From contig NZ_FZOF01000027.1 in NCBI RefSeq assembly GCF_900188405.1, forward strand, positions 1-64,000: DNA of 64,000 nucleotides. The letters are read 5' to 3'. This document shows, in pieces, positions 1-64,000 of this stretch. The DNA is from Actinacidiphila glaucinigra. GTDB lineage: Bacteria > Actinomycetota > Actinomycetes > Streptomycetales > Streptomycetaceae. How positions within the stretch are numbered: the first letter of the stretch is position 1; each line of letters opens with the position of its first letter. Made by a program: the position numbers and the translations under genes. The notes beneath the pieces are model-generated. The model ran no database searches. It was not told the origin of the DNA and saw only the letters and a program-made list of their open reading frames with translations.

Positions 1-359
1 GCGTTCAGGAGCCGATTCCTCCCGGGGCTGAAACCCCAAGCTTCCTCGGCAGAACACGGTGAAATAGATGCCCTCAGGGTCACGGCCCAGAGCTTCGCGC
101 CCAATGCTGAGACGCAGCTCGACGATCCCTGCCCGGTCGGGAGTAGCCCGGTCATCGGCCATGTCGAACAGGAACGGCAAGCTCAATGCGGTGCACGGGT
201 CGACGGCTCCTTGGTCATGGGCCTCCGCACAGACTCCGCAAACGCCTCGGTCCGTACCGCGGGGTCCGGAGAGAGCATGTTCTGGAGATGGCCCGGGACT
301 CCACATACCTGACCGGGCAGGTGGCCGGTCGTCCAGTCGACACCATGTGTATGGATCAT
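1..359 (-). pseudogene. HEAT-repeat protein, frameshifted and cut by the window edge
   Basis: Two reading frames on the minus strand join into one recognisable protein. The start region (ATG at 359) reads MIHTHGVDW then SPDPAVRTEAFAESV, the N-terminal pattern of Streptomyces HEAT-repeat proteins. Near 220-235 the frame shifts, and the other frame continues HDQGAVDPCTALSLPFLF, also typical of that family, out of the window. The intact family pattern is ...HQG.VYPCTALSLPFL. The break could be a real frameshift or a sequencing error. Family function is not established (armadillo/HEAT scaffold). It lies downstream of the histone-like gene on the same strand. Confidence 0.55.
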
Positions 360-403
360 GGACGACAGTCTCCAAGGGACCACTGACATCCACGGCGCCG
401 GCT

Positions 404-1186
404 TCAGCCGACCGAAGCGTTCGGTGTCGCCTTGCGTGCTTCGGTGAGGGCTCGCTGCCTGAGGTTTCCGCCGAACAACTGAATCGTGGTGGCGGCCAGG
501 ATGTCGTCCCTGCCGATCGTCCGCCCGTCCCCGCTGCCGGTTGACAGGTCCCGGTGGGAGTCGTTGAGGAACGGGGGTGGGGCCGGTTGGCCCGACATCA
601 CTGGGGTGACAGTACCGAAACGTTTGGCCCCGCGCTCGCGAACGACCATGGCCGCATCCCGGGCGAGGTCCGTCAGGAACACGCTCGCGATGCCGTCAAG
701 GTCGCGGACCATCGCCGGGACAGCCGTCGCCCTCTGGCTCCGCAGCAGCTTCTTGACCCCGGCCTCGAACCTGTGGGCGCCGACCACTGCACTCGGCTTG
801 CGCGACCTGCTGCGCTTACGAGAAGACACGATGACGCCCTCGGCGTCGTACAGGACACCGGTCAGGCCTCGAAACGTCGGGCTGTGGTCGTACCATCTGG
901 TCCCCACCTCGAGCTCGACGTTCCGGTCGATCGCCGAGAGAAGGTCCCGGGGAATCAGCTTCTTCCGGGCCTCCGCCGCCGCCGCTCTCCTCGCGCAGTC
1001 GATGATCTCCGTCAGCACTGTCCTCGTCACCGACGCGGCGGCCCACGCGGCCGACCTGGAGACATGCATCGGGGTGGCGTCTCTGAAGACCGCTTTGACG
1101 AGCGATGGCTTGAACGGCGAGACATCCGTCATCGAGGCGGTCTCGAGTCCGCTGCGCTCAAGGCGACGTGCGGGCAGTGTGGTCAT
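404..1186 (-). CDS. Eukaryote-like histone doublet: H2A-type fold fused to H2B-type fold
   Basis: 260 residues from ATG 1186, preceded by AAGGAG at 11 bases (a longer frame opens at 1261). Residues about 24-94 align without gaps to core H2A: FKP...VKAVFRD (helix 1), [13 protein letters not shown] to ARRAAAAEA (helix 2), [18 protein letters not shown] (loop 2 and helix 3), matching H2A [30 protein letters not shown] at 104-112 resembles the H2A tail after the fold. Residues 121-131 are a basic linker (RKRSRSRK) like the H2B N-tail. Residues about 138-260 follow H2B: [10 protein letters not shown] (helix 1), a long hydrophobic helix 2, a roughly 34-residue insert (about 188-221), [11 protein letters not shown] (loop 2 and helix 3), then [17 protein letters not shown], matching the H2B alpha-C LLPGELAKHAVSEGTKA. 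Likely DNA packaging or a nucleoid role in the cytoplasm (inference). Own promoter probably within 1187-1262, after the upstream gene's terminator. Confidence 0.72.
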   Translation of the reverse strand: [260 protein letters not shown]

Positions 1187-1262
1187 CGGAAGGAACGCTC
1201 CTTGCTCTCGGACTCTCGGAGTTGTCAGAGGCCCACACTTCACCACGCGGTGATCCGACAAC

Positions 1263-1302
1263 GGTGCCGGAGGACCGTATTCCTACGCGGTCCTCCGGCA
1301 CC
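1263..1302 (-). terminator. Strong stem-loop terminator
   Basis: Perfect 15-bp inverted repeat: GGTGCCGGAGGACCG (1263-1277) and CGGTCCTCCGGCACC (1288-1302), with a 10-base loop. It lies about 40 bases past the stop of the secreted repeat protein. No U-tract, as is usual in Streptomyces. It separates that gene from the histone-like gene. Confidence 0.85.
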
Positions 1303-1340
1303 GACTGCCGGATCACCCCACCCGGGTCGCCCGGTGGACG

Positions 1341-2603
1341 TCACCAGTCCGAGTTGGTCGCCCCCAGACTCAGCAGGACCTGGTCGAAGGTGTTCCCGTC
1401 GTTGTCATCCGTGTACGCCATGGAGAGTGTGCCGAACGGGGAGGAAGCCAGCGAAAGCTGCTCCTGCCGACCGGTCGTGACCTGGCTGACGGACTGGGCC
1501 GGCAACCGGCCGGCGAAGGTGCCGTCGGGGTTGAGGCCCCGGGCCCAGACCGCTGGATCGGTGCCGGCGACGCTCCAGCCGACCACGGCGTCGCGCTGGT
1601 CGTCGATGCCAACGGTGGGGTTGCCCGCTCCGGCTCCGCTGGAGACCTCGACCTCGGCCGAGCCGGCGGTGCCGGTCGCGGTGAACGATCGGGCCCAGAC
1701 GCCACGGGTCCCGGTGTGATCGGATTCCCAGGCCACGGCGAAGTCGCCGTTGAAGTCGGCGGCCACGGCCGGGCGCTGCTGCTGCCCGTCGGCGAGGCTG
1801 TTGGCGCTGCGGCGGCTGAGTGTGACCGCGCCGTTCGCCTTGGCCAGCTTCACCAGGCCGATCTGGTAGGCGCCGTTGTTGTCGGTGTCCTCGTCCCAGA
1901 CGACGACGGCGTCGCCCGAGGCGGAGGTCGCGACGTCGGGGTTGTGGTGCGCGCCGCCGGCCGCGTTGACCGTGACCTCGTAGGCTTTGGTCGTGGTCCC
2001 GGTGAACCCGGCTGCCTTCACCGTCGCCGCCGCTGTGCCCTGGATGTCCTCCCACACCACGGAGAACGCGACCGCCGTGGTGCTGTTGGGCGCGCCGTCC
2101 GGATCGACCGCGACGCGCGGATGGATCTGCTGGCCGTCGGCGCTCGCGTTGGCCTGGCCGGAGCCGAGGAGCGTCCCGGCCGGGGACAGGACGCGGTAGG
2201 TGATGTTGTAGAACCCGTTGCCGTCCGGGTCCTCCGCCCACACGACGACGGCGTTGCCCCGGTCGTCGAGTCCCACGTCGGGTTGGAGATGCCGCCAGGT
2301 CACGCCGGCGGTGCCGCCGGCCGAGAGCTTCTTCTCGTAGGCCGAGACGCCGTTGCGGTACATCCGGACCCACACGTCGCTGTGCGCGTTGTCGCCCGGG
2401 TTGGTGGAGTCGCGGTCGTCCTCCCACACCGCCGCGACGTCGCCGAGGCGGTTGGCCGCGATCGAGGCGGTGTCCTGGTCACCGGCGGAGTCGCTGTTCG
2501 CGGTCGTCCAGGACGAGGGACCTGCCGCCGAGGCCGGGGCGGTCATGGCGAGGGCGGCGAGCAGGCCGGCGACGGCTGCGCCGAGTACGGAGAGCTTACG
2601 CAT
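1341..2603 (-). CDS. Secreted protein with propeller-like W-E-D repeats
   Basis: 420 residues from ATG 2603. Residues 1-27 form a Sec signal (MRKLSVLG, hydrophobic core, APASAAG). The mature part carries about six repeats of a beta pattern ending in VVVWxED or similar (VAAVWEDDRDS, VVVWAEDPDGNG, FSVVWEDIQGT, VVVWDEDTDNNG, VAWESDHTG, VVGWSVAG), spaced 50-60 residues, suggesting a beta-propeller. No enzyme motif recognised. The start ATG overlaps the phoD stop by 8 bases (ATGCGTAA), so translation is probably coupled to the phosphatase, and the two exported proteins may act together outside the cell. A longer frame begins at 2636, but the signal peptide fits 2603. Confidence 0.75.
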   Translation of the reverse strand: MRKLSVLGAAVAGLLAALAMTAPASAAGPSSWTTANSDSAGDQDTASIAANRLGDVAAVWEDDRDSTNPGDNAHSDVWVRMYRNGVSAYEKKLSAGGTAGVTWRHLQPDVGLDDRGNAVVVWAEDPDGNGFYNITYRVLSPAGTLLGSGQANASADGQQIHPRVAVDPDGAPNSTTAVAFSVVWEDIQGTAAATVKAAGFTGTTTKAYEVTVNAAGGAHHNPDVATSASGDAVVVWDEDTDNNGAYQIGLVKLAKANGAVTLSRRSANSLADGQQQRPAVAADFNGDFAVAWESDHTGTRGVWARSFTATGTAGSAEVEVSSGAGAGNPTVGIDDQRDAVVGWSVAGTDPAVWARGLNPDGTFAGRLPAQSVSQVTTGRQEQLSLASSPFGTLSMAYTDDNDGNTFDQVLLSLGATNSDW

Positions 2604-4137
2604 CGGCCAACCCCGGGGTTCCGTCGTGGATGACAAAGGTACGGGCGGTGGTCGCCGGCGCGCCGTGTTCGGTCACGGTCGCCACCGACCGGAAGTCGGC
2701 TGTGAGCTGCGAGGGCGTGATGTGCGTGCGGACGTAGCCGCGCCGGTTGGAGTAGAAGCGCAGGTGCGGGTTGAGCGATCCGTTGGGGATCGCCGTGGTG
2801 GCGCTTCCGTTGCCGGTGCTGGTGATGGAGGTGCAGACGAGCTCGGAGCCGATCGTCGCCGACGACGGATTGGCGTAGTCGGCCTTGAGGTCGTTGCCCC
2901 ACGAGGCGTGCACGTCACCGGTGAGGACGACCGGGTTGCGTACGCCGCGGTCGATGATGCCCTTCTGGATCCGGGCCCGGCTGCCCCGGTAGCCGTCCCA
3001 GGCATCCATGTTCATTGCGCCGGCCGAGTTCACGTTGCGGGCGAAGAAGACCTGCTGGCCTATGAGGTCCCAGGTGCTCAGGTGCTGGCCGAGTCCGTCG
3101 AGCAGCCATGCCTCCTGAGCCGCGCCGGTGATCGAGCGGGCCGGCAGATCGGCGTCGGCGCAGACCTTCATCCCGTCGCCGCAGGCCTGGTCGTCGCGGA
3201 ACTGGCGGGTGTCGAGCATGTGGAATGTGGCGAGGGTGCCCCAGCGGACCCGGCGGTAGAGCTGGATGCTGTTGCCGGAGGGGGTCGCGGCGGCCCGCAG
3301 TGGCATGTTCTCGAAGTAGGCCTGGTATGCGGCGGTGCGACGCGCGGTCCACTGGGCGGCCGTCAGCGCGGGGCTGCTGTCGGCGCGGACCGTGTTGGCG
3401 TAGTTGTTCTCCACCTCGTGGTCGTCGGGCACGACCAGCCACGGCGCGATCGCGTGCGCGGCCTGCAGGTCGGGGTCGCTGCGGTAGAGCGCGTAGCGGC
3501 GGCGGTAGTCGGCCAGCGACACGATCTCGCTGCCGAGGTGCTGGCGCACGGCGCCGGCGGTGGCGCCGCCCTCGTAGATGTAGTCGCCCAGGTGCAGGAT
3601 CAGGTCGGGGCGGTCGTCGGCCATGCGTCGGTAGGCGGTGTAGTAGCCCTGCTCGTAGTGGGCGCACGAGGCGAAGGCCATCGTGAAGTCTCGCCCGACC
3701 GTGTTCGGAGCCGGCGCGGTGCGGGTCCTGCCCACCGGGGAGATGAATCCCTGGGCCCGGAACCGGTAGTAGTACTCCGAGTCCGGGGCGAGTCCACCGG
3801 CCAGCACGTGGACCGCGTGGGCCTGTGCGTAGCGGGCGGTGAACGTGCCGGAGCTGACGAGGGTCGTGAAGTTCTGGTTGGTCGATACCTGCCAGTCGAC
3901 GGTGACGTCGGCGTTGGGCATGCCGCCCTGACCGTCCGCGTTGGTCGGTGTGGGAGCCAGACGCGTCCAGAGGACCACGCTGTTGTCGTCCGGTTCGCCG
4001 GAGGCGACACCGAGCGTGAAGGGGAAGGGGACGGAGGCGGCGGCCGACGGCTGTGCCGTCGCCCCGAGTTGGAGCGCTGCGACGCTCGCGGTGGTGAGCC
4101 CGCCTAGGATGAAGATGCGGCGACTGAGGTTGCTCAT
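2596..4137 (-). CDS. phoD: PhoD-family alkaline phosphatase, Tat-exported
   Basis: 513 residues from ATG 4137. The N-terminus has a twin-arginine signal (LSRRIFILGG, then a hydrophobic stretch and ATAQPSAAA). PhoD motifs follow in order: FTLGVASGEP near the mature start, an Fn3-like N-domain, FASCAHYEQGYYTAYR, LHLGDYIYEGG, DDHEVENNYA (metal site), DTRQFRDDQ, and TGDVHASWGNDL near the C-terminus. The family hydrolyses phosphomono- and diesters outside the cell using Fe/Ca. Length is normal. An earlier in-frame start at 4209 would put a non-signal extension before the twin arginines, so 4137 is preferred, although no strong ribosome site precedes it. Likely phosphate-regulated by family; I could not confirm a PHO box. 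Confidence 0.92.
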   Translation of the reverse strand: MSNLSRRIFILGGLTTASVAALQLGATAQPSAAASVPFPFTLGVASGEPDDNSVVLWTRLAPTPTNADGQGGMPNADVTVDWQVSTNQNFTTLVSSGTFTARYAQAHAVHVLAGGLAPDSEYYYRFRAQGFISPVGRTRTAPAPNTVGRDFTMAFASCAHYEQGYYTAYRRMADDRPDLILHLGDYIYEGGATAGAVRQHLGSEIVSLADYRRRYALYRSDPDLQAAHAIAPWLVVPDDHEVENNYANTVRADSSPALTAAQWTARRTAAYQAYFENMPLRAAATPSGNSIQLYRRVRWGTLATFHMLDTRQFRDDQACGDGMKVCADADLPARSITGAAQEAWLLDGLGQHLSTWDLIGQQVFFARNVNSAGAMNMDAWDGYRGSRARIQKGIIDRGVRNPVVLTGDVHASWGNDLKADYANPSSATIGSELVCTSITSTGNGSATTAIPNGSLNPHLRFYSNRRGYVRTHITPSQLTADFRSVATVTEHGAPATTARTFVIHDGTPGLADA

Positions 4138-5355
4138 GGCGGCAGATGCTCGCGGCCGCAGGTGAACTTCCCGCCCTGCGATGGGGACGGCCAAATGACA
4201 TGACCACACCGCGAGTTGGTGGGTCTTTATACGGCTATCTCGGGTGCTGGAGCTGGACCTCGGCCGCTGATCAGCCGTTGCGGTTCAGCCGCGCTGTTCA
4301 CATCCTCGGCGCCCGTTAACCGCCCGTCCAATGACGGCCCTGACACGCAACCCGTCCTTCATCTGCTGACATGCTTCGACGAACGAGCAGCACGTCCTGA
4401 CGGGCGTCATGTCGCTCGCCGGGGAGCCCGGCAGGTCCCCGAGGGTCGATGTGGACCTGCCCGGGCAGGACGTGGTCCCGTCCGCGACCGGATACCGGTA
4501 CGAGGCCGGCGACCCGCCGGCCGTGGTGCCCCGACCGCGGAATGGAACCAGAACCAAGGAGCTGTGCGAGTGTCTCGTTGCACGCCTCGCACTGCGGGCC
4601 GTGGACGAGGTCCTGGCCGTCACCCCACCCCACCCCCCGCACGGAAGCCACAGGCCGCGACGACAGGTGCCTCGCCGGGTCCGGTCGCACCCTAGGGAGG
4701 CCGCGGGGCGCGGAGCGGCTACGTCGTGGCGGCCCGCGACCAGGTCGGACCACCCCGGAACGCCGGCATCGGCGAAGGGGGAGGCTTGGTGCCGACTGCG
4801 GTGGGCGCGCGGTCCGGCCCGCACACCGGGCAGACCGAGAGTTGCCGTGGTGGCGACGGAGCCACGGGCGCCGATCATCGACAATCCGGCCGACATCAGC
4901 GCTCCTGTCAGGGATGACGATGGTGCGTGGAACCGCTGAGTGGGTGGCGCACCGTCACGAGCGTGCGGCAGAGCGTCACCCCTGTCAAGGCGCTATCCAA
5001 CATTCCGTGGAATCAATTCGCGTAGAGCGGCGATCTTTTGACGGTTCGCCAAAAAGATTTTGATGACTCGGTCCAAAGTTCTGGACACCACTGGGGACCA
5101 GGATTAGCGTTCCAGCCGATCGACACGATGTTGCGTCGATGTAACGCCAGTACGGCCTTGCAACCCACCCGCCCCGCATGCCGGGGCCGTATGTGACGCG
5201 TCCTCACCGCCGACGAGAAGCCGACCTCCCACCCGCCGCGAGCGGCGGCTTTCCCTCGTCACAGATGTCCCGCACTCCGCAGCACCCCGCCCTGGCGGGG
5301 GTTCCAGGCCGCGGCATGTCGCCGCGGCCGTAACCGCAGCTGAAGGGAAAGCCCC
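4138..5355. other. 1.2-kb gap without a convincing gene
   Basis: Several open frames exist on both strands, but their composition is typical of GC-rich shadow frames and none shows a motif I recognise. It must hold the phoD promoter (minus) and the promoter of the 5356 gene (plus). A small hairpin (CCGCCGC, GA, GCGGCGG, 5233-5248) lies about 110 bases before the 5356 start. Confidence 0.5.
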
Positions 5356-6309
5356 ATGAAGATCCGTTCATACCTTGTTGCAGCCTCGTTGGTCGCGGCC
5401 TCGGGCGGGCTGGTCACGATTGCGGCTCCCGCGCAGGCGGCGCTCACGACCACCTGTGTGGGAGAAGGCGGGGCCGTCACCGTGAGCGGCGCCCTCGTGG
5501 TGCCGGCCGGCGCGTCCTGCACGCTGACCGGTACGAAGGTCAAGGGCACGGTGACGATCGAGGCCGGCGCCGACCTCGTGGCGAAGGGCGTCACCTTCAG
5601 CAGCACCGTCGCCGTCGGGAACAACGCCTACCTGGACATCACCGACAGCAGCGTCAAGGGCGCGGTGACCCAGCAGGGAGCCTTCGGCGCGCACGTGCAG
5701 AACACCACGGCGAGCGGCGGCATTTCGGCCGTCGACGGCTTCCTGTACAGCGTCGACGCCACGGTCAAGGGAGACATCAGATCCTCCTCGGGCGAGCTGT
5801 ACATCTCCGGCACCACCGTCTCCGGCGCGGTCTCCGGCGACGCGAACCTCTACACCGACGTATACGACAGCACGATCACCAAGACGCTCACCGTGAGCGC
5901 CAACACGCTCGGCGGTGTCCTGTGCGCCAGCGAGGTCGAGGGCGACACGGCGTACAAGAACAACTCCGACACCCTCCAGCTCGGCGGCGACGGCCCGCTC
6001 AGTTCCTGCGCGCAGGCCACCTACCTCGGCGGCGACCTCGCGGTCACCGGCAACAACGCGAACGCGGTCCTGGACAACACCATCGTCCGCGGCAAGCTCA
6101 CCGCCAGCGACAACAGCCCCACACTCCAGGTGGGCCCACTGGCCCGCGTTCGCGGCGGCATCGCCGCGACCACCACCGCCCCCTCGGCGTCGCTCGCCCG
6201 GGCCGCCAAGGCGGCCCCGCAGGACCGCGGCGACGACCTCGCCTCGAAGGTGGCGGAGCGTACCGCGCAGGCGGAGGCCGAAGCGGCCGCCGCGGGCACC
6301 GGGCTGTGA
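5356..6309 (+). CDS. Secreted beta-repeat protein of unknown function
   Basis: 317 residues; ATG preceded by GAAGGGAAAG. Signal peptide in residues 1-28 (MKIRSYLVAASLV to APAQAA). The mature protein is a run of short Gly/Thr/Val beta units such as VSGALVVPAGASCTLTG, VKGTVTIEAGADLVAKG and VSGAVSGDANL, which resembles a right-handed beta-helix or bactofilin-like solenoid. Two cysteines in the middle (VLCASE and LSSCAQ) could pair. The C-terminal 50 residues are Ala/Glu/Lys-rich (ASKVAERTAQAEAEAAA), probably helical. First of three exported products (5356-10818), each with its own ribosome site, so probably one transcription unit. Role unknown; perhaps cell-surface or matrix. Confidence 0.75.
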   Translation: MKIRSYLVAASLVAASGGLVTIAAPAQAALTTTCVGEGGAVTVSGALVVPAGASCTLTGTKVKGTVTIEAGADLVAKGVTFSSTVAVGNNAYLDITDSSVKGAVTQQGAFGAHVQNTTASGGISAVDGFLYSVDATVKGDIRSSSGELYISGTTVSGAVSGDANLYTDVYDSTITKTLTVSANTLGGVLCASEVEGDTAYKNNSDTLQLGGDGPLSSCAQATYLGGDLAVTGNNANAVLDNTIVRGKLTASDNSPTLQVGPLARVRGGIAATTTAPSASLARAAKAAPQDRGDDLASKVAERTAQAEAEAAAAGTGL

Positions 6310-6403
6310 TCCCAGCCCGTCCACGGGCGAGAAGCGTTCCGCACCGTCACCACCGCACATCTCACACCCCACTCTTCTTCGCCGCATCCACCAAGGAGTG
6401 ACC

Positions 6404-7372
6404 GTGGGCCACCTGGACAAATCCTTCGACCGCAGAGACTTCCTGCGGGCCACCGCCGGCGCCACCGTGGCGGTCGCCGCCGCCTCCGTCGTCGGCGCCG
6501 CGACGGCTCCGTCCGCCTCCGCCGCGCCCAGCATCCTGTCCATCCCGAAGGACCGCATCTCCCTGCAGCTCTACAGCGTCCGCGACAAGGTCTCCTCGCT
6601 CGGCTTCCGGGTCGTCCTGGAGGAGATGGCACGCATCGGCTACAAGGAGGTCGAGTTCGCGGGCTACACCCAGAACACCTCGATCCTCGGCCGGCAGATC
6701 ACGCTCCAGGAGATCCGGCAGCTGCTCGACGACAACGGCCTGAAGGCGATCGGCAGCCACGTCGGCATCGGGGACTTCCGCTCCAACCTCCAGGCCCAGC
6801 TGGACGCGGCGCAGATCCTGGGCATGCCGCACGTCGGCACCGCCAACGCACCGACGAACTCCAACACGGTCTCGGGCTACCTCGCCGCCGCGGACGAGTT
6901 CAACGCCTGGGGGCAGGCGGCCGCCGCCCGCGGTCTGAAGCTGTACCAGCACAACCACGCAGGCGAGTTCGCCTTCGCCACCGACCAGCCGTCGGTCCGG
7001 CTGTACGACGTCTTCCTGCGCAACACCGACCCGCGCTACGTCTATCTGGAGCTGGACGTGTACTGGGCCTACGTGGGCCAGCACCGCTGGCCGGGCTTCG
7101 ACCCCGCGGCCTACGTGCGCAACCAGCCCTACCGTTACCCCCTGTTCCACATGAAGGACGGCGCCGCCAACTCGAGTGCGGACGGTTACTCCATCGTCGA
7201 GTTCGGCGCCGGCGTCCTGCCGTACCAGCAGTTCATCCGGGACATCGGAGCCCGCGGCAGCCACGTCGGCATCTGGGAGCAGGACACCGCCCCCAACACC
7301 CAGCCCAACCCGCCGGGTTCGTTCGGCGCCGCGCAGCGCAGCTTCACGGCCCTCAAGGGGCTGCTGGCCTGA
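6404..7372 (+). CDS. Tat-exported sugar phosphate isomerase/epimerase-like protein
   Basis: 322 residues from GTG 6404, set by AAGGAG five bases upstream (6393-6398). A twin-arginine signal is clear (FDRRDFLRATAGATVAVAAA, then ASA before the cleavage region). The rest is a xylose-isomerase-like TIM barrel: ISLQLYSVRD, EMARIGYKEVEFAGY, GLKAIGSHVG, YQHNHAGEF, VYLELDVYWAYVGQ, PLFHMKDG and VGIWEQD. The His, Glu and Asp positions expected to bind a divalent metal are present. The family interconverts ketoses or epimerises sugars; exported members often sit next to secreted dehydrogenases, as here. Substrate unknown. Confidence 0.85.
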   Translation: MGHLDKSFDRRDFLRATAGATVAVAAASVVGAATAPSASAAPSILSIPKDRISLQLYSVRDKVSSLGFRVVLEEMARIGYKEVEFAGYTQNTSILGRQITLQEIRQLLDDNGLKAIGSHVGIGDFRSNLQAQLDAAQILGMPHVGTANAPTNSNTVSGYLAAADEFNAWGQAAAARGLKLYQHNHAGEFAFATDQPSVRLYDVFLRNTDPRYVYLELDVYWAYVGQHRWPGFDPAAYVRNQPYRYPLFHMKDGAANSSADGYSIVEFGAGVLPYQQFIRDIGARGSHVGIWEQDTAPNTQPNPPGSFGAAQRSFTALKGLLA

Positions 7373-7488
7373 TCGCAGGCACCCCACCGGGCCCGGCCCG
7401 CCGTTTGCGTACCGCTGCCACGGCGCAACCGGCGGGCCGGCCCGGCTGCGCACCTCCTGACCGGCACAGACCAAGGAGAGGCATCACT

Positions 7489-10400
7489 GTGTACCGTACC
7501 CTGAGAGGCCTCATGGCCGGGGTGCTCCTCGCATCGCTGCCCATGCTGAGCGGTCTCGCGTTGGCACCGGCCGCGCAGGCGCGCCCGGACGACGCGCTCG
7601 CCGCGCACGCGAGCGCGGCCGCGGACCCCGCCGTGGACTGGTCGAACTACGAGAAGGCCACGCTCAGCAAGGACACCGGCGAGCCGATCGACCTCGCCGT
7701 GCTGCCCGATCTGCGCGTCCTGCACACCGCCCGCAACGGCGATCTGCGGATGACCGACCCCGGCACCGGAATCACCAAGGTCGTCAACCACCTCGACGTC
7801 TACCAGAACTCAGAGATGGGTCTGCAGACCGTCACCCTCGACCCGGACTTCGCCACGAACCACTGGGTCTACCTCTACTACTCGCCGCCGCTGAGCACTC
7901 CCGCCGGCGCGGCCCCCGAGCGGCTGCCGGCCGGGCAGACCGACGCGTACTGGAAGCAGTGGGAGGGCTATGACACCCTCACCCGCTTCAAGTGGACGGG
8001 AGACAAGCTCGACCTGTCCACCGCCCAGGAGATCATCCGCGTCACCACCAACCGCGGTCAGTGCTGCCACGTCGCCGGCGACGTCGACTTCGACGCGCAG
8101 GGCAACCTCTACCTGTCCACCGGCGGCAACACGCCCGCGTCCGGGCCCAATGTGAACGGCTACACCCCGATCAACGACGCGGCCACCTACAACCCCGGCC
8201 TCGACGAGCGCCGCGGCTCCGGCAACACCAACGACCTGCGCGGCAAGATCCTGCGCATCCACGTCCAGGAGGACGGGACCTACACGATCCCGCCGGGCAA
8301 CCTGTTCCCCGTCGGCACGGCCAAGACCCGTCCCGAGATCTTCGTGATGGGCCTGCGCAACCCATACCGGATGACGGTGGACAAGGCCACGGGCGCCGTG
8401 ATGTGGGGCGACTACGGCCCCGACGCCGGCAACGCCGACCCCAACCGCGGACCGATGGGCTACGTCGAGTGGGACACCACCACCACAGCCATGAACAGCG
8501 GCTGGCCGTTCTGCACCGGTGACAACACCCGCCCCTACCGGGACTTCGACTTCGCCACCCTCACCCCCGGCCCCGCCTTCGACTGCGCCACCCCGGTCAA
8601 CGACTCCCGCTGGAACACCGGCCTCACCGAGCTGCCCCCGTCCAGGGCGGCCACCTTGTGGTACGGCGACCGCGACACCGACCAGCCCTGGCCGGAACTG
8701 ACCGCCTTCCGCGGTCCCGGCGGCCCCGGCGGCCAGGCCCCGATGGGCGGCCCCATCTACCACTACGACGCGTCGAATCCCGCCCCTGGCAAGTTCCCCG
8801 CCTACTGGGACGGCAAGGCCTTCTTCGGGGAGTTCTCCCAGGACTACGTCGCCGCCCTGACCCTGGCAGGACCGGAAGGACCGGTCACCAAGCTGGAGAA
8901 CGTCCTGCCCAACAGCCAGCGTTCCGGGAACGGCATCCCGCCGTGGGACAACCCGATGGACCTGGAGTTCGGCCCCGACGGCGCGCTCTACGTCCTCGAC
9001 TACGGCGACGGCTTCTTCCGGCAGAACCCCGACGCGGGCCTCTACCGGATCGACTACGCGGAGGGCAACAAGGCCCCCACCGCGGTGATCAGCGCCAGCC
9101 CCTCCTCGGGCCAGGCGCCGCTCACCGTCTCCTTCAGCGCCACCGGCTCCAGCGACCCGGAAGGCTCCGCCCTCACCTACCAATGGGACCTCGACGGCAA
9201 CGGCACGTTCGAGACCACCGGTCCCACGGCCACCCGCACCTATCCCGACAACGGCCAGCTCCAGGCCCGGCTCAAGGTCACCGACCCCGAGGGCAAGACC
9301 GGCCTGACCAGCAAGCAGATCACCGTGGGCAACACCGCTCCGACGGTGGCGTTCACCTCCCCGCCCAACGGCGGCTTCTTCACCTGGGGCGACGTGGTGC
9401 CGTACGCCACCCGGATCGACGACCCGGAGGACGGCAGCAACGTCGACTGCACCAAGGCCGCCTGGACCCTCGGCCTCGGCCACAACCAGCACGGCCACCC
9501 GGTGACCAGCGGAACCGGCTGCTCGGGGGCGATCACCACCCCGGCGGACGCGGGCCACGGTGACACGGAGAACGTCTTCGGCGTCCTCGGTCTCACCTAC
9601 ACCGACCGGGGCGCCGGCACGGTGCCCCCCGCGACCAGCGACGCCCAGGTCGTCCTCAACCCCGCCCTCATGCAGGGCGAACACTACGACTCGTCCCAGG
9701 GCGTCGTGATCACCGATGACGCCACCGCCTCCGGACAACGCAAGCTGACCGCCTTCGACGCCGGCGACTGGATCGGCTACGACCCGGTGTCCTTCGCCGG
9801 CATCACCGGCGTGCAGACCCGTGCCACCGGCGCCGGAACCCTGTCGCTGCGCTGGGGCACACCCAGGTCCGACCCGTTCGCCACGATCACGGTCCCGGCG
9901 GGCGACGGCTGGCAGACGATCACCACGGCGCTGAGTGAGGCTCCCACCGGCACCGGGCAGCTCTACGTCACGTCCTCCGGCGGCGTCGATGTGGACTCCT
10001 TCACCTTCCAGGGGTCCGGCATCGCCGACAGGACCCCGCCGACGGTGACGGCCACCCTCAACCCGGCGCAGCCCAACGGCAGCAACGGCTGGTACACCGG
10101 CAATGTGTCGCTGACCGTCAGCGCCACCGACAACGGGGCAGTCAGGAGCCGGGAGTACTCGCTCAACGGCGGAACGACCTGGCTGAGCGCGAACAGCACG
10201 GTCACCCTCTCCACGGAGGGGATGAGCTCCATCCGGTACCGGGCGACGGACACGGCCAACAACGTCTCCGCCGTGGGCACCATCGCCGTCCGGATCGACA
10301 AGACCGGACCCGCGGTGACGGTCGCCGGTGTCACGGCCGACACGGCCTACGGTGACTCCCAGCGCCCGACGCCGGTGGTCACGGTCACGGACGCCGTCTC

Positions 10401-10818
10401 CGGAGGCCCGACCGCGACCGCGACGCTGGACGGTAGTCCCGTCACCCCGGGGCAGCCACTGCTGCTGTGGCGGTTGCCGCTGGGCGGTCACGACCTGGTG
10501 GTCACAGGTCGTGACGCGGCGGGCAACACCACCACTCGCACGGTGCACTTCACCACCAGCACCTCCTTCGACGAGCTGGACACTCTGATCACCCAGCTGC
10601 GTGCGGAGAACCGGCTGACCGAGCAGGGCCGGCAGCGGCTGACGGTCCGGCTCGACCAGGCCCGGGCACACGCCGACGCAGGGCGCATCAACCAGGCGGC
10701 CGCGGTCCTGGACCAGGTCGCGCAACTGGCCGCGGACACCAAGCTGGTGACCGACGCGACCGCGCGGACCGCCCTTGCCCGCGATGCCCTCGCCGTGAAG
10801 GGAGGTCTGGCCGACTGA
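7489..10818 (+). CDS. Secreted multidomain glucose/sorbosone dehydrogenase (GSDH) with PKD, CBM6-like, Ig-like and FIMAH-like domains
   Basis: 1109 residues from GTG 7489, after AAGGAGAGG. Signal peptide 1-35 (LAPAAQA). Residues about 40-520 are a six-blade GSDH propeller (LRVLHTARNGDLRMTDP, GLQTVTLDPDF, CCHVAGDVDFDAQGNLYLST, GKILRIHVQEDG, MGLRNPYRMTVDKATG, LEFGPDGALYVLDYGDGF). A PKD domain starts near 527 (APTAVISASPSSGQAPLTV), a second Ig-like part follows, and a CBM6-like module spans about 729-840 (GEHYDSSQGV ... VDVDSFTFQG). An OmpL47-type Ig repeat begins near 842, another near 938. The last 84 residues (FDELDTLITQLRAENRLT...) resemble FIMAH. The family oxidises aldose sugars, classically with PQQ, outside the cell. 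Cofactor and substrate are not provable here. A terminator follows. Confidence 0.88.
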   Translation: MYRTLRGLMAGVLLASLPMLSGLALAPAAQARPDDALAAHASAAADPAVDWSNYEKATLSKDTGEPIDLAVLPDLRVLHTARNGDLRMTDPGTGITKVVNHLDVYQNSEMGLQTVTLDPDFATNHWVYLYYSPPLSTPAGAAPERLPAGQTDAYWKQWEGYDTLTRFKWTGDKLDLSTAQEIIRVTTNRGQCCHVAGDVDFDAQGNLYLSTGGNTPASGPNVNGYTPINDAATYNPGLDERRGSGNTNDLRGKILRIHVQEDGTYTIPPGNLFPVGTAKTRPEIFVMGLRNPYRMTVDKATGAVMWGDYGPDAGNADPNRGPMGYVEWDTTTTAMNSGWPFCTGDNTRPYRDFDFATLTPGPAFDCATPVNDSRWNTGLTELPPSRAATLWYGDRDTDQPWPELTAFRGPGGPGGQAPMGGPIYHYDASNPAPGKFPAYWDGKAFFGEFSQDYVAALTLAGPEGPVTKLENVLPNSQRSGNGIPPWDNPMDLEFGPDGALYVLDYGDGFFRQNPDAGLYRIDYAEGNKAPTAVISASPSSGQAPLTVSFSATGSSDPEGSALTYQWDLDGNGTFETTGPTATRTYPDNGQLQARLKVTDPEGKTGLTSKQITVGNTAPTVAFTSPPNGGFFTWGDVVPYATRIDDPEDGSNVDCTKAAWTLGLGHNQHGHPVTSGTGCSGAITTPADAGHGDTENVFGVLGLTYTDRGAGTVPPATSDAQVVLNPALMQGEHYDSSQGVVITDDATASGQRKLTAFDAGDWIGYDPVSFAGITGVQTRATGAGTLSLRWGTPRSDPFATITVPAGDGWQTITTALSEAPTGTGQLYVTSSGGVDVDSFTFQGSGIADRTPPTVTATLNPAQPNGSNGWYTGNVSLTVSATDNGAVRSREYSLNGGTTWLSANSTVTLSTEGMSSIRYRATDTANNVSAVGTIAVRIDKTGPAVTVAGVTADTAYGDSQRPTPVVTVTDAVSGGPTATATLDGSPVTPGQPLLLWRLPLGGHDLVVTGRDAAGNTTTRTVHFTTSTSFDELDTLITQLRAENRLTEQGRQRLTVRLDQARAHADAGRINQAAAVLDQVAQLAADTKLVTDATARTALARDALAVKGGLAD

Positions 10819-10827
10819 CGTGAGGGG

Positions 10828-10858
10828 TGCTGCCCGGCCGTCACGGGGCCGGGCAGCA
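10828..10858 (+). terminator. Stem-loop terminator after the GSDH gene
   Basis: Perfect 12-bp stem TGCTGCCCGGCC (10828-10839) and GGCCGGGCAGCA (10847-10858), loop of 7, ten bases after the stop codon. Ends the 5356-10818 unit. Confidence 0.85.
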
Positions 10859-11006
10859 TCCTGCCCATGGCTCCAGGGCTCTCCAGTGGCCGCCGGGGGA
10901 CGGCGGCCGACCGCCCTGGAGCCGTCCGCATGCCCGGCAGTCCCGAGCTGCGATGCCCGTCGGGCCGCTTCCCGGCACACCGGCGCTTTTATCGTTTCGG
11001 ATTTAA

Positions 11007-11028
11007 CTTTCGACGATTCACGTGAAAG
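11007..11028. promoter_or_regulatory. Imperfect dyad upstream of the ROK gene
   Basis: CTTTCGACG (11007-11015) and CGTGAAAG (11021-11028) form a dyad with one bulged base, in a locally AT-rich stretch about 70 bases before the ROK start. It could be an autoregulatory operator or part of the promoter. Weak support. Confidence 0.3.
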
Positions 11029-11099
11029 CCATTGACGCCTATTAAGTAACGCCCCTAACGTTTTGTCACACATTCGGCCGATACCCAGGAAGTGAGCCC

Positions 11100-12266
11100 G
11101 TGAGCATCCAGTACCGCGTGCTGAGCCTGTTGCGCGACCTCGGACCGCTGTCGCGCGCGCAGCTGTCCGACGAGCTGGAAGTGGCGAGGCCGAGGCTACT
11201 GGCTGAACTCGAGGCACTGATCGCCGCCGGGAAGGTACTCGAGGCAGGGCGGGCCACCTCTCGCGGCGGCCGCCCTTCCACTCTCGTCCAGCTCGATCCC
11301 GACATCCGCTTCGCGGCGGTGGACCTCGGGGCCAGTTCGATCGACATCGAGATCACCGACGGAGGGCTGAACCCGATCGCCTCCTACGCCGAGGCCGCCG
11401 ATATCCGCAAAGGTCCGCGTGCGGTCCTGGACAGGGTCAACGAACTCCTGAACACCATGGCGAACCAGGCCGGGTGCACGCGATTCAACTCCATAGGCAT
11501 CGGACTGCCGGGGCCGGTCAGCTTCAAGGAGGGAATCTCGGTCTCCCCGCCGATCATGCCGGGCTGGGACCGCTTCCCCGTCCGGAACACCCTCACCCGC
11601 GCGCACGGCTGCCCGGTCGTGGTGGACAACGACGTCAACGTGATGGCCCTCGGCGAACGGTACGCAGGGGTCGCCAAGGCCGTCGACAATCTGCTGTTCG
11701 TCAAGATCGGCAGTGGCATAGGCTGCGGTGTCCAGGTCCACGGCCAGATCTACCGCGGGTCGGAGGGATCCGCGGGCGACATCGGCCACATACAGGTCGA
11801 GCCTGAGGGACCGGCCTGCTCATGCGGCAGGACCGGCTGCCTGGAGGCCTTCTTCGGCGGTGTGGCCCTGGCCCGCGACGCCACCGCCGCCGCCCGCTCG
11901 GGACAGTCACCGGCGCTGGCCGAACGCCTCGCCGCGGAGGGCGCCCTCACCGCGGTGGACGTGGGAGAGTGCGCAGCCGGCGGGGACGTCACGTGCGTCA
12001 ACCTGATCCGGGACGGCGGCCACCGCGTGGGGCAGGTCCTGGCCACTCTGGTCAGCTTCATCAACCCGTCGATGATCGTGATCGGCGGCGGCGTCTCCGG
12101 GCTCGGCCATCTGCTGCTCGCCGAGATCCGCAGCGTCGTCTACAAGGGCTCGCTGCCGCTCGCCACCGGAAACCTGCAGATCGTGCTGTCGGAACTCGGC
12201 CCGCGCGCCGGAGTGGCCGGAGCGGCACTGCTGGCCAGCGAACTCGACTTCGGGAACCATCTCTGA
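11100..12266 (+). CDS. ROK-family transcriptional regulator
   Basis: 388 residues from GTG 11100 with CCAGGAAG upstream. Residues 1-70 are a winged helix-turn-helix (VLSLLRDLGPLSRAQLSDEL, then RPRLLAELEALIAAGKV and a wing rich in Gly/Arg). From about 80 on is the ROK sugar-kinase-like fold: VDLGASSIDIEI, GIGLPGPV, VVDNDVN, KIGSGIGCGV, GDIGHIQV and the zinc motif CSCGRTGCLE, then a C-terminal ATPase half (INPSMIVIGGG). ROK repressors sense sugars or sugar phosphates and usually control neighbouring sugar genes, so the 5.4-10.8 kb secreted sugar cluster is the obvious candidate target (inference). Confidence 0.88.
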   Translation: MSIQYRVLSLLRDLGPLSRAQLSDELEVARPRLLAELEALIAAGKVLEAGRATSRGGRPSTLVQLDPDIRFAAVDLGASSIDIEITDGGLNPIASYAEAADIRKGPRAVLDRVNELLNTMANQAGCTRFNSIGIGLPGPVSFKEGISVSPPIMPGWDRFPVRNTLTRAHGCPVVVDNDVNVMALGERYAGVAKAVDNLLFVKIGSGIGCGVQVHGQIYRGSEGSAGDIGHIQVEPEGPACSCGRTGCLEAFFGGVALARDATAAARSGQSPALAERLAAEGALTAVDVGECAAGGDVTCVNLIRDGGHRVGQVLATLVSFINPSMIVIGGGVSGLGHLLLAEIRSVVYKGSLPLATGNLQIVLSELGPRAGVAGAALLASELDFGNHL

Positions 12267-12452
12267 CGAACAGGGCGAGTGCGTCCGCGCCGCCACCCTC
12301 TGCCGAGCCCCCGATGCTCCCGTGCGCAAGCGGCTCCGTCCCATGCTGTGCATCGTGGGCTGGCACGTCAGCGGGAAGGCGACGGGCACAGCCCCGTACC
12401 GTCACTCAAACTCCCGGCACGTGCCCTGCAGGGTGAGCCCTCCAGGAACCTC

Positions 12453-12545
12453 TACTGAGTTTGTGGGCGTGGCGTCGTCGGCGTGAGTCCGGTCTCGATG
12501 AGGCAGCCGCCGATGATGTCGCTGCGGTGCTGGATCTTTCGGAGT
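12453..12545 (-). mobile_element. IS630-type transposase 3-prime remnant, copy 1
   Basis: About 93 bases on the minus strand encode the C-terminal end of an IS630-type transposase (LRKIQHRSDIIGGCLIETG, then LTPTTPRPQTQ, stop). The same end recurs at 13344-13436 in the same orientation, roughly 85 percent identical by eye. No catalytic part remains. Confidence 0.7.
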
Positions 12546-12557
12546 GCTGGACCACGG

Positions 12558-12629
12558 CGGATCACCGAACACGGCACGCACGACCAACTGCTCGCCCTCG
12601 ACGGCAGGTATGCGGCCCTGGTGCGCATC
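12558..12629 (+). pseudogene. C-terminal scrap of an ABC transporter ATPase
   Basis: Plus-strand codons read RITEHGTHDQLLAL then DGRYAALVRI. This is the characteristic end of exporter-type ABC ATPases (region after the H-loop, G-T-H-x-x-L-L...G-x-Y-A-x-L). No Walker motifs precede it; the sequence directly upstream is IS debris. A relic of a gene destroyed by insertion. Confidence 0.6.
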
Positions 12630-12667
12630 GTGACAACGAACTCGCCCTTACGGCATGATCGTTTCCC

Positions 12668-13315
12668 ATGGGACCACTCGACGGTGCGGACCTGCCGGGC
12701 TACCGGCAGGTCGCCGAGCACGCCTGGACCGACGACCACGGCGATGTGATCAGCCTGCACTTCTTCGACCTGCCTCCGGACATACCGGCGCCCCTGGAGG
12801 AGCCGGACCGGCTGCGGCAGGCACTCGCCCGCTTCACGGCCGACGCGGGCGGCGGTCTCATCGAGGCCGACGTCGTCCGGGTCGCCGGACTGCCGGCGCT
12901 GCGCCAGGTACTCAAAGTGCCGCTGCCGGACCAGCCGAGAGGCCAGGCGTTCCTGGGCACTTACACCCTGCCGCGCGCGACCTGCAGCGCGGTGGTCAAG
13001 GTGCAGGCTTTCGAAGACGGCGTCACAGGGATGCGCGAGACCATGGTGCTCGCCGAACTCGGACCCGAGCAGTACTTCCTGGAGCATCCCTACGCGCCCG
13101 GGCTGCGCGGCGGGCTCCCCTTCCACCGCGCCGACGCCCAAGAGTACGACGCGCGCTTCCCCGGCCACCCGCTCACCCGGGTACGGACGGCGCTCGCCCA
13201 CCTCGCCGGGACCCTGGGCGCCGAACCCGGCTTCGCGGAGCTCCCGCCGTTCACCGGGCCCGCCCGCCGCGGATTCCTGGGACGGATGACCAAGCGCACA
13301 CGCCGGGACCGGTGA
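12668..13315 (+). CDS. Conserved hypothetical protein, 215 residues
   Basis: Starts ATG (MGPLDGADLPGYRQV). Soluble, no signal or membrane segment. Pattern: DDHGDVISLHFFDLPPDIPA, GGGLIEADVVRVAGLPALRQ, FLGTYTLPRATCSAVVKVQA, GMRETMVLAELG, then a C-terminal Arg/Lys tail. I do not recognise a domain, but composition and the intact frame support a real gene; it resembles unnamed Streptomyces proteins. It is bracketed by two truncated IS630 ends in the same orientation, so it may have been left or moved by IS events. No clear ribosome site at this start. Confidence 0.6.
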   Translation: MGPLDGADLPGYRQVAEHAWTDDHGDVISLHFFDLPPDIPAPLEEPDRLRQALARFTADAGGGLIEADVVRVAGLPALRQVLKVPLPDQPRGQAFLGTYTLPRATCSAVVKVQAFEDGVTGMRETMVLAELGPEQYFLEHPYAPGLRGGLPFHRADAQEYDARFPGHPLTRVRTALAHLAGTLGAEPGFAELPPFTGPARRGFLGRMTKRTRRDR

Positions 13316-13342
13316 TCCGCCGCGCAGAGCCGGGGGTCGCCG

Positions 13343-13675
13343 CTACTGAGGTTGTAGGCGTGGCGTCGTTGGGGTGAGTCCGGCTTCGGTGAGGCATCCG
13401 TCGATGAGGTCGCTGCGGTACTGGATCTTGCGGAGACTGCGGCGGAGTGCGCGGATGAGGTGATCGGGGTCAGCAAAAGCGGTGTTGGCCTGGCAACTGC
13501 GTCTCAGCAGTGACCAGATCCCCACAACCGGGTTCAGGTCGGATGCGTAGGGCGGCAGGTAGTGGGCGGTGAGCCAGTCCTGACTCTCGATGAAGGCGCG
13601 CATCCGGGGAGGGCGTACCTTCCGGAATGACGCCTGGGGCGAGTCCTGAAGACAAGCAAGACCGGTGCGTGCCAC
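13343..13675 (-). mobile_element. IS630-type transposase C-terminal fragment, copy 2
   Basis: An open frame of 110 codons ends with the IS630 DDE signature region SQDWLTAHYLPPYASDLNPV then GIWSLLRR, and the tail LRKIQYRSDLIDGCLTEAG, LTPTTPRLQPQ. The N-terminal helix-turn-helix and the first two Asp residues are absent, so it is inactive. Its last 93 bases match copy 1 at 12453-12545. Confidence 0.8.
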
Positions 13676-13769
13676 CGAGGGCCGTGTCCGGTGCCTCGGG
13701 ACCTGAGCCTTGGCCGGCTCGTCGAACGCCCCGGGGCTTACGCAGCCTGATCCACAGGTCTTGACTATT

Positions 13770-13856
13770 GCTCACTTGATCACCGATGCCGCCGGCATCC
13801 CGGTCGCTGTCACCTTGACTGGCGGCAACCGCAACGACGTGACCCGGCTCGTTCCA
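13770..13856 (+). mobile_element. IS5-type transposase internal fragment
   Basis: Plus-strand codons read AHLITDAAGIPVAVTLTGG then NRNDVTRLVP, the well-known core of actinomycete IS5-family transposases (the pattern H-L-x-x-D-x-x-G-x-P-L...G-G-N-R-x-D). The sequence before and after does not continue the protein. Dead remnant abutting the oxidoreductase gene. Confidence 0.75.
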
Positions 13857-13927
13857 CGAGCTCGGGTCCTGTGGACGTCGTCGATGGCGGCCGGACTGAG
13901 GCATCGGCCAGTGCGCCGCCAGCGGGA

Positions 13928-15031
13928 TCAGCGGGCCGCCCACGCCTCCACCGCGGTCGTCACCGGCGCCCCCGTAAGCACGGACTCATCGATGGCCAAC
14001 GCCAGCAGATGGTCCTGGCACCCCTCGGCCAGCGGATACGGTTCCGGGCCGGCGTCCCGGACCCATGCGCCGGTGCGGCACAGCAGGTCCACCACGGCGA
14101 GGTCGTCCTCGGACAGGCTCGCGCCCAGATATTCGTTGCGCCACACAATCCGTCCGTCGAACGAGATGTGGTGCACCTCCGCCCCTTCGAGGTTGAGGTC
14201 GGTGCCGGTGCGGCGACGCACCAGCGGGGACTCCACCGGCGTGCGCGGATCGGCCATCCGCACCACCGTGTCGTCCACGATCTCGCCGAGCGAGCCGCGC
14301 ACCACAATCCGGCGGGCGCGCAGCGGATTCCACCACTGGTTGTCCGTGAAGTCGTACAGGCCCGTGCGGGCCCCGCCGAAGTCCAGGAGAGCGAGGGTGG
14401 TGACGGCGTCCTTGGGCGTGAGGTCGTCCGACCAGCCGCCGGGGGACAGCGGATCGGCGAGCGGGGCGGTGAAGGCCCGAGCCGTCACCGTCACGGGCCC
14501 GCAACCGACCCCCAGCGTGTGCCGGATCAGCGACATCGCGTGATACATGTGGGTCGAGGACACCTGGACGGACGTCACCTCGCCGATCAGCCCCTCTTGT
14601 ACGAGGGCGATACGAGCGGCGTGGCCGGGCATCAGTGTGTACTGCTCCGCGACCTGGACGAGTCCTCCGCCCCCGGCGCGCGTCGCGCCTCCCACGGCAT
14701 CCCACAAATTCCGAAGCCCGGTCACGTCGGGCGCCGGCGGTGTCTCCGCGAGGACCGGCACCTCGTGCTCGACGAGTTCCCGCACGACCTGGGGCGTAAC
14801 CTCCCACGGCACCGACGGGATCACGAACTCCGGTTCACTGCCGCATAGTTCACCGACCGTCCGGAAGGCGGGCACCCCCCACTCCGCCTCCACCTGCGCG
14901 GCTCGTTCGGCCGAGCGCGTCACCACGCCGACCACCGCGAGCCGTTCGGGCAGCGCCCTCGCCAGCCGGGCGAAGAACTCGGCCCGCCAGCCACTGCCCA
15001 CGATGCCGAACCGTATGGGTGCTGCGCTCAC
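13928..15031 (-). CDS. Gfo/Idh/MocA-family oxidoreductase
   Basis: 367 residues from GTG 15031, with GAAGGAG seven bases upstream. The N-terminal Rossmann motif is IRFGIVGSGWRAEFFARLA. Next come VVTRSAERAAQVEAEWG, FVIPSVPWEV and HEVPVLAETPPA, where the usual catalytic E-K-P is replaced by E-T-P. The C-terminal half is a beta-sheet domain (VRGSLGEIVDDTVVRM). The family oxidises or reduces sugars, inositols or related compounds with NAD(P). Loss of the Lys in EKP is uncommon and may alter chemistry. No operon partner on the same strand directly downstream; IS remnants border its 3-prime end. Confidence 0.85.
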   Translation of the reverse strand: MSAAPIRFGIVGSGWRAEFFARLARALPERLAVVGVVTRSAERAAQVEAEWGVPAFRTVGELCGSEPEFVIPSVPWEVTPQVVRELVEHEVPVLAETPPAPDVTGLRNLWDAVGGATRAGGGGLVQVAEQYTLMPGHAARIALVQEGLIGEVTSVQVSSTHMYHAMSLIRHTLGVGCGPVTVTARAFTAPLADPLSPGGWSDDLTPKDAVTTLALLDFGGARTGLYDFTDNQWWNPLRARRIVVRGSLGEIVDDTVVRMADPRTPVESPLVRRRTGTDLNLEGAEVHHISFDGRIVWRNEYLGASLSEDDLAVVDLLCRTGAWVRDAGPEPYPLAEGCQDHLLALAIDESVLTGAPVTTAVEAWAAR

Positions 15032-15248
15032 GTGTCCGCTCCTTCCCGCGTCCGGGGCGCGAGTCTAACCCGGCGACGTGTACCGCGCGCCGCTGTGACC
15101 GCGCGCCTGCCCGCGGGAGACGGATGCACGGTCCCGGCACCGTTCAGGGAAGGCCGGGCCGCCCTCCGAAGGCGAAGGTGTGCCTCATCGAGGTCCAGAA
15201 GGGGGGCCGCCGCGTTCGCCCCGTCCGGGCCGCCGATGACCGAGAGGG

Positions 15249-15395
15249 TCATGTCTCGGACGCAGCCACCTGCTCGGCCTCCCGTACGGACCTGTTGCCG
15301 TGCACCGCGACCTGGTCGCGGGACCGCGCGAACGCCGCGGCGACAGCCCGGCCGATGCCCCGGGACGCGCCCGTGACCCGCACTGCGCGGTTCAC
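15249..15395 (-). pseudogene. Truncated short-chain dehydrogenase, N-terminal piece only
   Basis: GTG at 15395 overlaps the stop of the preceding desulfurase-like gene (GTGA). The frame reads VNRAVRVTGASRGIGRAVAA, then AFARSRDQVAVHGNR and stops after 48 codons. The TGxxxGxG cofactor motif is present, but the catalytic Tyr-Lys region and everything after are missing, and no continuation was found in the next 200 bases in any frame. Confidence 0.65.
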
Positions 15396-16591
15396 CTGGC
15401 CACCTCCGCGAGACCGTCGATCAGCCGCTGCACGTCCTCGGCGTCGACGTACGGGGCGAGCCCGGCACGCACTGCGCCGGTGTCGCCGAGCCCCAGCAGC
15501 CGCGACGCCTCGAGCGCGTAGAAGTTCCCCGCGGGGACGTTCACGCCGCGCTGCGCCAGCCGCTCGTAGACCTCCCGGCCGGGCACTCCCTCCACGGAGA
15601 AGAACACCGTCGGCGTACGAAGTGCCGGCGCGCCGTACAGCCGCACCCTGTCGATGCCCGACAGCCCCTCCAGCAGCCGCCCCAGCAGCTCCTGCTCGTA
15701 TGTTTCGACCGCTCGCATCGACTCCAGCACCCGGCTGCGCCGGTCGCCCGCGGAGGACGCCAGTGAGGCGATGTAGTCCACGGCCGCGGTGGTACCTGCG
15801 AGCATCTCGTACGGCAGAGTGCCCAGCTCGAACCGTTCCGGCACGTCGTCGGTGGAAGGCAGCAGCTTGTCCGGTCGCAATTCCTCCCACAGTCCCGGAT
15901 CGGCGACCACGACACCATGATGGGGGCCGAAGAACTTGTAGGGCGAACACGAGAAGAAATCGGCGCCCAGGGCGGCCAGGTCGACCGGCGCGTGCGGCGT
16001 CAGGTGCACCCCGTCCACGTACAGCAGGGCTCCGACCTCGTGGACGGCCGCGGCGATCGCCGCGATGTCGGGGCGTGTGCCCAGCACGTTCGACGCCCCG
16101 GTGACCGCCACCAATCGGGTCCGGCCGGACAGCTGTTCCCGCAGGGCGTCGACGCTCAACTCACCGCTCCCGGGATCGAACGCGGCCCACCGCACCGCCG
16201 CCCCGGCGGATTCCGCGGCCTGGATCCACGGCCGGATGTTGGCATCGTGGTCCAGACGGGTGACGACCACCTCGTCACCGGCTGTCCACTGCCGCGCCAG
16301 CGTACGGGAGACGTCGTACGCCGCCTGCGTCGCCGACCGGGAGAAGACGACGCCGCGCGGCTCACAGCCGAGTAGGTCCGCAATGGCCCGCCGCGCCTCC
16401 GCGACGACGTGCTCGGCACGGCGCTCGGCGGCTGTCACCGAGCCCCTGTTGGAGATGCCCGAGCACATCACCGCAGCCATCGCCTCGGCGACCTGGCGGG
16501 GCACCTGTGAGCCACCCGGCCCGTCGAAGTGGGCCACCTTTTCCCTCAGCGCGGGGAAGTCGTCACGGATTCGCAGGACATCGAGATGCAT
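15392..16591 (-). CDS. Cysteine desulfurase-like PLP enzyme (class V aminotransferase fold)
   Basis: 399 residues from ATG 16591 (MHLDVLRIRDDFPAL). Class V motifs: HFDGPGGSQVP, VVFSRSATQAAYDVSRTLAR, TRLDHDANIRPW, VAVTGASNVLGTRPDI, LLYVDGVHLTPHAPVDLAAL (PLP Asp and His) and FFSCSPYKFFGPHHGV, with the PLP-binding Lys. It matches the cysteine-desulfurase-like subfamily rather than SufS/IscS proper; no obvious flexible catalytic Cys loop. Could act as a sulfur-transferring or decarboxylating PLP enzyme. It was followed by a translationally coupled SDR that is now truncated. Confidence 0.85.
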   Translation of the reverse strand: MHLDVLRIRDDFPALREKVAHFDGPGGSQVPRQVAEAMAAVMCSGISNRGSVTAAERRAEHVVAEARRAIADLLGCEPRGVVFSRSATQAAYDVSRTLARQWTAGDEVVVTRLDHDANIRPWIQAAESAGAAVRWAAFDPGSGELSVDALREQLSGRTRLVAVTGASNVLGTRPDIAAIAAAVHEVGALLYVDGVHLTPHAPVDLAALGADFFSCSPYKFFGPHHGVVVADPGLWEELRPDKLLPSTDDVPERFELGTLPYEMLAGTTAAVDYIASLASSAGDRRSRVLESMRAVETYEQELLGRLLEGLSGIDRVRLYGAPALRTPTVFFSVEGVPGREVYERLAQRGVNVPAGNFYALEASRLLGLGDTGAVRAGLAPYVDAEDVQRLIDGLAEVAR

Positions 16592-16913
16592 GCACCCATC
16601 CTGCCGGAGCGCGGATTCCGCGAGGGCCGGGTCGCGCAGGACGGATCCGACCCCGCGGCAACCGGCTACACCTACGCCTGGCTCGCAGGTATCGCGCCTG
16701 CCCGACTGCGTCGTGCGGATCACCCGCACCACCACGGGGGTTACCGCCCACTGGGCCGAGCGCAAGTACTGCGAAGAGCGGCACAACCTCGACCTGAGCG
16801 TCCTATGAACGGCATCATGCCCGCCCTCGCAGGCGACCGCCCCACCTTCCCAGGCCGTCAACCCACCACAGAATGACCCACACATACGACCTGAGAACCG
16901 AGAACCGCTTTGA
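16592..16913. other. 320-base gap, nothing recognised
   Basis: A plus-strand frame ends at 16808 (...HWAERKYCEERHNLDLSVL) and looks protein-like, but I cannot place it in a family and it lacks a start. It may be the tail of a decayed gene. Confidence 0.3.
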
Positions 16914-17267
16914 TCAGCGGCGCCGGATGGTTACGGCCTCAATCGGGATGCCAAGCCTGCGCAGATGCTTCCGTATGTGTCTTTCCCGGGTCAACCCGAT
17001 CAGTGACACAGCGACACCCAAAACGATCCAGCCACAGAGGAAGATGGCCACTGCTGCTTCGCGGCCCGAGAACCACACCGCCAATGCGGCAGATGTGACC
17101 GCTACAGCGACCCCCCAGGCCATCCGTTGACGCGCTCGCCAGAGATCTGCTTCGACCCGCATCTGAAGATCAGGTCCCATGAACGGAGGCCCTGACTCCT
17201 CGCCCGACTCAGGGTCGATTCGCCGGAATAACCCGTCCGGGCCCCTTACGTAGTATTCCCCTGACAT
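16914..17267 (-). CDS. Small membrane protein with two transmembrane helices
   Basis: 117 residues from ATG 17267 with a GGGGGCGAG-type ribosome site. A polar N-terminus (MSGEYYVRGPDGLFRRIDPE) is followed by two hydrophobic segments (WGVAVAVTSAALAVWF and AAVAIFLCGWIVLGVAV), then a basic tail (RERHIRKHLRRLGIP). Topology predicts both ends in the cytoplasm. No known domain. Confidence 0.6.
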   Translation of the reverse strand: MSGEYYVRGPDGLFRRIDPESGEESGPPFMGPDLQMRVEADLWRARQRMAWGVAVAVTSAALAVWFSGREAAVAIFLCGWIVLGVAVSLIGLTRERHIRKHLRRLGIPIEAVTIRRR

Positions 17268-17479
17268 CTCGCCCCCATCACTGACAGCGAAAAAGACGCT
17301 ACTGGATCGCCAACGCCCGCACCCCATCCATCACTGTCGAGCACGCAGCAAAGAGGTCTTCGCACTGTCAGAGATAGCTGCGCCATGATCGCTGGCGCAG
17401 GGGCCTCGGCGACCGGGCGTCCACTATCAAGGTGGTCAGTAGCCGCTCCCCGCCCGGTCCCGGCGGTATCCCGGGGATT

Positions 17480-18367
17480 TCAGCCCAGGGCAGGGTAGTC
17501 GCCGGCAGCGAGGTCGTCGATCAGGCGCGGGTGGGTGGGCTCCCAGTCGAACCGTTCCCGGGTCAGTGCACTCGACGACGGCATGTCAAGGGCGAACACG
17601 CGGCCGATGACGCCGAAGCGCTCGGGCGGCGCCGACTCGACCGGCACCGCGAGAACGCTGCCGATGGTCTCGGCCAGCGACCTCATGGTGTCGCCCTCGT
17701 CGGCTACCGCGTGCAGGACCGTGCCCGGCGCGGCGTCCTCGAGTGCGATGCGGAACAGCTGTGCGGCGTCAAGCAGGTTGACCGCCGGCCATCGCTGTGT
17801 GCCGTCGCCGACGTACGCGGACACGCCCGTCTCCTGCGCGGCGGCGATGAGCACCGAGCAGAAGCCGTATGTGGTCCCGCGTTGGTGCACGGAGCGAGGC
17901 AGCCGCACGACGGAGGACCGGATGCCCTGGGCGGCCAGGTTCAGCACCGCGTCAGAGGTGTGGCCGCGGCCGCCGACCGGACCGTTGGTGGTGTCGGGGT
18001 CCTCCTCGGTGGTGGTGTGGCCCGGTTGCATCGGTGTGAGGCCGGCGTGCACGAATGGCCTCCCGCTGCCTTCGAGTGCGGCCGCGAGGGTCTTGACGGC
18101 GCGCGCCTCCTCGTCGATGCCTTGCTCGATGTTGCTCCAGTCGTTGCTGAAGGCCAGGTTGATGACACCGTCGGCCTGCGCGGCGCCGGCGCGGAGGCTG
18201 TCGAGGTCGGTGAGGTCGCCGCGAAGCGGCGTCCCGCCGCCGGCGGCGACGGCGGCAGCCGCGGCATCGGAGCGGACGAGGCCGAGGACCTCGTGACCGG
18301 CGGCGATGAGTTCGGGAACGACAGCCGAGCCGATGCTGCCGCTGGCGCCAGTGACGAAAACGCGCAT
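17480..18367 (-). CDS. NAD(P)-binding SDR / NAD-dependent epimerase-like protein
   Basis: 295 residues, ATG 18367. N-terminal MRVFVTGASGSIGSAVVPEL is an extended-SDR Rossmann motif, followed by GHEVLGLVRSD, PLRGDLTDLDSLR, VINLAFSNDW, and a C-terminal substrate part (FDWEPTHPRLIDDL). The active-site YxxxK is not obvious; the family position reads RGTTYGFCSVLI, so catalysis may be atypical. Last gene of a minus-strand run beginning near 21441 (PEP-mutase-like, nitroreductase, quinone reductase, MmcQ, this gene). Probably a redox or NAD(P)-sensing role. Confidence 0.8.
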   Translation of the reverse strand: MRVFVTGASGSIGSAVVPELIAAGHEVLGLVRSDAAAAAVAAGGGTPLRGDLTDLDSLRAGAAQADGVINLAFSNDWSNIEQGIDEEARAVKTLAAALEGSGRPFVHAGLTPMQPGHTTTEEDPDTTNGPVGGRGHTSDAVLNLAAQGIRSSVVRLPRSVHQRGTTYGFCSVLIAAAQETGVSAYVGDGTQRWPAVNLLDAAQLFRIALEDAAPGTVLHAVADEGDTMRSLAETIGSVLAVPVESAPPERFGVIGRVFALDMPSSSALTRERFDWEPTHPRLIDDLAAGDYPALG

Positions 18368-18422
18368 GGGAGGCTCCAGATTACTGCTGTGACGCTGCGC
18401 CGCAGGATGGGCGTGGCGAGGG

Positions 18423-18806
18423 TCAGGCGTGTCGGTTGTAGGTGTGTGGATCCACGGGTTGCCTGGACTTGGGAAGCCCGCCGACCACGAGGCGGTAGGA
18501 GTCGGCCACGAGTTCCTTGACCAGCGTGTCGTCGATGGTGTCTCCGCCTTCCACCGTGATCCAGTGCCTTTTGTTCATGTGGTAGCCGGGGGTGATGGCC
18601 GCGTGCTGCTCACGCAGGGCTGTGGCGTCGTCCGGATCGGCTTTGAGGATCAGGACGGGGCGTCCAGGCATGTCGGTCATGAGCATGAAGACCTTGCCGC
18701 CCACCTTGTGGAGCTCCCAGTCGGGGTCGAAGCGATCCTCCCGGTCGGTGCCGGGCAGTTCCGCGGTGTAGTCGCGCGCGATCTTCTGCAGTTCCTGTCC
18801 GTCCAA
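18423..18806 (-). CDS. MmcQ/YjbR-family DNA-binding-like protein
   Basis: 127 residues from TTG 18806. The start is chosen because AGAGGAGG lies nine bases upstream and the product then begins LDGQELQKIARDYTAELPG, as in the family. Motifs: DWELHKVGGKVFMLM, PVLILKADPDDATALRE, ITPGYHMNKRHWITVE and LVKELVADSYRLVVGGLPK, which are all typical CyaY-like MmcQ/YjbR. Function is poorly known; the fold has been suggested to bind DNA. A longer frame from 18935 lacks family similarity. Sits between the quinone reductase and the SDR, same strand. Confidence 0.85.
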   Translation of the reverse strand: MDGQELQKIARDYTAELPGTDREDRFDPDWELHKVGGKVFMLMTDMPGRPVLILKADPDDATALREQHAAITPGYHMNKRHWITVEGGDTIDDTLVKELVADSYRLVVGGLPKSRQPVDPHTYNRHA

Positions 18807-18938
18807 GGTGATCAACCTCCTCTGTCGGTTCGAGTGCCTGGCGCATGCCGGTTCGGTTCCTTGCGCCGGTCGGCGGCCGATGGCCGTGGCGTGGATCAGG
18901 ACGACGAACCTGCCGCTCGGACGGTGGCCGTCCACGGC

Positions 18939-19856
18939 CTACGGGAGGACGCGGATGACTGTCTTCCCGAGGCGTCGCGTGGTCGGGTTGAGGGCGCTGA
19001 TGGCATCGTCGAGGCTCGCGACGTCACCGATGTTGGTCCGCAGCCGCCCGTCCCGTACCCGCTGCACGATCTCGCCGAGTTCGGCGCGATCGGCTTCGAC
19101 GACGAAGTCCACGGCCAGGCCGTCAGCAGGCCGAGCTTCGACCGGGCCGACGATCGACACCAGTGTTCCTCCGGCCCTGATCAGGGCGGCGGACTGCTTC
19201 TGAACGTCGCCACCGATGACATCGAAGACCAGGTCGACGCCGCCGACGTCCTTCAGCGTGTCGTTGTCGAGGTCGACGAACTCGTGCGCGCCGAAGTCGA
19301 GCGCCTTCTCGCGGTCGGCGGCGCGTCCGGTGCCGACGACGTAGGCGCCGGCTTCACGTGCCAGCTGAGTCACCATCGTCCCGACCGCCCCGGCCGCGCC
19401 ATGCGCAAGAACCGTCTGGCCGGCCTGGAGGCGGCCGTGCTGGAACAGGCCCTGCCACGCAGTCAGACCCGAGATCGGCAGGGACGCGCCCACCGTGAAG
19501 TCGACGTCGCCCGGCAGCGGTGCGAGGTTGCGGGCTTCGATCGCCACGTACTCCGCGAGGGTGCCGTCGCGATGCCAGTCGGCGAGACCGAACACCCGCT
19601 GCCCGACCGACAGCCCCGTCGTGCCGTAGCCCAGAGCGGTGACCACTCCGGCCAGCTCGTGGCCGGGGATCGACGGTGTCTTGTCACGGCCCGCGCGATC
19701 GGCCCAGGTGGACGGCCACTCCATCTCCGTGGGGACGAAGCCCGACGCATGGATCCGGACGATGACGTCGTTGATCGCCGCGAGCGGCTCAGGCCGCTCC
19801 GTCAGCGTCATTCCGGCCGTTCCCGCAGCCGGGTCGCTGACCACAATGGCTTTCAT
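18939..19856 (-). CDS. NADPH-dependent quinone oxidoreductase, MDR superfamily (copy 1)
   Basis: 305 residues; ATG 19856 with AAGAAGGG upstream. Zinc-free MDR enzyme: PSIPGHELAGVV, GLSVGQRVFG, SGLTAWQGLFQHG, nucleotide motif GAAGAVGTMV (153-162), DLDNDTLKDVGGVDLVFDVIG. Reduces quinones or reactive enones with NADPH in the cytoplasm. Very closely related along its whole length to the gene at 27893-28810, pointing to duplication within this island. Followed 53 bases upstream by the nitroreductase on the same strand, so likely co-transcribed. Confidence 0.92.
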   Translation of the reverse strand: MKAIVVSDPAAGTAGMTLTERPEPLAAINDVIVRIHASGFVPTEMEWPSTWADRAGRDKTPSIPGHELAGVVTALGYGTTGLSVGQRVFGLADWHRDGTLAEYVAIEARNLAPLPGDVDFTVGASLPISGLTAWQGLFQHGRLQAGQTVLAHGAAGAVGTMVTQLAREAGAYVVGTGRAADREKALDFGAHEFVDLDNDTLKDVGGVDLVFDVIGGDVQKQSAALIRAGGTLVSIVGPVEARPADGLAVDFVVEADRAELGEIVQRVRDGRLRTNIGDVASLDDAISALNPTTRRLGKTVIRVLP

Positions 19857-19909
19857 CGAAATAGCCCTTCTTGGTCATGTGTGGTGCGTTTTAGTTTCCG
19901 GGTACGTTT

Positions 19910-20557
19910 TTAGATGAAGGTGAACAGCTGGTCCGCGTCGAAGCGCGAGACCGGGGTGGTGTACACCTTCTCCGGGTCGGGGTAGCCGAGGGCCAGCAGC
20001 ACCGTCGTGGTGTGCCCGCTCTCGCGGATCTTGAAGGCCTTGTCGACACTGGTCGGGTCGAACCCCTCCAGCGGGGTGGCCTCGACGCCGAGCTCGGCGG
20101 CCGCCATCATGGTCAGGCCCACCGCCATGTAGGTCTGCTTCTCCATCCAGTGGTTCAGGTCCTTGTAGCCATAGTTGCGAAGGTCGAGGAAGTCCCGGGT
20201 CATGGATTCCCACAGCTCCTGCTTGGACGGATCAGGGAACCGGCCATCGGCCCTCTCCTTCGCGAACACCGCCTCGAGGTGGGTGTCGGGCAGATCCGCC
20301 CGGGTGGTGAGGATGATGGTGTGCGACGCGTTCAGGATCTTCTCGGCGTTGTCCCGGAATCGTTCGCCCAGGTTGCCGGCGAGCCGCTCCTTGCCTTCGG
20401 GCGTGGCGAGGACGTAATAGTGGTTGGGCTGTACGTTCACCGATGACGGCGTGGAGCGCAGGAACCGCAGCAGCTGCTGAAGGGTTTCCGCCGGAATGGT
20501 CTTGCTGGGATCGAAATACCTGGTGAGATGCTTGTTCATGAGCTTATCGAGATTCAT
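19910..20557 (-). CDS. NfsB-type oxygen-insensitive NAD(P)H nitroreductase
   Basis: 215 residues, ATG 20557. FMN nitroreductase fold: YFDPSKTIPAETLQQLLRFL, STPSSVNVQPNHYYVLAT, SHTIILTTRADLPD, MAVGLTMMAAAELGVEATPLEGFD, LALGYPDPE. Length and motifs match E. coli NfsB. Reduces nitroaromatics and quinones using NAD(P)H, cytoplasmic dimer. Second gene of the likely operon from 21441; its company (quinone reductase, PEP-mutase-like enzyme) suggests detoxification of electrophiles. Confidence 0.92.
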   Translation of the reverse strand: MNLDKLMNKHLTRYFDPSKTIPAETLQQLLRFLRSTPSSVNVQPNHYYVLATPEGKERLAGNLGERFRDNAEKILNASHTIILTTRADLPDTHLEAVFAKERADGRFPDPSKQELWESMTRDFLDLRNYGYKDLNHWMEKQTYMAVGLTMMAAAELGVEATPLEGFDPTSVDKAFKIRESGHTTTVLLALGYPDPEKVYTTPVSRFDADQLFTFI

Positions 20558-20616
20558 GTGAATCTTCCCTTTTCTTACGATGAGCGGGTGAGCAGCGGTG
20601 ATTCGCAGGGTTGGGG

Positions 20617-21441
20617 CTAGTTCGATCCGCGGGCAAGTAGTTCGCCGATGCGCTCGAAGCTGGTTCCTGTCGTCGCGGTGGTGAGGTCACCCGCGACGAG
20701 AGCCTTGATGGCCTGGTCGAGTGCCTCCATCGCGTGGGTGTAGAGCGCTGGACCCACGCTGATGCGCTTGACTCCGGCCTTCTGCAGTTCAGCGACGGTC
20801 AGCACCTTGTCCGCCGGCGAGATGAGGACGTTGACCGGTGTCGGCGCGACGGCGGTGACGATCGCGACGAGTGCGTCGAGGTCGGGTGGGTAAGGGGCGT
20901 AGAGCACATCCGCGCCGGCCTCCGCGAAGGCCGTCAGACGCCGGATGGTGTCGTCGAGATCGGGCCGCCCCTGGATGAAGTTGTCGGTGCGGCCGGTGAC
21001 GACGATGCGCCCCTTGGCAGCCTCGACGGCGCTGCGTATGCGGTTGACCGCCTCGTCGAAGTCACGGATCGGTTGATCGGGATTGCCCGAGGTGTCTTCG
21101 ATCCCGATACCGGCCAGGCCGGACTCGACGGCGGCTTCCACGGTCGCGGCGACACCTTCGGGCGTGTCGCCGTAACCGTCCTCGAAGTCCCCGTTGACGG
21201 GCAGCCCGGTGAGGCGGCCGAGCAGCCGCGCATGCTCAAGGTGCTCATCACGGGTGACTTCGTGACGCCCGTCGGACCGGCCGAGTGTGGTGGCGAGTGC
21301 CGCCGATGACGTCGCGATCGCCTCGAAGCCGGCATCGGCCAGCATCAGCGCCGAGAGGCCGTCCCATGCGTTCGGCATGACGAGGCCGCCGTCGCGGGTG
21401 TGCAGGGCCATGAATTTCTCATAGAGCTCGGAGCCCGGCAT
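20617..21441 (-). CDS. Isocitrate lyase/PEP mutase family enzyme
   Basis: 274 residues, ATG 21441. PEP-mutase/ICL TIM-barrel motifs: GLVMPNAWDGLSALMLADAG, LPVNGDFEDGYGDTPE (metal-binding Asp/Glu), GIGIEDTSGN, GRIVVTGRTDNFI, ADVLYAPYPPD, VNVLISPADK, GVKRISVGPALYTHAMEAL. The family cleaves or rearranges 2-oxo acids; this subclass often has oxaloacetate- or 2-methylisocitrate-type lyase activity, but the substrate is unknown. First gene of a five-gene minus run to 17480. A GGAC-N6-GTCC site lies 308 bases upstream. Confidence 0.88.
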   Translation of the reverse strand: MPGSELYEKFMALHTRDGGLVMPNAWDGLSALMLADAGFEAIATSSAALATTLGRSDGRHEVTRDEHLEHARLLGRLTGLPVNGDFEDGYGDTPEGVAATVEAAVESGLAGIGIEDTSGNPDQPIRDFDEAVNRIRSAVEAAKGRIVVTGRTDNFIQGRPDLDDTIRRLTAFAEAGADVLYAPYPPDLDALVAIVTAVAPTPVNVLISPADKVLTVAELQKAGVKRISVGPALYTHAMEALDQAIKALVAGDLTTATTGTSFERIGELLARGSN

Positions 21442-21992
21442 AACGAACCTTTCCCGAATGATCGTTTTTGTGCGGTGAGGGTGTACCGGCTGTGTGCGCA
21501 GCCTCGACGGAGGTCCCCGCGATCAGCCGGGTGCAGCGGCCGAGCTACGGCAGGAACGTCGCAGTGCCTCGGCTGACCGGCTCCGACCTCGACCCCCTCT
21601 TTGTGCTGGCCGAACTGGGCCGAGCGCTGGGAACTGGACGCCTGCATGCATGGCGCCTACCGCCCTGGAGGTCCTTGTGGGGCTTCGCCACTTGGTTGTC
21701 CGCAGGGAACCGCCTTCCTCCAAGGTACCGCAGGTCGGCCACTTTTTCGGACTGAATAGTCCTCTCATGCTCTGCAGACGTACGGTTTCCATGCAGCCAG
21801 TCCACATCCATGATGGCCGAAGCACAGGAGACAGCGGACGAAAGAGTCCTCCTGTGGTCACGCACCCTGCCGGGCCGCCTTCGCCCCCCGGGGAAGTCCA
21901 GTCCCGCACGGAGACCGCGATGAATCCCCGCATGACGCGGTACCGGGCCTTCTCGGCGCGGCCTCGCCCAAGACGGCTTTGGACGATGCCGG
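21442..21992. other. 550-base gap with one palindromic site
   Basis: No convincing gene. Contains the palindrome at 21749-21762; the rest shows nothing I recognise. It may be a long leader for the 21441 operon or the scar of a lost gene. Confidence 0.4.
21749..21762. promoter_or_regulatory. Putative TetR operator GGACTGAATAGTCC
   Basis: Palindrome with 5-bp arms GGACT / AGTCC in an AT-rich context (tttttc before it). One of six exact GGAC-N6-GTCC sites between 21.7 and 32.0 kb. Nearest gene on the minus strand is at 21441. Confidence 0.5.
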
Positions 21993-22514
21993 TCACGGCC
22001 GCTCTGGCCCGTTCGAGCGTGGCGTGGACGTTACGACGTCCCCGTCACGCTTCCTCACCGAAGTCCTCGGCTCATCTTCGTGGCGGCCTTCCGCGGGCTC
22101 GCGCTTGGGGAAGGCGCCGGCGCCGGGATGGACCGTATCGATGAGGTCGGCGTACTTGGGGTTGCGGTCGATGAACTCACCCACCACAGGACAGATGATG
22201 GTGATCTTCTTCCCGATCTCGCGGATTTCGTCCAGCACGCGGGAGATGAGCTCCGTGGCCACCCGATTCTTCCGGTAGGCGGGGTCGACCCAGGTCGTCA
22301 ACAGCACGACGCGGCCGCCCACGAACCGGTACGAGAGCTCGGCGATCCCTACATCACCGAGAGCGGCGATCCAGCGACCGTGCTCCGCGTCGTGGACGAC
22401 GTCGAGCACCCAGATGGACTCCGTCTCGCTGAGATTCTCCTCGTCCAAAGCAGCGATGAGCGCAGCGTTGTTCTCTTCACGGGCAGACGCCTCGGCCCCG
22501 AAATTGAACGTCAT
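21993..22514 (-). CDS. COG2388-type GNAT acetyltransferase, paralogue 1
   Basis: 173 residues from ATG 22514, AGAAGG six bases upstream. Single small acetyltransferase domain: GDVGIAELSYRFVGGRVVLLTTWVD, then AYRKNRVATELISRVLDEI (acetyl-CoA loop) and ITIICPVVGEFIDRNPKYADL, the hallmark C-P-V-V...F-I-x-x-N/H-P of this family. An N-terminal extension of about 60 residues and a charged C-terminal tail set it apart from its two paralogues at 27452 and 31487. Substrate unknown. Confidence 0.8.
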   Translation of the reverse strand: MTFNFGAEASAREENNAALIAALDEENLSETESIWVLDVVHDAEHGRWIAALGDVGIAELSYRFVGGRVVLLTTWVDPAYRKNRVATELISRVLDEIREIGKKITIICPVVGEFIDRNPKYADLIDTVHPGAGAFPKREPAEGRHEDEPRTSVRKRDGDVVTSTPRSNGPERP

Positions 22515-22794
22515 TGTCAGCCTTCTGTTGGGGAACCCGGCAGGTGGGTTCGGACGAACGGGTGTGGCCTGCGGGCACTCATGGGTTCTGGGGTCACCTT
22601 CGATGAGGGTGGCGTAGTCCCGGTTGTTCTCCACGGCGGGGATCGACCACCTGCTGTGGACGGTCACCCGGAGGAGACCACAGCAGTGTCCGTCTTGGCC
22701 CGGCCAACCGACCGTGCGACCGCAGCCCACACCAGGAGGGCGGCCGGGGTGATCCGGCCCGGCTCGTCGGGCGGGAGGACCTCAGCGTGATCAC

Positions 22795-24030
22795 TCACCG
22801 CTTCGCCCGTTCCCCGTCGATGTCGCTGTGCGGGTCGCGCGCGGCGAGAACGGTGAAGAGGGTGGCGACGATGGCAAGTACGGCGTAGCCGACGGCGATC
22901 CGCGGTAGTGGGAAGACGTTCGAGAGCTGGCCGGAGACGAGGCTGGGGAAGGCGGCTCCGCTGTAGCAGAGGAGGTAGATGGCGCTGAAGATCGGCGCCC
23001 GGTCGGCGAGGGAGCTGTCGTGCAGCAGGCCGCGGGTGGCGGAGCTGATGGCGATGCCTTGACCGGTGCCGGCGATGATGGTTGCGGCGATGAACAACGC
23101 CAGTGTGCCCATGGCGATCGCTGCGATGATGCCGATCCATCCGGCCAGGAAGATGGTCATGCCGATTCGCTGGCCCGCCGCGGATGTGAACCGGCCGCCG
23201 ATGGGAGCGCCGAGAACGCTGGGGGCCATGTAGAAGGCGAACAACAGTCCGAGGGTGAGCGGGCTGTGGGTGTGGAACTGATCTGCGACCAGTGCGGGCA
23301 TGAAGGCCTGGTAGAAGGCCCCGGTCGCCCAGGTCGCCAGGAACACCGCGGCGGCGACGGGGAGCAGATGCCTGACCCGGGCCGGTATGCGGACCCGGGG
23401 TTGCAGTGATCGCCAGGCGCCGGGTATCGGCTTCGCGGTTTCCGGGCTGGTGACGATGAGCGTGGCACCGAGTACGAGGAGGCCGGCGCATACCAGGTAG
23501 ATGAGGTGGCGTGGCCAGGGGCCGAACTGGACCAGGGCGCCGGAGGCGACGGCGCCGAGGGTGAGGCCGAGCATGGGTCCCTGGCTGGAGGCGACGGCAG
23601 CCAGCCATTCCGGCCTGGTGGGTGCGGCGTCGACGATGTACGAGGTGAGGCTGCTGCTGGCCACCCCGGTGCCGACCCCCATCAGTAGCCGACCAGCCAG
23701 CAGGGTCCCGATGTCGTGCACGTTCAGCAGCAGCAGACAGCCCAGCAGGAGCAGGCCGAGACTGGCGATCGCGGTGGGCCGTCGGCCCAGATGACCGGAC
23801 AGTCGTCCCAGCACCAGCAGTCCGGCGATGGTGCCGACGGAGTTGCTGACGACGGCCAGTGAGATGCCGGCGTTGGTGAACCCGTCCTCGGCCCGGTAGG
23901 TGTTGAACAACGGGATCGGAGCGGCAGACGCGGCGAACGCGGCCACCAGGGAGACCACCGCAGAGAAGAACGCCAACTGGAGCGGTCTGCCCCGGCGAGT
24001 CAGGTTGATCACTGGCGCCACGTCCTGCAT
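22795..24030 (-). CDS. MFS transporter, 12 transmembrane helices
   Basis: 411 residues from ATG 24030, chosen because AAAGG lies nine bases upstream. Typical major facilitator: PLQLAFFSAVVSLVAAFAAS (TM1), LVVLGRLSGHLGRRPTAIA-type A-loop (LVLGRLSGHLGRRPTAIASL), GVGTGVASSSLTSYIVD, a central cytoplasmic loop, PIGGRFTSAAGQRIGMT. Most like the drug/metabolite efflux branch. Same strand as and downstream of the SnoaL-like gene. Possibly exports the compound sensed by the island's TetR proteins (inference). Confidence 0.88.
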   Translation of the reverse strand: MQDVAPVINLTRRGRPLQLAFFSAVVSLVAAFAASAAPIPLFNTYRAEDGFTNAGISLAVVSNSVGTIAGLLVLGRLSGHLGRRPTAIASLGLLLLGCLLLLNVHDIGTLLAGRLLMGVGTGVASSSLTSYIVDAAPTRPEWLAAVASSQGPMLGLTLGAVASGALVQFGPWPRHLIYLVCAGLLVLGATLIVTSPETAKPIPGAWRSLQPRVRIPARVRHLLPVAAAVFLATWATGAFYQAFMPALVADQFHTHSPLTLGLLFAFYMAPSVLGAPIGGRFTSAAGQRIGMTIFLAGWIGIIAAIAMGTLALFIAATIIAGTGQGIAISSATRGLLHDSSLADRAPIFSAIYLLCYSGAAFPSLVSGQLSNVFPLPRIAVGYAVLAIVATLFTVLAARDPHSDIDGERAKR

Positions 24031-24156
24031 CGAGCAGTGCCTTTCCATGAGTCGGTAAGTCAGACCCGATGTCGGTCGTGGACGCGCCGGCCTGCACGAG
24101 CGCGACGCGCTACGTGATGCACCGCCTCGCTTCCCCGCCGAGGTCCTCGGGAGAGT

Positions 24157-24543
24157 TCAGGTGCCCGGGGCGATCGCGCAGGCCGAGACACAGACCCAGC
24201 CACCGTCACGCTTCTGGTAGGTGTCCGTGTACAGGGCTTCCTGAGCCGCTCCGTCCGCGAGCATGGTGTACGTGGCGCGGGCGTGGATCAGGGCGACGTC
24301 ACTGAGAATGCGGATCTTGACGTCGTGCACAGCAAGATCCTTGAAGGGCCGCGGCTTGGCGATGTATTCGAGGAACTCGGCACGGTTGCGCGTGACACCC
24401 GGAGTCTGCACGACGAAGTCCTCGGCGAGCAGCTCGCTGAAGCGCTGGACATCGTTGAACTGGTCGGAGTGGACATAGTCGTTGTTGAGCTGCTCGAGGA
24501 TCGCCAGATCTTCGGTGGACTGCTTGGTCTTGGTGTCGTTCAC
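24157..24543 (-). CDS. SnoaL-like / NTF2-fold protein
   Basis: 128 residues from GTG 24543 with GGAAGGAA upstream. Cone-shaped NTF2 fold: ILEQLNNDYVHSDQFNDVQRF, LLAEDFVVQTPGVTRNRAEFL, HDVKIRILSDVALIHARATYTM and YTDTYQKRDGGWVCVSACAI. The family includes isomerases and unannotated stress proteins. Upstream (24827-24840) is a GGACTGTCAAGTCC palindrome. Probably transcribed with the MFS gene 126 bases downstream. Confidence 0.85.
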   Translation of the reverse strand: MNDTKTKQSTEDLAILEQLNNDYVHSDQFNDVQRFSELLAEDFVVQTPGVTRNRAEFLEYIAKPRPFKDLAVHDVKIRILSDVALIHARATYTMLADGAAQEALYTDTYQKRDGGWVCVSACAIAPGT

Positions 24544-25087
24544 TTTCTTGTTCCTTCCCTGCGTGTTGCGGCGTCGCTGCAGGTGGTCTGTCGATCAGGT
24601 GCCGGTCGACGCGGCGAACGAGGCCATCAGGGAGACCCCCGCAAATGGGACTGCCTCGCGTTCGCTAGGGAATGCGGCCGTCGCAATCCGGGGGAAGAGA
24701 CAGACGGCTTTCGCGCGCCGCGACCTTTCGGGAGCCCGGGCCTTGGATGTGAGTCGGGCAGCTCCTGCTCCGAGCGAAGGCCACTGGTTACGACGAACTC
24801 GCATCCAGCTTCTCAAAGAAAAAACGGGACTGTCAAGTCCTCTTTATCTCGGGGATCCCTGAACATCGCCTCAGGAAACCCACAGGTCAGAGGCAATCAT
24901 GTCCAGAACTGAAGCCGTGGAGTATGGACTGTGTAGCTCTTCGTAAAAGGGACGATCGTGGGCGGCGGAGTCTGGCGGCCAGAGGCCGTCCCGGGCGCCT
25001 GTACAGTGCCGGAACTACGACTGAACGGAGGCTGGCGACGGGCATGGCTGCCGCGCATCGCGGTCGCCGAGCGGTGCTTTCGCGGGG
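24544..25087. other. 544-base gap with operator and a possible MFS scrap
   Basis: On the minus strand, frame ending at 24595 reads VPFAGVSLMASFAAS just before a stop, which resembles the first helix of the neighbouring MFS protein (FFSAVVSLVAAFAAS), so it may be a recombination scrap. The GGAC-N6-GTCC site at 24827 lies beyond it, and a near-match GGACTGTGTAGCTC at 24926. Nothing else recognised. Confidence 0.35.
24827..24840. promoter_or_regulatory. Putative TetR operator GGACTGTCAAGTCC
   Basis: Perfect 5-bp arms (GGACT / AGTCC). Upstream of the SnoaL-MFS pair on the minus strand. Confidence 0.5.
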
Positions 25088-26473
25088 TCAGACGTGCAAG
25101 TGCAGCGGTTTGCCTGTCAGCGCGAGAGTCGCCTCACCGAGCGCCTCACCCTGTGTCGGGTAGGCGTGGACGTGGCCGGCGACGTCCTGAGGCCACGCTT
25201 CCCAGTTGTAGATGAGCTGCGCTTCCCCGATCTGCTCACTGATCCGGTCACCGATCATGTGAACACCGACGACTGCCCCGTCCTTCCTCCGGACGACCTT
25301 GACATGCCCTTCCGTTCTCAACGTCCGGCTACGAGCGTTGGTCGCGAGGTCGTAGACGACGAAGTCGACGTTCCCGGCCCCGTACGCCTGCTTGGCCTTG
25401 GCCTCCGTCAGGCCGACCGACGCGATCTCAGGGCGGGAGAAGGTGACCCGCGGGACACCGTCGTAGTCGATCGGCACAGCAGTCTTCCCGGCCACTCGGT
25501 CGGCGACGAGGATGCCCTCGGCGAAGCCGACGTGTGCAAGCTGCGGAGTGGGGACCAGGTCTCCGACAGCTGAGATGGTGGGGACGCTGGTGCGCATGTA
25601 CTCGTCGACCAGCACGTGCCCCTTGTCCATGACGACGCCCGCCTCTTCGAAACCCAGGCCTTGGGAAACAGGGCCTCGTCCGACGGCCACGAGCAGGAGG
25701 TCCGCTTCCAGCACCTTGCCGTCCGCCAGACGGACGCGGATGCCGTCCTGCGTGTACTCGCTGCCGACGAAGGGGACCCCGAGGTGGAGGGTGACACCCC
25801 GCTTGAGGAACTCCGTCTCCAACCGGCTGGAGACGCTCTCGTCCTCCGCCGGGACAAGGTGCGGCAGGGCTTCGACAACGGTGACCCGGGCTCCGAACGA
25901 CGACCACGCGGAGGCGAACTCGACGCCGATCACTCCGCCGCCGAGCACGATCACGGACTTGGGGACGTAGTCGAGGGTGAGAGCGTGGTCCGACGAGATC
26001 ACTCGCCGTCCGTCGATCTCGAGTCCGGGCAGGGTTCTCGGAACGGACCCGGTGGCGAGTACGACGTGGCGGCCCGTGAGTCGGCGGCCTCCGACATCGA
26101 CGGAGGTCGCCGAGGACAGTCGGCCCTCTCCTTCCACGTAGGTGATGCCACGTGCGTCGACAAGGCCGGTGAGCCCATTGCAGAGGCCTGAGACAACGCT
26201 GTTCTTGTAGGCGTGCAGGGCGTCCATGTCGATGCCTTGAAAAGACGAGCGCACCCCCACATCGCCGGCCTGGCGTGCCTGATCGGCCAGTTCCGCCGCA
26301 TGCAGCATGGCTTTGGTCGGGATGCAGCCGTTGTGGAGGCATGTGCCCCCGAGCTTGTGGCGTTCGACCAGGGCGACGCTGAGCCCGAGTTGGGCTCCGC
26401 GCAATGCGGCCGCGTACCCGGCGCTGCCGGCCCCGAAAACGACCATGTCGTATGGCTTTTCGTTGTCGCTCAT
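25088..26473 (-). CDS. Dihydrolipoyl dehydrogenase-like flavoprotein with catalytic His replaced by Tyr
   Basis: 461 residues from ATG 26473 (AAGGAG seven bases upstream). Pyridine nucleotide-disulfide oxidoreductase: FAD motif VVFGAGSAGYAAALRGAQLG, redox pair GGTCLHNGCIPTK (Cys45, Cys50), VLATGSVPRTLPG, NAD motif VIVLGGGVIGVEFAS, ISAVGDLVPTPQLAH, and a dimer interface domain. In lipoamide dehydrogenases the C-terminus has H-P-T...E (E. coli His444/Glu449). Here it reads HVHAYPTQGEALG: Tyr438 takes the catalytic His position while Glu443 is kept. The protein may therefore work on a different disulfide or act as a diaphorase (inference). No E1/E2 genes nearby. A GGACTGAACAGTCC palindrome lies 93 bases upstream. 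Confidence 0.9.
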   Translation of the reverse strand: MSDNEKPYDMVVFGAGSAGYAAALRGAQLGLSVALVERHKLGGTCLHNGCIPTKAMLHAAELADQARQAGDVGVRSSFQGIDMDALHAYKNSVVSGLCNGLTGLVDARGITYVEGEGRLSSATSVDVGGRRLTGRHVVLATGSVPRTLPGLEIDGRRVISSDHALTLDYVPKSVIVLGGGVIGVEFASAWSSFGARVTVVEALPHLVPAEDESVSSRLETEFLKRGVTLHLGVPFVGSEYTQDGIRVRLADGKVLEADLLLVAVGRGPVSQGLGFEEAGVVMDKGHVLVDEYMRTSVPTISAVGDLVPTPQLAHVGFAEGILVADRVAGKTAVPIDYDGVPRVTFSRPEIASVGLTEAKAKQAYGAGNVDFVVYDLATNARSRTLRTEGHVKVVRRKDGAVVGVHMIGDRISEQIGEAQLIYNWEAWPQDVAGHVHAYPTQGEALGEATLALTGKPLHLHV

Positions 26474-26565
26474 GTCATTGCTCCTTTGCGATCTGCCGGG
26501 CGTTCTCCCCGGTCGGCGCCGCCCCCGGTTGCGGCGGCACCTATACTGTGGCTCTCCACCCCAAA

Positions 26566-26579
26566 GGACTGAACAGTCC
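26566..26579. promoter_or_regulatory. Putative TetR operator GGACTGAACAGTCC
   Basis: Best palindrome of the set: 6-bp arms GGACTG / CAGTCC with AA between. About 30 bases farther from the gene, ctatactgt may be a -10-like element. Lies between the lipoamide-dehydrogenase-like gene and the TetR gene. Confidence 0.6.
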
Positions 26580-26728
26580 ATGTAGGGAGGAAAACGCAGG
26601 TGAAGTCGCCGAGCACCCTCCGGCCCTGACGATGGCGTCGGCCATGAAGCGGAGGGGCCGTCCGGCCTGCTGCCGCTCCGGGACAGCTGACGCAGAGAGA
26701 CCCCTCGTGCTGCCTCGTTCGCCGCGCA

Positions 26729-27325
26729 TCAGCCCACGGTGTACGTCTTCACGTGGGCCAGCGCCATATCCATGGCGATGCGCATCGGTTCGACGTCGCG
26801 TGCCATCTGGGCGAGCAAGTAGCTTCCCTGCAGTGCGGCCATCACGGACAAAGCGAGCTTTGCAGGATCGACCCCCTCCTTGAGCGAGCCGTTCTCCTGC
26901 ATTCGGCCCAGGCCGGCCGCAATCAGCTCTTGCCATTCGGCGAACTTCTCAGCGAGCAGGTTCCGGGCCGCGGGATCCTGAGGCGCACGGGATCCGACGA
27001 GCGCACCCAGAGCGCAGCCGTAGGCTCCGTCCTGGAGAGAGTTGAGGCGGATGATCGAATCGTTCCAGTCTTCCAGGGCCCGGAAGGAGCTCATCCGTTC
27101 CAAGTGCTGTTGGTCGCGGTGGAGAATCTGCTCGGCACGCAACTCGATCACACTGTGCACAAGCTCGTCTTTGTCCGCAAAACAGCGGTTGAACTGGGAC
27201 CTGCTGGTCCCGCTGACCGCTCGCACGTCATCCAAGGTCACCGAGTTGACACCCTTGACGTAGAAGAGGTCTGCAGCGGCCTGGATTATGCGAACACGTG
27301 CTGTAGCTCCGCTGGCGATCGCCAT
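26729..27325 (-). CDS. TetR-family regulator, sister 1
   Basis: 198 residues from ATG 27325 (AAGGGG six bases upstream). Helix-turn-helix at about 26-50: GVNSVTLDDVRAVSGTSRSQFNRCFADK. The ligand domain is of the LmrA/YxaF-like C-terminal type (LNSLQDGAYGCALGALVG, AALQGSYLLAQMARDVEPMR). Roughly two-thirds identical by eye to the TetR at 30848-31477, differing in the recognition helix (SRSQFNRCF versus SKSQLYRHF). Such proteins are repressors released by aromatic or electrophilic ligands. Likely binds the GGAC-N6-GTCC palindromes nearby (inference). Confidence 0.9.
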   Translation of the reverse strand: MAIASGATARVRIIQAAADLFYVKGVNSVTLDDVRAVSGTSRSQFNRCFADKDELVHSVIELRAEQILHRDQQHLERMSSFRALEDWNDSIIRLNSLQDGAYGCALGALVGSRAPQDPAARNLLAEKFAEWQELIAAGLGRMQENGSLKEGVDPAKLALSVMAALQGSYLLAQMARDVEPMRIAMDMALAHVKTYTVG

Positions 27326-27451
27326 TCTCTGCCCCTTCTGAGAGCTTTGGAATCGAGGCAGACGGATTTCGTCAATCCCACCCTGCCGCGACGTGCGCAC
27401 TTGCCGGCCGCCAGACTGCGGCCGCGCCTCGTTCCGCCGTAGGCGGGCGCC

Positions 27452-27793
27452 TCAGTTGTGGCTGTCGTCGACGGCCGGCGATCCGAGATCGAGGATCTCG
27501 CGGAACTGGGGGTGCTTGTCTATGAAGCGATCCACGACGGGGCACCGGTTGGTGACTGTCGCGCGTTCCTTCACCAGATCGCACAGCGCCTCGCGGATCA
27601 ACGCGGTCCCCAAGCCGCGTCCTCGGTAACCCTCCTGGACGTACGTGTGCGTCAGGCTGTACCGAGTGCCCTTGCGCTCGTAGGCGAGCAGCCCCGCATA
27701 ATCGCCGGCCTCTTGAACCTCGTAGAACCTGTTGTCTTCGTCCTTGACGACTCTGATCGAGCCGCTCGCGTCAGTCCACAGCACCTTGGTCAT
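27452..27793 (-). CDS. COG2388-type GNAT acetyltransferase, paralogue 2
   Basis: 113 residues, ATG 27793. Compact single-domain form: RFYEVQEAGDYAGLLAYERK, TRYSLTHTYVQEGYRGRGLG (acetyl-CoA loop G-Y-R-G-R-G-L-G), ATVTNRCPVVDRFIDKHPQF. It has the complete Q/R-x-x-G-x-G/A acetyl-CoA motif, unlike paralogue 1. Located just upstream of TetR sister 1 on the same strand, with an operator 65 bases before its start, so it may be co-regulated with it. Confidence 0.85.
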   Translation of the reverse strand: MTKVLWTDASGSIRVVKDEDNRFYEVQEAGDYAGLLAYERKGTRYSLTHTYVQEGYRGRGLGTALIREALCDLVKERATVTNRCPVVDRFIDKHPQFREILDLGSPAVDDSHN

Positions 27794-27857
27794 CGCCAGT
27801 TCCTGTATCCGTGCCGGCTCCGCCTGGACGACGGGGCAATCCTATCGACCACCGAGT

Positions 27858-27871
27858 GGACTAGATCGTCC
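27858..27871. promoter_or_regulatory. Putative TetR operator GGACTAGATCGTCC
   Basis: GGAC / GTCC arms, extended as GTGGAC...GTCCGC. 65 bases upstream of the GNAT gene at 27793. Confidence 0.5.
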
Positions 27872-27892
27872 GCTTGGAGGGGTGATGAGTCT

Positions 27893-28810
27893 TCATGGAC
27901 GAACGCGGATGATGGTCTTTCCCCTGACCCGCCCGGTCGGATTGAAAGCCGCGACGGCCTCATCGAGGGTCGCGACGTTGCCGATGACCGTGCGCAACCG
28001 TCCGTCCCGCACCCGCTGGACCACCTCACGCAACTGGACGCGGTCGGACTCGACGACAAAGTCGATGGCCAGACCGTCCACAGGTCGCGCCTCCGGCGGG
28101 CCGGCGATGGTCACCAGCGTTCCTCCTGCTCGAATCAGGCTCGTGGATCGCTTCCCTATGTCGCCACCGATGACGTCGAACACCAGATCAACTGCGCCGA
28201 CGTCTTCGAGCGTGTCGTTGTCCAGGTCGACGAACTCCGCCGCGCCGAAGTCGAGCGCCGTCTGACGATCGGCGGCCCGACCGGTGCCGATGATGTGAGC
28301 ACCCGCCTCGCGCGCGAGCTGCGTCACCATCGATCCGACTCCGCCGGCCGCGCCGTGCACGAGGACGCTCTGTCCCGGCTGAAGTCGCCCGTGCTCGAAA
28401 AGCCCCTGCCATGCCGTCAGGCCCGAGATCGGCAGGCTTGCGCCTACCGTGAAGGCGACATCGCCGGGCAGTGGCGCGAGGTTACGTGCTTCGACGGCCG
28501 CGTACTCCGCCAGTGTGCCGCCGCGAGTCCAGTCCGTGAGGCCGAAGACTCGCTGTCCCACGGACAGCCCCGTCGTGCCATAGCCGAGGGCACTGACCAC
28601 TCCGGCGAGCTCATGTCCGGGGATCGAAGGTGTTCGGTCGCGGCCAAGGCGGTCCGTCCAGTTCGAGGGCCACGTCAGCTCCCCCGGGGTGAATCCGGAC
28701 GCGTGAACCTCAACAAGCACATCGTTCCCGGCCGCCTCGGGCTTGGGACGCTCCGCCAGCCTCATCCCGGCCGTTCCCGCGGCCTGGTCGGCCACAACTA
28801 TCGCCTTCAT
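27893..28810 (-). CDS. NADPH-dependent quinone oxidoreductase, MDR superfamily (copy 2)
   Basis: 305 residues from ATG 28810, with GGGAGG upstream. Same architecture and nearly the same sequence as the gene at 18939: MKAIVVADQAAGTAGM, PSIPGHELAGVVSALGYGTT, SGLTAWQGLFEHGRLQPGQ, GAAGGVGSMV nucleotide motif, DLDNDTLEDVGAVDLVFDVIG. Two operator-like sites lie within 145 bases upstream. Presumably the copy under direct TetR control; reduces quinones or enones. Confidence 0.92.
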   Translation of the reverse strand: MKAIVVADQAAGTAGMRLAERPKPEAAGNDVLVEVHASGFTPGELTWPSNWTDRLGRDRTPSIPGHELAGVVSALGYGTTGLSVGQRVFGLTDWTRGGTLAEYAAVEARNLAPLPGDVAFTVGASLPISGLTAWQGLFEHGRLQPGQSVLVHGAAGGVGSMVTQLAREAGAHIIGTGRAADRQTALDFGAAEFVDLDNDTLEDVGAVDLVFDVIGGDIGKRSTSLIRAGGTLVTIAGPPEARPVDGLAIDFVVESDRVQLREVVQRVRDGRLRTVIGNVATLDEAVAAFNPTGRVRGKTIIRVRP

Positions 28811-29160
28811 CGAGTACCTCCCTGCAACCCGTAGTCGTCCGCGCGCCGCCCGCGGACAGCTACAGGCCCCAAAAGTGAACCAAAAGGTCCACAACATCGC
28901 TCCAACCTGGACTCTAACAGCATACTCAATTCATAAACTGGTCTGGATGGTCCACTCTTAGGCGCCCCGTGCTTCATCCCAGGACCCGGGACAGCCCCGC
29001 TGGCGCCTGCGGTCCGGGCTCCGGGCGACGGCGACGACGGACAGCGGGCTGGCGAACGAGCGGCCGGCTGGTCACCGCGGCCCCACGACCATGGGAACCG
29101 TGCGGGGCCGACGCGCAGCAGGTGGGTGCGGACTGCGCCACACCCTGCCATCGCCCGAGG
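28811..29160. other. 350-base gap, locally AT-rich, with operator-like sites
   Basis: 28861-28960 is clearly richer in A+T than its surroundings and contains the dyad at 28875-28892 and, at 28940-28953, a weaker site (minus strand GGACCATCCAGACC). This is the promoter of the quinone reductase. No gene seen in the remainder. Confidence 0.5.
28875..28892. promoter_or_regulatory. Putative TetR operator GTGAAC-CAAAAG-GTCCAC
   Basis: 18-bp dyad with one mismatch (GTGAAC versus GTGGAC); same N6 spacing as the other sites. 65 bases upstream of the quinone reductase start. Confidence 0.45.
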
Positions 29161-30204
29161 TCAGGGCTTGATGAGCACCTTCAGGCTCTTGCGGTCTGCC
29201 ATGTCCTGGTAACCCGTCGGGACGCCGTCGAGGTCGGTGATGGCGTCGAAGACCTTCCCGGGCTCAATCGTGCCGCTCAGGACGTCGGGCAGAAGTCCTT
29301 CGATGTAGGCGCGGGCCGGTGAGGGGCCGCCGGCCAGGCGGATGTTGTGGCGGAACAGGCTGCCGATGCCAATGGGTGCTTCCTCGTACTGAGGGGCACC
29401 GACCCGGCTGATGACCCCGCCTGGCCGGACGATGCCAAGGGCCTGATCGTAGGCGGGCCTGGTGCCGACGGCCTCCAGGACCACGTGCGAGCCGTATCCG
29501 CCGGTGAGTTCGCGGACCGCTTCCACCCCTTCTTCACCGCGGGCGGAGACGACATCGGTCGCGCCGAACTCGAGGCCAAGGTCGGTGCGCGCCTGATGGC
29601 GGCCCATGAGGACGATCTGCTCGGCACCCAGCCGTTTGGCAGACAGGACCGCCATCAGGCCGACGGCCCCGTCGCCGATCACGGTGACGCGGGTGCGCTC
29701 GTCGACTCCGCCTGACACGGCAGCGTGGTAGCCGGTGCAGAAGACGTCGGAGAGCGTCAGCAGGGAGGGGATGAGCGCCGAGTCCGCTTCGACGGGGAGC
29801 TTGACGAGGGTGCCGTCGGCCAGAGGAACGCGGATGGCTTCGGCCTGGGCACCCTCGTCCGTCTCGCCGTCCCAGAAGTTCGCCTGGGGGTGGATACAGG
29901 AGCTGGGCAGGCCCTGACGGCAGAACTCGCAGGTGTTGTCGGAGATGCTCCAGGGTGAGACAACCAGGTCGCCGCGCGAGACGGTGGTCACCTCCGAGCC
30001 GGTGTCTTCGACGATGCCGATGAACTCGTGGCCCATCCGTGCGGGACCGTCCTCGGGCTTCAGTGAGGCGTACGGCCACAGGTCGGTGCCGCAGACGCAG
30101 GATGCGGTGATCCGCACCAGGGCGTCCGTCGGGTACTTGATGACGGAATCGGGTACGTTCTCGACGCGGACGTCCCCAGCGCCGTACATGAGAGAAGCGC
30201 GCAT
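29161..30204 (-). CDS. Zinc-dependent alcohol dehydrogenase, MDR family
   Basis: 347 residues from ATG 30204 (AAAAGGAG upstream). Catalytic zinc ligands: Cys38 in CVCGTD and His59-Glu60 in ARMGHEFIG. The structural-zinc lobe is reduced to CEFCRQGLPSSC (three Cys). NAD(P) motif VIGDGAVGLMAVLSAKRLGA; substrate side VLEAVGTRPAYDQALG. Oxidises alcohols or reduces aldehydes in the cytoplasm. Divergent from TetR sister 2, with the 30508 palindrome between them. Confidence 0.9.
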   Translation of the reverse strand: MRASLMYGAGDVRVENVPDSVIKYPTDALVRITASCVCGTDLWPYASLKPEDGPARMGHEFIGIVEDTGSEVTTVSRGDLVVSPWSISDNTCEFCRQGLPSSCIHPQANFWDGETDEGAQAEAIRVPLADGTLVKLPVEADSALIPSLLTLSDVFCTGYHAAVSGGVDERTRVTVIGDGAVGLMAVLSAKRLGAEQIVLMGRHQARTDLGLEFGATDVVSARGEEGVEAVRELTGGYGSHVVLEAVGTRPAYDQALGIVRPGGVISRVGAPQYEEAPIGIGSLFRHNIRLAGGPSPARAYIEGLLPDVLSGTIEPGKVFDAITDLDGVPTGYQDMADRKSLKVLIKP

Positions 30205-30507
30205 CAGTGATACTCCTTTTCCAGGTGGTGCCCGAGGGAGTGGTGGTGCGTATCAGCCGGCCACGGAGCGGATACTGCTGCCGCCGGACTTGTTGCCTTC
30301 CATGTCGAGCCGAGGCGCACTGCTTCGCCCGCACCCCTCTCCAGTGGCCACGGACGCCGGCGTCGATTACGGAACAGAGTCGTTCACTGCGGCCGAGCCG
30401 TCAGGACACGCACTCGTCGAACGAACCGAACGCCACCGATAATCGTCGGGTATCAGCTCCATAAGACGTGGAGCCCGCGGTCCTCTTCCGTTATAACGCA
30501 AAAGAGA

Positions 30508-30521
30508 GGACCATGTAGTCC
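30508..30521. promoter_or_regulatory. Putative TetR operator GGACCATGTAGTCC
   Basis: Exact GGAC-N6-GTCC site, preceded by the AT-rich segment ttataacgcaaaagaga, in the gap between dehydrogenase and TetR sister 2. Could control either direction. Confidence 0.5.
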
Positions 30522-30695
30522 ATGAGGTGGGCGCCTGTGAATGTCACGACCGTCGGGATCCTCACCGTGCTCATGTGGGACCTGATGCGTGCCGGCGCGG
30601 GCCGCCGGCCGAAAGTCATCGTGCGGGGAAGCCGGGCCCGGATCCGCGCGTTCCCACGGTTCGCATCCAGCTGGAGGCGGAGGTGGTCCAGGTGA
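30522..30695 (+). CDS. Possible 57-residue small protein
   Basis: ATG directly abuts the operator; GAGAGGA lies 12 bases upstream. The frame has a hydrophobic centre (VTTVGILTVLMWDLM) and a strongly basic C-terminal half. Could be a small membrane peptide or chance. No family recognised. Confidence 0.2.
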   Translation: MRWAPVNVTTVGILTVLMWDLMRAGAGRRPKVIVRGSRARIRAFPRFASSWRRRWSR

Positions 30696-30847
30696 CAGAG
30701 AAGTCACGCGCATCTGCGAAGGCTGCACCTCATGCGCTCGACGCCCAGTTGGGCAGGGAGCGGCCGACCGATACCCCCGAGCGCGGGTCGGCACCGCTCT
30801 CGGGCTCTCCCGCAGACCCGGTGATCGCGCGTAGTAATATCGGGCAC

Positions 30848-31477
30848 ATGTCCGTAGATGATGCTCCAAGGCAAGAGCGGCGCCTGACCTCGCGTGGGGC
30901 TGTCACCCGCGACCGCATTGTTCAGGCCGCTGCCGACCTTTTCTACGTGAGGGGCGTCAACGCGGTCTCACTCGACGACGTACGAGCGACAAGCGGGACG
31001 AGTAAATCTCAGCTCTATCGCCACTTCGCGGACAAAGACCAGCTTGTCCACAGTGTCATCGAGCTGCGGACCGATCAAGTCCTGAACCGCGATCGCCAGA
31101 TGCTGGAGCGGATGAATTCCATTCGCGCGCTCGAACGGTGGAGTGACAAGCTCATCCATCTCAACTCTTTGCAGGACGGTGCCTACGGGTGCGCGTTGGG
31201 CTCGCTCGTCAGCGCCCGGGCGGCGCAGGACCCGACGTCGAGGAACAAGCTCGCCGAGACGTTCGCCGAGTGGCAGCAGCTCATCTCGGCAGGCTTGAAG
31301 CGCATGCAGGAGAACGGCTCGCTGCGTGAAGGGGCAGACCCGGAGCAGCTCGCCACCGCTGTCATGGCCGCCTTGCAGGGCGGCTACTTGCTGGCCCAGA
31401 CCGCCCAGGACGTCGAGCCGATGCGCATCTCCATGCAGATGGCGTTGAACTACGTACGTTCCTACGTCGTGGACTGA
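30848..31477 (+). CDS. TetR-family regulator, sister 2
   Basis: 209 residues from ATG 30848. Helix-turn-helix GVNAVSLDDVRATSGTSKSQ then LYRHFADKDQLVHSV, ligand domain with LNSLQDGAYGCALGSLVS and VMAALQGGYLLAQTAQDVEP. Closely related to sister 1 (26729). The stops of this gene and of the GNAT gene at 31487 are nine bases apart and convergent. An alternative upstream start at 30527 would add over 100 unrelated residues and is not supported. Confidence 0.9.
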   Translation: MSVDDAPRQERRLTSRGAVTRDRIVQAAADLFYVRGVNAVSLDDVRATSGTSKSQLYRHFADKDQLVHSVIELRTDQVLNRDRQMLERMNSIRALERWSDKLIHLNSLQDGAYGCALGSLVSARAAQDPTSRNKLAETFAEWQQLISAGLKRMQENGSLREGADPEQLATAVMAALQGGYLLAQTAQDVEPMRISMQMALNYVRSYVVD

Positions 31478-31486
31478 GTCGAACCC

Positions 31487-31834
31487 TCAGATCGATGAAG
31501 GCGAGACCCAGGTGCCTGAATGTTTCACGTCGACCAGGCTGACGTATTCGGGATTCTTGCGTATGAACCCGTCGACGACCGGGCAGTAATTTGAGATGGT
31601 GTTTCCGTGGATGCGCAAAAAGTCCAAGGTGCTCTTGATGAGGACGTTGGAGAGACCTTGTCCGCGGAATGCGTCGTAGATGACCGTGTGCATCAGCACT
31701 CGTCGATTGCCGATCACTCGATAACCCATATGGCCGGCCGTCTCACCGGCTACGGAGATCTCGTATCGATGCTCCTTCTCGTTGTTGCTCACCACCACGG
31801 ACGATTCCGCGTCCGAAAACAGCACGTCGGGCAT
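31487..31834 (-). CDS. COG2388-type GNAT acetyltransferase, paralogue 3
   Basis: 115 residues from ATG 31834, with GGAGG six bases upstream. Motifs: RYEISVAGETAGHMGYR, MHTVIYDAFRGQGLSNVLI (acetyl-CoA loop F-R-G-Q-G-L), NTISNYCPVVDGFIRKNPEY. Same compact form as paralogue 2. The island thus holds three members of this normally single or low-copy family, each within 130-300 bases of either a TetR gene or a palindrome. Confidence 0.83.
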   Translation of the reverse strand: MPDVLFSDAESSVVVSNNEKEHRYEISVAGETAGHMGYRVIGNRRVLMHTVIYDAFRGQGLSNVLIKSTLDFLRIHGNTISNYCPVVDGFIRKNPEYVSLVDVKHSGTWVSPSSI

Positions 31835-32426
31835 CTCGGTCCTCCAGCGCATCAGAAAGCCTCATAGTGGGTAAGTTGCCAAAAGTCGATCGGCGGCCGC
31901 CATGAAGAGGTTCAAACCTCTGATCGAATCAACGTGAAAGCCGCCTGCCCTGGCTTCGACTCGGCGCGCTACAGCCTAGATTAAGTGGACGAAACAGTCC
32001 AGTCCGTGTCCCTGGACCGGCATCCCGCCGGCGCATACCGCAACCCGTGGGCGAGGCTGCGCCCCCACTCGCATGCGGTGCCCCTCAACAGCCGCACTCC
32101 GCACCGTTCGGGGGAAGGTTCGCCCCTCCGCATCCTGCACGGGGCAACGCCGGACGGCCCCATCCATGGCGTACAGAAGCCGCCTTACGACTCACAGGCC
32201 ATGGCGGATACGCACACTGCGGTCACGTGCTTCTCGACGACGCCCCAGGGCTCGCAGGTCACGGATTCCACCTCAGCGGCGAGCCCCCTACAGGCAGACC
32301 TGCCGCCGACTGGGCCACCGCTCGGGTTCGCGCGCCGCCCCCAGTGGACGCGCGACCTGCTCTGCGACAGATAGGATTGTTACGTCTATCAGGGCATATC
32401 GCTCGACGATGGTCAGGAAGCGGCAG
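31835..32426. other. 590-base gap, promoter side of two divergent genes
   Basis: Contains the site at 31987-32000 and otherwise no gene I can support. A long frame reading into the SpoIIE protein from 32073 has no recognisable protein before 32427. Confidence 0.4.
31987..32000. promoter_or_regulatory. Putative TetR operator GGACGAAACAGTCC
   Basis: Exact GGAC-N6-GTCC site preceded by AT-rich tagattaagt. 153 bases upstream of GNAT paralogue 3 (minus). Confidence 0.5.
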
Positions 32427-34391
32427 ATGGACGCCTGGGACGAACTCCTGCGGAGGGCTACACCGTCGGCTGTTCTGACCCTGGACGGGGTCATCCGCTC
32501 CCTCAACGCCGCAATGGCCTCAGCGCTGGGCAGGCCCGAGGAACAGTGCATCGGCCGCGGCTTCGCTGATCTGCTGTCCGAGGATCAGCGGATCTCGGCT
32601 ACGAGCCTGGTGGCGCACGGGGCCACGACGAAAAGACTCGCGATGCGGGTGCTGGAATTCCCGGGAGCGGGCGCAGCGTCTGTGCTCTGCCTTGTCGAGG
32701 CACGGCCCGTAACGGACCCCGCAAGTGGCGAGCGGCTCGTGTGGCTGCACTCGTTGGACGCGCGACATGACCTCGGCGCCCTGCTGATCCCATTTGACCT
32801 TGCAGCCAAGGCGGCCAACCTCGGCCTCTTCATGTGTTCACCCGATGAGCACCAGATCGAGTGGCTGGGTGGCGAGCCCGCCCTGGCCGCGCTGTTCCCG
32901 CAGGCGTCGATGTCCCTGTCCATGGTGATCCGGCGAGTACACCCGGATGACCGAAAGGACGTGCAGCGGCTTGTGCGCTCGTCCGCCGCCCAGTCCCCCT
33001 GGATCAGGTCGCGGTTCCATACCGAGCACGACGGCTGGCGCATGCTGGCCAGCCAAGCCCGGCACATCACGCTGGGATACGGCGGTTCCGAACGGGTCTT
33101 CGGGGTGATCCGCGACGAGTCCAAGATGGAGGCACGCCGAAAGGACTTGCTGGCTGCGGTGAGTGCTGAGCGGCAGCGCGCCGATGAGATCGCCGCGTTC
33201 TCCTCAGCCCTGTTCACTGCGGCCACCGAGCAGGAGCTGCAGCAGGTTGTCCTGACGCGGCTCGCCGCGGCCTTCGGCGGTTTCGGCGCCCTCTTCGCGC
33301 TCGTCGACGACGGTCGTCTGCGGGTCTCCTCGGACGCCGGGATCCCCACATGGCAGACCGACGCCCTGCTCGGTCAGTCGCTTGACGAGGACCGACCGTT
33401 GCCCTGTGCGATCCGTACCGGACAGCCGCAGTTCGTCGCCAACCAGGAGGAACTCGCGCGGTGTCGCCTGAGTGATACCAGTGGGGCCCAGACACCGCCA
33501 GGCCCCGATGTCGCCGTGTCGATCACTCCTCTCAGCCCGCCGGGCGACCAGCCCCTCGGGGCCTGGGCAGTGACGTACGACAGTCAGCGCCCTCCGTCCC
33601 TGGAGAAGCTCGCCTTCATGACTACTCTGGCCGATCTCGCAGGCCAGGCCCTGAAGCGGATCAGGCTGCAGCAGGCCCACGTCGAGCTGTCCACCGCGGT
33701 ACAGCAGAGCATGCTCCCGACACTGCCCGAGCACCTGCCGGGCCTGGAGGTCGCCGCTCGCTATCAGCCCAGCCGGGACGGGCTGGATATCGGCGGAGAC
33801 TGGTACGACGCGTTCTTCCTGCCCGATGGCGCGGTCGCACTCGAGATCGGCGACGCCCAAGGGCACGACGTCGATGCCGCGGTTTTCATGGGTCAGGTGC
33901 GCTCGTCCATGCGCGCGATCGCCGCCCACGAGCCCGAGCCGGGAACGGTGCTGACACGCACCAACGAGTTGCTCACCACGATGGACGCACCGCGCTTCGC
34001 CAGCTGCACCATGCTGCACGTGAATCCGCGCGACGGTCAGGTCATCGGCACCAGCGCAGGCCACGTTCCGCTTCTCCACGCACGCGACGACGGCACCCAC
34101 TGCATCCGCACACTTCCCGGCGGGCCGGTCCTGGGAGTCCTGCCCGATATCGACTACGCCGAGGAGACCTTCACTTTGGAGGAGGGCACCGCGCTGGTCA
34201 TGGTCACCGACGGCGTGGTCGAAGGGCCGGGCCTGACACTGGAAGCGGGATTGGAACGAGCGGGCACGCTGGCCGGCCAAGCCCTCCACGACCAGCTCGA
34301 TGCCGAGGCGATGGCAGACCTGATCCTCGACGCTGTGGCCGCCGTGGACCACCTGGACGACGTGGCCGTGCTGGTCATCCGGCGCGCCTAG
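32427..34391 (+). CDS. PAS-GAF-SpoIIE serine phosphatase
   Basis: 654 residues from ATG 32427, set by AGGAAG six bases upstream. Order: PAS (about 1-110: LLRRATPSAVLTLDGVIRSL, CIGRGFADLLSEDQR), a second PAS-like domain (about 130-240), GAF (about 255-400: EQELQQVVLTRLAAAFGGF), then a PP2C/SpoIIE domain (QQSMLPTLPEHLPGLEVAAR, GGDWYDAFFLPDG, GDAQGHDVDAA, GTALVMVTDGVVEGPG, HLDDVAVLVIRRA) with the metal Asp residues present. This class dephosphorylates anti-anti-sigma factors in response to signals. No sigma or anti-sigma gene is adjacent, so it is an orphan. Confidence 0.92.
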   Translation: MDAWDELLRRATPSAVLTLDGVIRSLNAAMASALGRPEEQCIGRGFADLLSEDQRISATSLVAHGATTKRLAMRVLEFPGAGAASVLCLVEARPVTDPASGERLVWLHSLDARHDLGALLIPFDLAAKAANLGLFMCSPDEHQIEWLGGEPALAALFPQASMSLSMVIRRVHPDDRKDVQRLVRSSAAQSPWIRSRFHTEHDGWRMLASQARHITLGYGGSERVFGVIRDESKMEARRKDLLAAVSAERQRADEIAAFSSALFTAATEQELQQVVLTRLAAAFGGFGALFALVDDGRLRVSSDAGIPTWQTDALLGQSLDEDRPLPCAIRTGQPQFVANQEELARCRLSDTSGAQTPPGPDVAVSITPLSPPGDQPLGAWAVTYDSQRPPSLEKLAFMTTLADLAGQALKRIRLQQAHVELSTAVQQSMLPTLPEHLPGLEVAARYQPSRDGLDIGGDWYDAFFLPDGAVALEIGDAQGHDVDAAVFMGQVRSSMRAIAAHEPEPGTVLTRTNELLTTMDAPRFASCTMLHVNPRDGQVIGTSAGHVPLLHARDDGTHCIRTLPGGPVLGVLPDIDYAEETFTLEEGTALVMVTDGVVEGPGLTLEAGLERAGTLAGQALHDQLDAEAMADLILDAVAAVDHLDDVAVLVIRRA

Positions 34392-34511
34392 GGGGGGTGC
34401 GCGGCTCGGCCGGGGTCCGCCATCTCGACTTCCGTCCCGCCAGCAGGTCATCCCGGGTAACGCTCTGACCAGTACAGACGAAAGTTGGAAAAGGCCTTTT
34501 GGCTGTGAAAG

Positions 34512-35423
34512 CTACTCCTGCAGGAAGGATTGCAGCATGGCTGTCACTTCCTGCGGCTTCTCCTCCGTGACGAAGTGCCCCGAATTTTTCAGGACTCGTC
34601 CGTCGACGTTCACGGCGTAATCACGCCATTGGTCGACGACTATTCCACCAAAGGAATCCTGTGCGCCGATGGCGAGAATGGGCATCTTCAGTTTGCCCCG
34701 GGCCAGGAACTCCTTGTTCTGCTGAACGTTCGTGCGGAACTGGCGGTATACATTCATCCAGGCCGTCGTGCGGCCGGGCTCCTTCAGGAAGTGGGCGTAG
34801 TAGTCGTAGTCCGACGGCGTGAACGGTGACTTGTTGCCTACCAGGTACGCAGTGATCATCTCCTGGATGAAGACTCGCTCGTGACCGGCGATGAGGTGTT
34901 CAGCGAGAGGCATCTGGAACATGCCCCAGTGCCATGGCGAGGGCTTCTCCGGGTCGGCGTTCAGAGCCGGGTAGCTGTAGGCGCTGCCATCCGCAATGGG
35001 GGCTTCCATCACGGCCATGCGGCGCACCTCCGACGGCCACTGCGCCGCGTAGGCGTAGGCGACCCACACGCCGACATCGTGGGCGACCACCTGGATGTCG
35101 TTGTTGAGTCCCAGCTGCTTCAGCAGCTCATGCACATCTTCAGCCAGTTGAGCGGCCTGGTAACCGCTCTCCGTGACCTGCGAGTTGCCCGTGCCACGCA
35201 GGTCGACGGCGATCACGGTGTGAGTCCTGGAGAGCGGACCCATCTGCTGTCGCCACTCGGCCCACGTCTGAGGGAACCCGTGGATCATCACCACGGGCGA
35301 GCCTTGACCGCCCTCCATGTAATGCATACGGAATCCATTTACTTCCGCATACTTGGACCGAAAACCAGCGGGTGGTTGAGATTGCGGGTAAGTCGACGGC
35401 GAGTTTGCCATTCCGATGCTCAT
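34512..35423 (-). CDS. Alpha/beta hydrolase, epoxide hydrolase-like
   Basis: 303 residues, start at 35423. Motifs: oxyanion HGFP in VVMIHGFPQTWAEWR, GTGNSQ, nucleophile Asp in VVAHDVGVWVAYAYA (an Asp where esterases carry Ser, typical of epoxide hydrolases and dehalogenases), acid near GAQDSFGG, and C-terminal His in KNSGHFVTEEKP. Hydrolyses epoxides or haloalkanes. Converges with the SpoIIE gene. Its neighbourhood of redox enzymes is compatible with detoxification. Confidence 0.85.
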   Translation of the reverse strand: MSIGMANSPSTYPQSQPPAGFRSKYAEVNGFRMHYMEGGQGSPVVMIHGFPQTWAEWRQQMGPLSRTHTVIAVDLRGTGNSQVTESGYQAAQLAEDVHELLKQLGLNNDIQVVAHDVGVWVAYAYAAQWPSEVRRMAVMEAPIADGSAYSYPALNADPEKPSPWHWGMFQMPLAEHLIAGHERVFIQEMITAYLVGNKSPFTPSDYDYYAHFLKEPGRTTAWMNVYRQFRTNVQQNKEFLARGKLKMPILAIGAQDSFGGIVVDQWRDYAVNVDGRVLKNSGHFVTEEKPQEVTAMLQSFLQE

Positions 35424-35742
35424 TGATGCACCTGCTTGGAGTCGCTATCTCGTTGTTCCACACTAGTCGCGTGAGTACGGTGAAGCCACCCATAGGTCCG
35501 GCACAGTACCTTGACGGAGATCTCACACCGCAGGTCGTCCAATACGCCTCGGAGGCACTGTTCCTTTTCAGCGGGGCCACCGATCGGGTAACGGCCTGCC
35601 GGTCGGTGACCCACGCCCGGAGGACGAGGCTCCTCGTTGGTCGAACGAAATGTCTTACCTCTCAACTCTTCGGCCGGGCAGTCCCGTTGGTCGGTGAGGT
35701 ATTTCAGAGTTCCGCCACCGGACCAAGCGGCCGACGAAAGCC
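35424..35742. other. 320-base gap, nothing recognised
   Basis: Promoter side of the hydrolase gene and the 3-prime flank of the toxin operon. No motif recognised. Confidence 0.4.
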
Positions 35743-35777
35743 AGAGGACCCCGGCCCTCTCGGGGCCGGGGTCCTCT
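35743..35777 (-). terminator. Very strong terminator of the toxin-antitoxin operon
   Basis: Perfect stem AGAGGACCCCGGCCC / GGGCCGGGGTCCTCT with a 5-base loop, just beyond the toxin stop at 35789. Confidence 0.88.
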
Positions 35778-35788
35778 TCGGCACTGCG

Positions 35789-36160
35789 TCAGGCGGGCCA
35801 CTCCCGCAGCAACGCCGCCACGCTCTGCACCGTGCACGCCTCGTCGCGCAGCTCGTCGACGAGGGCCCGCACCTCGTCCCAGGTCGGTTTCACCTGGCGG
35901 CCGGCGGCTTGCAGGTACGCCACCGTCACCGCCACGGCGACGGTCATGTTCGACCGCTCCAGCCACCGCAGGCGCCCGAGCGAGTGGGCCAGCGCGGCCG
36001 CCCGCGCCACCGGCCCGTCGTAGACATCCCGGTCGAACAGTTGGGCCTTGTGGCGCTCCACAGCGGACAGGGGCACGCCGAAGTCGTCCGGGGCCGGATC
36101 GTCCTCCCCCGCCTGGCTCGCAACGCTCAGGATCCAGCCGAGGTCAACCGCGAGGTTCAC
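35789..36160 (-). CDS. Fic/Doc-like toxin component of a toxin-antitoxin pair
   Basis: 123 residues, start overlapping the antitoxin stop by 17 bases. Pattern: MNLAVDLGWILSVASQ, VPLSAVERHKAQLFDRDVYD, RAAALAHSLGRLRWLERSNM, AVAVTVAYLQAAGRQV. This is the short Streptomyces Fic family toxin; the HPFxxGNGR loop of classical Fic is not recognisable, so AMPylation activity is uncertain. Second gene of the operon, as for Doc. Confidence 0.8.
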   Translation of the reverse strand: MNLAVDLGWILSVASQAGEDDPAPDDFGVPLSAVERHKAQLFDRDVYDGPVARAAALAHSLGRLRWLERSNMTVAVAVTVAYLQAAGRQVKPTWDEVRALVDELRDEACTVQSVAALLREWPA

Positions 36161-36362
36161 GCACGCGCTCCTCGATGAGGTCCCCGAACTCCTCGATCAC
36201 GTTCGCCGCGGACGCGAGGAACGCCTTGCGAACGGGATCGGTGTCGGACTTCACCAGGTGCTCGATGTACTCCTGGAGGGACATGTGCCGGTTGCCCGCC
36301 GCCTGGCGGGCCGCCTCCACCGTGTCCTCGTCCAGCCGGACGTTCAGCTGTGTCTTGGCCAT
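36144..36362 (-). CDS. Ribbon-helix-helix antitoxin
   Basis: 72 residues. MAKTQLNVRLDEDTVEAARQ is a typical RHH beta-strand and helix, then NRHMSLQEYIEHLVKSD completes the DNA-binding fold; the rest (VIEEFGDLIEERVREPRG) would wrap the toxin. First in the operon and overlaps the toxin; probably autoregulates the promoter between 36363 and 36629. Confidence 0.85.
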   Translation of the reverse strand: MAKTQLNVRLDEDTVEAARQAAGNRHMSLQEYIEHLVKSDTDPVRKAFLASAANVIEEFGDLIEERVREPRG

Positions 36363-36629
36363 GCAGCGATGCTAGCTGTCGCTAGCCATGATCGGTAGTG
36401 CTTCCCACCCGGTACGGGTCCGCGTGGCCGGCGATGACCCGCCGATGCGGCCTGGCACAGGATCCGGTACCAGGACGGGCGGCACGCTGTGCCGGTGAAG
36501 GCGCCACCGACATACCGCAGGTGCGCGCTCGACCGGTGAGCACCCAACCGGGTGGCTGCAGATGGCGATCAGGGGCCGCTTGGCGCGGCAGGTTGATCCA
36601 CTGCGAACCGTTGCTTTGACTCCGTCCAC

Positions 36630-38087
36630 GTGGTGACCAACGGTTCTTCCCGGATGCCGCAGCCTTTGGGAGCGGTCCTGGACGGTGCGGCGATGTCGCG
36701 GCTGCACATGAGGTTCTGGCTGCTGGCAGGGCTGGGGATCCTGCTCGACGGGTTCGACTTCTTCATCATCGCGGTGGCGAACCCGCTGATCGCGAAAGAC
36801 TTCGGGGGCAGTGCGGCCGAGCGAGGACTGCTGTCGGCGGCGGCGATCGTGGGGGCCGTATTCGGTGCGGCGCTGCTGGGACCGTTGGGCGACCGGATCG
36901 GGCGGAGCCGGATCTTCAAGGTCGACCTGTGGCTGTTCGTGGTCTTCTCGGCGGCGTGCGCGTTCGCGTGGGACATCTGGTCGCTGATCGTGTTCCGGTT
37001 GCTGCTCGGGGTCGCGGTGGGGCTGGACTACCCGATCGCGGCGAGTTACGTGGCGGAGATCCTGCCTTCGCGGAACCGGGGGCGGTGGCTTGTCGGCGCG
37101 TTCAGCCTGCAGGCGGCGGGGATCGTGCTGGGGGCGGTGGCGGGGGTGGTGATCCTCCTGCTGCTGCCGGAGACAGGGTCATGGCGGCTCATGCTGGGCT
37201 TCGGGGTCCTGCCGGCGCTGCTGATCATCGTGCTGCGGCGGAACGTACCCGAGAGCCCCCGGTGGCTCGCGCAGAACGGGCGCGAACGCGAGGCCCGCGA
37301 GATCGCGGAGGCCATGACGGGGCGGCGCTGCCAGGTGACGGAGGCGGATCGTGCACGGGGCGAGGCGCCGCCGGAAGGCCTGAAGGCCTTCGCGCAGCCC
37401 CGGTTGTTCTCCAGGCAGCTGCGGCGGCGCACGGTGTTCACCGCGATCCCCTGGTTCCTCATGGACATCGCGACATACGGGGTGGGGATCTTCACCCCGA
37501 CGCTGCTCGCAGGGCTCGCACTGGGCGGCGCTAACGCCACGTTCATCGCCGAGGACATCGCCTCGACCGAGGGCACGGCGCTGCTCGACGTCTTCCTGGT
37601 GCTCGGTTTCGTGCTGGCGATCCTGCTGGTGGAACGGGTCGGGCGAGTACCGCTGCAGCTCGCCGGCTTCGCCGTGATGGCCGTGGCGCTGTGCCTGCTG
37701 GCCGTCGCCGAATCACTGCCCGGCGGCGGCGATGGCCATCTGCCCCTGATCTTTGTCGGCTTCGCCCTCTTCAACACCTTCATGAACCTGGGCCCGAACG
37801 CCACCACCTTCGCCCTCCCCGCCGAGGTGTTCCCCTCCGAGGTGCGGTCCGCGGGCCACGGCTTCGCGGCCGCCTGCGGCAAACTCGGCGCGGCGCTCGG
37901 CACCTTCCTCTTCCCGGTGGCGCTGGACGCCGTCGGGACCCCGGCACTGCTGTACGCCGTTGCCGCCACCAGCGCACTGGCGTTCATCGTGACGTGGGTC
38001 TTCCGCATCGAGCCCCGCGGCCGCTCACTCGAGGAACTCTCCGGCGCCGACACGGCAACGCTCGCACCGCGCGTCACCCCGCCATGA
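36630..38087 (+). CDS. MFS transporter, metabolite:H+ symporter-like
   Basis: 485 residues from GTG 36630; an ATG at 36654 is also possible as no clear ribosome site decides. Twelve helices: FWLLAGLGILLDGFDFFIIAV (TM1 with the D-x-x-D/F sugar-porter motif), LLGPLGDRIGRSRIF (A-loop), LDYPIAASYVAEILPSRNRG, the central loop with PESPRWLAQNGRE, and TFALPAEVFPSEVRSAGHGF near TM11. This pattern fits the sugar/phosphate (Pho84-like) porter branch. Substrate unknown; no partner gene. Confidence 0.9.
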   Translation: MVTNGSSRMPQPLGAVLDGAAMSRLHMRFWLLAGLGILLDGFDFFIIAVANPLIAKDFGGSAAERGLLSAAAIVGAVFGAALLGPLGDRIGRSRIFKVDLWLFVVFSAACAFAWDIWSLIVFRLLLGVAVGLDYPIAASYVAEILPSRNRGRWLVGAFSLQAAGIVLGAVAGVVILLLLPETGSWRLMLGFGVLPALLIIVLRRNVPESPRWLAQNGREREAREIAEAMTGRRCQVTEADRARGEAPPEGLKAFAQPRLFSRQLRRRTVFTAIPWFLMDIATYGVGIFTPTLLAGLALGGANATFIAEDIASTEGTALLDVFLVLGFVLAILLVERVGRVPLQLAGFAVMAVALCLLAVAESLPGGGDGHLPLIFVGFALFNTFMNLGPNATTFALPAEVFPSEVRSAGHGFAAACGKLGAALGTFLFPVALDAVGTPALLYAVAATSALAFIVTWVFRIEPRGRSLEELSGADTATLAPRVTPP

Positions 38088-38159
38088 CGGCCCGAGCGCT
38101 CGGTGACACGTACACCGGGTATCCAGATGCGGGTGCTCGTCCGATGTGTCACGGCCCGC

Positions 38160-38188
38160 GCCCGGGCGACGGCAAACGACGCCCGGGC
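38160..38188. terminator. Bidirectional terminator between convergent genes
   Basis: GCCCGGGCG (38160-38168) and CGCCCGGGC (38180-38188), loop of 11. Lies between the MFS stop (38087) and the convergent stop at 38204. Confidence 0.65.
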
Positions 38189-38203
38189 CTGAATCCGGGG
38201 CCG

Positions 38204-38632
38204 TCAGTTCTGGTAGCAGGCCGGGTGTCCGTCCTCCACATAACACCAGCGCCCCTGGATGTCCGATATCTTCTCCCAGGCACCGGCGGCGAACCAGGTG
38301 GAGTTGTTGTTCGTGGTCCACGCCGCGTTCTCGACGGTCAGTGCATCCACGTCCTTGACGCCGATGTCCTTGCTCTGCTTACCGCTGGGCAGCCAGTAGG
38401 TCTTGCAGGTGAACGTGCCCTCTTCGGTCCGGCATGTCTCCGAACCAACGCCGAGCTCCGCAACCTTGACCGTGTACGAGCTTGGCAGCCGGTTTCCGAC
38501 GTAGCCGCAGATGAACCCGAGAGTGCAGGTCCCTGCGTTTGCCTGCGGTGCCGGCGCCAAGACAACCAATCCAGCTGCCGCTGCCAGAAGTGCCGCACCC
38601 TTGGTCATCCGCCGTCTGGGCGTGCTGCGCAT
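38204..38632 (-). CDS. Small secreted protein with six cysteines
   Basis: 142 residues from ATG 38632, preceded by GGAGGGGG at ten bases. Signal peptide (MTKGAALLAAAAGLVVLAP, ANAG). The mature part has three Cys pairs: GTCTLGFICGY, SETCRTEEGTFTCKTY, and RWCYVEDGHPACYQN at the C-terminus, suggesting three disulfides. First part faintly resembles peptidase inhibitor I36 proteins (CPxGxxC). Function unknown; extracellular. Confidence 0.7.
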   Translation of the reverse strand: MRSTPRRRMTKGAALLAAAAGLVVLAPAPQANAGTCTLGFICGYVGNRLPSSYTVKVAELGVGSETCRTEEGTFTCKTYWLPSGKQSKDIGVKDVDALTVENAAWTTNNNSTWFAAGAWEKISDIQGRWCYVEDGHPACYQN

Positions 38633-39049
38633 CAGAACCGATCCCCCTCCATGTCGCGTACATGGCGACTTGCTCGCGGGTAAGTATGGTTGGCAGACCC
38701 CGAGTTGGATATGCCGATGGCGCCTTTCACGTCACAGCTCCCAGCGGGCAACCCTGTATCGGTGCAGGCCAGGGCACACGGGTAGGAGGCCCGTCCGGCC
38801 TGGTCGTGCTCGGGTGCAGCTACGCCCACCTGGCTGCCGCTCAGGCCATTGGCTCAAATGCGTCCGGGAACTCAAGCCCGTTGTATCGCGCGATGCGCAG
38901 GTAGGCACAGGGAAGCGGGACGACGGTCGGCCCCACATCGGCCGTGGTTCCCACGGCCTGGCCAGAGGTCGACGCTCAAGGAGCACTCCGTCTGGAACTC
39001 GCGGCTGAAATGGCGGACGTCGTCCCACTCCCCGGTCAGCGAAGAGCCT
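38633..39049. other. 400-base gap, nothing recognised
   Basis: Promoter of the secreted gene on the minus strand and 5-prime flank of the glutamate-dehydrogenase remnant. May contain more of the decayed gene, but I could not follow it before 39050. Confidence 0.35.
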
Positions 39050-39512
39050 GACCCGGGCGCCTTCGGCAACCTGCTGGCGGCGAGCCTCCGCGGCCGCAAC
39101 GCGCCTTCCCACTCCTCGGTGGAGGAGAACGGCTGGACGTGAGCCGCACCGTCGTCGAGGTGGTCACCGACGACATGCTGTTCCCGGTCGACTCCGTCAC
39201 CAACGAGCTGTCCCGGCAGGACCGCGCGATCCACGTCGTCGTCCACCCGCAGATGCTGGTGCGCCGTGACGTGACCGGGAAGCAGCTGGAGGTGCTGGAC
39301 GCCGCACGCTCGGCGACGTGTCGGACGACGTGCTGGTCGAGTCCTGGATCCACGTGGAGAACGACCGAGAGGACCTGAAGCAGATCACCACGGACCCGCG
39401 CCGGGTCCTGTCGGACGTCCGGGAGGCCGTCGAGGACTGGCAGAAGATGCGCGACGCTGCGCCGGCGCTCCCGGGCATCGGCTGCCGGCAGGCCTCGCAC
39501 CAACGGGCTTGA
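39050..39512 (+). pseudogene. Remnant of the large NAD-specific glutamate dehydrogenase
   Basis: Three frames in succession: DPGAFGNLLAASLRG ... SVEENGWT (to 39139), then SRTVVEVVTDDMLFPVDSVT, NELSRQDRAIHVVVHPQML, VRRDVTGKQLEVLD (39139-39320), then DDVLVESWIHVENDREDLKQ, ITTDPRRVLSDVREAVEDWQ, KMRDAAPALP. This is the N-terminal domain order of the 180-kDa actinobacterial enzyme (intact pattern: VEENGWTCSHTVVEVVTDDMP). Two frameshifts and loss of the other 1400 or so residues make it a dead fragment, perhaps carried in with rearranged DNA. Confidence 0.8.
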
Positions 39513-39843
39513 ACGATGTGTTCACCAACCACGCGGTACCTGCGGCAGGTACGGCGGGGCCGTCATGCTCGCCGCCTGCCGATCCGACCATGGCCGCGTT
39601 GGCGCTGCGCCGGCCGGGTGTGGAGCGAAAACTCCCCCAGCCGTGGCCCCCTCCGGTAGATCCACAGCAATGCCACCGGATCACCCCCCGCGCCAGGATT
39701 GAGCCGGTCGTCCTTCGACTGCGAGCGCGTCCGGGAAACCCGCCTTCCTAGCCTTAACACGTGAAGGGCCCGCCGACTGCCCCTCACGTTTGACCGGTAG
39801 GCCCTGTACGAACTTGGCCGCGCCTTGAACCCAGGAGTTCCCT
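39513..39843. other. 330-base gap, nothing recognised
   Basis: No gene, repeat or palindrome noted. Confidence 0.4.
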
Positions 39844-40065
39844 TTGGACGGTACGCCAGCTCATACAAACCGCCACCGCACGCCGAGGGGGATGGTGATT
39901 GCGATCATCGCCTCGGCCTCAGCGAACGTCGGGTTCGCCGTTGGCACCTTCGCCGGCGCGGTCGGCGAACTCGGTGCCTACTCCGCCACCTCAGCCGGTG
40001 CCGCCGCGACGGCCACCGCTGTCGTGATCGGTTTCGCCACGGCAACCTTCATCGAAGGAGGGTAG
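39844..40065 (+). CDS. Possible small membrane protein
   Basis: 73 residues from a TTG. After a polar start the sequence is one long small-residue hydrophobic run (VIAIIASASANVGFAVGTFAG then AATATAVVIGFATATFIEGG). Composition unlike a shadow frame, but no family or clear ribosome site. Confidence 0.35.
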   Translation: MDGTPAHTNRHRTPRGMVIAIIASASANVGFAVGTFAGAVGELGAYSATSAGAAATATAVVIGFATATFIEGG

Positions 40066-40139
40066 CCAGCAGGCTGGGCCCACAGGCCCGAGCGCAGAAC
40101 GGTGCCCAACGTGTGCAAACACGCGTCAGGCACCGTCAA

Positions 40140-40262
40140 CTATGTGGAGTCCATGCCGAGTTCGTCGAGCACGGCAGCCCACCGCCGGGGCAGAGTGGGC
40201 TGCCGGGCACGGACATGGCTCACGAAGACGCTCAGGCTGACGGGGTGCCCGTCGACGGGTTC
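40140..40262 (-). pseudogene. Possible C-terminal scrap of a helicase-associated-domain protein
   Basis: Minus-strand codons end ...VSLSVFVSHVRARQPTLPRR then WAAVLDELGMDST and a stop at 40140. This resembles the last repeat of actinomycete helicase-associated domains (FVxxxRxR...L...LxxLGM). No start or upstream repeats were found. Tentative. Confidence 0.25.
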
Positions 40263-40517
40263 GGCGTGCGGGCGGGGCGCATTCAGGCGCCCTCCCCGCC
40301 CGTGATGGTCACGGGCTACGGCGGTGGGGTGAACTGCGGGTTGTCGTACCCGGGCCGCCGACCGCTCCCTCAGACAGGATCCGGAAGCGGACCAAGGTGC
40401 CTGATCACGCCCTCACCCTGTACCAGTGGAAGTCCACGGCGCTGCCGGAGATCGGTACGTCCGGACCCCCGACCAAGGCGAGGCGGCAGGTCAGTACGCG
40501 AGCAGCTGTTGCGTCTA

Positions 40518-40531
40518 GTTATACGTGTAAC
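40518..40531. promoter_or_regulatory. Operator-like palindrome GTTATACGTGTAAC
   Basis: 14-bp near-perfect palindrome inside AT-rich ctagttatacgtgtaactta, 60 bases before the leader ORF. Shape (GT...TA...AC) recalls GntR or TetR sites. No regulator gene is adjacent. Confidence 0.5.
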
Positions 40532-40592
40532 TTACGATGTGGTTTCGTCGCCCGAGAGCTGCAGCGACCGTTTCCACAGGAGGGAGGCCCCG

Positions 40593-40667
40593 ATGAGCAT
40601 GATCGGAAGAAGCCGCCGCCTGTGCATCTTCGGCGACCACTCCTACCGCAGTGAGTTCTACGGCTGA
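40593..40667 (+). CDS. 24-residue leader-type ORF before the SAH-hydrolase-like gene
   Basis: ATG preceded five bases upstream by AGGAGGGAGG, one of the best ribosome sites in the window. Product MSMIGRSRRLCIFGDHSYRS then EFYG. It ends 77 bases before the next gene. Such a site is unlikely by chance, so translation is plausible; it may be a leader peptide for attenuation or a small peptide in its own right. It does not match the known actinobacterial cysteine leader pattern. Confidence 0.5.
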   Translation: MSMIGRSRRLCIFGDHSYRSEFYG

Positions 40668-40744
40668 AGCGCTGGTTCGCATCCGTGCCATTTCGTGCAC
40701 CGAGTGCACGCACCAACGCTCCCATCACAGCCAAGGAACCTGTC

Positions 40745-41923
40745 ATGTCCCAGTTCTCCGCTGCGCCCTTCGCGATCTCCCACGACGACACCCAGTGGGC
40801 CGCCCGTCACATGCCTCTGCTTGCGGCAACCATGCAGACCCACTCCAGCGCCTTCGCCGGCCGGCGGATCGGCATCTGCCTCCACATCGAACCCAAGACC
40901 GCCGTGCTCGTGTCCCACCTGGCCCAGGCAGGCGCTCATGTCACGCTCACCGGTTCCCCGGGCACGACTCAGGAAGCCACCGCCGCTGCCCTGCGCGACG
41001 CGGGCGTGCACGTCATCGGCCACCGCTCGGACAGCCTGGAGCAGCACCGCGACAACATCGCCGGTGTGCTGGACTCGGAGCCCGACCTGATCCTCGACAA
41101 TGGCGGCGACCTGATCGAAGGCGTGCTCGCACGGGGCGGTCTGCCTTCCCTCATGGGGGCCACCGAGGAGACCACCACCGGCGGACTGCGCATCCGCTCC
41201 TGGGACACCCAGCCGGGCTTTCCGGTGATCGTCATCAACGACAGCCGCCTCAAGCTGCTGGTCGAGAACGAGTACGGTGTCGGGCAGAGTGTCGTGCAAG
41301 GCTTCATGAACGCCACCAACCTCATGCTCCCCGGAGCGCGGGCGACCGTCGTCGGCTACGGGCCGTGCGGCAAGGGGGTGGCCGACACCCTCGCCAAACT
41401 CGGCGCCCGCGTCTCGGTGGCCGACGTCGATCCGTACCGCGCGCTCGAAGCCGTCATGGCAGGGCATGCAGTGGGAGCGCTGCGCGATCTCCTGCCCGAG
41501 ACCCAGCTGCTGTTCCTTGCCACCGGGCACCCTGGTGTCATCGGCGCAGCGGAGCTGGACGTTCTCGCGGACGGCGCGGTGATCGCCGGCGTCGGGCACA
41601 TGCCCTGGGAACTGGACGCCGAGGCCCTGTCCGGGCGTACGTCGACCGTCGAGCGCGCGGGAACCAGCGGCCAGGAACGCGCCGTGCACCGTCTGAAGGA
41701 CGGCAGAGAGGTCATCGTCCTGGCCGACACCAAGATGATCAACCTGACGGCCGCCAAGGGAAACCCCATCCAGGCCATGGACCTCGGACTCACTCTCCAG
41801 GCCAGGAGCCTGGCGGCTCTCACCTCCGCAGCGGAGAGTCGGCTCGTCCCGGGAGTACAGGCGGTGCCGGCCCCGATCGACCGCCAAGTGGCAACCGACC
41901 TGGTCGCCCTGCTGAGCGCCTGA
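40745..41923 (+). CDS. S-adenosylhomocysteine hydrolase-like protein, short form
   Basis: 392 residues from ATG 40745 (AAGGA seven bases upstream). SAHase motifs: ICLHIEPKTAVLVSHLAQAG, LDNGGDLIEGVL, ATEETTTGGLRIRSW, IVINDSRLKLLVENEYGVGQ, NAD motif TVVGYGPCGKGVADTLAKLG, LLFLATGHPGVIGAAELDVL, VIAGVGHMPWELD. Housekeeping actinobacterial AhcY is near 480 residues; this one lacks the insert and is divergent, so it may act on a related thioether or be a dedicated copy. The family releases adenosine and homocysteine after methyl transfer. It stands at the edge of the C1 cluster on the opposite strand. Confidence 0.8.
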   Translation: MSQFSAAPFAISHDDTQWAARHMPLLAATMQTHSSAFAGRRIGICLHIEPKTAVLVSHLAQAGAHVTLTGSPGTTQEATAAALRDAGVHVIGHRSDSLEQHRDNIAGVLDSEPDLILDNGGDLIEGVLARGGLPSLMGATEETTTGGLRIRSWDTQPGFPVIVINDSRLKLLVENEYGVGQSVVQGFMNATNLMLPGARATVVGYGPCGKGVADTLAKLGARVSVADVDPYRALEAVMAGHAVGALRDLLPETQLLFLATGHPGVIGAAELDVLADGAVIAGVGHMPWELDAEALSGRTSTVERAGTSGQERAVHRLKDGREVIVLADTKMINLTAAKGNPIQAMDLGLTLQARSLAALTSAAESRLVPGVQAVPAPIDRQVATDLVALLSA

Positions 41924-42435
41924 CCGTCCACGCTGTTCAAGAGGCTGGATCATCAGGCGGAGGGCGTTGGTCGTCGAACTCCGTACGGCGTCGGCAGACG
42001 TAGGTGTACGGGTGTCGCCTGGTTCGATCCGGCGGTGGGTTCCGCATACGGGTGACACACCTCCACCGATTCCGTGATCATCTTGCTGCTCCTCGGAGCA
42101 GCAAGATGATCACGGGGAACTGGAAGCGCGCATGGGCTGGCGTGCAGGTGAATGAGCTCAGCCCTCGTATCGGCGCTCGTGCTCGTGCTTGGGGTCGGAA
42201 CCGGGGCGGTTTGCCGTCAGAGCGCCCACACCTCACTACCTGCTGGCACCTCCCCGCCGAGCGGCGGCACGGTGCAGCACGAGGCCGGACCAGCCGACCA
42301 GGACGAGGCCCACCGCGGTGAACCCAGACCGGAACAGGAGCGGCCCGTGCCCGACGTCACGGTGGGCCACCACCCGCTGCAGAAGCGCTGTCCCCGCCGG
42401 AGCCTGTCCGGGTCCCCTACACGACTGGCTCTTTC
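41924..42435. other. 510-base gap with a long perfect palindrome
   Basis: Palindrome at 42072-42115. A minus-strand frame at 42236-42442 has one hydrophobic helix (FTAVGLVLVGWSGLVLH) and may be the tail of a lost membrane protein, but lacks any family match. Confidence 0.35.
42072..42115. repeat. Perfect 21-bp-arm inverted repeat with 2-base centre
   Basis: Left arm begins CCGTGATCATCTTGCTGC (42072 on), right arm ends GCAGCAAGATGATCACGG (to 42115); all 21 positions pair. Lies about 150 bases after the SAH-hydrolase-like stop. As RNA it forms a long hairpin and may terminate transcription; its moderate A+T content and near absence of a loop differ from other terminators in this window. Confidence 0.85.
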
Positions 42436-43425
42436 TCAGCACTCGTGATCGTGGCAGGCGCTGCTGTCGGCCGGCGGGAAGAACACCACGTGTGGCTCGA
42501 CATTGCCGTCAAGGCGAAGGCTGTGGTACATCGTGAGCGTGTGGTTCACCCCAAGGGTCTCCACACCGCCGAGCCGTCCGGACCACTTGTCGATGACCGG
42601 CTTCGCGGCCTCCGCGGCCGCCCCCTCGTACATGGTTTTGAAGTACTCGTAGATGTGTTCTGTTCCGACCGTGTCGCGCGCACGGGCGCGCTTGACCGGG
42701 GTGAGTTCCAGCGCGTGCTGCGCGGCGTCGCGGATGTCGTGCATGTACTCGCGCTGCATTTCGACGTCCTGGCGTGTGCCAAGGCGGGTGAGGTGACCAG
42801 TGATCATCGTGTCGAAGTCGAACGCGAGCGTGTGGTCATGGTGCGCCATGAACCCGGGGATGTGCTTGGACTGGGCGATGTTGGTGAACGGCACCCACCC
42901 CGGATAGATCACGTCAACCAGCATCAGGATCTTCTGCCGGGGCAGATAGACGAAGCTGTTGCCCGGGGCGTGGTTGTTTCCCTTGTAGTGCATTTCGAGG
43001 ACCTGGCCGCCCACCTCCATTCGGTAGGAGTCCTTGAAGGTCACATCCGGCAGTCGGCGCAGAGGATCACGGGTCTCGCGCAGCATCGTATGGGTTTCCT
43101 GCTGTGCGATCCGTGTGGCGTCGTCGGGGAACTGGTCGACCCTTCCGATGTGGTCGCCGTGGAAGTGCGTGTACACCACGTGGGTGATGGTCTTGCTCGT
43201 GACGTCGCGGATGGCACGGGTGACAAGGCCGCCGAGCGAGGGTGGTGCGTCGATGGCGATCACCTCGTCGTCGCACACCACGAACGCACACTGGTAGCCG
43301 CCGTCCGTGACCCAGTAAACGCCGTCGTCTACCTCCTGGACCAGGTACCCGCAAGGTGGCACCTTGGGGCCAACCGCGTTCTGCGGGACGGGTGGAACGG
43401 TGTTGTTGCGAGTTGACTGCGTCAT
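42436..43425 (-). CDS. Metallo-beta-lactamase-fold hydrolase
   Basis: 329 residues, ATG 43425. Zinc motif THFHGDHIGR (87-92 HFHGDH), upstream strand VYWVTDGGYQCAFVVCDDEV, then YKGNNHAPGNSFVYLPRQKI and later metal Asp in MLVDVIYPGW, and MITGHLTRLG. Hydrolase of unknown substrate; members of this branch cleave lactones, thioesters or phosphodiesters. Same strand as the M24-cupin pair but separated from it by 296 bases. Confidence 0.88.
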   Translation of the reverse strand: MTQSTRNNTVPPVPQNAVGPKVPPCGYLVQEVDDGVYWVTDGGYQCAFVVCDDEVIAIDAPPSLGGLVTRAIRDVTSKTITHVVYTHFHGDHIGRVDQFPDDATRIAQQETHTMLRETRDPLRRLPDVTFKDSYRMEVGGQVLEMHYKGNNHAPGNSFVYLPRQKILMLVDVIYPGWVPFTNIAQSKHIPGFMAHHDHTLAFDFDTMITGHLTRLGTRQDVEMQREYMHDIRDAAQHALELTPVKRARARDTVGTEHIYEYFKTMYEGAAAEAAKPVIDKWSGRLGGVETLGVNHTLTMYHSLRLDGNVEPHVVFFPPADSSACHDHEC

Positions 43426-43721
43426 CGTTGCTCGCTTTCGGACGGAGGATTCACTCTGGCCTGACGGTGCGCAGGCCAGGCACGGCGCGGTGATGTATCG
43501 AGTGGGTCGTTCGCCGGGGGTGATGTCGCGCGGCCCGGCCGCCTGATGGGCTGCACGGTGTACCGGGCGCGACTACGCTGCCCAGGGGCGCCCGTGTCGG
43601 GGCTGGCCGGACACCCCCGGGCAGCAGTTGTGCGAGTACCTTGACGGGGCTGCTGCGACGTCGGCCTTGAGAGCGCCGGACGTGTTCTGATCCGTCAAAG
43701 CGATCAACCGGGTTGAGCGGG
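43426..43721. other. 296-base gap, nothing recognised
   Basis: Separates the MBL gene from the M24-fold gene on the same strand; presumably holds the MBL promoter. Confidence 0.35.
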
Positions 43722-45053
43722 TCAGCCGCGGGGACGGTTGCGATGCGACTGGGGTTCGCGGAGGGTGGGCAGTGGGCCGCCGACCGCGAAGTAGCGCTGT
43801 CCGGCGACCAGCAGGTCCTCGGCTGGGAACTTGGTGATCACCTCGCAACCGTCCTCGGTGACGACCAGTTCCTCCTCGATACGGGCCGCGCCAAGGCCGT
43901 CGGCTGACGGCCAGTAGGTCTCCAGCGCGAACACCATGCCCGCCTCGAGGACCTCGGGATGGTCCAGCGAGACCAGCCGGGAGAAGATCGGCTTCTCCCA
44001 GATCGACAGTCCGACCCCATGGCCGTACTGCAAGGCGAAGGCCGCCTCCTCGTCCGGGAAGCCGAACTCCTGCGCCGTCGGCCATACGGAGACGATGTCC
44101 GCCGTGGTGGCACCCGGCCGTACGAGGTCGATGGCCCGGTCCATGTAATCGCGGCACCGGGTGTAGGCGTCCCGCTGCGCCGGCGTGGCACTGCCGACCG
44201 CGAATGTTCGGTAGTAGCAGGTGCGGTAGCCCATGTGGCTATGCAGGATGTCGAAGAACGCAGGGTCACCCGGCCGGATGATGCGGTCCGAGTAGACGTG
44301 CGGGTGCGGCGAACACCGCTCGCCGGAGATGGCGTTGACACCCTCGACGAACTCGGACCCCATGTCGTAAAGCGTCTTGCTGACCAGGCCTACGCACTCG
44401 TTCTCGCGCACACCGGGCCGCAGGAAGGAGTACAGCGAGTCGTACGCGGCGTCCACCATGGCGGCCGCCTGGCTAAGCAGGGTGATCTCCGTGTCCGTCT
44501 TGATCCGGCGCGCCTCCAGGAAAACCTGCTGACCGTCGGTCACCGTCACACCCGCGTCCCGCAGCGCGGCCAGCACGGGCATCTCGATGACATCCACGCC
44601 GACCGGTTCGCCGGCCAGACCGTACAGGTCCAGTTCACGGCGTACCTTGCGGGCCACCTCCTCTGCGATGTTCGCGTCGGGGTTGAACGCGCCGCGCAGT
44701 GTGGAGATCCCGGCCCGCGCGCCTGACGGATTGCGCTCGTCGGACGGGTGGTCCAGCCACGGCGCATACAACTGGTGGTGCCGCGCCGCGGAGCCGAAGT
44801 CCCACACTATGGGTTCGCCGCCGCGCACCAGAAGGGCGAAGCGGATCAGCTTGTCGACCGCCCAGGTGCCGATGTGGGTGGCGGTCATGTAGCGGATGTT
44901 GGTGAAGTCGAAGGCGAGGACGGCACCCAGCTCGGATGCCTCCAGTTGCGCACGCAGCCGCTGCAGTCGGTCGCCGCGCAGCCGGTCGACATCGACTCGC
45001 TGCTCCCAGTCGACCGTGTTCAGGCCGAACGCGGAGGTCGCCGCGAGCGTCAT
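43722..45053 (-). CDS. M24-family (pita-bread fold) protein with altered metal site
   Basis: 443 residues; ATG overlaps the cupin stop (ATGA), so coupled. N-terminal creatinase-like domain (FDFTNIRYMTATHIGTWAVD, PIVWDFGS) resembles DMSP lyase DddP, and the C-terminal pita-bread domain carries Asp268, YGHGVGLSIWEKP (His), VFALETYW and ARIEEELVV (Glu pair). Where DddP and peptidases have a further Asp (usual ...D-x-T-R-T), this protein has Cys279 in YRTCYYRTF, and a second DddP Asp aligns with Leu270. It may therefore be metal-free like creatinase, or bind metal differently. Probably a hydrolase or lyase on a small substrate of the cluster, not a peptidase. Confidence 0.82.
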   Translation of the reverse strand: MTLAATSAFGLNTVDWEQRVDVDRLRGDRLQRLRAQLEASELGAVLAFDFTNIRYMTATHIGTWAVDKLIRFALLVRGGEPIVWDFGSAARHHQLYAPWLDHPSDERNPSGARAGISTLRGAFNPDANIAEEVARKVRRELDLYGLAGEPVGVDVIEMPVLAALRDAGVTVTDGQQVFLEARRIKTDTEITLLSQAAAMVDAAYDSLYSFLRPGVRENECVGLVSKTLYDMGSEFVEGVNAISGERCSPHPHVYSDRIIRPGDPAFFDILHSHMGYRTCYYRTFAVGSATPAQRDAYTRCRDYMDRAIDLVRPGATTADIVSVWPTAQEFGFPDEEAAFALQYGHGVGLSIWEKPIFSRLVSLDHPEVLEAGMVFALETYWPSADGLGAARIEEELVVTEDGCEVITKFPAEDLLVAGQRYFAVGGPLPTLREPQSHRNRPRG

Positions 45054-45919
45054 CGCGCCTGTCCGTCCTCGGGCAGGGCGCGCCAGTCGTCCGGGAAGAA
45101 GAAGGCGTCCGATGTCGGCGGGACAGGTGACTGGACCTCGATCCAGCGGGCGGGCTCGTCGCGCTCGTTGACGAACCCGTGGGTGCCGTCCGTGCTGACC
45201 CAGACGAGATCGCCGGTCTCGGTGACCTCCTCGTTGCCGTCGATCCAGCCACGCATCCCACCACCGACGAAGTAGTAAATCTCCTCGAAGGGGTGGTAGT
45301 GCACCTTCGCAGCCTTTCCGGGGCCGGAGCGCGGGGCGATACTGGCGATGAAGGTGGTGTGGTGCTGGGCGCCCAGCAACTGGTCCACCATCATCCGAAT
45401 GCTGATGTTCTTGATGTTGGGCCCGTGGTATCCCGGCATTGCCAGATCACCGAAGGGTGCCACGTCCGACTCGCTGAAGTGGCCGACAAAGCGGTGCCGG
45501 GGGTCGGTTTCCGACGGCCGGCCCATGTACTCGCCGGAATGCGGCTGGGTCGAGATGCTGCTGCGCGCACCGTCGAAGCTGGGCGGCTTCGGAGCCCGGA
45601 CCGAGAACCAGCTCAACCCCTGGTCGCCAGCCGACAGCGAGTGCGCCAGCCCGACGGGAGCCACACCGTAGTCACCGACGCCGAGGTCGTACTCCAGCCC
45701 CGCGAGGGCCGCACGGCCGTTGCCCGCCGTCACGAACCATGATTCCTCGAACGGACAGCGGTTCCAGCCGAGCGTCGCGCCAGGGGCGAGTTCGTACAGG
45801 GCGATCTCCATGTGATGCGACCCATGGATCTCGCCGACCATCAGCGCCTGGCGCAGCCCCGGCACGTCCTTGACGTCGATCCACTCGCGTTCGGAGGCAC
45901 GTGAAATGTGGTAGGCCAT
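45050..45919 (-). CDS. Bicupin protein
   Basis: 289 residues from ATG 45919 (AAGGGG five bases upstream). Two cupin domains. The first (NRCPFEESWFVTAGNG) lacks the H-x-H pair. The second has a complete metal set: KVHYHPFEEIYYFVGG and TDGTHGFVNE. Likely a dioxygenase or isomerase working through the C-terminal cupin; bicupins with one active half include ring-cleaving dioxygenases. Coupled to the M24-fold gene and 85 bases downstream of the activator gene, with an AT-rich repeated motif in that gap. Confidence 0.83.
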   Translation of the reverse strand: MAYHISRASEREWIDVKDVPGLRQALMVGEIHGSHHMEIALYELAPGATLGWNRCPFEESWFVTAGNGRAALAGLEYDLGVGDYGVAPVGLAHSLSAGDQGLSWFSVRAPKPPSFDGARSSISTQPHSGEYMGRPSETDPRHRFVGHFSESDVAPFGDLAMPGYHGPNIKNISIRMMVDQLLGAQHHTTFIASIAPRSGPGKAAKVHYHPFEEIYYFVGGGMRGWIDGNEEVTETGDLVWVSTDGTHGFVNERDEPARWIEVQSPVPPTSDAFFFPDDWRALPEDGQAR

Positions 45920-45975
45920 GAGAACCCCTTCACCTTGTGGCAAGTTGTGTCGGGATCGAGTGTGGCCGGGAGGGC

Positions 45976-45993
45976 ATTAATCCCTTCATAATC
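45976..45993. promoter_or_regulatory. AT-rich direct repeat shared with the metF/SDR promoter
   Basis: ATTAATCCCTTCATAATC: TAATC recurs 11 bases apart. A close variant (ATTAATCATTCATTAGAT) sits at 53416-53433. Direct repeats at 11-base period are typical of SARP/OmpR-like winged-helix sites. Located about 57 bases before the bicupin start. Confidence 0.4.
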
Positions 45994-46004
45994 GAAACGG
46001 CCAT

Positions 46005-48998
46005 TCAGCGGCGCAGTTGCGCGACAAGTCGGCGTACCTCGGCAGACGGCGCGACGCCAAACTCACGCATCCTGGCGGTGTACCGCTGGTACACCGCCAG
46101 GACAGAGTCGTCACCGCCACTGGCATGGGCCAGGGATATCGCCAATTGCCAGGCCTGCTCACGGTACGGGTTGACCTTGAGCGCGTCGTTCACGAGTTGC
46201 CGGGCCTCGCGATACCGACTGAGCTGGAACGCCAGTTTGGCTGCTTCGATTCGGCCACTGGTGACGCGTTCGCTGATCTCCGAACGGCGTTGTTCGACCC
46301 AGTCGCTCGACAGGGGCGCGAGGTACGGTCCTCGGTCGGCACGGGCCAGCGCCTCGGTAATGCTGCGCAGGCGGATCTCTCCGTCCTGGTGGTCGGCTTG
46401 CACCAGCGAGTCGAGTACGACCTGCGCCGTGCCGCAGACCAGGTCGGGGCGTCCGAAGTAGAGCCGGTCGCCGTCCTGCTGTGGCACGAGGTCTTCGGGG
46501 AGCACCTCGCGAAGTCGGTGCAGCGACACGCGCAAGTAGTTGCGGCCGGCGGCTTCGTTTCGGTTGTCGAAAAGGCTGCTCAGGAGTTCTTGCCGGGAGA
46601 CCTCCTGTCCGGCGCCGAGTAGATAGCTGAGTAGCTCCATGCTCTTGCTCAGCCGTAGCGTCGACTGTTGTCCGTCGACGGTCAGGATTGGTTCACCGAA
46701 CTCCTCCAGCACCAGACGTGGCGCCCTCGCGGCGACGCGCAATGGGGCCTGGCTGGAGAGCGTGGCGGTGAGCTCGTGCCAGCGCGACATCCGGGTCGGG
46801 GACGCATCCGCTTCCCTGACTGCCACGGCGGGGACGTCGGTCAGCGCGCTGAGCAGCAGATGCTGGGACCCCTGTGCTGTGGCCTCGCTCAAAGCGAGTT
46901 CGGCAGCCGCATCAGACGAATCCTCCCGGCCGACTCGCCAGTACGCCTCCGCCAGATAGGCCGCCGCCGTGGCCAGTTCAAGCCGCCGGTCGCCGCGCCG
47001 CATTCCGTCGACGCAGGCCTCCAGCTCCGCGCACGCCTCGACGTTGTGATTCCGCAAGAGCAAGGAATATCCGCGCCACAGCTGGCAAAGCTCCCGGCTG
47101 AAAGCGTATTCGGCCGCTCCGCCGGCTTCCGCCTCGGCAAGCGCGCGATCGGCCGCCTCCGTGTCCTGATGCAGGCGCAGGTACAGCTTCGCCTCGCTCA
47201 GATGACCGAAGAAGCGGTACAGCCGGGACCCGGTCTCTGCGATCAGTCGGCAGCCGCGTTCCAACGCGGCCCGCGCATCGTTGCCCCGACCGAGGTCGAT
47301 CATGAGATCGACGGCGTCGAACGCGTGCAACCAGGGCGGCTGCCACGCCTCCCGACGTACCTCGTACATCTGCATGGCCTCCTCCAGGCGACCCGTCGCG
47401 CGCAGCCCGGCGATGACCCATGGCGCGCCCAGCACGGTCCGCCGCGGATCCGGGCCGGTGGGCCGGTCGAGCCCGTTCAGCCGACCTCGGAGGTATCCGA
47501 TCCGCATCAGCATCCCGTCGACCGTGGCTGACGGTGTGGGTGAATAGCCGGGGAAGGGAGGTGATGTGCCGTCCGCCAGCGCCAGAAGGTTGTCGGCCGC
47601 CTCTCTGGCGCAGCCTGTAGGCAAGCGTTCAGCCAACGTGTGTGCTTCTTCGAGCCGGCCGGAGTGCCACAGACACCACGTCGCCAGCAACAATGCTTCC
47701 TCGAAATGAGGTGAATCGGGTCCTGGCAACCAGCCGTAGCCGTGCCGCTCGAGTAGCTCGATTCCGCGCTGGCACTGTTCGAGGGCGAACGACACGCGCA
47801 GGACAGCGATGCCGACCCCGGGCGTCGGTGTCCTACTGGTGGCATCCAGTGAGTCCAGCCACCGGGCCGCCGAGCTGAAGTTCATCCGGGCGACCACATC
47901 AGGGAGGGCGACCGCGGCGTGCCGCCACGCGGCCTCTGCGTCACCCAGGCGCAGGAGCGAGTCGACGGCTTCCTCCCACTCGCCTTGCTGTACCAGCAGT
48001 TCCGCGTGCAGCTGGTGCAGTCGGCGCACCGTCTCCGGATCTTCCGTCCTGATCAGTTCCTCGGCAAGGAGTTCCCTGAACTGGGGGTGTGGGGTAAGCC
48101 GGGTGCCGTCTTTCGACCAGGTCACGGGTAGTCGCTTGGACTGCAGTCGGGCCATCAGCCGGGCCGCGTCGGTCTGGCCGAGTGCCACTGCGTCGGCGAC
48201 CGAGATTTCCGCCAGCGCACTGGTGCGCAGCAGGAACGCGCGCTCGGTGGCGGAGAGGGTACGGAGGGTGTTGGCCGAGAGATATTCACGCAGGGCGTTG
48301 GGCTTGCGACCGGCCACCTCGACTGTTCGCCACCCCTCGAACAGCACTCCGGCGACCCAACCGCTGGTGTTGTCGACGACGCCCTGAACATCGACATCGG
48401 ACCGGCCGATCAGCCGCAGGGCCGCCGCCGTCTCGCCGGCGTCGAACGCGAGATCCTCCTCGCCCAACTCGCCCACACGGGAGATGTCACTCATCGATCC
48501 GATGTCCAGCGGAATGCCGGCGCGGGAGATCAACACGAGGTTCACTGCGGCAGGTAGGTACCGGGCCAATGCCGACAAGACCACGATCGATTCCTCGTCG
48601 TCCGTGATCCGTTCGACGTTGTCACACACCAGTATCAGTCGACTGCCCTGCAGGCTCTCTGCAAGCAGCCCAGCGGCCTCGCCGACCTGGATGCCGTTGT
48701 GCAAGGCGTCGGTTGCCGCCCGGGGGGCGTCATGGACATGCGGCTCGACCGCCGCTTCGAGATACACCAGCAACCGACCGGGAGCCTGTTCGGTGCCGTC
48801 GAGCGAAAGCCAGGCGACAGGACGATCGAGATTGCGCAGGGCCAGAGCGACGGCTGTGGTCTTTCCCCCGCCGGCGGACGCGCACACCGTCACCACGGGG
48901 TGGTGGTCGATGAGGAACCGTATGCGCTGCGACAGTCGGTCTCGCCGCACGATGTTGTCGCCGGGTTCAGGCGTCGCTAGCTTCCGCCGGATCATCAT
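46005..48998 (-). CDS. Large transcriptional activator: N-terminal NTPase, C-terminal winged helix plus BTAD (SARP-like)
   Basis: 997 residues, ATG 48998. Walker A ASAGGGKTTAV (40-50), Walker B-like LILVCDNVERI (about 125), then a MalT-like helical and repeat region (about 250-760). The C-terminal 236 residues carry an OmpR-type winged helix (SKSMELLSYLLGAGQEVSRQ, ELLSSLFDNRNEAAGRNYLR, VSLHRLREVLP) and a BTAD domain (YREARQLVNDALKVNPYREQ, AVYQRYTARMREFGVAPSAE). Domain order is the reverse of AfsR, where SARP parts come first. Likely the pathway-specific activator of the 42-57 kb cluster; it sits in the middle of it. Confidence 0.88.
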   Translation of the reverse strand: MMIRRKLATPEPGDNIVRRDRLSQRIRFLIDHHPVVTVCASAGGGKTTAVALALRNLDRPVAWLSLDGTEQAPGRLLVYLEAAVEPHVHDAPRAATDALHNGIQVGEAAGLLAESLQGSRLILVCDNVERITDDEESIVVLSALARYLPAAVNLVLISRAGIPLDIGSMSDISRVGELGEEDLAFDAGETAAALRLIGRSDVDVQGVVDNTSGWVAGVLFEGWRTVEVAGRKPNALREYLSANTLRTLSATERAFLLRTSALAEISVADAVALGQTDAARLMARLQSKRLPVTWSKDGTRLTPHPQFRELLAEELIRTEDPETVRRLHQLHAELLVQQGEWEEAVDSLLRLGDAEAAWRHAAVALPDVVARMNFSSAARWLDSLDATSRTPTPGVGIAVLRVSFALEQCQRGIELLERHGYGWLPGPDSPHFEEALLLATWCLWHSGRLEEAHTLAERLPTGCAREAADNLLALADGTSPPFPGYSPTPSATVDGMLMRIGYLRGRLNGLDRPTGPDPRRTVLGAPWVIAGLRATGRLEEAMQMYEVRREAWQPPWLHAFDAVDLMIDLGRGNDARAALERGCRLIAETGSRLYRFFGHLSEAKLYLRLHQDTEAADRALAEAEAGGAAEYAFSRELCQLWRGYSLLLRNHNVEACAELEACVDGMRRGDRRLELATAAAYLAEAYWRVGREDSSDAAAELALSEATAQGSQHLLLSALTDVPAVAVREADASPTRMSRWHELTATLSSQAPLRVAARAPRLVLEEFGEPILTVDGQQSTLRLSKSMELLSYLLGAGQEVSRQELLSSLFDNRNEAAGRNYLRVSLHRLREVLPEDLVPQQDGDRLYFGRPDLVCGTAQVVLDSLVQADHQDGEIRLRSITEALARADRGPYLAPLSSDWVEQRRSEISERVTSGRIEAAKLAFQLSRYREARQLVNDALKVNPYREQAWQLAISLAHASGGDDSVLAVYQRYTARMREFGVAPSAEVRRLVAQLRR

Positions 48999-49427
48999 GC
49001 GCTGCTACCCGCCCCACGACTGCGATTGCCGTCCACCGCGACCCGCCTAACTCGGAGTCAGTACACCCTGCCGCCAACGGGGCAAAGAGTCCTTTTCTGG
49101 CGCTCAAAGCCGCGTGGCGCTCTGGAGCCATGACGTCAACATTCGATGGCTCGATGTCGCTGGGTCAAGCTTGGTTTCACCGAAGTTCATGAGGGTGATC
49201 GGCAGCCTACCTGCAGGCGGGCACACGGGGGATTGTGACGCACGACACTGGCCATCGTTGTTCGTGTGCAGCTGAGGTGCGGTTGCCGCTGGGAAAACCC
49301 GGTCGATCAGTCATGGGTGATCCAGGCCGATCGACCGGACTTCCGGTGTCCGACGGGCCGCAGCGCTGACGGGAAGCCGGAACTCATCGGCTGGTCCCGG
49401 CGGCGCCGGCGGATCCGATGCAAACGG
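48999..49427. other. 430-base gap upstream of the activator
   Basis: Contains TGGCGCTC twice (49098 and 49115), spaced 17 bases; of doubtful meaning. Otherwise nothing recognised. Confidence 0.35.
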
Positions 49428-49931
49428 CTACTTGAAGGCCTCGGTGTTGCGGAAGAATGCCTTGCCATGAGGGTAGGACACCAGTTCGCACTGCAGTCCC
49501 CATGGTGACAGGAAGTAGACCCAGCGTTGGCCCTCGTGCGGACCCTTGCTGTCCGTCGGCTCCCCGAGTACGCGGAGGCCGCGTCGGCGCAGGTCGGCCA
49601 CCGCGGTGTCCATGTCGTCCACGTAGAGGGCGAGATGATGGCCACCGACGTCGCTGTTGCGAGGAGGATCCAGGCGCTGGTCGGGCGCCTGGTACTCGAA
49701 GACCTCCAGGACCGCTTGGCCGCCGATCCTGAAGAAATAGATGCGTGGCGACACCGCCCTGTCGTGCACGTTGAGGTGCTCACTCATCCAGTGGCCCTCG
49801 TCGTCGCGCAGCGGTCCGAGCCTGTACAGGTACTCGAATCCAAGTACGTCTTCGAAGAATTCACGCGCCTGGTCCAAGTCGGGAACGGTGATCCCGAAAT
49901 GGTCGACACGAGTGAGACCGGGAATGGGCAT
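49428..49931 (-). CDS. VOC superfamily protein (glyoxalase/dioxygenase fold)
   Basis: 167 residues. Two beta-alpha-beta-beta-beta modules: LTRVDHFGITVPDLDQAREF (first metal His), YFFRIGGQAVLEVFEYQAP (Glu), DVGGHHLALYVDDMDTAVAD (second His) and SPWGLQCELVSYPHG (Glu). The H/E/H/E set is complete. The fold includes glyoxalases, ring-cleaving extradiol dioxygenases and epimerases. Last gene of the metF-demethylase-purU run. Confidence 0.85.
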   Translation of the reverse strand: MPIPGLTRVDHFGITVPDLDQAREFFEDVLGFEYLYRLGPLRDDEGHWMSEHLNVHDRAVSPRIYFFRIGGQAVLEVFEYQAPDQRLDPPRNSDVGGHHLALYVDDMDTAVADLRRRGLRVLGEPTDSKGPHEGQRWVYFLSPWGLQCELVSYPHGKAFFRNTEAFK

Positions 49932-49974
49932 CGAACCTCCGTTGAGAGTCCTGTCGATTTACGCAATGTGATGA

Positions 49975-50832
49975 TCAGGGGAAGACCACGGTTCGGCTTC
50001 CGTCGAGCAGTACGCGGTTCTCGGTGTGCCAGCGAACCGCTCGGGACAATGCCAGGCATTCGACGTCCCGGCCGAAGGTGGTCACCTCGGCGGCGGTCAT
50101 GGAATGGTCTACGCGTGCCACTTCTTGCTCGATGATGGGCCCCTCGTCGAGATCCGATGTCACGTAGTGCGCGGTGGCACCCACGAACTTCACACCTCTG
50201 GCATGGGCCTGGTAGTACGGTCGGGCGCCCTTGAAGCTGGGGAGCATGGAGTGGTGGATGTTGATAGCGCGCCCCTCCAACCTCTTGCAGAGCGCCGGGG
50301 AGAGGATCTGCATGTAGCGGGCCAGTACGACGAGGTCGACGTCAAGATCCTCGACCAGGTCCATGAGTTTCTTCTCTGCGGCCGGCTTGGTCTGCGGCAT
50401 GACCGGCATGTGGTGGTAGGCGACGCCGTAGGCCTCGGCCAGGTGGGTCAAGTCCGTGTGGTTCGACACCACGGCGGCGACCTCGACGTTCAGCCCGCCG
50501 TTGAAGGCGCGGAACAACAGGTCGTTGAGGCAGTGCCCGAATCGGCTGACCATGATCATGATGCGTTGCGGTCTGGTGGCATCGAGCAGTCGCCATTCCA
50601 TGGGGAACTGCTCCGGCACTCTCCGGAAGCCCGCGCGCAGCGTGTCGATCGTGGTCAGCGGGTCTGAGGATTCGAACTCCACCCGCATGAAGAATTTCCC
50701 GGCGCCGCGTTCGCTGAACTGCTGGCTCTCCACGATGGTGCAACCGTTCCCGAGGAGGAAGGCCGAGACCGCGTGTACTATCCCCGGCCGGTCAGGGCAG
50801 GTCAGGGTGAGAACAAAGCGCGATGCAGTCAT
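49975..50832 (-). CDS. purU: Formyltetrahydrofolate deformylase
   Basis: 285 residues, ATG 50832. N-terminal ACT domain (FVLTLTCPDRPGIVHAVSAF) followed by a formyl-THF hydrolase domain: IMVSRFGHCLNDLLFRAFNG, VAAVVSNHTDLTHLAEAYGV, and catalytic INIHHSMLPSFKGARPY with GATAHYVTSDLDEGPIIEQ (Asn, His, Asp). Converts 10-formyl-THF to THF and formate. In a demethylation pathway this regenerates THF. 59 bases downstream of the demethylase gene on the same strand. Confidence 0.95.
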   Translation of the reverse strand: MTASRFVLTLTCPDRPGIVHAVSAFLLGNGCTIVESQQFSERGAGKFFMRVEFESSDPLTTIDTLRAGFRRVPEQFPMEWRLLDATRPQRIMIMVSRFGHCLNDLLFRAFNGGLNVEVAAVVSNHTDLTHLAEAYGVAYHHMPVMPQTKPAAEKKLMDLVEDLDVDLVVLARYMQILSPALCKRLEGRAINIHHSMLPSFKGARPYYQAHARGVKFVGATAHYVTSDLDEGPIIEQEVARVDHSMTAAEVTTFGRDVECLALSRAVRWHTENRVLLDGSRTVVFP

Positions 50833-50891
50833 GCTGAATTACGTCCTCCACTGTGAGTCGGAGTCTCCGTGGACGTTCTGGGGTGGCTCCG

Positions 50892-52247
50892 TCACACCAG
50901 GGGGCGGGTACGGAGTGTGGCGCGGATGTGGCGCTGGACGTGGCGTTCGACGGTGGGCTTGGCCGATCCGCCGTTTTCCTCGCCGATGACGATCGTCACC
51001 TCGCGGCCGTCGATCGCCTCACTGTCGTCCACCATGGCCAGTGAGGACCAACCGCCCACGTTGACGGTGTAGCCGGCGTTCGCGGAGATGCCCACCAGCC
51101 GTCCGTCGACGAGCACCTTGTCGTAGGACCCGGTGGCGTAATTGGAGACCGGCATCTCCAGGTACTTCGTGTGCGGCCCGCTGCCGAACAGGCTGTCGGT
51201 GATGAGCTCCGCGGTATCCCGGTCGTTCCAGCGCAACCACACCTTCCTGCGGTGCGGCTGGTCCGCCATCAGCTCCAGGGCCTCCCGCCCGATGAAGTCA
51301 TGGTCGAACCTGATGACGCGGCCGTAGCCGAGGTCCCACGGCGTGACGTAGTAGTCCTCGATGTTGTCGGACACGAAACTGCCGCCGATGGACTTGTTCG
51401 CCTCGAAGCCCTCCGCGGACAGCCACTGCCGGAAGGGCTTCATCGTCTCACCGGTGTAGATGGCGGGCACCGGCGCAGGGAGCCAACCGGACTCGATCGC
51501 GGTGGCCGGGTAGGCCCGTGCGCCGCCCTGACGCAGCCCGAACTCTTCCCCGGCCGCCAGCAGGGCCTCCCGGACTGTCTCGCTGTGTTCCTGTGGTCCG
51601 ACCAGTTCGAGACCGGTGAACTCGTCTCCCGGCACCCCGACCATGGTGTGGTTGAGCGCACGGATCGGGACACCCGCGATCTTGAACTCGCCCATGGCGA
51701 AGAATTTGATCCGCGGGAGAGGCGCGCCCGCCGCCCTTTCGACGATCTTGTGAGTGGCAGGGCCGTTGAGCTGGAACCGGAAGGTGAGTCGCCTGCCGTC
51801 GTTGGCGATGGAACGCTCGTCACGGGTCACGGTGACCCGGTAATCTCCGGTTTCCGCGTGGAAGGCGGCCCAGTTGGGTGCGACCGGCCGGCCCACCAGG
51901 CTGAACTCGTCGTCCTCGAAGGCGAACAGAATGGCATCACCGACGAAATAGCCGTCGTAATTGCATGCGATGAACTGCTTTGCTTTGTTCCTGCCGAAAT
52001 TCTTGAATCCGTTCACACCGAGATCGGACATCAGCCGCAACGCGTCCGGACCCTTGAAGTAGATGTCCGTCATGTGGTTGGACTGATCGAACAGCACTGC
52101 GGTCTCCTTCCAGGCCCGCTGTTCGTCCCGCCAGTTGGTGTACTCCGCACGCATGGGGTACACGTACGGGCCCTGGGGTGCGTTGCGCAGCATATGCGCA
52201 ACGTTGCCGGCCTTGTGGATCTTCTCTTCGAGATTCATGAAACTCAC
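50892..52247 (-). CDS. LigM/DesA-type tetrahydrofolate-dependent O-demethylase (GcvT fold)
   Basis: 451 residues. Very close in pattern to vanillate/3-O-methylgallate demethylase LigM of Sphingobium: NLEEKIHKAGNVAHMLRN, YVYPMRAEYTNWRDEQRAWK, AVLFDQSNHMTDIYFKG, NWAAFHAETGDYRVTV, IESGWLPAPVPAIYTGE, IGGSFVSDNIEDYYVTPWDL, RFDHDFIGREALELM, and C-terminal GEENGGSAKPTVERHVQ. Moves a methyl from an aryl methyl ether (or similar) to THF. Start GTG 52247; ATG at 52238 is possible. Operon with metF (before) and purU and VOC (after). The methoxylated substrate is unknown: no vanillate-type ring-fission gene set is nearby. Confidence 0.85.
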   Translation of the reverse strand: MSFMNLEEKIHKAGNVAHMLRNAPQGPYVYPMRAEYTNWRDEQRAWKETAVLFDQSNHMTDIYFKGPDALRLMSDLGVNGFKNFGRNKAKQFIACNYDGYFVGDAILFAFEDDEFSLVGRPVAPNWAAFHAETGDYRVTVTRDERSIANDGRRLTFRFQLNGPATHKIVERAAGAPLPRIKFFAMGEFKIAGVPIRALNHTMVGVPGDEFTGLELVGPQEHSETVREALLAAGEEFGLRQGGARAYPATAIESGWLPAPVPAIYTGETMKPFRQWLSAEGFEANKSIGGSFVSDNIEDYYVTPWDLGYGRVIRFDHDFIGREALELMADQPHRRKVWLRWNDRDTAELITDSLFGSGPHTKYLEMPVSNYATGSYDKVLVDGRLVGISANAGYTVNVGGWSSLAMVDDSEAIDGREVTIVIGEENGGSAKPTVERHVQRHIRATLRTRPLV

Positions 52248-52302
52248 GCTCGGCTTTCTGTCTACTGGCGGTGGCTGGGGTCAGGACTCTGGGTCGCTGG
52301 AA

Positions 52303-53154
52303 TCATCCGGTTTCTTCCACACCACTGGCGCGGGACAGCCAGTCGACTGTGGTGTCGACCTGGTTGAAGGAGAACAGATGCAGGCCTTCGATCGAGAGGT
52401 CGGCGAAGGAGATCTTCTTGTGGATGGCGATGAGCAGGTCCATGGGCTCATAGGCCCGTCCCAGCAGCAAATTGCCAACCATTCCGTGCTGTTTGGACAG
52501 AAACCTTACGGACCGTCCGACTCCGATCTTGACCGAAAGTTCGATCAGCTTCCGGACCTGCAGGGGAGCCGCGACGCCGATGCGAAGCGGCAGGGTGACG
52601 CCCCGGTCGCGAGCCGATTGCAACCAGCCGGCCATGGCTGAAGCGTCGAAGCAGAGTTGGCTGACCATGTAGTCGGCGTACTGCTGTTTGCGCACCAGGG
52701 CGTCGAACAGTACGTCGTCTGAGATCTTTGGGTGACCCTCCGGGTAGCAACCGATCCCTATCTTGGAGAGTCCGTGGTCGAACTCGCCCAGTTCCTGGAG
52801 GATTTCCGCGGCCTCGCTGAACCTGCCGACGGGTTCCTCTCCGTCGCCGCCGATGACGAACAGTTCGTCGACACCGAGATCATTGATTCTCCGTACAAAA
52901 TTTCGCAGATCTTGCCGTTCCTCGACCATGCGGGCCGCCAGGTGCGGCACGACCCGGTGGCCCGATCGGCGTGCCGCCGCGACGTGGTTGAGCGTCCGCA
53001 AAAGTCCAAATTTTGGCGAGCAGGTCACGGTCACCGTCGTGTCGGCCGGCACTACGGCCGCCTTCTCCTCCGCGCCCTTGAGGGGAATGATCTCGACACT
53101 CGCGTTGCGGACTATGTCGTCGACCGTAATCGTCCGGTCAGCGGATTGCGTCAT
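52303..53154 (-). CDS. metF: 5,10-methylenetetrahydrofolate reductase
   Basis: 283 residues, ATG 53154. MetF TIM-barrel motifs: VTCSPKFGLLRTLNHVAAAR, HRVVPHLAARMVEERQDLRN, ELFVIGGDGEEPVGRFSEAA, KIGIGCYPEGHPKI, ALVRKQQYADYMVSQLCFD, LPLRIGVAAPLQ, GLHLFSFNQVDTTVDWLSRA. In this setting it would run in reverse, oxidising methyl-THF to methylene-THF. First gene of the minus operon; its promoter faces the SDR promoter in 53155-53541. Confidence 0.9.
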   Translation of the reverse strand: MTQSADRTITVDDIVRNASVEIIPLKGAEEKAAVVPADTTVTVTCSPKFGLLRTLNHVAAARRSGHRVVPHLAARMVEERQDLRNFVRRINDLGVDELFVIGGDGEEPVGRFSEAAEILQELGEFDHGLSKIGIGCYPEGHPKISDDVLFDALVRKQQYADYMVSQLCFDASAMAGWLQSARDRGVTLPLRIGVAAPLQVRKLIELSVKIGVGRSVRFLSKQHGMVGNLLLGRAYEPMDLLIAIHKKISFADLSIEGLHLFSFNQVDTTVDWLSRASGVEETG

Positions 53155-53541
53155 TGAAGTTTTACACCTTCTCCGAGCTGGAGTGAATCAGACAATACGA
53201 CCTGTCCGGTGTGCCGTCCGAGCGGAAGCCGGCGGCAAGAATGCGAGGGCTATCACCCAGGTCCTGAGGCGCAGTCGGCGGCGACATCCAACTGGGAGTA
53301 GAAAACCGCCGGCCAAGCCTCCGGAGATCGAGGCCAGTTCGGCAAACGATGATGGCGCCGAGCCGATATCTCTGCGTGAAGCCCAGAAACTGCCGAGGAC
53401 CTTACAGTAACGCCCATTAATCATTCATTAGATGAGCTCCCCTGCAATTATCCGGCCATTACTCACTCTTGCCGCCGGGACGTCCGCGGCACATGCTTGC
53501 CGACAGCGATATTCACGCCGGGAATTTTGGAGGAATCAGCA
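53155..53541. other. 387-base divergent promoter region
   Basis: Between metF (minus) and the SDR gene (plus). The part 53407-53475 is clearly AT-rich and includes the repeated motif at 53416. Likely controls both halves of the C1 cluster. Confidence 0.55.
53416..53433. promoter_or_regulatory. AT-rich motif shared with the bicupin promoter
   Basis: ATTAATCATTCATTAGAT; TTAATC and TTAGAT recur 11 bases apart. Same core (ATTAATC...TTCATxA) as at 45976-45993. Candidate site for the cluster activator. Confidence 0.4.
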
Positions 53542-54348
53542 ATGACGTTGGATATTCGGCTTGACGGACGGACAGCGCTCATCACCGGAGGAGGCAGCGG
53601 ACTCGGCCTCGCGACCGCTGAGGCGCTGTACGCACAGGGCGCCGCCGTGGCCATCCTGGGCCGCACCAAGGCCAAACTGGAGGCCGCCGAAAAGCAGATC
53701 GCCGCAGCCGGCGACGGCCGCGTCCTGACATTGGTGGCAGACGTCAACGACGACGACGCGGTGGCGGATGCGCTGCGCCAGGTACACGAGTGGCAAGGCC
53801 GGCTCGACATCCTCGTCAACTGCGCGGCGCCCCTGCTGGCCGTAAGCCCGCTGGCGGAGGCCGACGAGACGGTCATGAGCGACGCCCTGAACGCCAAGGC
53901 CGTCGGCTACCTGCGGGTTGCGCGCGCCGCGCTGCCCCTCATCGAAAAGGGAGGCACAGGGCGCATCATCAACGTCGCGGGCATGGCGGCACATGTGCTG
54001 GTCCCGAACATCGGCGTGGCCGCCGCGGTGAACGCCGCCGTGGTCGCCCTGACCAGCTATCTGGCCGCCGAAGCGGCCCCGCAGGGCGTGCTGGTCAACG
54101 GCATCTCGCCTGGCATGACGCTGACACAGGTCTGGCTGGACCGCCACGCGGCCACCGCCGAAGCGAAGAACATCACCCCCGAGCAGGTACGCGACGGCAT
54201 GGTGGCAAACCTCGGAATCCGTCTCGGCCGCTGGGCACGCCCGGAGGAGATCGCGGCCGCGGCACTGTTCCTCGCCTCCGACCTCGCCTCGTACGTGACC
54301 GGTCAGGTCCTCCAGGTCGACGGCGGGCTCGGCAAGTCGGTCATCTGA
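53542..54348 (+). CDS. SDR-fold protein lacking the catalytic Ser-Tyr-Lys
   Basis: 268 residues from ATG 53542 (GGAGG upstream). Cofactor motif ALITGGGSGLGLATAEAL (15-22 TGGGSGLG) and NCAAPL intact, C-terminal ASDLASYVTGQVLQVDGGLG typical. In the active site, N-V-S-S is replaced by NVAGMAA (Gly147 at the Ser position), and the Y-x-x-x-K segment reads NIGVAAAVNAAVVALT, with Ala160 for Tyr and Asn164 for Lys. It is thus probably not a classical dehydrogenase; it could be a pseudoenzyme partner or use another chemistry. First gene of the plus operon. Confidence 0.88.
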   Translation: MTLDIRLDGRTALITGGGSGLGLATAEALYAQGAAVAILGRTKAKLEAAEKQIAAAGDGRVLTLVADVNDDDAVADALRQVHEWQGRLDILVNCAAPLLAVSPLAEADETVMSDALNAKAVGYLRVARAALPLIEKGGTGRIINVAGMAAHVLVPNIGVAAAVNAAVVALTSYLAAEAAPQGVLVNGISPGMTLTQVWLDRHAATAEAKNITPEQVRDGMVANLGIRLGRWARPEEIAAAALFLASDLASYVTGQVLQVDGGLGKSVI

Positions 54349-54369
54349 CCGTCAGTGAGGAAGATTCAC

Positions 54370-55233
54370 ATGACCCACGTGTCCGTCGCCGGCCTTGGCA
54401 ACATGGGCAAAAGCATGGTCCACCGCCTACTCGCGACGGGAATCGGGGTGACGGTCTGGAATCGCTCGCCCGCAGCCGTCGACGAGCTCGTCGCGCTGGG
54501 TGCCAAGCGCGCCGGATCCGTCGCCGAACTGTTTGCCGCCGGGCCGGTGCTGTCAGTGCTGGCCGACGACGCCGCAGTCACCACGGTCTTCGACGAAGCG
54601 GTCCTCGCCGAGGTCGGGCCAGAGGCCGTCCACGTCGGCATGTCAACGATCTCGGTGGCCGCCGGGCGCGCCCTGGCGGAGAGGCACCAGACCGCCGGCG
54701 TGGGGTACCTGGCGGTCCCCGTACTGGGGCGCCCGGCCGTTGCCGAGGCGGGGCAGCTCAACCTGCTCGCCGCCGGTGACGGGGCGTTGATCGACTCCCT
54801 GGAACCGGTGTTCTCGGTGCTCGGGCGACGAACCTGGTGGGTCGGCGAGCACCCATGGCAAGCCAACGTCGTCAAGATCACCATGAACCTGCTGATCATC
54901 CACGCGCTGGAGGCGATGGCGGAGGGCTTCACGCTGGCAGAACGACACGGCGTCGACGCACGCGAGCTGCACAATCTGATCACGGGGACCTTGATGCCGG
55001 GACCCGTGTACCAGGGCTACGGCAAAGCGATGGCGGACCGCGAGTACCTGCCGGCCGGATTCCGCACCGCCCTGGGGAACAAGGATCTCGGTCTGGCCCA
55101 GGCGGCCGCCGAATCGGTCGGACTGGAGCTGCCCGCCATGTCCGCCCTGCGCCAGACCTTCCTGACCGCGATCGACCTGGGCAAGGCCGATCACGACTGG
55201 GCGTCGATTGCAGAAGTGCTGCGAAGAGCCTGA
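54370..55233 (+). CDS. Beta-hydroxyacid dehydrogenase / imine-reductase-like NAD(P) oxidoreductase
   Basis: 287 residues from ATG 54370 (AGGAAG six bases upstream). Rossmann SVAGLGNMGKSMVHRLLATG, VTVWNRSP, HVGMSTISVAAG, substrate motif VGYLAVPVLGRPAVAEAGQL, and catalytic Lys in NVVKITMNLLIIHALEAMAE, followed by a helical dimer domain. Family members oxidise 3-hydroxyacids or tartronate semialdehyde-like compounds. 21 bases after the SDR stop. Confidence 0.88.
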   Translation: MTHVSVAGLGNMGKSMVHRLLATGIGVTVWNRSPAAVDELVALGAKRAGSVAELFAAGPVLSVLADDAAVTTVFDEAVLAEVGPEAVHVGMSTISVAAGRALAERHQTAGVGYLAVPVLGRPAVAEAGQLNLLAAGDGALIDSLEPVFSVLGRRTWWVGEHPWQANVVKITMNLLIIHALEAMAEGFTLAERHGVDARELHNLITGTLMPGPVYQGYGKAMADREYLPAGFRTALGNKDLGLAQAAAESVGLELPAMSALRQTFLTAIDLGKADHDWASIAEVLRRA

Positions 55234-55278
55234 ACGATGAACACATCCATCACAGTCCAACCCGAGGAGGGTGTTGTC

Positions 55279-55863
55279 ATGACGCTTGTGCCCTTGGTGG
55301 CGAGGGACCAGATCGACGCAGTCGACCTGCCACTGATCCAAGCTGGGGAGCAGTCGTTCGGCAAGCTGCTGAACACTTGGCTCGCCATCGCCAACAGTCC
55401 GGGTATGTTCGCCACCTACCTGCCGTTCGTCCGTGCAGTCACGGGCCCGGGTGAGCTCGACGGGCGCATCCAAGAGCTCACCGCGGTCTATGTGTCGTTG
55501 CTGAACCACTGCCGGTACACCACCAGCCACCGCTGCTACTCGGCGCTGGCCAAGGGCGTGAGCGAGGCAGACCTGGAGCGACTGGCCGCCGGCGACTTCT
55601 CCTCGTTCAGCAGCAGAGAGCAGCTGGCTCTGCGCTTCACCCGTGCCCTCACGGTCGACCATGCGGTGACCAGCCGCGACGACAGCGTGACCGGCATCGA
55701 CCCCGAGGTGCTGGCGCAGGTGCGGGACAGCTTCAAGCCGCGGGAACTCGTCGAGTTCGTCATGTCTGTCGGACTGTGGAACGCCCTCACCCGCTTCCAC
55801 CGGGTGATGGACCTCGACCTCGACCTCGGTGAGCCGCCGTCCGCGGTGGACGCCGCCGTCTGA
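55279..55863 (+). CDS. Carboxymuconolactone decarboxylase/AhpD-family protein
   Basis: 194 residues from ATG 55279, chosen for GAGGAGGGT upstream (ATG 55237 also possible). CMD motif ELTAVYVSLLNHCRYTTSHR: the usual C-x-x-C is C-R-Y-T, so the second redox Cys is missing while the first Cys and His remain. Then REQLALRFTRALTVDHAVTS and ELVEFVMSVGLWNALTRFHR. Without the pair it is unlikely to be a peroxidase; a decarboxylase-type or structural role in the pathway is more likely. Confidence 0.85.
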   Translation: MTLVPLVARDQIDAVDLPLIQAGEQSFGKLLNTWLAIANSPGMFATYLPFVRAVTGPGELDGRIQELTAVYVSLLNHCRYTTSHRCYSALAKGVSEADLERLAAGDFSSFSSREQLALRFTRALTVDHAVTSRDDSVTGIDPEVLAQVRDSFKPRELVEFVMSVGLWNALTRFHRVMDLDLDLGEPPSAVDAAV

Positions 55864-55878
55864 GCGCGGATGAGGACC

Positions 55879-56754
55879 ATGACTGCCGAGATCCTCGATG
55901 GCAAGGCCGTCGCAGCCGAGATCAAATCCAGGCTGACGACCCGTGTTGCGGCGCTGAAGGAAAAGGGCGTCACACCCGGGCTGGGCACGATCCTGGTGGG
56001 GGACGACACCGGCAGCCGCAAATACGTGGCAGGCAAGCACCGCGACTGCGCCGAGGTCGGCATCGCCTCGATCCGACGCGAACTGCCCGTGACGGCGACG
56101 CAGGAGGAGATCGAGGCGCTCGTCCGCGAGCTGAACGACGACCCGGCCTGCACCGGTTACATCGTGCAGTTGCCGCTGCCCACGGGCATCGACGAGAACC
56201 GGATCCTGGAACTGATGAATCCGGAGAAGGACGCGGACGGCCTGCACCCGATGAACCTCGGCCGTCTGGTCCTCAACGAGCCGGCACCGCTGCCCTGCAC
56301 TCCAAACGGTGTGCTCACCCTGCTGCGCCACTACGGCGTGGAGATCAAGGGCGCCGAGGTCGTGGTGGTCGGCCGGGGCGTGACAATCGGGCGCCTGATA
56401 CCGCTGCTGCTGACTCGGCGGCGGGAGAACGCCACGGTCACCCAGTGCCACACCAGCACTCGCGACCTCTCTGCCCACCTGAGGCAGGCGGACATCATCG
56501 TCGCCGCAGCGGGCTCCGCGCACCTGATCCGGCCCGAAGACGTGAAGCCCGGTGCCGCCGTCCTCGACGTCGGCGTCTCACGCAGCGCCAAGGGCACAAT
56601 CATCGGTGACGTCCACCCGGACGTTGCACAGGTCGCCGGCTGGATCTCACCGAACCCGGGTGGTGTGGGCCCAATGACCCGTGCCCAACTGCTCGTCAAC
56701 GTGGTCGAAGCAGCAGAACGCGACGTCGGCTATGGGCAACACAGCAGTGCGTAG
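55879..56754 (+). CDS. folD: Bifunctional methylene-THF dehydrogenase/methenyl-THF cyclohydrolase
   Basis: 291 residues from ATG 55879 (in-frame ATG 55870 nine bases earlier). FolD motifs: [20 protein letters not shown] with Tyr49 and Lys53, [80 protein letters not shown] (Rossmann), [28 protein letters not shown]. It converts methylene-THF to formyl-THF, linking MetF to PurU. Last gene of the plus operon. Confidence 0.95.
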
Positions 56755-57221
56755 CCGAGCGCGTGCGAGGCGATCAACGTCCGACGCCGAAGACCGCCCG
56801 AGTCGGACCCCCACCGTTTCCCGTTCGCCGGCGGTGGGGGCGCGTGTCGGCGCCGAGCTGCCGCACAACCCACAGCCCGTGGGGGTCGCCCACCGTCGGC
56901 GGGCTCCGGGCCCAGCTTGTTCAATTTTCCCTTTCGGGGCAGGACACATATGAGGTAACAAAGATTGGCGAACGCGGATGTAGCGCGTCCTCTGTCGTCA
57001 GGGAGACCGTGAAGCCCGCAGCGCAGCGTCTGCCAGGAGCGGGCCAGGCCAAGGGGGGCCCGCGATGGTGTGCTGGACACGGTAGGCGTGGTCTCGCCGC
57101 GCACACGATGGGCGGCCGTGTACGCCGGGGCCAGTCTGGCAGGCATCGCAGGAGTCGTGGAATTGCCGGTGGCGGCCGCAGTGCGGCTGACGCAGCAGCG
57201 GCCGGGGGCGAAGCAAGTCTG
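56755..57221. other. 470-base gap between folD and the WYL regulator gene
   Basis: No firm gene. A short plus-strand frame from 57070 has one hydrophobic stretch (WAAVYAGASLAGIAGVVELP) and might be a small membrane protein. No terminator seen directly after folD. Confidence 0.35.
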
Positions 57222-58211
57222 TCAGGCTCGGCGGGCGTTGGACGTGAGGCGATCGGCGAGCGCGATGACGAGGTCGCGCAGTTCATCGGGGCGCTCGATG
57301 ACGAACGGCCGGTCGAGGGCGGCGAGTACTCGAGGCAACCAGTCGAGCCGCTCCACCCGTAGTTCGACGCGCACCCAGCGCTCGGCCGCCTCGTCCTGGT
57401 CTGCCGCGGGCTCGCACTCCTCCAGGCTCGCGACACCAGCGGGAAGGTGAGCGCGGATCTGCGCGACTGTCCCGTGGACCCGCAAGGTCACCTCGTGCCG
57501 GTACTCGGCCGTGGCGAATCCTGACAGCACGCGCTGCGCCGGATCCGGGCCCATGGGCTCTTCGAATGAGCCGGGCAGGGTCCTCGCGTCTGCGATGCGG
57601 TCGAGCCGGAAGGTCCGGTCCTCACCGATCTGGGCGTCCTCGCCCGTGACGTACCACCGGCCCGCGTGGGCGACGATGCCGTACGCGTGCAGCGTGCGTT
57701 CGCTGCGTCGTCCGTCGCGGTCGGTGTAGCGGATCGACAGTGGTCGGCGGTGGCGCACCGCATCGGCAATGGCGAGCAGCACCTCGGCGTCCGGGGTGTC
57801 GAACTCGCCGGGCTGATCCGTGAAGGCGAGAGTCTCCAGGAGGAGGTCGAGCCGACGGGCGAGGTGCTTGGGCAGCACCCTGCGGATCTTCGCCGATGCC
57901 GTCTCGCTTGCCGTGCGCTCCGTCGTCGTCAACCCTGCCCGGCGACCGGCGACCAGGCCGAGCAAGACGGCCAGCGCCTCGTCGTCGCTGAGCATGAGCG
58001 GGGGCAAGCGGTATCCGGGGGCGAGCCGGTATCCGCCGTAGCGGCCGCGCACCGATTCCACGGGCACGTCCAGGTCGATCAGCTGGCCCACGTATCGCCG
58101 CACGGTGCGCCCTTCGACACCGAGCCGGTCGGCGAGTTCGGCCACCGTCCGGGTGCCGCCCGACTGCAGCAGCTCCAGGAGTGTCAGCACGCGGCCGGTG
58201 GGGCGAGGCAT
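57222..58211 (-). CDS. YafY-type transcriptional regulator with WYL domain
   Basis: 329 residues. N-terminal winged helix (RVLTLLELLQSGGTRTVAEL, ADRLGVEGRTVRRYVGQLID), the linker RYGGYRLAPGYRLPPLMLSD, then WYL (LSIRYTDRDGRRSERTLHAY, GRWYVTGEDAQIGEDRTFRL) and a C-terminal WCX part. WYL regulators sense small ligands or nucleotides. Divergent from the VOC gene at 58304, which it probably controls via the dyad at 58230-58254. Confidence 0.92.
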   Translation of the reverse strand: MPRPTGRVLTLLELLQSGGTRTVAELADRLGVEGRTVRRYVGQLIDLDVPVESVRGRYGGYRLAPGYRLPPLMLSDDEALAVLLGLVAGRRAGLTTTERTASETASAKIRRVLPKHLARRLDLLLETLAFTDQPGEFDTPDAEVLLAIADAVRHRRPLSIRYTDRDGRRSERTLHAYGIVAHAGRWYVTGEDAQIGEDRTFRLDRIADARTLPGSFEEPMGPDPAQRVLSGFATAEYRHEVTLRVHGTVAQIRAHLPAGVASLEECEPAADQDEAAERWVRVELRVERLDWLPRVLAALDRPFVIERPDELRDLVIALADRLTSNARRA

Positions 58212-58229
58212 GTTCGCAGTCTAACGACT

Positions 58230-58254
58230 ATAGAGGACCGATTCTGTCCACTAT
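58230..58254. promoter_or_regulatory. Dyad between the YafY-type gene and the VOC gene
   Basis: ATAGAGGAC (58230-58238) and GTCCACTAT (58246-58254) pair at eight of nine positions over a 7-base centre. Centrally placed in the 92-base divergent gap; likely the regulator's operator. Confidence 0.55.
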
Positions 58255-58303
58255 TTCTCCTAGTCTGCGGGCTGTACGCCTCCAGCACAGCCAAGGAGAT
58301 CCC

Positions 58304-58702
58304 ATGGACTTCGTCTCTGTCCGCATCATCACCAGCGACATGACGCGCCTCGTCGAGTTCTACGAGCGAGCCACAGGGGCACGGGCGACGTGGGCCACCG
58401 CGGACTTCGCCGAACTCAGGACCCCGGGCGCCACGCTCGCCATCGCGAGCACCCGCACCGTTCCGCTGTTCGCCCCGGGCTCTGCCCGTCCGGCGGACAA
58501 CCACAGCGTGATCACCGAGTTCCTCGTCGACGACGTGGACCGCGTTCACCAGAACCTGAGCGGCTTCGTCACCGACTTCGTCACGGAACCCACCACGATG
58601 CCCTGGGGAAATCGGTCGCTGCTGTTCCGCGACCCCGACGGCAACCTCGTCAACTTCTTCACCCCCGTCACCCCGGCGGCGATCGAGAAGTTCGCACGAT
58701 GA
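58304..58702 (+). CDS. VOC family protein (glyoxalase-like)
   Basis: 132 residues from ATG 58304 with AAGGAG five bases upstream. MDFVSVRIITSDMTRLVEFY, ATWATADFAELRTPGATLAI, VITEFLVDDVDRVHQNLSGF, LLFRDPDGNLVNFFTPVTPA. The first metal His is absent (Ser/Val at that place), so this is the antibiotic-resistance-like or isomerase-like branch rather than glyoxalase I. Paired with the divergent WYL regulator. Confidence 0.88.
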   Translation: MDFVSVRIITSDMTRLVEFYERATGARATWATADFAELRTPGATLAIASTRTVPLFAPGSARPADNHSVITEFLVDDVDRVHQNLSGFVTDFVTEPTTMPWGNRSLLFRDPDGNLVNFFTPVTPAAIEKFAR

Positions 58703-58722
58703 CGCCCGGCACAACCGCTCAC

Positions 58723-58752
58723 GCGGGAGCCCTGAGACCCCAGGGCTCCCGC
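58723..58752 (+). terminator. Terminator after the VOC gene
   Basis: GCGGGAGCCCTG (58723-58734) and CAGGGCTCCCGC (58741-58752), perfect 12-bp stem with a 6-base loop, 20 bases after the stop. Also shields the convergent SDR gene. Confidence 0.85.
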
Positions 58753-58852
58753 TGAACGCGGCCGCCTGATCCGAGAGCGCCACCGGCAAAAGACACCGGA
58801 ACGGTCTTCTTCCGTCGACGCCGTACTTTCCAGGCCGGTACTGAGCGCCGTC

Positions 58853-59803
58853 TCAGCGCAGTGCGCTCTCCACGACGGGGAGCGCGAGATCCCACAGGCG
58901 GTCCGCCGCCTCGGGGTCGGCGGACCACTCGGCAACTCCCGTGGCGGGCTCCGGGCCGCCCTGGACCACCGACTGCTCCTGGTTGTCCTCGAAGTAGCCT
59001 CCCGTCACGCCGTCCAAGAGAGGGGATGCGGCCAGCAGGACGATGGTCGCCGCTCCCTGTTCCGGGGTCTTGGCGTAGTCGGGGATGATCAGGTTGCCGT
59101 CCGCGTCCATCACACCGATGGCCTTCAGGACTTCGGGGGAAATGTGGCGCCCGAGGTTCGTGTAGGGGATGGCGCCGGGCGCGCAGGAGGTCGCCGCGAT
59201 GCCCGCATCGCCCCAGTGACGGGCAATGCCCACCGCCAGGAGCACATCGGCGGTCTTGGACTGCGCGTACGCGAGGAACGGATCGTAAGGCCGGCTCTCG
59301 AACTGGGGATCGTCGAAGTCGACACCGGCCCGGAGCTGCGCGCCGGAACTGACGACGACGACACGCGACCGACCCTTCGCCGACAGCGCGGGCCGCAGTC
59401 CGAGGGCCAGCGCGAAGTGGCCGAGGTAGTTGGTGGCCAGCTGCATCTCCCAGCCCTGATCGCTGCGCTCGAGCGTGGGGAGCATCATGATCCCGGCGTT
59501 GGCGACGAGCATGTCCAAGGGGTCCTCCCAGGCACGGCAGAACGCCCGCACCGACGCCAGGTCGGCGAGATCGATGGGCAGCGCGTCAACCTGGGGGAAC
59601 TCCTCGAGGATCTCCTTCGCCATGCCCGGGTCACGCGTCGCGATCGTGACACGGGCGCCCGCCGCGGCCAGGGCCCGGACCGTTTCCGCGCCGAGCCCGG
59701 AAGCACCGCCCGTGACGATCGCACGCCGCCCCGTCAGGTCGACGCCCGCTATCACCTCCGTAGCGGTGGCCCTCGGCCCGAACGGCGTGGTGATGAGTGA
59801 CAT
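58853..59803 (-). CDS. Short-chain dehydrogenase, retinol-dehydrogenase-like
   Basis: 316 residues from ATG 59803 (GAAAGG seven bases upstream). RRAIVTGGASGLGAETVRAL, DLADLASVRAFCRAWEDPLD, MLVANAGIMMLP, LATNYLGHFALALGL, catalytic VVVVSSGAQL and AYAQSKTADVLLAVGIARHW, then GYFEDNQEQSVVQGG. The Ser-Tyr-Lys set is complete, in contrast to the SDR at 53542. Broad-specificity NADP oxidoreductase; no operon partner. Confidence 0.9.
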   Translation of the reverse strand: MSLITTPFGPRATATEVIAGVDLTGRRAIVTGGASGLGAETVRALAAAGARVTIATRDPGMAKEILEEFPQVDALPIDLADLASVRAFCRAWEDPLDMLVANAGIMMLPTLERSDQGWEMQLATNYLGHFALALGLRPALSAKGRSRVVVVSSGAQLRAGVDFDDPQFESRPYDPFLAYAQSKTADVLLAVGIARHWGDAGIAATSCAPGAIPYTNLGRHISPEVLKAIGVMDADGNLIIPDYAKTPEQGAATIVLLAASPLLDGVTGGYFEDNQEQSVVQGGPEPATGVAEWSADPEAADRLWDLALPVVESALR

Positions 59804-60368
59804 GTCAATGCCTTTCACAGAAGGGACAAGACAACGGCGCCCCGATCGGACAGCCGTCGCCTGGCCGTTCCGGCGCAGCGGCGGAGGCGTCGACGACATG
59901 AGGCACGACCCGGGGACCCGGTCCATCCCGCCATAGGAGGACCAGGCTGCCGAAGAGCACGCCTTTCGTCGCTGTGCACGGACGCGTTACGCGCCTGCCG
60001 GCCACCGGTGACCAGCGTTTCGCCGATCGGATCCGGAAGGCAGAGTCGGCTTATCCAGGGATCGACGGTCTCTGGCTGCCGCTCCGACCGTGACGCGGAC
60101 TCGAAGGCTGGACAGCAGACAGTTGGGAATCTACTGCGCGTGCGCAGGGAAGCGCTCACCACCGGTGACGTCGCGCTCCCGGGCACGGGGCGCCGGTGCC
60201 GGGTCCGCCCGGATGCGGCTACCACCGCAGCGCCGCGGCCACGCGCCGTGTCCTCCGTCACATTTTCCAACCTCACGGTGGCCGGGGCGTCTCTAGGTAT
60301 GGGCGGGGCACCGACCCCCGCGGACAGCACGTCCACCAAACCGGCATCGCACGCTCAGGAGGAACTCC
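59804..60368. other. 565-base divergent gap, nothing recognised
   Basis: Promoters for the SDR (minus) and the lipoprotein (plus). No motif recognised. Confidence 0.45.
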
Positions 60369-61280
60369 TTGTTCTGGAATCGCCGAGCCCGTCACCGCAC
60401 GGCAGCACTGTCCCTGGCCGCCGCGGCTGTGCTACTCAGCGGATGCGCCTCGACCGCCCCGGTGACGGTGGACGGGAGCCCGTCTCCGCTGCAGTCGCCG
60501 GCTGCCCACCCGCGGGAAACGAGGGCCGTCGTCACCGAGAAGCCGGTGTCCTACGTGCCGGCGGACCCCAAGTACACGGTGCGGACGCCGTCAGGGCATC
60601 TTGTCAACGACTGCGTTCCCCGGCGACTGCACCAGTACGTCACAACACTGACCACGGAGGACGGCAAGCACCTCTCCACGCTGATCTTGGGCAAGGGGCC
60701 GAACGTCGTCTACTTCGGCCACCAGTACGGAGGCCAGATCTGCAACTTCCTTGATCTTGCGGAGGAGATCGCCGGGCGCGGCTACCGGGTGATGCTTCCG
60801 GAGTTCCGCAACCATGTGGCCTCTGAGAAGGCCGCCGCCTCCAGCTCCCTCGATGCGAAGGCCGCGTTCGACAAGCTGAAGGACCTCGGGACGAAGCGGG
60901 TCTTCCTGGCGGGAGCCTCCTGCGGCGGAACCACCGCGGCCGTGCAGGGCGTGGAAAGCGGCATACCCATCGTCGGCCTGACCCTGCTTTCCTCACCGGC
61001 ACGGTGCGACGGCGACGCTGTGGCGGCCGTGAAGAAGATCCAGAAGCCCTCGCTGTTCATGGTCGCGCACGACGACATGCAGGGAGGGCACGAGCGGCAG
61101 ATCCGGGAGCTCTACGCGGCGTCCGCGGCAACCCACAAGCGCCTCGTCGCGATCGACGGCGAAGAGCACGGGACATTGATGCTGTACGGATCCAAGGAAG
61201 CCGACGAGCGACGCGCCATGGTCATCAGCTTCATCCTGAACGCCCTCACGGCAGACAACGAGGTCGGCGTACAGGACTGA
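60369..61280 (+). CDS. Lipoprotein alpha/beta hydrolase
   Basis: 303 residues from TTG 60369, fixed by AGGAGGAA upstream. Lipobox LLSGCAST after RTAALSLAAAAV. The mature part is an alpha/beta hydrolase: VVYFGHQYGGQICNFLDLAE, GYRVMLPEFRNH, nucleophile elbow VFLAGASCGGTTAAV, SLFMVAHDDMQGG, and DGEEHGTLMLYG with the catalytic His. The elbow is G-x-S-C-G, so Ser is the nucleophile. Membrane-anchored extracellular esterase/peptidase-like, substrate unknown. Confidence 0.88.
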   Translation: MFWNRRARHRTAALSLAAAAVLLSGCASTAPVTVDGSPSPLQSPAAHPRETRAVVTEKPVSYVPADPKYTVRTPSGHLVNDCVPRRLHQYVTTLTTEDGKHLSTLILGKGPNVVYFGHQYGGQICNFLDLAEEIAGRGYRVMLPEFRNHVASEKAAASSSLDAKAAFDKLKDLGTKRVFLAGASCGGTTAAVQGVESGIPIVGLTLLSSPARCDGDAVAAVKKIQKPSLFMVAHDDMQGGHERQIRELYAASAATHKRLVAIDGEEHGTLMLYGSKEADERRAMVISFILNALTADNEVGVQD

Positions 61281-61366
61281 CGGGACAGCTCACGACACTG
61301 GTCGCAGCGGACCTCGCCGGTGAGGGCACTGCGGGCACTGCCGGTCCTGTCGGTTGGCCATGGAGA

Positions 61367-62452
61367 TCAGGCCGTCTCGACGTACCGCTCCCCCGCATAC
61401 GCCCGCAGCACCGGCACGACCGCCTCCGCGCCCCCCGGCAGCCGGTCGATCCGGTCCAGGACGTAGGCCCGATGACCATCCATCAAGTGCTCGGGATGGG
61501 CGGAGGCATGCGCGCCCGGCAGCACCCACACCGTCAGTGAGGGGTGGGGGTCGAGACCGCGCGGCTGCCGTCCGACCGTGACGGTGGCGATCTGAGCCCA
61601 CCGGAAGAACCTCTCCTCGCCGGCCACCTCGCGCATGCCGATGCCGGTGGCACCGATCCGCAGTTCCATCGGCTTGCGCCAGCGGACGTACGCGAAGCGC
61701 ACCTGGATCCAGCAGATGAGAGTGCCGAGCATCGACACCGTGATGGGGATCCCGATTCCGGATTCGCCGTCCAACCGGTCGTGGTTGAAGATCACGTACA
61801 GGTAGACCGACACGAACAATGCGCTGAATGACAGCGCCCACACCGTCCGGACACGCGTACGCCGGCCGTCGCCCAGGTCGGCTGTGAAGCTCCGTTCCCC
61901 ACCGGGGACGCTCAGTTCGGGCCCCGCGACGGTCACCGGGATCGGCGGTCGTACGGCGCGCGGTGCCGTCTCGAAGCGGTCGCCGGCGTACTCGGCGAGG
62001 GCAGCGGTGAGCCGGCCGACACTCTGGTCCAGGTCCGCGCAGTTCACCAGGGTGTAGCGGTTCCAGGCGTCCAGGCTCCGGTCCTGTCGGCGGGGCAGAG
62101 TCACCCCCGGGACCGTCCACAGCAGCAGGCGCGGCGGCGGTGGCGTGGTGTCGCTGTCCGCCGCCTTCTCGTGCCACAGGGAGACCGCGCGGATCTGCTC
62201 CCAGGACAGCATGGCGTCGTGCAACGTGAGCCCGTGAGCGTCGATACGCAACCGGAACGGCCGCCGCACCCTGCGCAGTTGAGTCCACCCGTACCCAGCC
62301 ACCGGGACGGACAGAACTCCCAGCAGCGCCTGACCGGGTTCGGCGCTACGGGAGGCGGACAGCCACACGAGCGCGCCCGTCACCAGGACGATGCCCCAGC
62401 CCACCCATCGCCTTCCGCGTCTTCTCAACGTCCGCTCTACCGTGAATTCCAC
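61367..62452 (-). CDS. Membrane protein with duplicated PH-like halves
   Basis: 361 residues from GTG 62452 (AGGGGG ten bases upstream). Two similar halves, each with a helical hairpin (WVGWGIVLVTGALVWLSAS and VWALSFSALFVSVYLYVIFN) and a beta domain with the pattern LRIDAHGLTLHDAMLSWEQI / LRIGATGIGMREVAGEERFF then W-x-Q-I, as in bacterial PH-like domains. Both halves end YAGDRF or YAGERY. Function unknown. Convergent with the lipoprotein gene. Confidence 0.75.
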   Translation of the reverse strand: MEFTVERTLRRRGRRWVGWGIVLVTGALVWLSASRSAEPGQALLGVLSVPVAGYGWTQLRRVRRPFRLRIDAHGLTLHDAMLSWEQIRAVSLWHEKAADSDTTPPPPRLLLWTVPGVTLPRRQDRSLDAWNRYTLVNCADLDQSVGRLTAALAEYAGDRFETAPRAVRPPIPVTVAGPELSVPGGERSFTADLGDGRRTRVRTVWALSFSALFVSVYLYVIFNHDRLDGESGIGIPITVSMLGTLICWIQVRFAYVRWRKPMELRIGATGIGMREVAGEERFFRWAQIATVTVGRQPRGLDPHPSLTVWVLPGAHASAHPEHLMDGHRAYVLDRIDRLPGGAEAVVPVLRAYAGERYVETA

Positions 62453-63045
62453 TGGTCCCCGACCCCCTTGTCGTTCCCCGCCAGCGCCATGATGCGTCTC
62501 GGCCGCCCGCCGCTCCATCCCCGCGGGCAAGCGGTTGCCCTTCCGTGACGACCATGGGACATCGGCTCCCGCCGGTCATTCCCCCGCCCCGATCCGTTCA
62601 TCACCGGCCGCCCAACCACCCGCCGACGCAGCACCGCCGACACAGCCCCAGCACGCGAAACACCTACGCCCCGCGCACCGTGAGCCTGCCCCACCGCAGC
62701 AACGGGAAGTGACCCTCGGCCGGAACGTAGACGGACAACACGCGGTCGAAGAGCCCAAGCCCCGCGACAACCCTCGTGCCCAGCAACCACGCGCGCCCCG
62801 GTGTCGCCCTCGGCGTGAGTCCCAGCGGCCTGCGCCGGAACTCTCCGTTCCGCGATCCGGTGCAGCAGCTCAGTCAGGGCCTGCCTCGCCCGGGCGACGA
62901 AGCGGATCCACCGTCACCGGCCACCACAAGATCATCCCGGTGCAGACCAGAAGTAACTCCGCGTTTGCTTGCGATCTCTACATTCCGCTGAAGTAAAGCT
63001 CGGTAAAGCACAGGCAATCTGCGCAAATATCAGAAGGCGCCCAAC
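62453..63045. other. 590-base gap upstream of mbtH, nothing recognised
   Basis: Must hold the promoter of mbtH and perhaps of the peptide synthetase cluster. The last 100 bases are AT-richer. No gene supported. Confidence 0.45.
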
Positions 63046-63258
63046 ATGACGAACCCTTTCGAGGACCAGGAAGCCACATACCTGGTGCTGATCAACGCAG
63101 AAAAGCAGCACTCGCTTTGGCCGACCTTTGTCGACGTCCCCGAGGGCTGGGAAATCGCATTCGGCGAGGCTTCGCGACAGGACTGCCTGGACTACGTTGA
63201 ACGTACATGGACCGACATGCGGCCCAAGAGCCTGGTCGATGCAATGAGTGGCAACTGA
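63046..63258 (+). CDS. mbtH: MbtH-like protein
   Basis: 70 residues from ATG 63046 (AGAAGG upstream). Complete family signature: NPFEDQEATYLVLINAEKQH, SLWPTFVDVPEGW, ASRQDCLDYVERTWTDMRPK, SLV. MbtH proteins bind and activate adenylation domains of peptide synthetases. It announces the synthetase that starts 400 bases downstream. Confidence 0.96.
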   Translation: MTNPFEDQEATYLVLINAEKQHSLWPTFVDVPEGWEIAFGEASRQDCLDYVERTWTDMRPKSLVDAMSGN

Positions 63259-63662
63259 ACGCACCGACGTCTGCGGTCCGTTGAATCGCGGCGGACCGCA
63301 CTCGGGGTCGAGCAGTCGCGAGCGGAGGCCGTCGCGCGCGCTTCACGTCTTCGCCGCTCCCCGAACTCCGATACGGCCCCTCGGTCCGCCGACCGAGGAC
63401 TGAACATGGACCACAGGTAACCCGACAGGCGCCGCACCGTTCACCCGGGTCGGATTCAATGCGGCCACTCGTTCTTCTGATATCAGCGAGAACGCACCAC
63501 ATCTTCAAAGAAGGTTAAAGGACTCCCCCGGCCGTCACCCGGGCGGTCCACCATTGCACCGCGCCCGCGGCCGGACTCCGAAAATCGAAAGAATCCGGGT
63601 CTGCGTGGCGCAGGATTTTGCGCTGATTTCTCGCCGAATATCAAGTACACGGGATGTTCAAT
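63259..63662. other. 404-base gap between mbtH and the synthetase
   Basis: Contains the hairpin at 63272-63300; otherwise nothing recognised. A separate promoter for the synthetase is likely here. Confidence 0.4.
63272..63300 (+). terminator. Hairpin directly after mbtH
   Basis: TGCGGTCCG (63272-63280) and CGGACCGCA (63292-63300), 13 bases after the stop. Perfect 9-bp stem, 11-base loop. May terminate or attenuate, decoupling mbtH from the synthetase. Confidence 0.6.
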
Positions 63663-64000
63663 ATGCCGAACCACGCCAAAATGGCCCTGACCGCGGCCCA
63701 AAAAGGCATCTGGTACGCACAGGCACTCGATCCGGAGAGCCCGGCCCAGAACATGGTGGAGTATCTGGACATCGCCGGACCTCTGCAACTCGCATTGCTG
63801 CAGCAGGCGTTCGGCCAGGCACTGGCCGAGGCCGAGCTGTCGCATCGGCGGTTCGGGCAGGGCGACGACGGGCCGTGGCAGGTGGCCGAACCGCTGCTTG
63901 AGTACCGGTTGCCCGTGATCGACTTGCGGGAGGAGCCGGAGCCGGTGGCGGCCGCTGAGGCATGGATGCGTGCCGACGCGGCCCGCCCCGCCGATCTCGA
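63663..64000 (+). CDS. Start of a nonribosomal peptide synthetase, condensation-type domain (cut by window edge)
   Basis: 112 codons to the edge without a stop, from ATG 63663 (in-frame ATG 63654 also possible). MALTAAQKGIWYAQALDPES is the classic N-terminal C1 motif (L-T-x-A-Q-x-G-I-W) of condensation domains, followed by YLDIAGPLQLALLQQAFGQA and VIDLREEPEPVAAAEAWMRA (typical D-L-R...P...A region). An initial condensation domain on the first module suggests acylation of the first residue, as in lipopeptide or siderophore synthetases. The MbtH gene upstream agrees. Confidence 0.9.
   Translation, partial: MPNHAKMALTAAQKGIWYAQALDPESPAQNMVEYLDIAGPLQLALLQQAFGQALAEAELSHRRFGQGDDGPWQVAEPLLEYRLPVIDLREEPEPVAAAEAWMRADAARPADL

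Follow-up and report, generated by a model that had tools for sequence, protein, structure and literature searches.

A candidate methoxyphenol demethylation cluster in Actinacidiphila glaucinigra and its halophenol-type sister cluster

The 64,000-nucleotide stretch of A. glaucinigra DNA analysed here (the window) carries genes for a LigM-like demethylase, MetF, FolD and PurU, which raises the question of what is demethylated and where the methyl group and the remaining ring would go. The layout described in a first-pass annotation of the sequence was recovered, with the demethylase, MetF and PurU genes on the minus strand, the FolD gene divergent on the plus strand, and the regulator, bicupin, M24 and MBL genes all on the minus strand; the reading frames are open and the families as expected. 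The features are the following.

42436..43425, minus: MBL-fold hydrolase, 329 aa (Pfam Lactamase_B)
43722..45053, minus: M24-family protein, atypical (PF00557, 131 bits)
45050..45943, minus: bicupin (two Cupin_2 stretches)
45978..45992, minus: candidate operator RTTA-N7-RTTA between the SARP and bicupin genes (motif)
46005..48998, minus: SARP-like regulator, MalT-like N-terminus and BTAD C-terminus (PF03704, 40.5 bits; MalT model, 96 bits)
49428..49931, minus: VOC-family protein (PF13669)
49975..50832, minus: PurU, formyl-THF deformylase (TIGR00655, 330 bits, cut-off 286)
50892..52247, minus: predicted THF-dependent demethylase of the LigM/DesA family, 451 aa, own subclade (model scores, PDB matches, residues, tree)
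52303..53154, minus: MetF-like methyl-THF oxidoreductase (PF02219; best PDB chain 7xg9, 112 bits)
53416..53430, plus: candidate operator RTTA-N7-RTTA, copy 1, divergent promoter (motif)
53447..53461, plus: candidate operator RTTA-N7-RTTA, copy 2, divergent promoter (motif)
53542..54348, plus: SDR without the usual catalytic triad (PF13561; alignment of 7)
54355..55233, plus: HIBADH-like beta-hydroxyacid dehydrogenase (PF03446/PF14833)
55237..55863, plus: CMD-family protein (PF02627, 29.6 bits)
55870..56754, plus: FolD, paralogue of the genome's second FolD (NF010789 (PRK14193), 487 bits, cut-off 401)

The SDR start was placed at the ATG at 53542, with GAGGAA ahead of it (the mechanical reading frame begins at 53497), and the bicupin and M24 genes overlap by 4 bases. 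Since eleven cluster genes, all but FolD, are retained in three Streptomyces at 74–91% identity (75–89% for the VOC protein in relatives), the gene set is not a product of chance. It is also partly retained in M. chlorophenolicum, for which conversion of pentachlorophenol to 1,2,4-benzenetriol is described (PMC5129356).

The GcvT-fold protein is a member of the LigM/DesA family and a predicted THF demethylase, orthologous to neither LigM nor DesA. It scores 566.5 bits against the DesA and 513.5 against the LigM model of NCBIfam, compared with 62 for GcvT, 35 for sarcosine oxidase and 34 for TMAO models, which rules out an AMT/sarcosine-type assignment and upholds the LigM-like grouping proposed earlier. 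The best PDB matches are LigM (5tl4/5x1i). It could be that the enzyme acts on vanillate/3-O-methylgallate (as LigM) or syringate (as DesA), the product going to protocatechuate/gallate cleavage elsewhere in the genome. Identity to LigM is 48%, and Y29, Y31, Q57, H60, R122, E215, Y247 and W256, which we take to include the LigM pocket, folate and catalytic-tyrosine positions, R122 among them, are all present in the alignment to LigM; position 59 is Asn where LigM has His, and Q57, H60, E215 and Y247 are invariant in 21 of 21 aligned sequences. The genome furthermore holds five matches to PF00775 (intradiol dioxygenase), two of them adjacent on contig C30. However, the scores fall under both equivalog cut-offs (580 bits for LigM, NF047885; 800 for DesA, NF047633) that true relatives clear, the yardstick locus L093 reaching 826 bits for DesA and 580.9 for LigM, and the tree places the protein not with LigM but in a clade of its own whose members are mainly actinobacterial. 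The PF00775 matches are not on contigs C77 or C80, and the intradiol dioxygenase on contig C63 has no NCBIfam match above cut-off. No ring-cleavage gene was recognised in the cluster. The downstream genes, described in the first-pass annotation as not matching vanillate or syringate pathways, are not a random set, several forming the core of a pathway shared with a halophenol-type cluster. Orthology to LigM or DesA is ruled out by the cut-offs and the tree, and we regard a vanillate- or syringate-type role as improbable. Because the demethylase is not orthologous to either enzyme, another substrate is plausible, in line with the suggestion that the methoxylated compound may be new. LigM-type enzymes are indeed best known from sphingomonads, but this is too narrow a view, actinobacterial THF demethylases being already in print: LigM/DesA-like enzymes are described from Actinobacteria (PMC9296663), and the dicamba demethylase Dmt06 reportedly matches a protein of Actinomadura parvosata at 100% identity (PMC9404685).

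The methyl group would very probably end as formate via THF. It would be passed from the methoxy oxygen to THF by the LigM/DesA-family enzyme, oxidised from methyl-THF to methylene-THF by MetF and on to formyl-THF by FolD, and released by PurU as formate plus THF. Since MetF, FolD and PurU would return the THF, demethylation could run without net THF use and without need for formyl-THF synthetase, as had been proposed; the genome has 0 matches to the synthetase model PF01268, which matches 4 of 14 control genomes, above cut-off in 3. The MetF-like protein lies under the cut-off for canonical MetF (TIGR00676, 53 vs 294 bits), and in SYK-6 the MTHFR homologue reportedly acts alongside LigM, oxidising methyl-THF (PMC12585457). 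The FolD of the cluster is 80% identical to the genome's other FolD, on contig C44; it was not seen in the ~21-kb stretches of the three Streptomyces relatives, and the fully clustered loop would thus be particular to the A. glaucinigra genome in comparison with those three.

A synteny comparison, suggested as a check in the first-pass annotation, places both MetF and PurU near a LigM homologue in 19 of 28 loci, and FolD as well in 11, these loci being relatives found with the window demethylase rather than a random sample, and absences being lower bounds because the stretches differ in length and some stop at contig ends. The 28 were drawn from 32 by dropping L122 (without demethylase), L088 (which coincides with L037) and both L043 and L047 (pattern as L042). 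Among characterised systems, LigM/DesA of Sphingobium SYK-6 with its MTHFR homologue is alike in its one-component THF demethylase fold and residues and in its MetF-like partner, but differs by clade and equivalog score as described above, and the window has PurU and FolD where SYK-6 has the formyl-THF ligase LigH. In MB2.64, ligH is described with metF (PMC9296663). Plasmid clusters of Rhodococcus opacus (1CP, pR1CP1; DSM 44186) likewise combine demethylase, MetF and PurU with FolD-type and folate-synthesis genes. The plasmid of 1CP additionally encodes an HpaB-type monooxygenase, a BTAD regulator, a cupin, SDR and M24 proteins and E1/E2/Lpd, but its demethylase is 56% identical and the region is broken up by transposases, whereas DSM 44186 differs in having one copy above the LigM cut-off and a protocatechuate-dioxygenase-type set. 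The dmt genes presumably have metF and purU in their neighbourhood too. The dicamba demethylases Dmt, Dmt50 and Dmt06 are alike by description, being THF-dependent aryl O-demethylases (PMC9404685). In the chloromethane (cmu) system of Methylobacterium CM4, MetF2, FolD and PurU are described as oxidising the THF-bound methyl group to formate (PMC3621897), although the methyl enters via corrinoid CmuA/CmuB, neither of which is among the genes recognised in the window cluster, rather than a GcvT-fold demethylase. The closed THF loop described in the first-pass annotation is therefore not new but a recurring module, known for chloromethane and adjoining many actinobacterial LigM homologues.

The demethylated ring would pass to the M24, SDR, HIBADH-like, CMD, bicupin and VOC proteins, of which M24 and the SDR depart from the usual residues of their families. 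Classical SDRs have a Ser-Tyr-Lys triad; it is missing in all 7 aligned sequences, read by eye. M24 metallopeptidases bind metal through Asp, Asp, His, Glu and Glu, and where the second Asp is expected, 9 of 9 aligned members have Cys (GYRTC), which makes a peptidase role unlikely. The HIBADH-like protein retains its Gly-rich and Lys motifs, and the bicupin a metal-type His/His/Glu/His set in its C-terminal half. An AlphaFold model of the bicupin (mean pLDDT 82.8) had quercetin 2,4-dioxygenase as its top match, followed by oxalate decarboxylase, DUF861 and ureidoglycine aminohydrolase, that is, bicupins in general, and is not diagnostic of function; PDB sequence comparison of the MBL, M24 and bicupin proteins gave matches at superfamily level only.

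The MBL protein bears on a benzoxazinoid-type (MBOA) route, in which it might open a methoxy-benzoxazolinone like BxdA, the demethylase then taking the methoxy-aminophenol. Its HxHxDH motif and later His/Asp/His are invariant in 6 of 6 orthologues, leaving the metal site intact, and among the loci compared it is confined to demethylase clusters, accompanying the demethylase in L032–L035 and L040 and not turning up in C80, L083 or L080, which are of halophenol type. In the comparison that included C80, protein groups were listed only when at least 3 loci had them in common at 45% identity or more. BxdA, of ~34 kDa and the N-acyl homoserine lactonase family, is described as heading a 15-gene cluster that MBOA induces and that also encodes aldehyde dehydrogenase, VOC and NAD(P)-dependent oxidoreductase proteins, and a similarity of about 60% or more to BxdA of AMPO formers is the mark of such a lactonase; however, the passages on it mention no demethylase (PMC11297187). 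Nor do the M. chlorophenolicum carriers suggest a maize-root compound, and we consider this route very unlikely.

What points to a phenolic ring is a sister cluster in the same genome, on contig C80, with a related core of SARP, M24, SDR, CMD and HIBADH-like genes together with an HpaB-type (chlorophenol-monooxygenase-type) gene and pyruvate-dehydrogenase-like E1/E2/Lpd. The NBC_01340 counterpart of its monooxygenase scores 683/669/641 bits against chlorophenol monooxygenases. The C80 cluster and its NBC_01340 counterpart resemble TftD/TcpA/HadA-type clusters in that an entry gene of this kind accompanies the common core, whereas in the window cluster the demethylase stands in the monooxygenase's place. 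The M24 protein is 78% identical to its C80 copy. Against our preferred reading count the HIBADH-like proteins of the two clusters, only 35% identical, and the lack of a bicupin in the C80 stretch read. Two relatives, L033 and L034, have E1/E2 inside the LigM cluster, between M24 and CMD. The window genome's E1 orthologue (90%) lies on C80 beside the HpaB-type monooxygenase, SARP, M24, SDR and CMD genes; this location on a separate contig, with no E1/E2 in L032 (21 kb) or in the 64-kb window, weighs against the preferred reading. So does the distribution of the fused E1 module, present in 28 of 394 genomes of the class: because it is mostly without demethylase or chlorophenol genes in the 17 of those 28 genomes examined, its use is wider than phenol catabolism. 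Some modules are on plasmids beside sugar- or shikimate-type genes, and E1/E2/SDR modules next to sugar-type or shikimate-dehydrogenase-like genes would suit a non-aromatic substrate (an N-/S-methyl compound or methylated cyclitol), with M24 as a creatinase- or DddP-like hydrolase/lyase and E1/E2 cleaving an alicyclic diketone or acyloin. Among NCBIfam models M24 indeed scores best against DMSP lyase DddP, although it reaches only 110 of 600 bits. Yet the demethylase is only weakly GcvT-, sarcosine- or TMAO-like, and the sister cluster's entry enzyme is of phenol type; we hold a non-aromatic substrate to be quite improbable.

On balance, then, we consider it probable that the locus is a catabolic cluster for O-demethylation of a methoxyphenol, the methyl going to formate and the ring to a lower pathway shared with halophenols. 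That this pathway, including the E1/E2/Lpd complex of the other contig, which would depend on thiamine and lipoate, serves both clusters appears fairly likely, and the substrate would by a narrow balance be phenolic. Hydroxyquinol, or more broadly hydroquinone or hydroxyquinol, may tentatively be put forward as the junction. In its most far-reaching form, rather unlikely as a whole, the proposal would be a new aerobic lower pathway in which methoxyphenols (via the THF demethylase) and halophenols (via the chlorophenol monooxygenase) meet at hydroxyquinol/hydroxyquinone and are degraded without classical dioxygenase cleavage by M24, the triad-less SDR, the hydroxyacid dehydrogenase and the pyruvate-dehydrogenase-like complex, one SARP type and one operator motif serving both entries. 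Azoarcus anaerobius reportedly splits hydroxybenzoquinone anaerobically, a parallel in logic. The new element is the apparent wiring of methoxy- and halophenol-type entry genes to a single uncharacterised lower pathway governed by one regulator type, each step of which is testable in harmless streptomycetes; this could explain methoxyphenol processing by actinobacterial pollutant degraders such as M. chlorophenolicum and R. opacus 1CP, and it offers a family of candidate demethylases.

SARP-like proteins would probably activate both clusters via RTTA-N7-RTTA direct repeats. SARP operators are direct repeats with a period of ~11 bp, and this rare repeat lies upstream of the entry genes in both the window and the sister cluster. 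The promoter is 262–293 bp ahead of MetF and has no sigma-70-like match, which counts against the preferred reading, and scanning the divergent region for promoter and terminator consensus sequences gave no match. The R. opacus 1CP stretch L080 also counts against it, lacking the repeat though its SARP gene is 50–52% identical. The repeat was found in 7 of the 8 SARP-carrying clusters examined. The regulator, proposed earlier as a SARP-type activator, is SARP-like, with this candidate operator in the divergent promoter. Its domain order is not that of a textbook SARP: the N-terminal part is MalT-like, and a winged-helix-like stretch (20.6 bits, below its 26.2 cut-off) and the BTAD domain, above cut-off, are at the C-terminus. 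The regulator is 76–77% identical in the three Streptomyces and 62% in M. chlorophenolicum.

In the window, whose source genome measures 9.8 Mb (contig C77, positions 1-64000), the minus strand encodes, from position 53154 downwards, MetF, the LigM/DesA-family demethylase (50892-52247), PurU, a VOC protein, a SARP-like regulator, a bicupin, an M24 protein and an MBL protein, while an SDR, a beta-hydroxyacid dehydrogenase (HIBADH-like), a CMD protein and FolD follow on the plus strand from 53542. By called starts, the plus-strand genes are spaced by 3-6 bases and the M24 and bicupin genes overlap by 4 bases. Open frames and family matches bear out the coordinates and gene names given to this cluster in the first-pass annotation. 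The gene grouping also held up in a synteny comparison, SDR, MetF, demethylase, PurU, VOC, SARP, bicupin, MBL, HIBADH, CMD and M24 all being kept at 74-91% identity in three Streptomyces (MH60, plumbidurans and spinosisporus). In two of these three, a fused alpha/beta E1 gene and an E2 gene of a pyruvate-dehydrogenase-like complex lie between M24 and CMD; E1/E2 were not found in the 21 kb of the third stretch, nor FolD in any of the three stretches. One M. chlorophenolicum stretch (L035) retains SDR, demethylase, SARP, MBL, VOC, E1 and E2, with neither MetF nor PurU. A second (L040, 18 kb) carries three demethylase copies of the LigM family together with MetF, PurU, FolD-like, FolC, FolP and MBL genes, as well as a FAD aromatic hydroxylase gene.

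That the demethylase is LigM-like, as proposed from the sequence at first, is confirmed by NCBIfam scores of 566 bits for DesA and 513 bits for LigM versus 62 bits for GcvT, and by its closest solved structures, which are LigM. The residues that we take to form the LigM pocket, the folate site and the catalytic tyrosine are preserved, Q57, H60, E215 and Y247 being identical in all 21 sequences. The protein lies under both the LigM and the DesA equivalog cut-offs; the former is passed by copies from Rhodococcus opacus DSM 44186 (868 bits) and Rhizobium (759 bits), and the copy of genome G251 passes the latter (826 bits) and barely reaches the former. In a tree of 44 rows, which does not include authentic DesA or Dmt and whose root is unsure because the GcvT branch is very long, the window demethylase forms a group of 7 rows (100/98) with those of the three Streptomyces and Nocardioides sp. 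PD653-B2 and with two copies from M. chlorophenolicum, nested in a 26-row clade (100/95) outside which LigM falls. The demethylase belongs to a subclade separate from LigM. Strong relatives (E below 1e-60) are patchily distributed, occurring in 8 of 61 genomes (including 4 of 35 from the genus, one of these being the source of the window) and in 16 of 394 class genomes.

The nearest PDB chain to MetF is 7xg9 (112 bits), a 5,10-methylene-THF reductase which we take to be the SYK-6 enzyme. In SYK-6, an MTHFR homologue and LigM are reported to jointly oxidize methyl-THF, and like gene sets to exist in many bacteria (PMC12585457). The proposed THF loop of demethylase, MetF, FolD and PurU, closed without formyl-THF synthetase (FTHFS), is real: PurU and FolD both exceed their cut-offs, and a genome-wide search gave no FTHFS match. 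The same genome has a second FolD (80% identity) and a second PurU (61%). The loop is not novel, however. Among 28 loci compared (stretches of differing length), LigM homologues have MetF nearby in 21 and PurU likewise in 21; the pair is present in 19, the pair together with FolD in 11, and FolP in 7; on R. opacus plasmids the THF module accompanies folate-synthesis genes, in DSM 44186 also FdhD and FdhF-type genes; and MetF2, FolD and PurU of a chloromethane plasmid are described as following the same route to formate (PMC3621897). The loop is therefore a recurring module.

Outside the window, the genome carries a related cluster:

G000 contig C80, 8307-32982 (stretches L117 and L118): halophenol-type sister cluster with SARP, M24, SDR, CMD, E1/E2/LpdA and an HpaB-type monooxygenase

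Identity to the window counterparts is 60% for SARP, 78% for M24, 55% for SDR, 50% for CMD and 35% for the HIBADH-like protein; further genes encode a flavin reductase, an aldehyde dehydrogenase, GntR and, judged by eye, pntAB-like proteins. Streptomyces NBC_01340 and R. opacus 1CP both carry related clusters on plasmids, in NBC_01340 also with a bicupin (75%) and a VOC protein (65%); the other bicupin of the window's genome (44%) lies apart, on contig C55. The NBC_01340 monooxygenase, 87% identical to its C80 relative, scores 683 bits with the chlorophenol monooxygenase 6jhm, 669 with 2,4,6-trichlorophenol 4-monooxygenase and 641 with 3hwc. R. opacus 1CP has methoxy-type and halophenol-type entry genes on one plasmid, and a published table for pR1CP1 has entries that read as a vanillate/3-O-methylgallate O-demethylase and as a TftD-like monooxygenase (PMC13101518). 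Given the sister cluster, the chlorophenol-type scores and the 1CP plasmid with both entries, we read the window cluster as the putative methoxy-substrate counterpart of the halophenol-type cluster. Since the C80 HIBADH-like protein is distant and no bicupin was found in the C80 stretch, our overall confidence is slightly reduced, to somewhat better than even. A dihydrolipoamide-dehydrogenase-like gene in the window (25088-26581, minus strand) falls, at 45% identity or higher, into one group with the LpdA proteins of R. opacus 1CP and the C80 cluster, and might be the dehydrogenase that works with E1/E2.

A possible alternative is that the demethylated product enters a classical route elsewhere in the genome, since five intradiol-dioxygenase matches are found there, one of which adjoins a FAD monooxygenase gene. 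The lower pathway proposed to be common to the methoxy-type and halophenol-type clusters may parallel the hydroxybenzoquinone pathway of Azoarcus. In M24, the second metal Asp is replaced by Cys in all nine aligned members; the usual catalytic triad of SDRs is missing, by eye, from all seven aligned sequences; and the bicupin keeps metal residues in its C-terminal half only, its predicted structure matching bicupins generally. Fused E1 is found, at E <= 1e-150, in 28 of the 394 class genomes. GntR, VOC, M24, HIBADH-like or aldehyde dehydrogenase genes are present in several of the 17 stretches fetched around it; a match to a demethylase or a chlorophenol monooxygenase was seen in none of them, so the E1 module is wider than phenol catabolism. 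In stretches L182-L198, from actinomycete genomes, many of 1.5-5 Mb, fused E1 and E2 stand with GntR, VOC, M24, HIBADH-like and FolD-like genes in varied combinations; this is a common module. Two Paenarthrobacter plasmids (L081 and L082) carry M24 (72-74% to that of the window), HIBADH-like and RidA genes near genes for flavin reductases (SulR in the case of L082), with E1/E2 or LpdA in one or the other, suggesting that pollutant breakdown may draw on the lower pathway there too.

RTTA-N7-RTTA direct repeats are found both in the divergent promoter of the window and in those of the Streptomyces and L035 stretches (L032-L035). The window holds three copies, two of them in the divergent promoter and the third ahead of the bicupin gene, against a mean of 0.16 in shuffled versions, none of 100 of which reached three; in L032-L035 (about 21 kb each) copies occur only in the same promoter. 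As the motif was derived from these promoters, their counts are not independent. In independent checks, C80 and NBC_01340 each showed a single copy some 200 bp upstream of the monooxygenase start as called; a copy turned up in 1 of 200 shuffles for C80 and in 9 of 100 for NBC_01340. No copies occur in L040 and L048, which have demethylase genes and in which no SARP gene was seen, nor in the 1CP stretch (L080), where the SARP gene is at 50-52%; the latter counts against an operator. We regard the repeat, on sequence grounds, as a candidate operator worth following, together with the proposed shared lower pathway.

Elsewhere in the window, an isolated S-adenosylhomocysteine-hydrolase-like protein (40685-41923, plus strand), close to the MBL gene, scores 283 bits with TIGR00936 (cut-off 498) and 317 bits with NF004005 (cut-off 275), and may be other than the housekeeping enzyme. 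Two TetR-like regulators (26729-27400, minus strand; 30527-31477, plus strand) have near-alike C-terminal halves, and two GNAT-like proteins (21993-22730 and 31487-31852) are alike, the paired genes suggesting local duplication. Directly beyond the window end lies an open frame of 5328 aa (C77:63654-79640; L114:3654-19640), which may encode a giant assembly-line protein or be an antisense artefact of high GC content.
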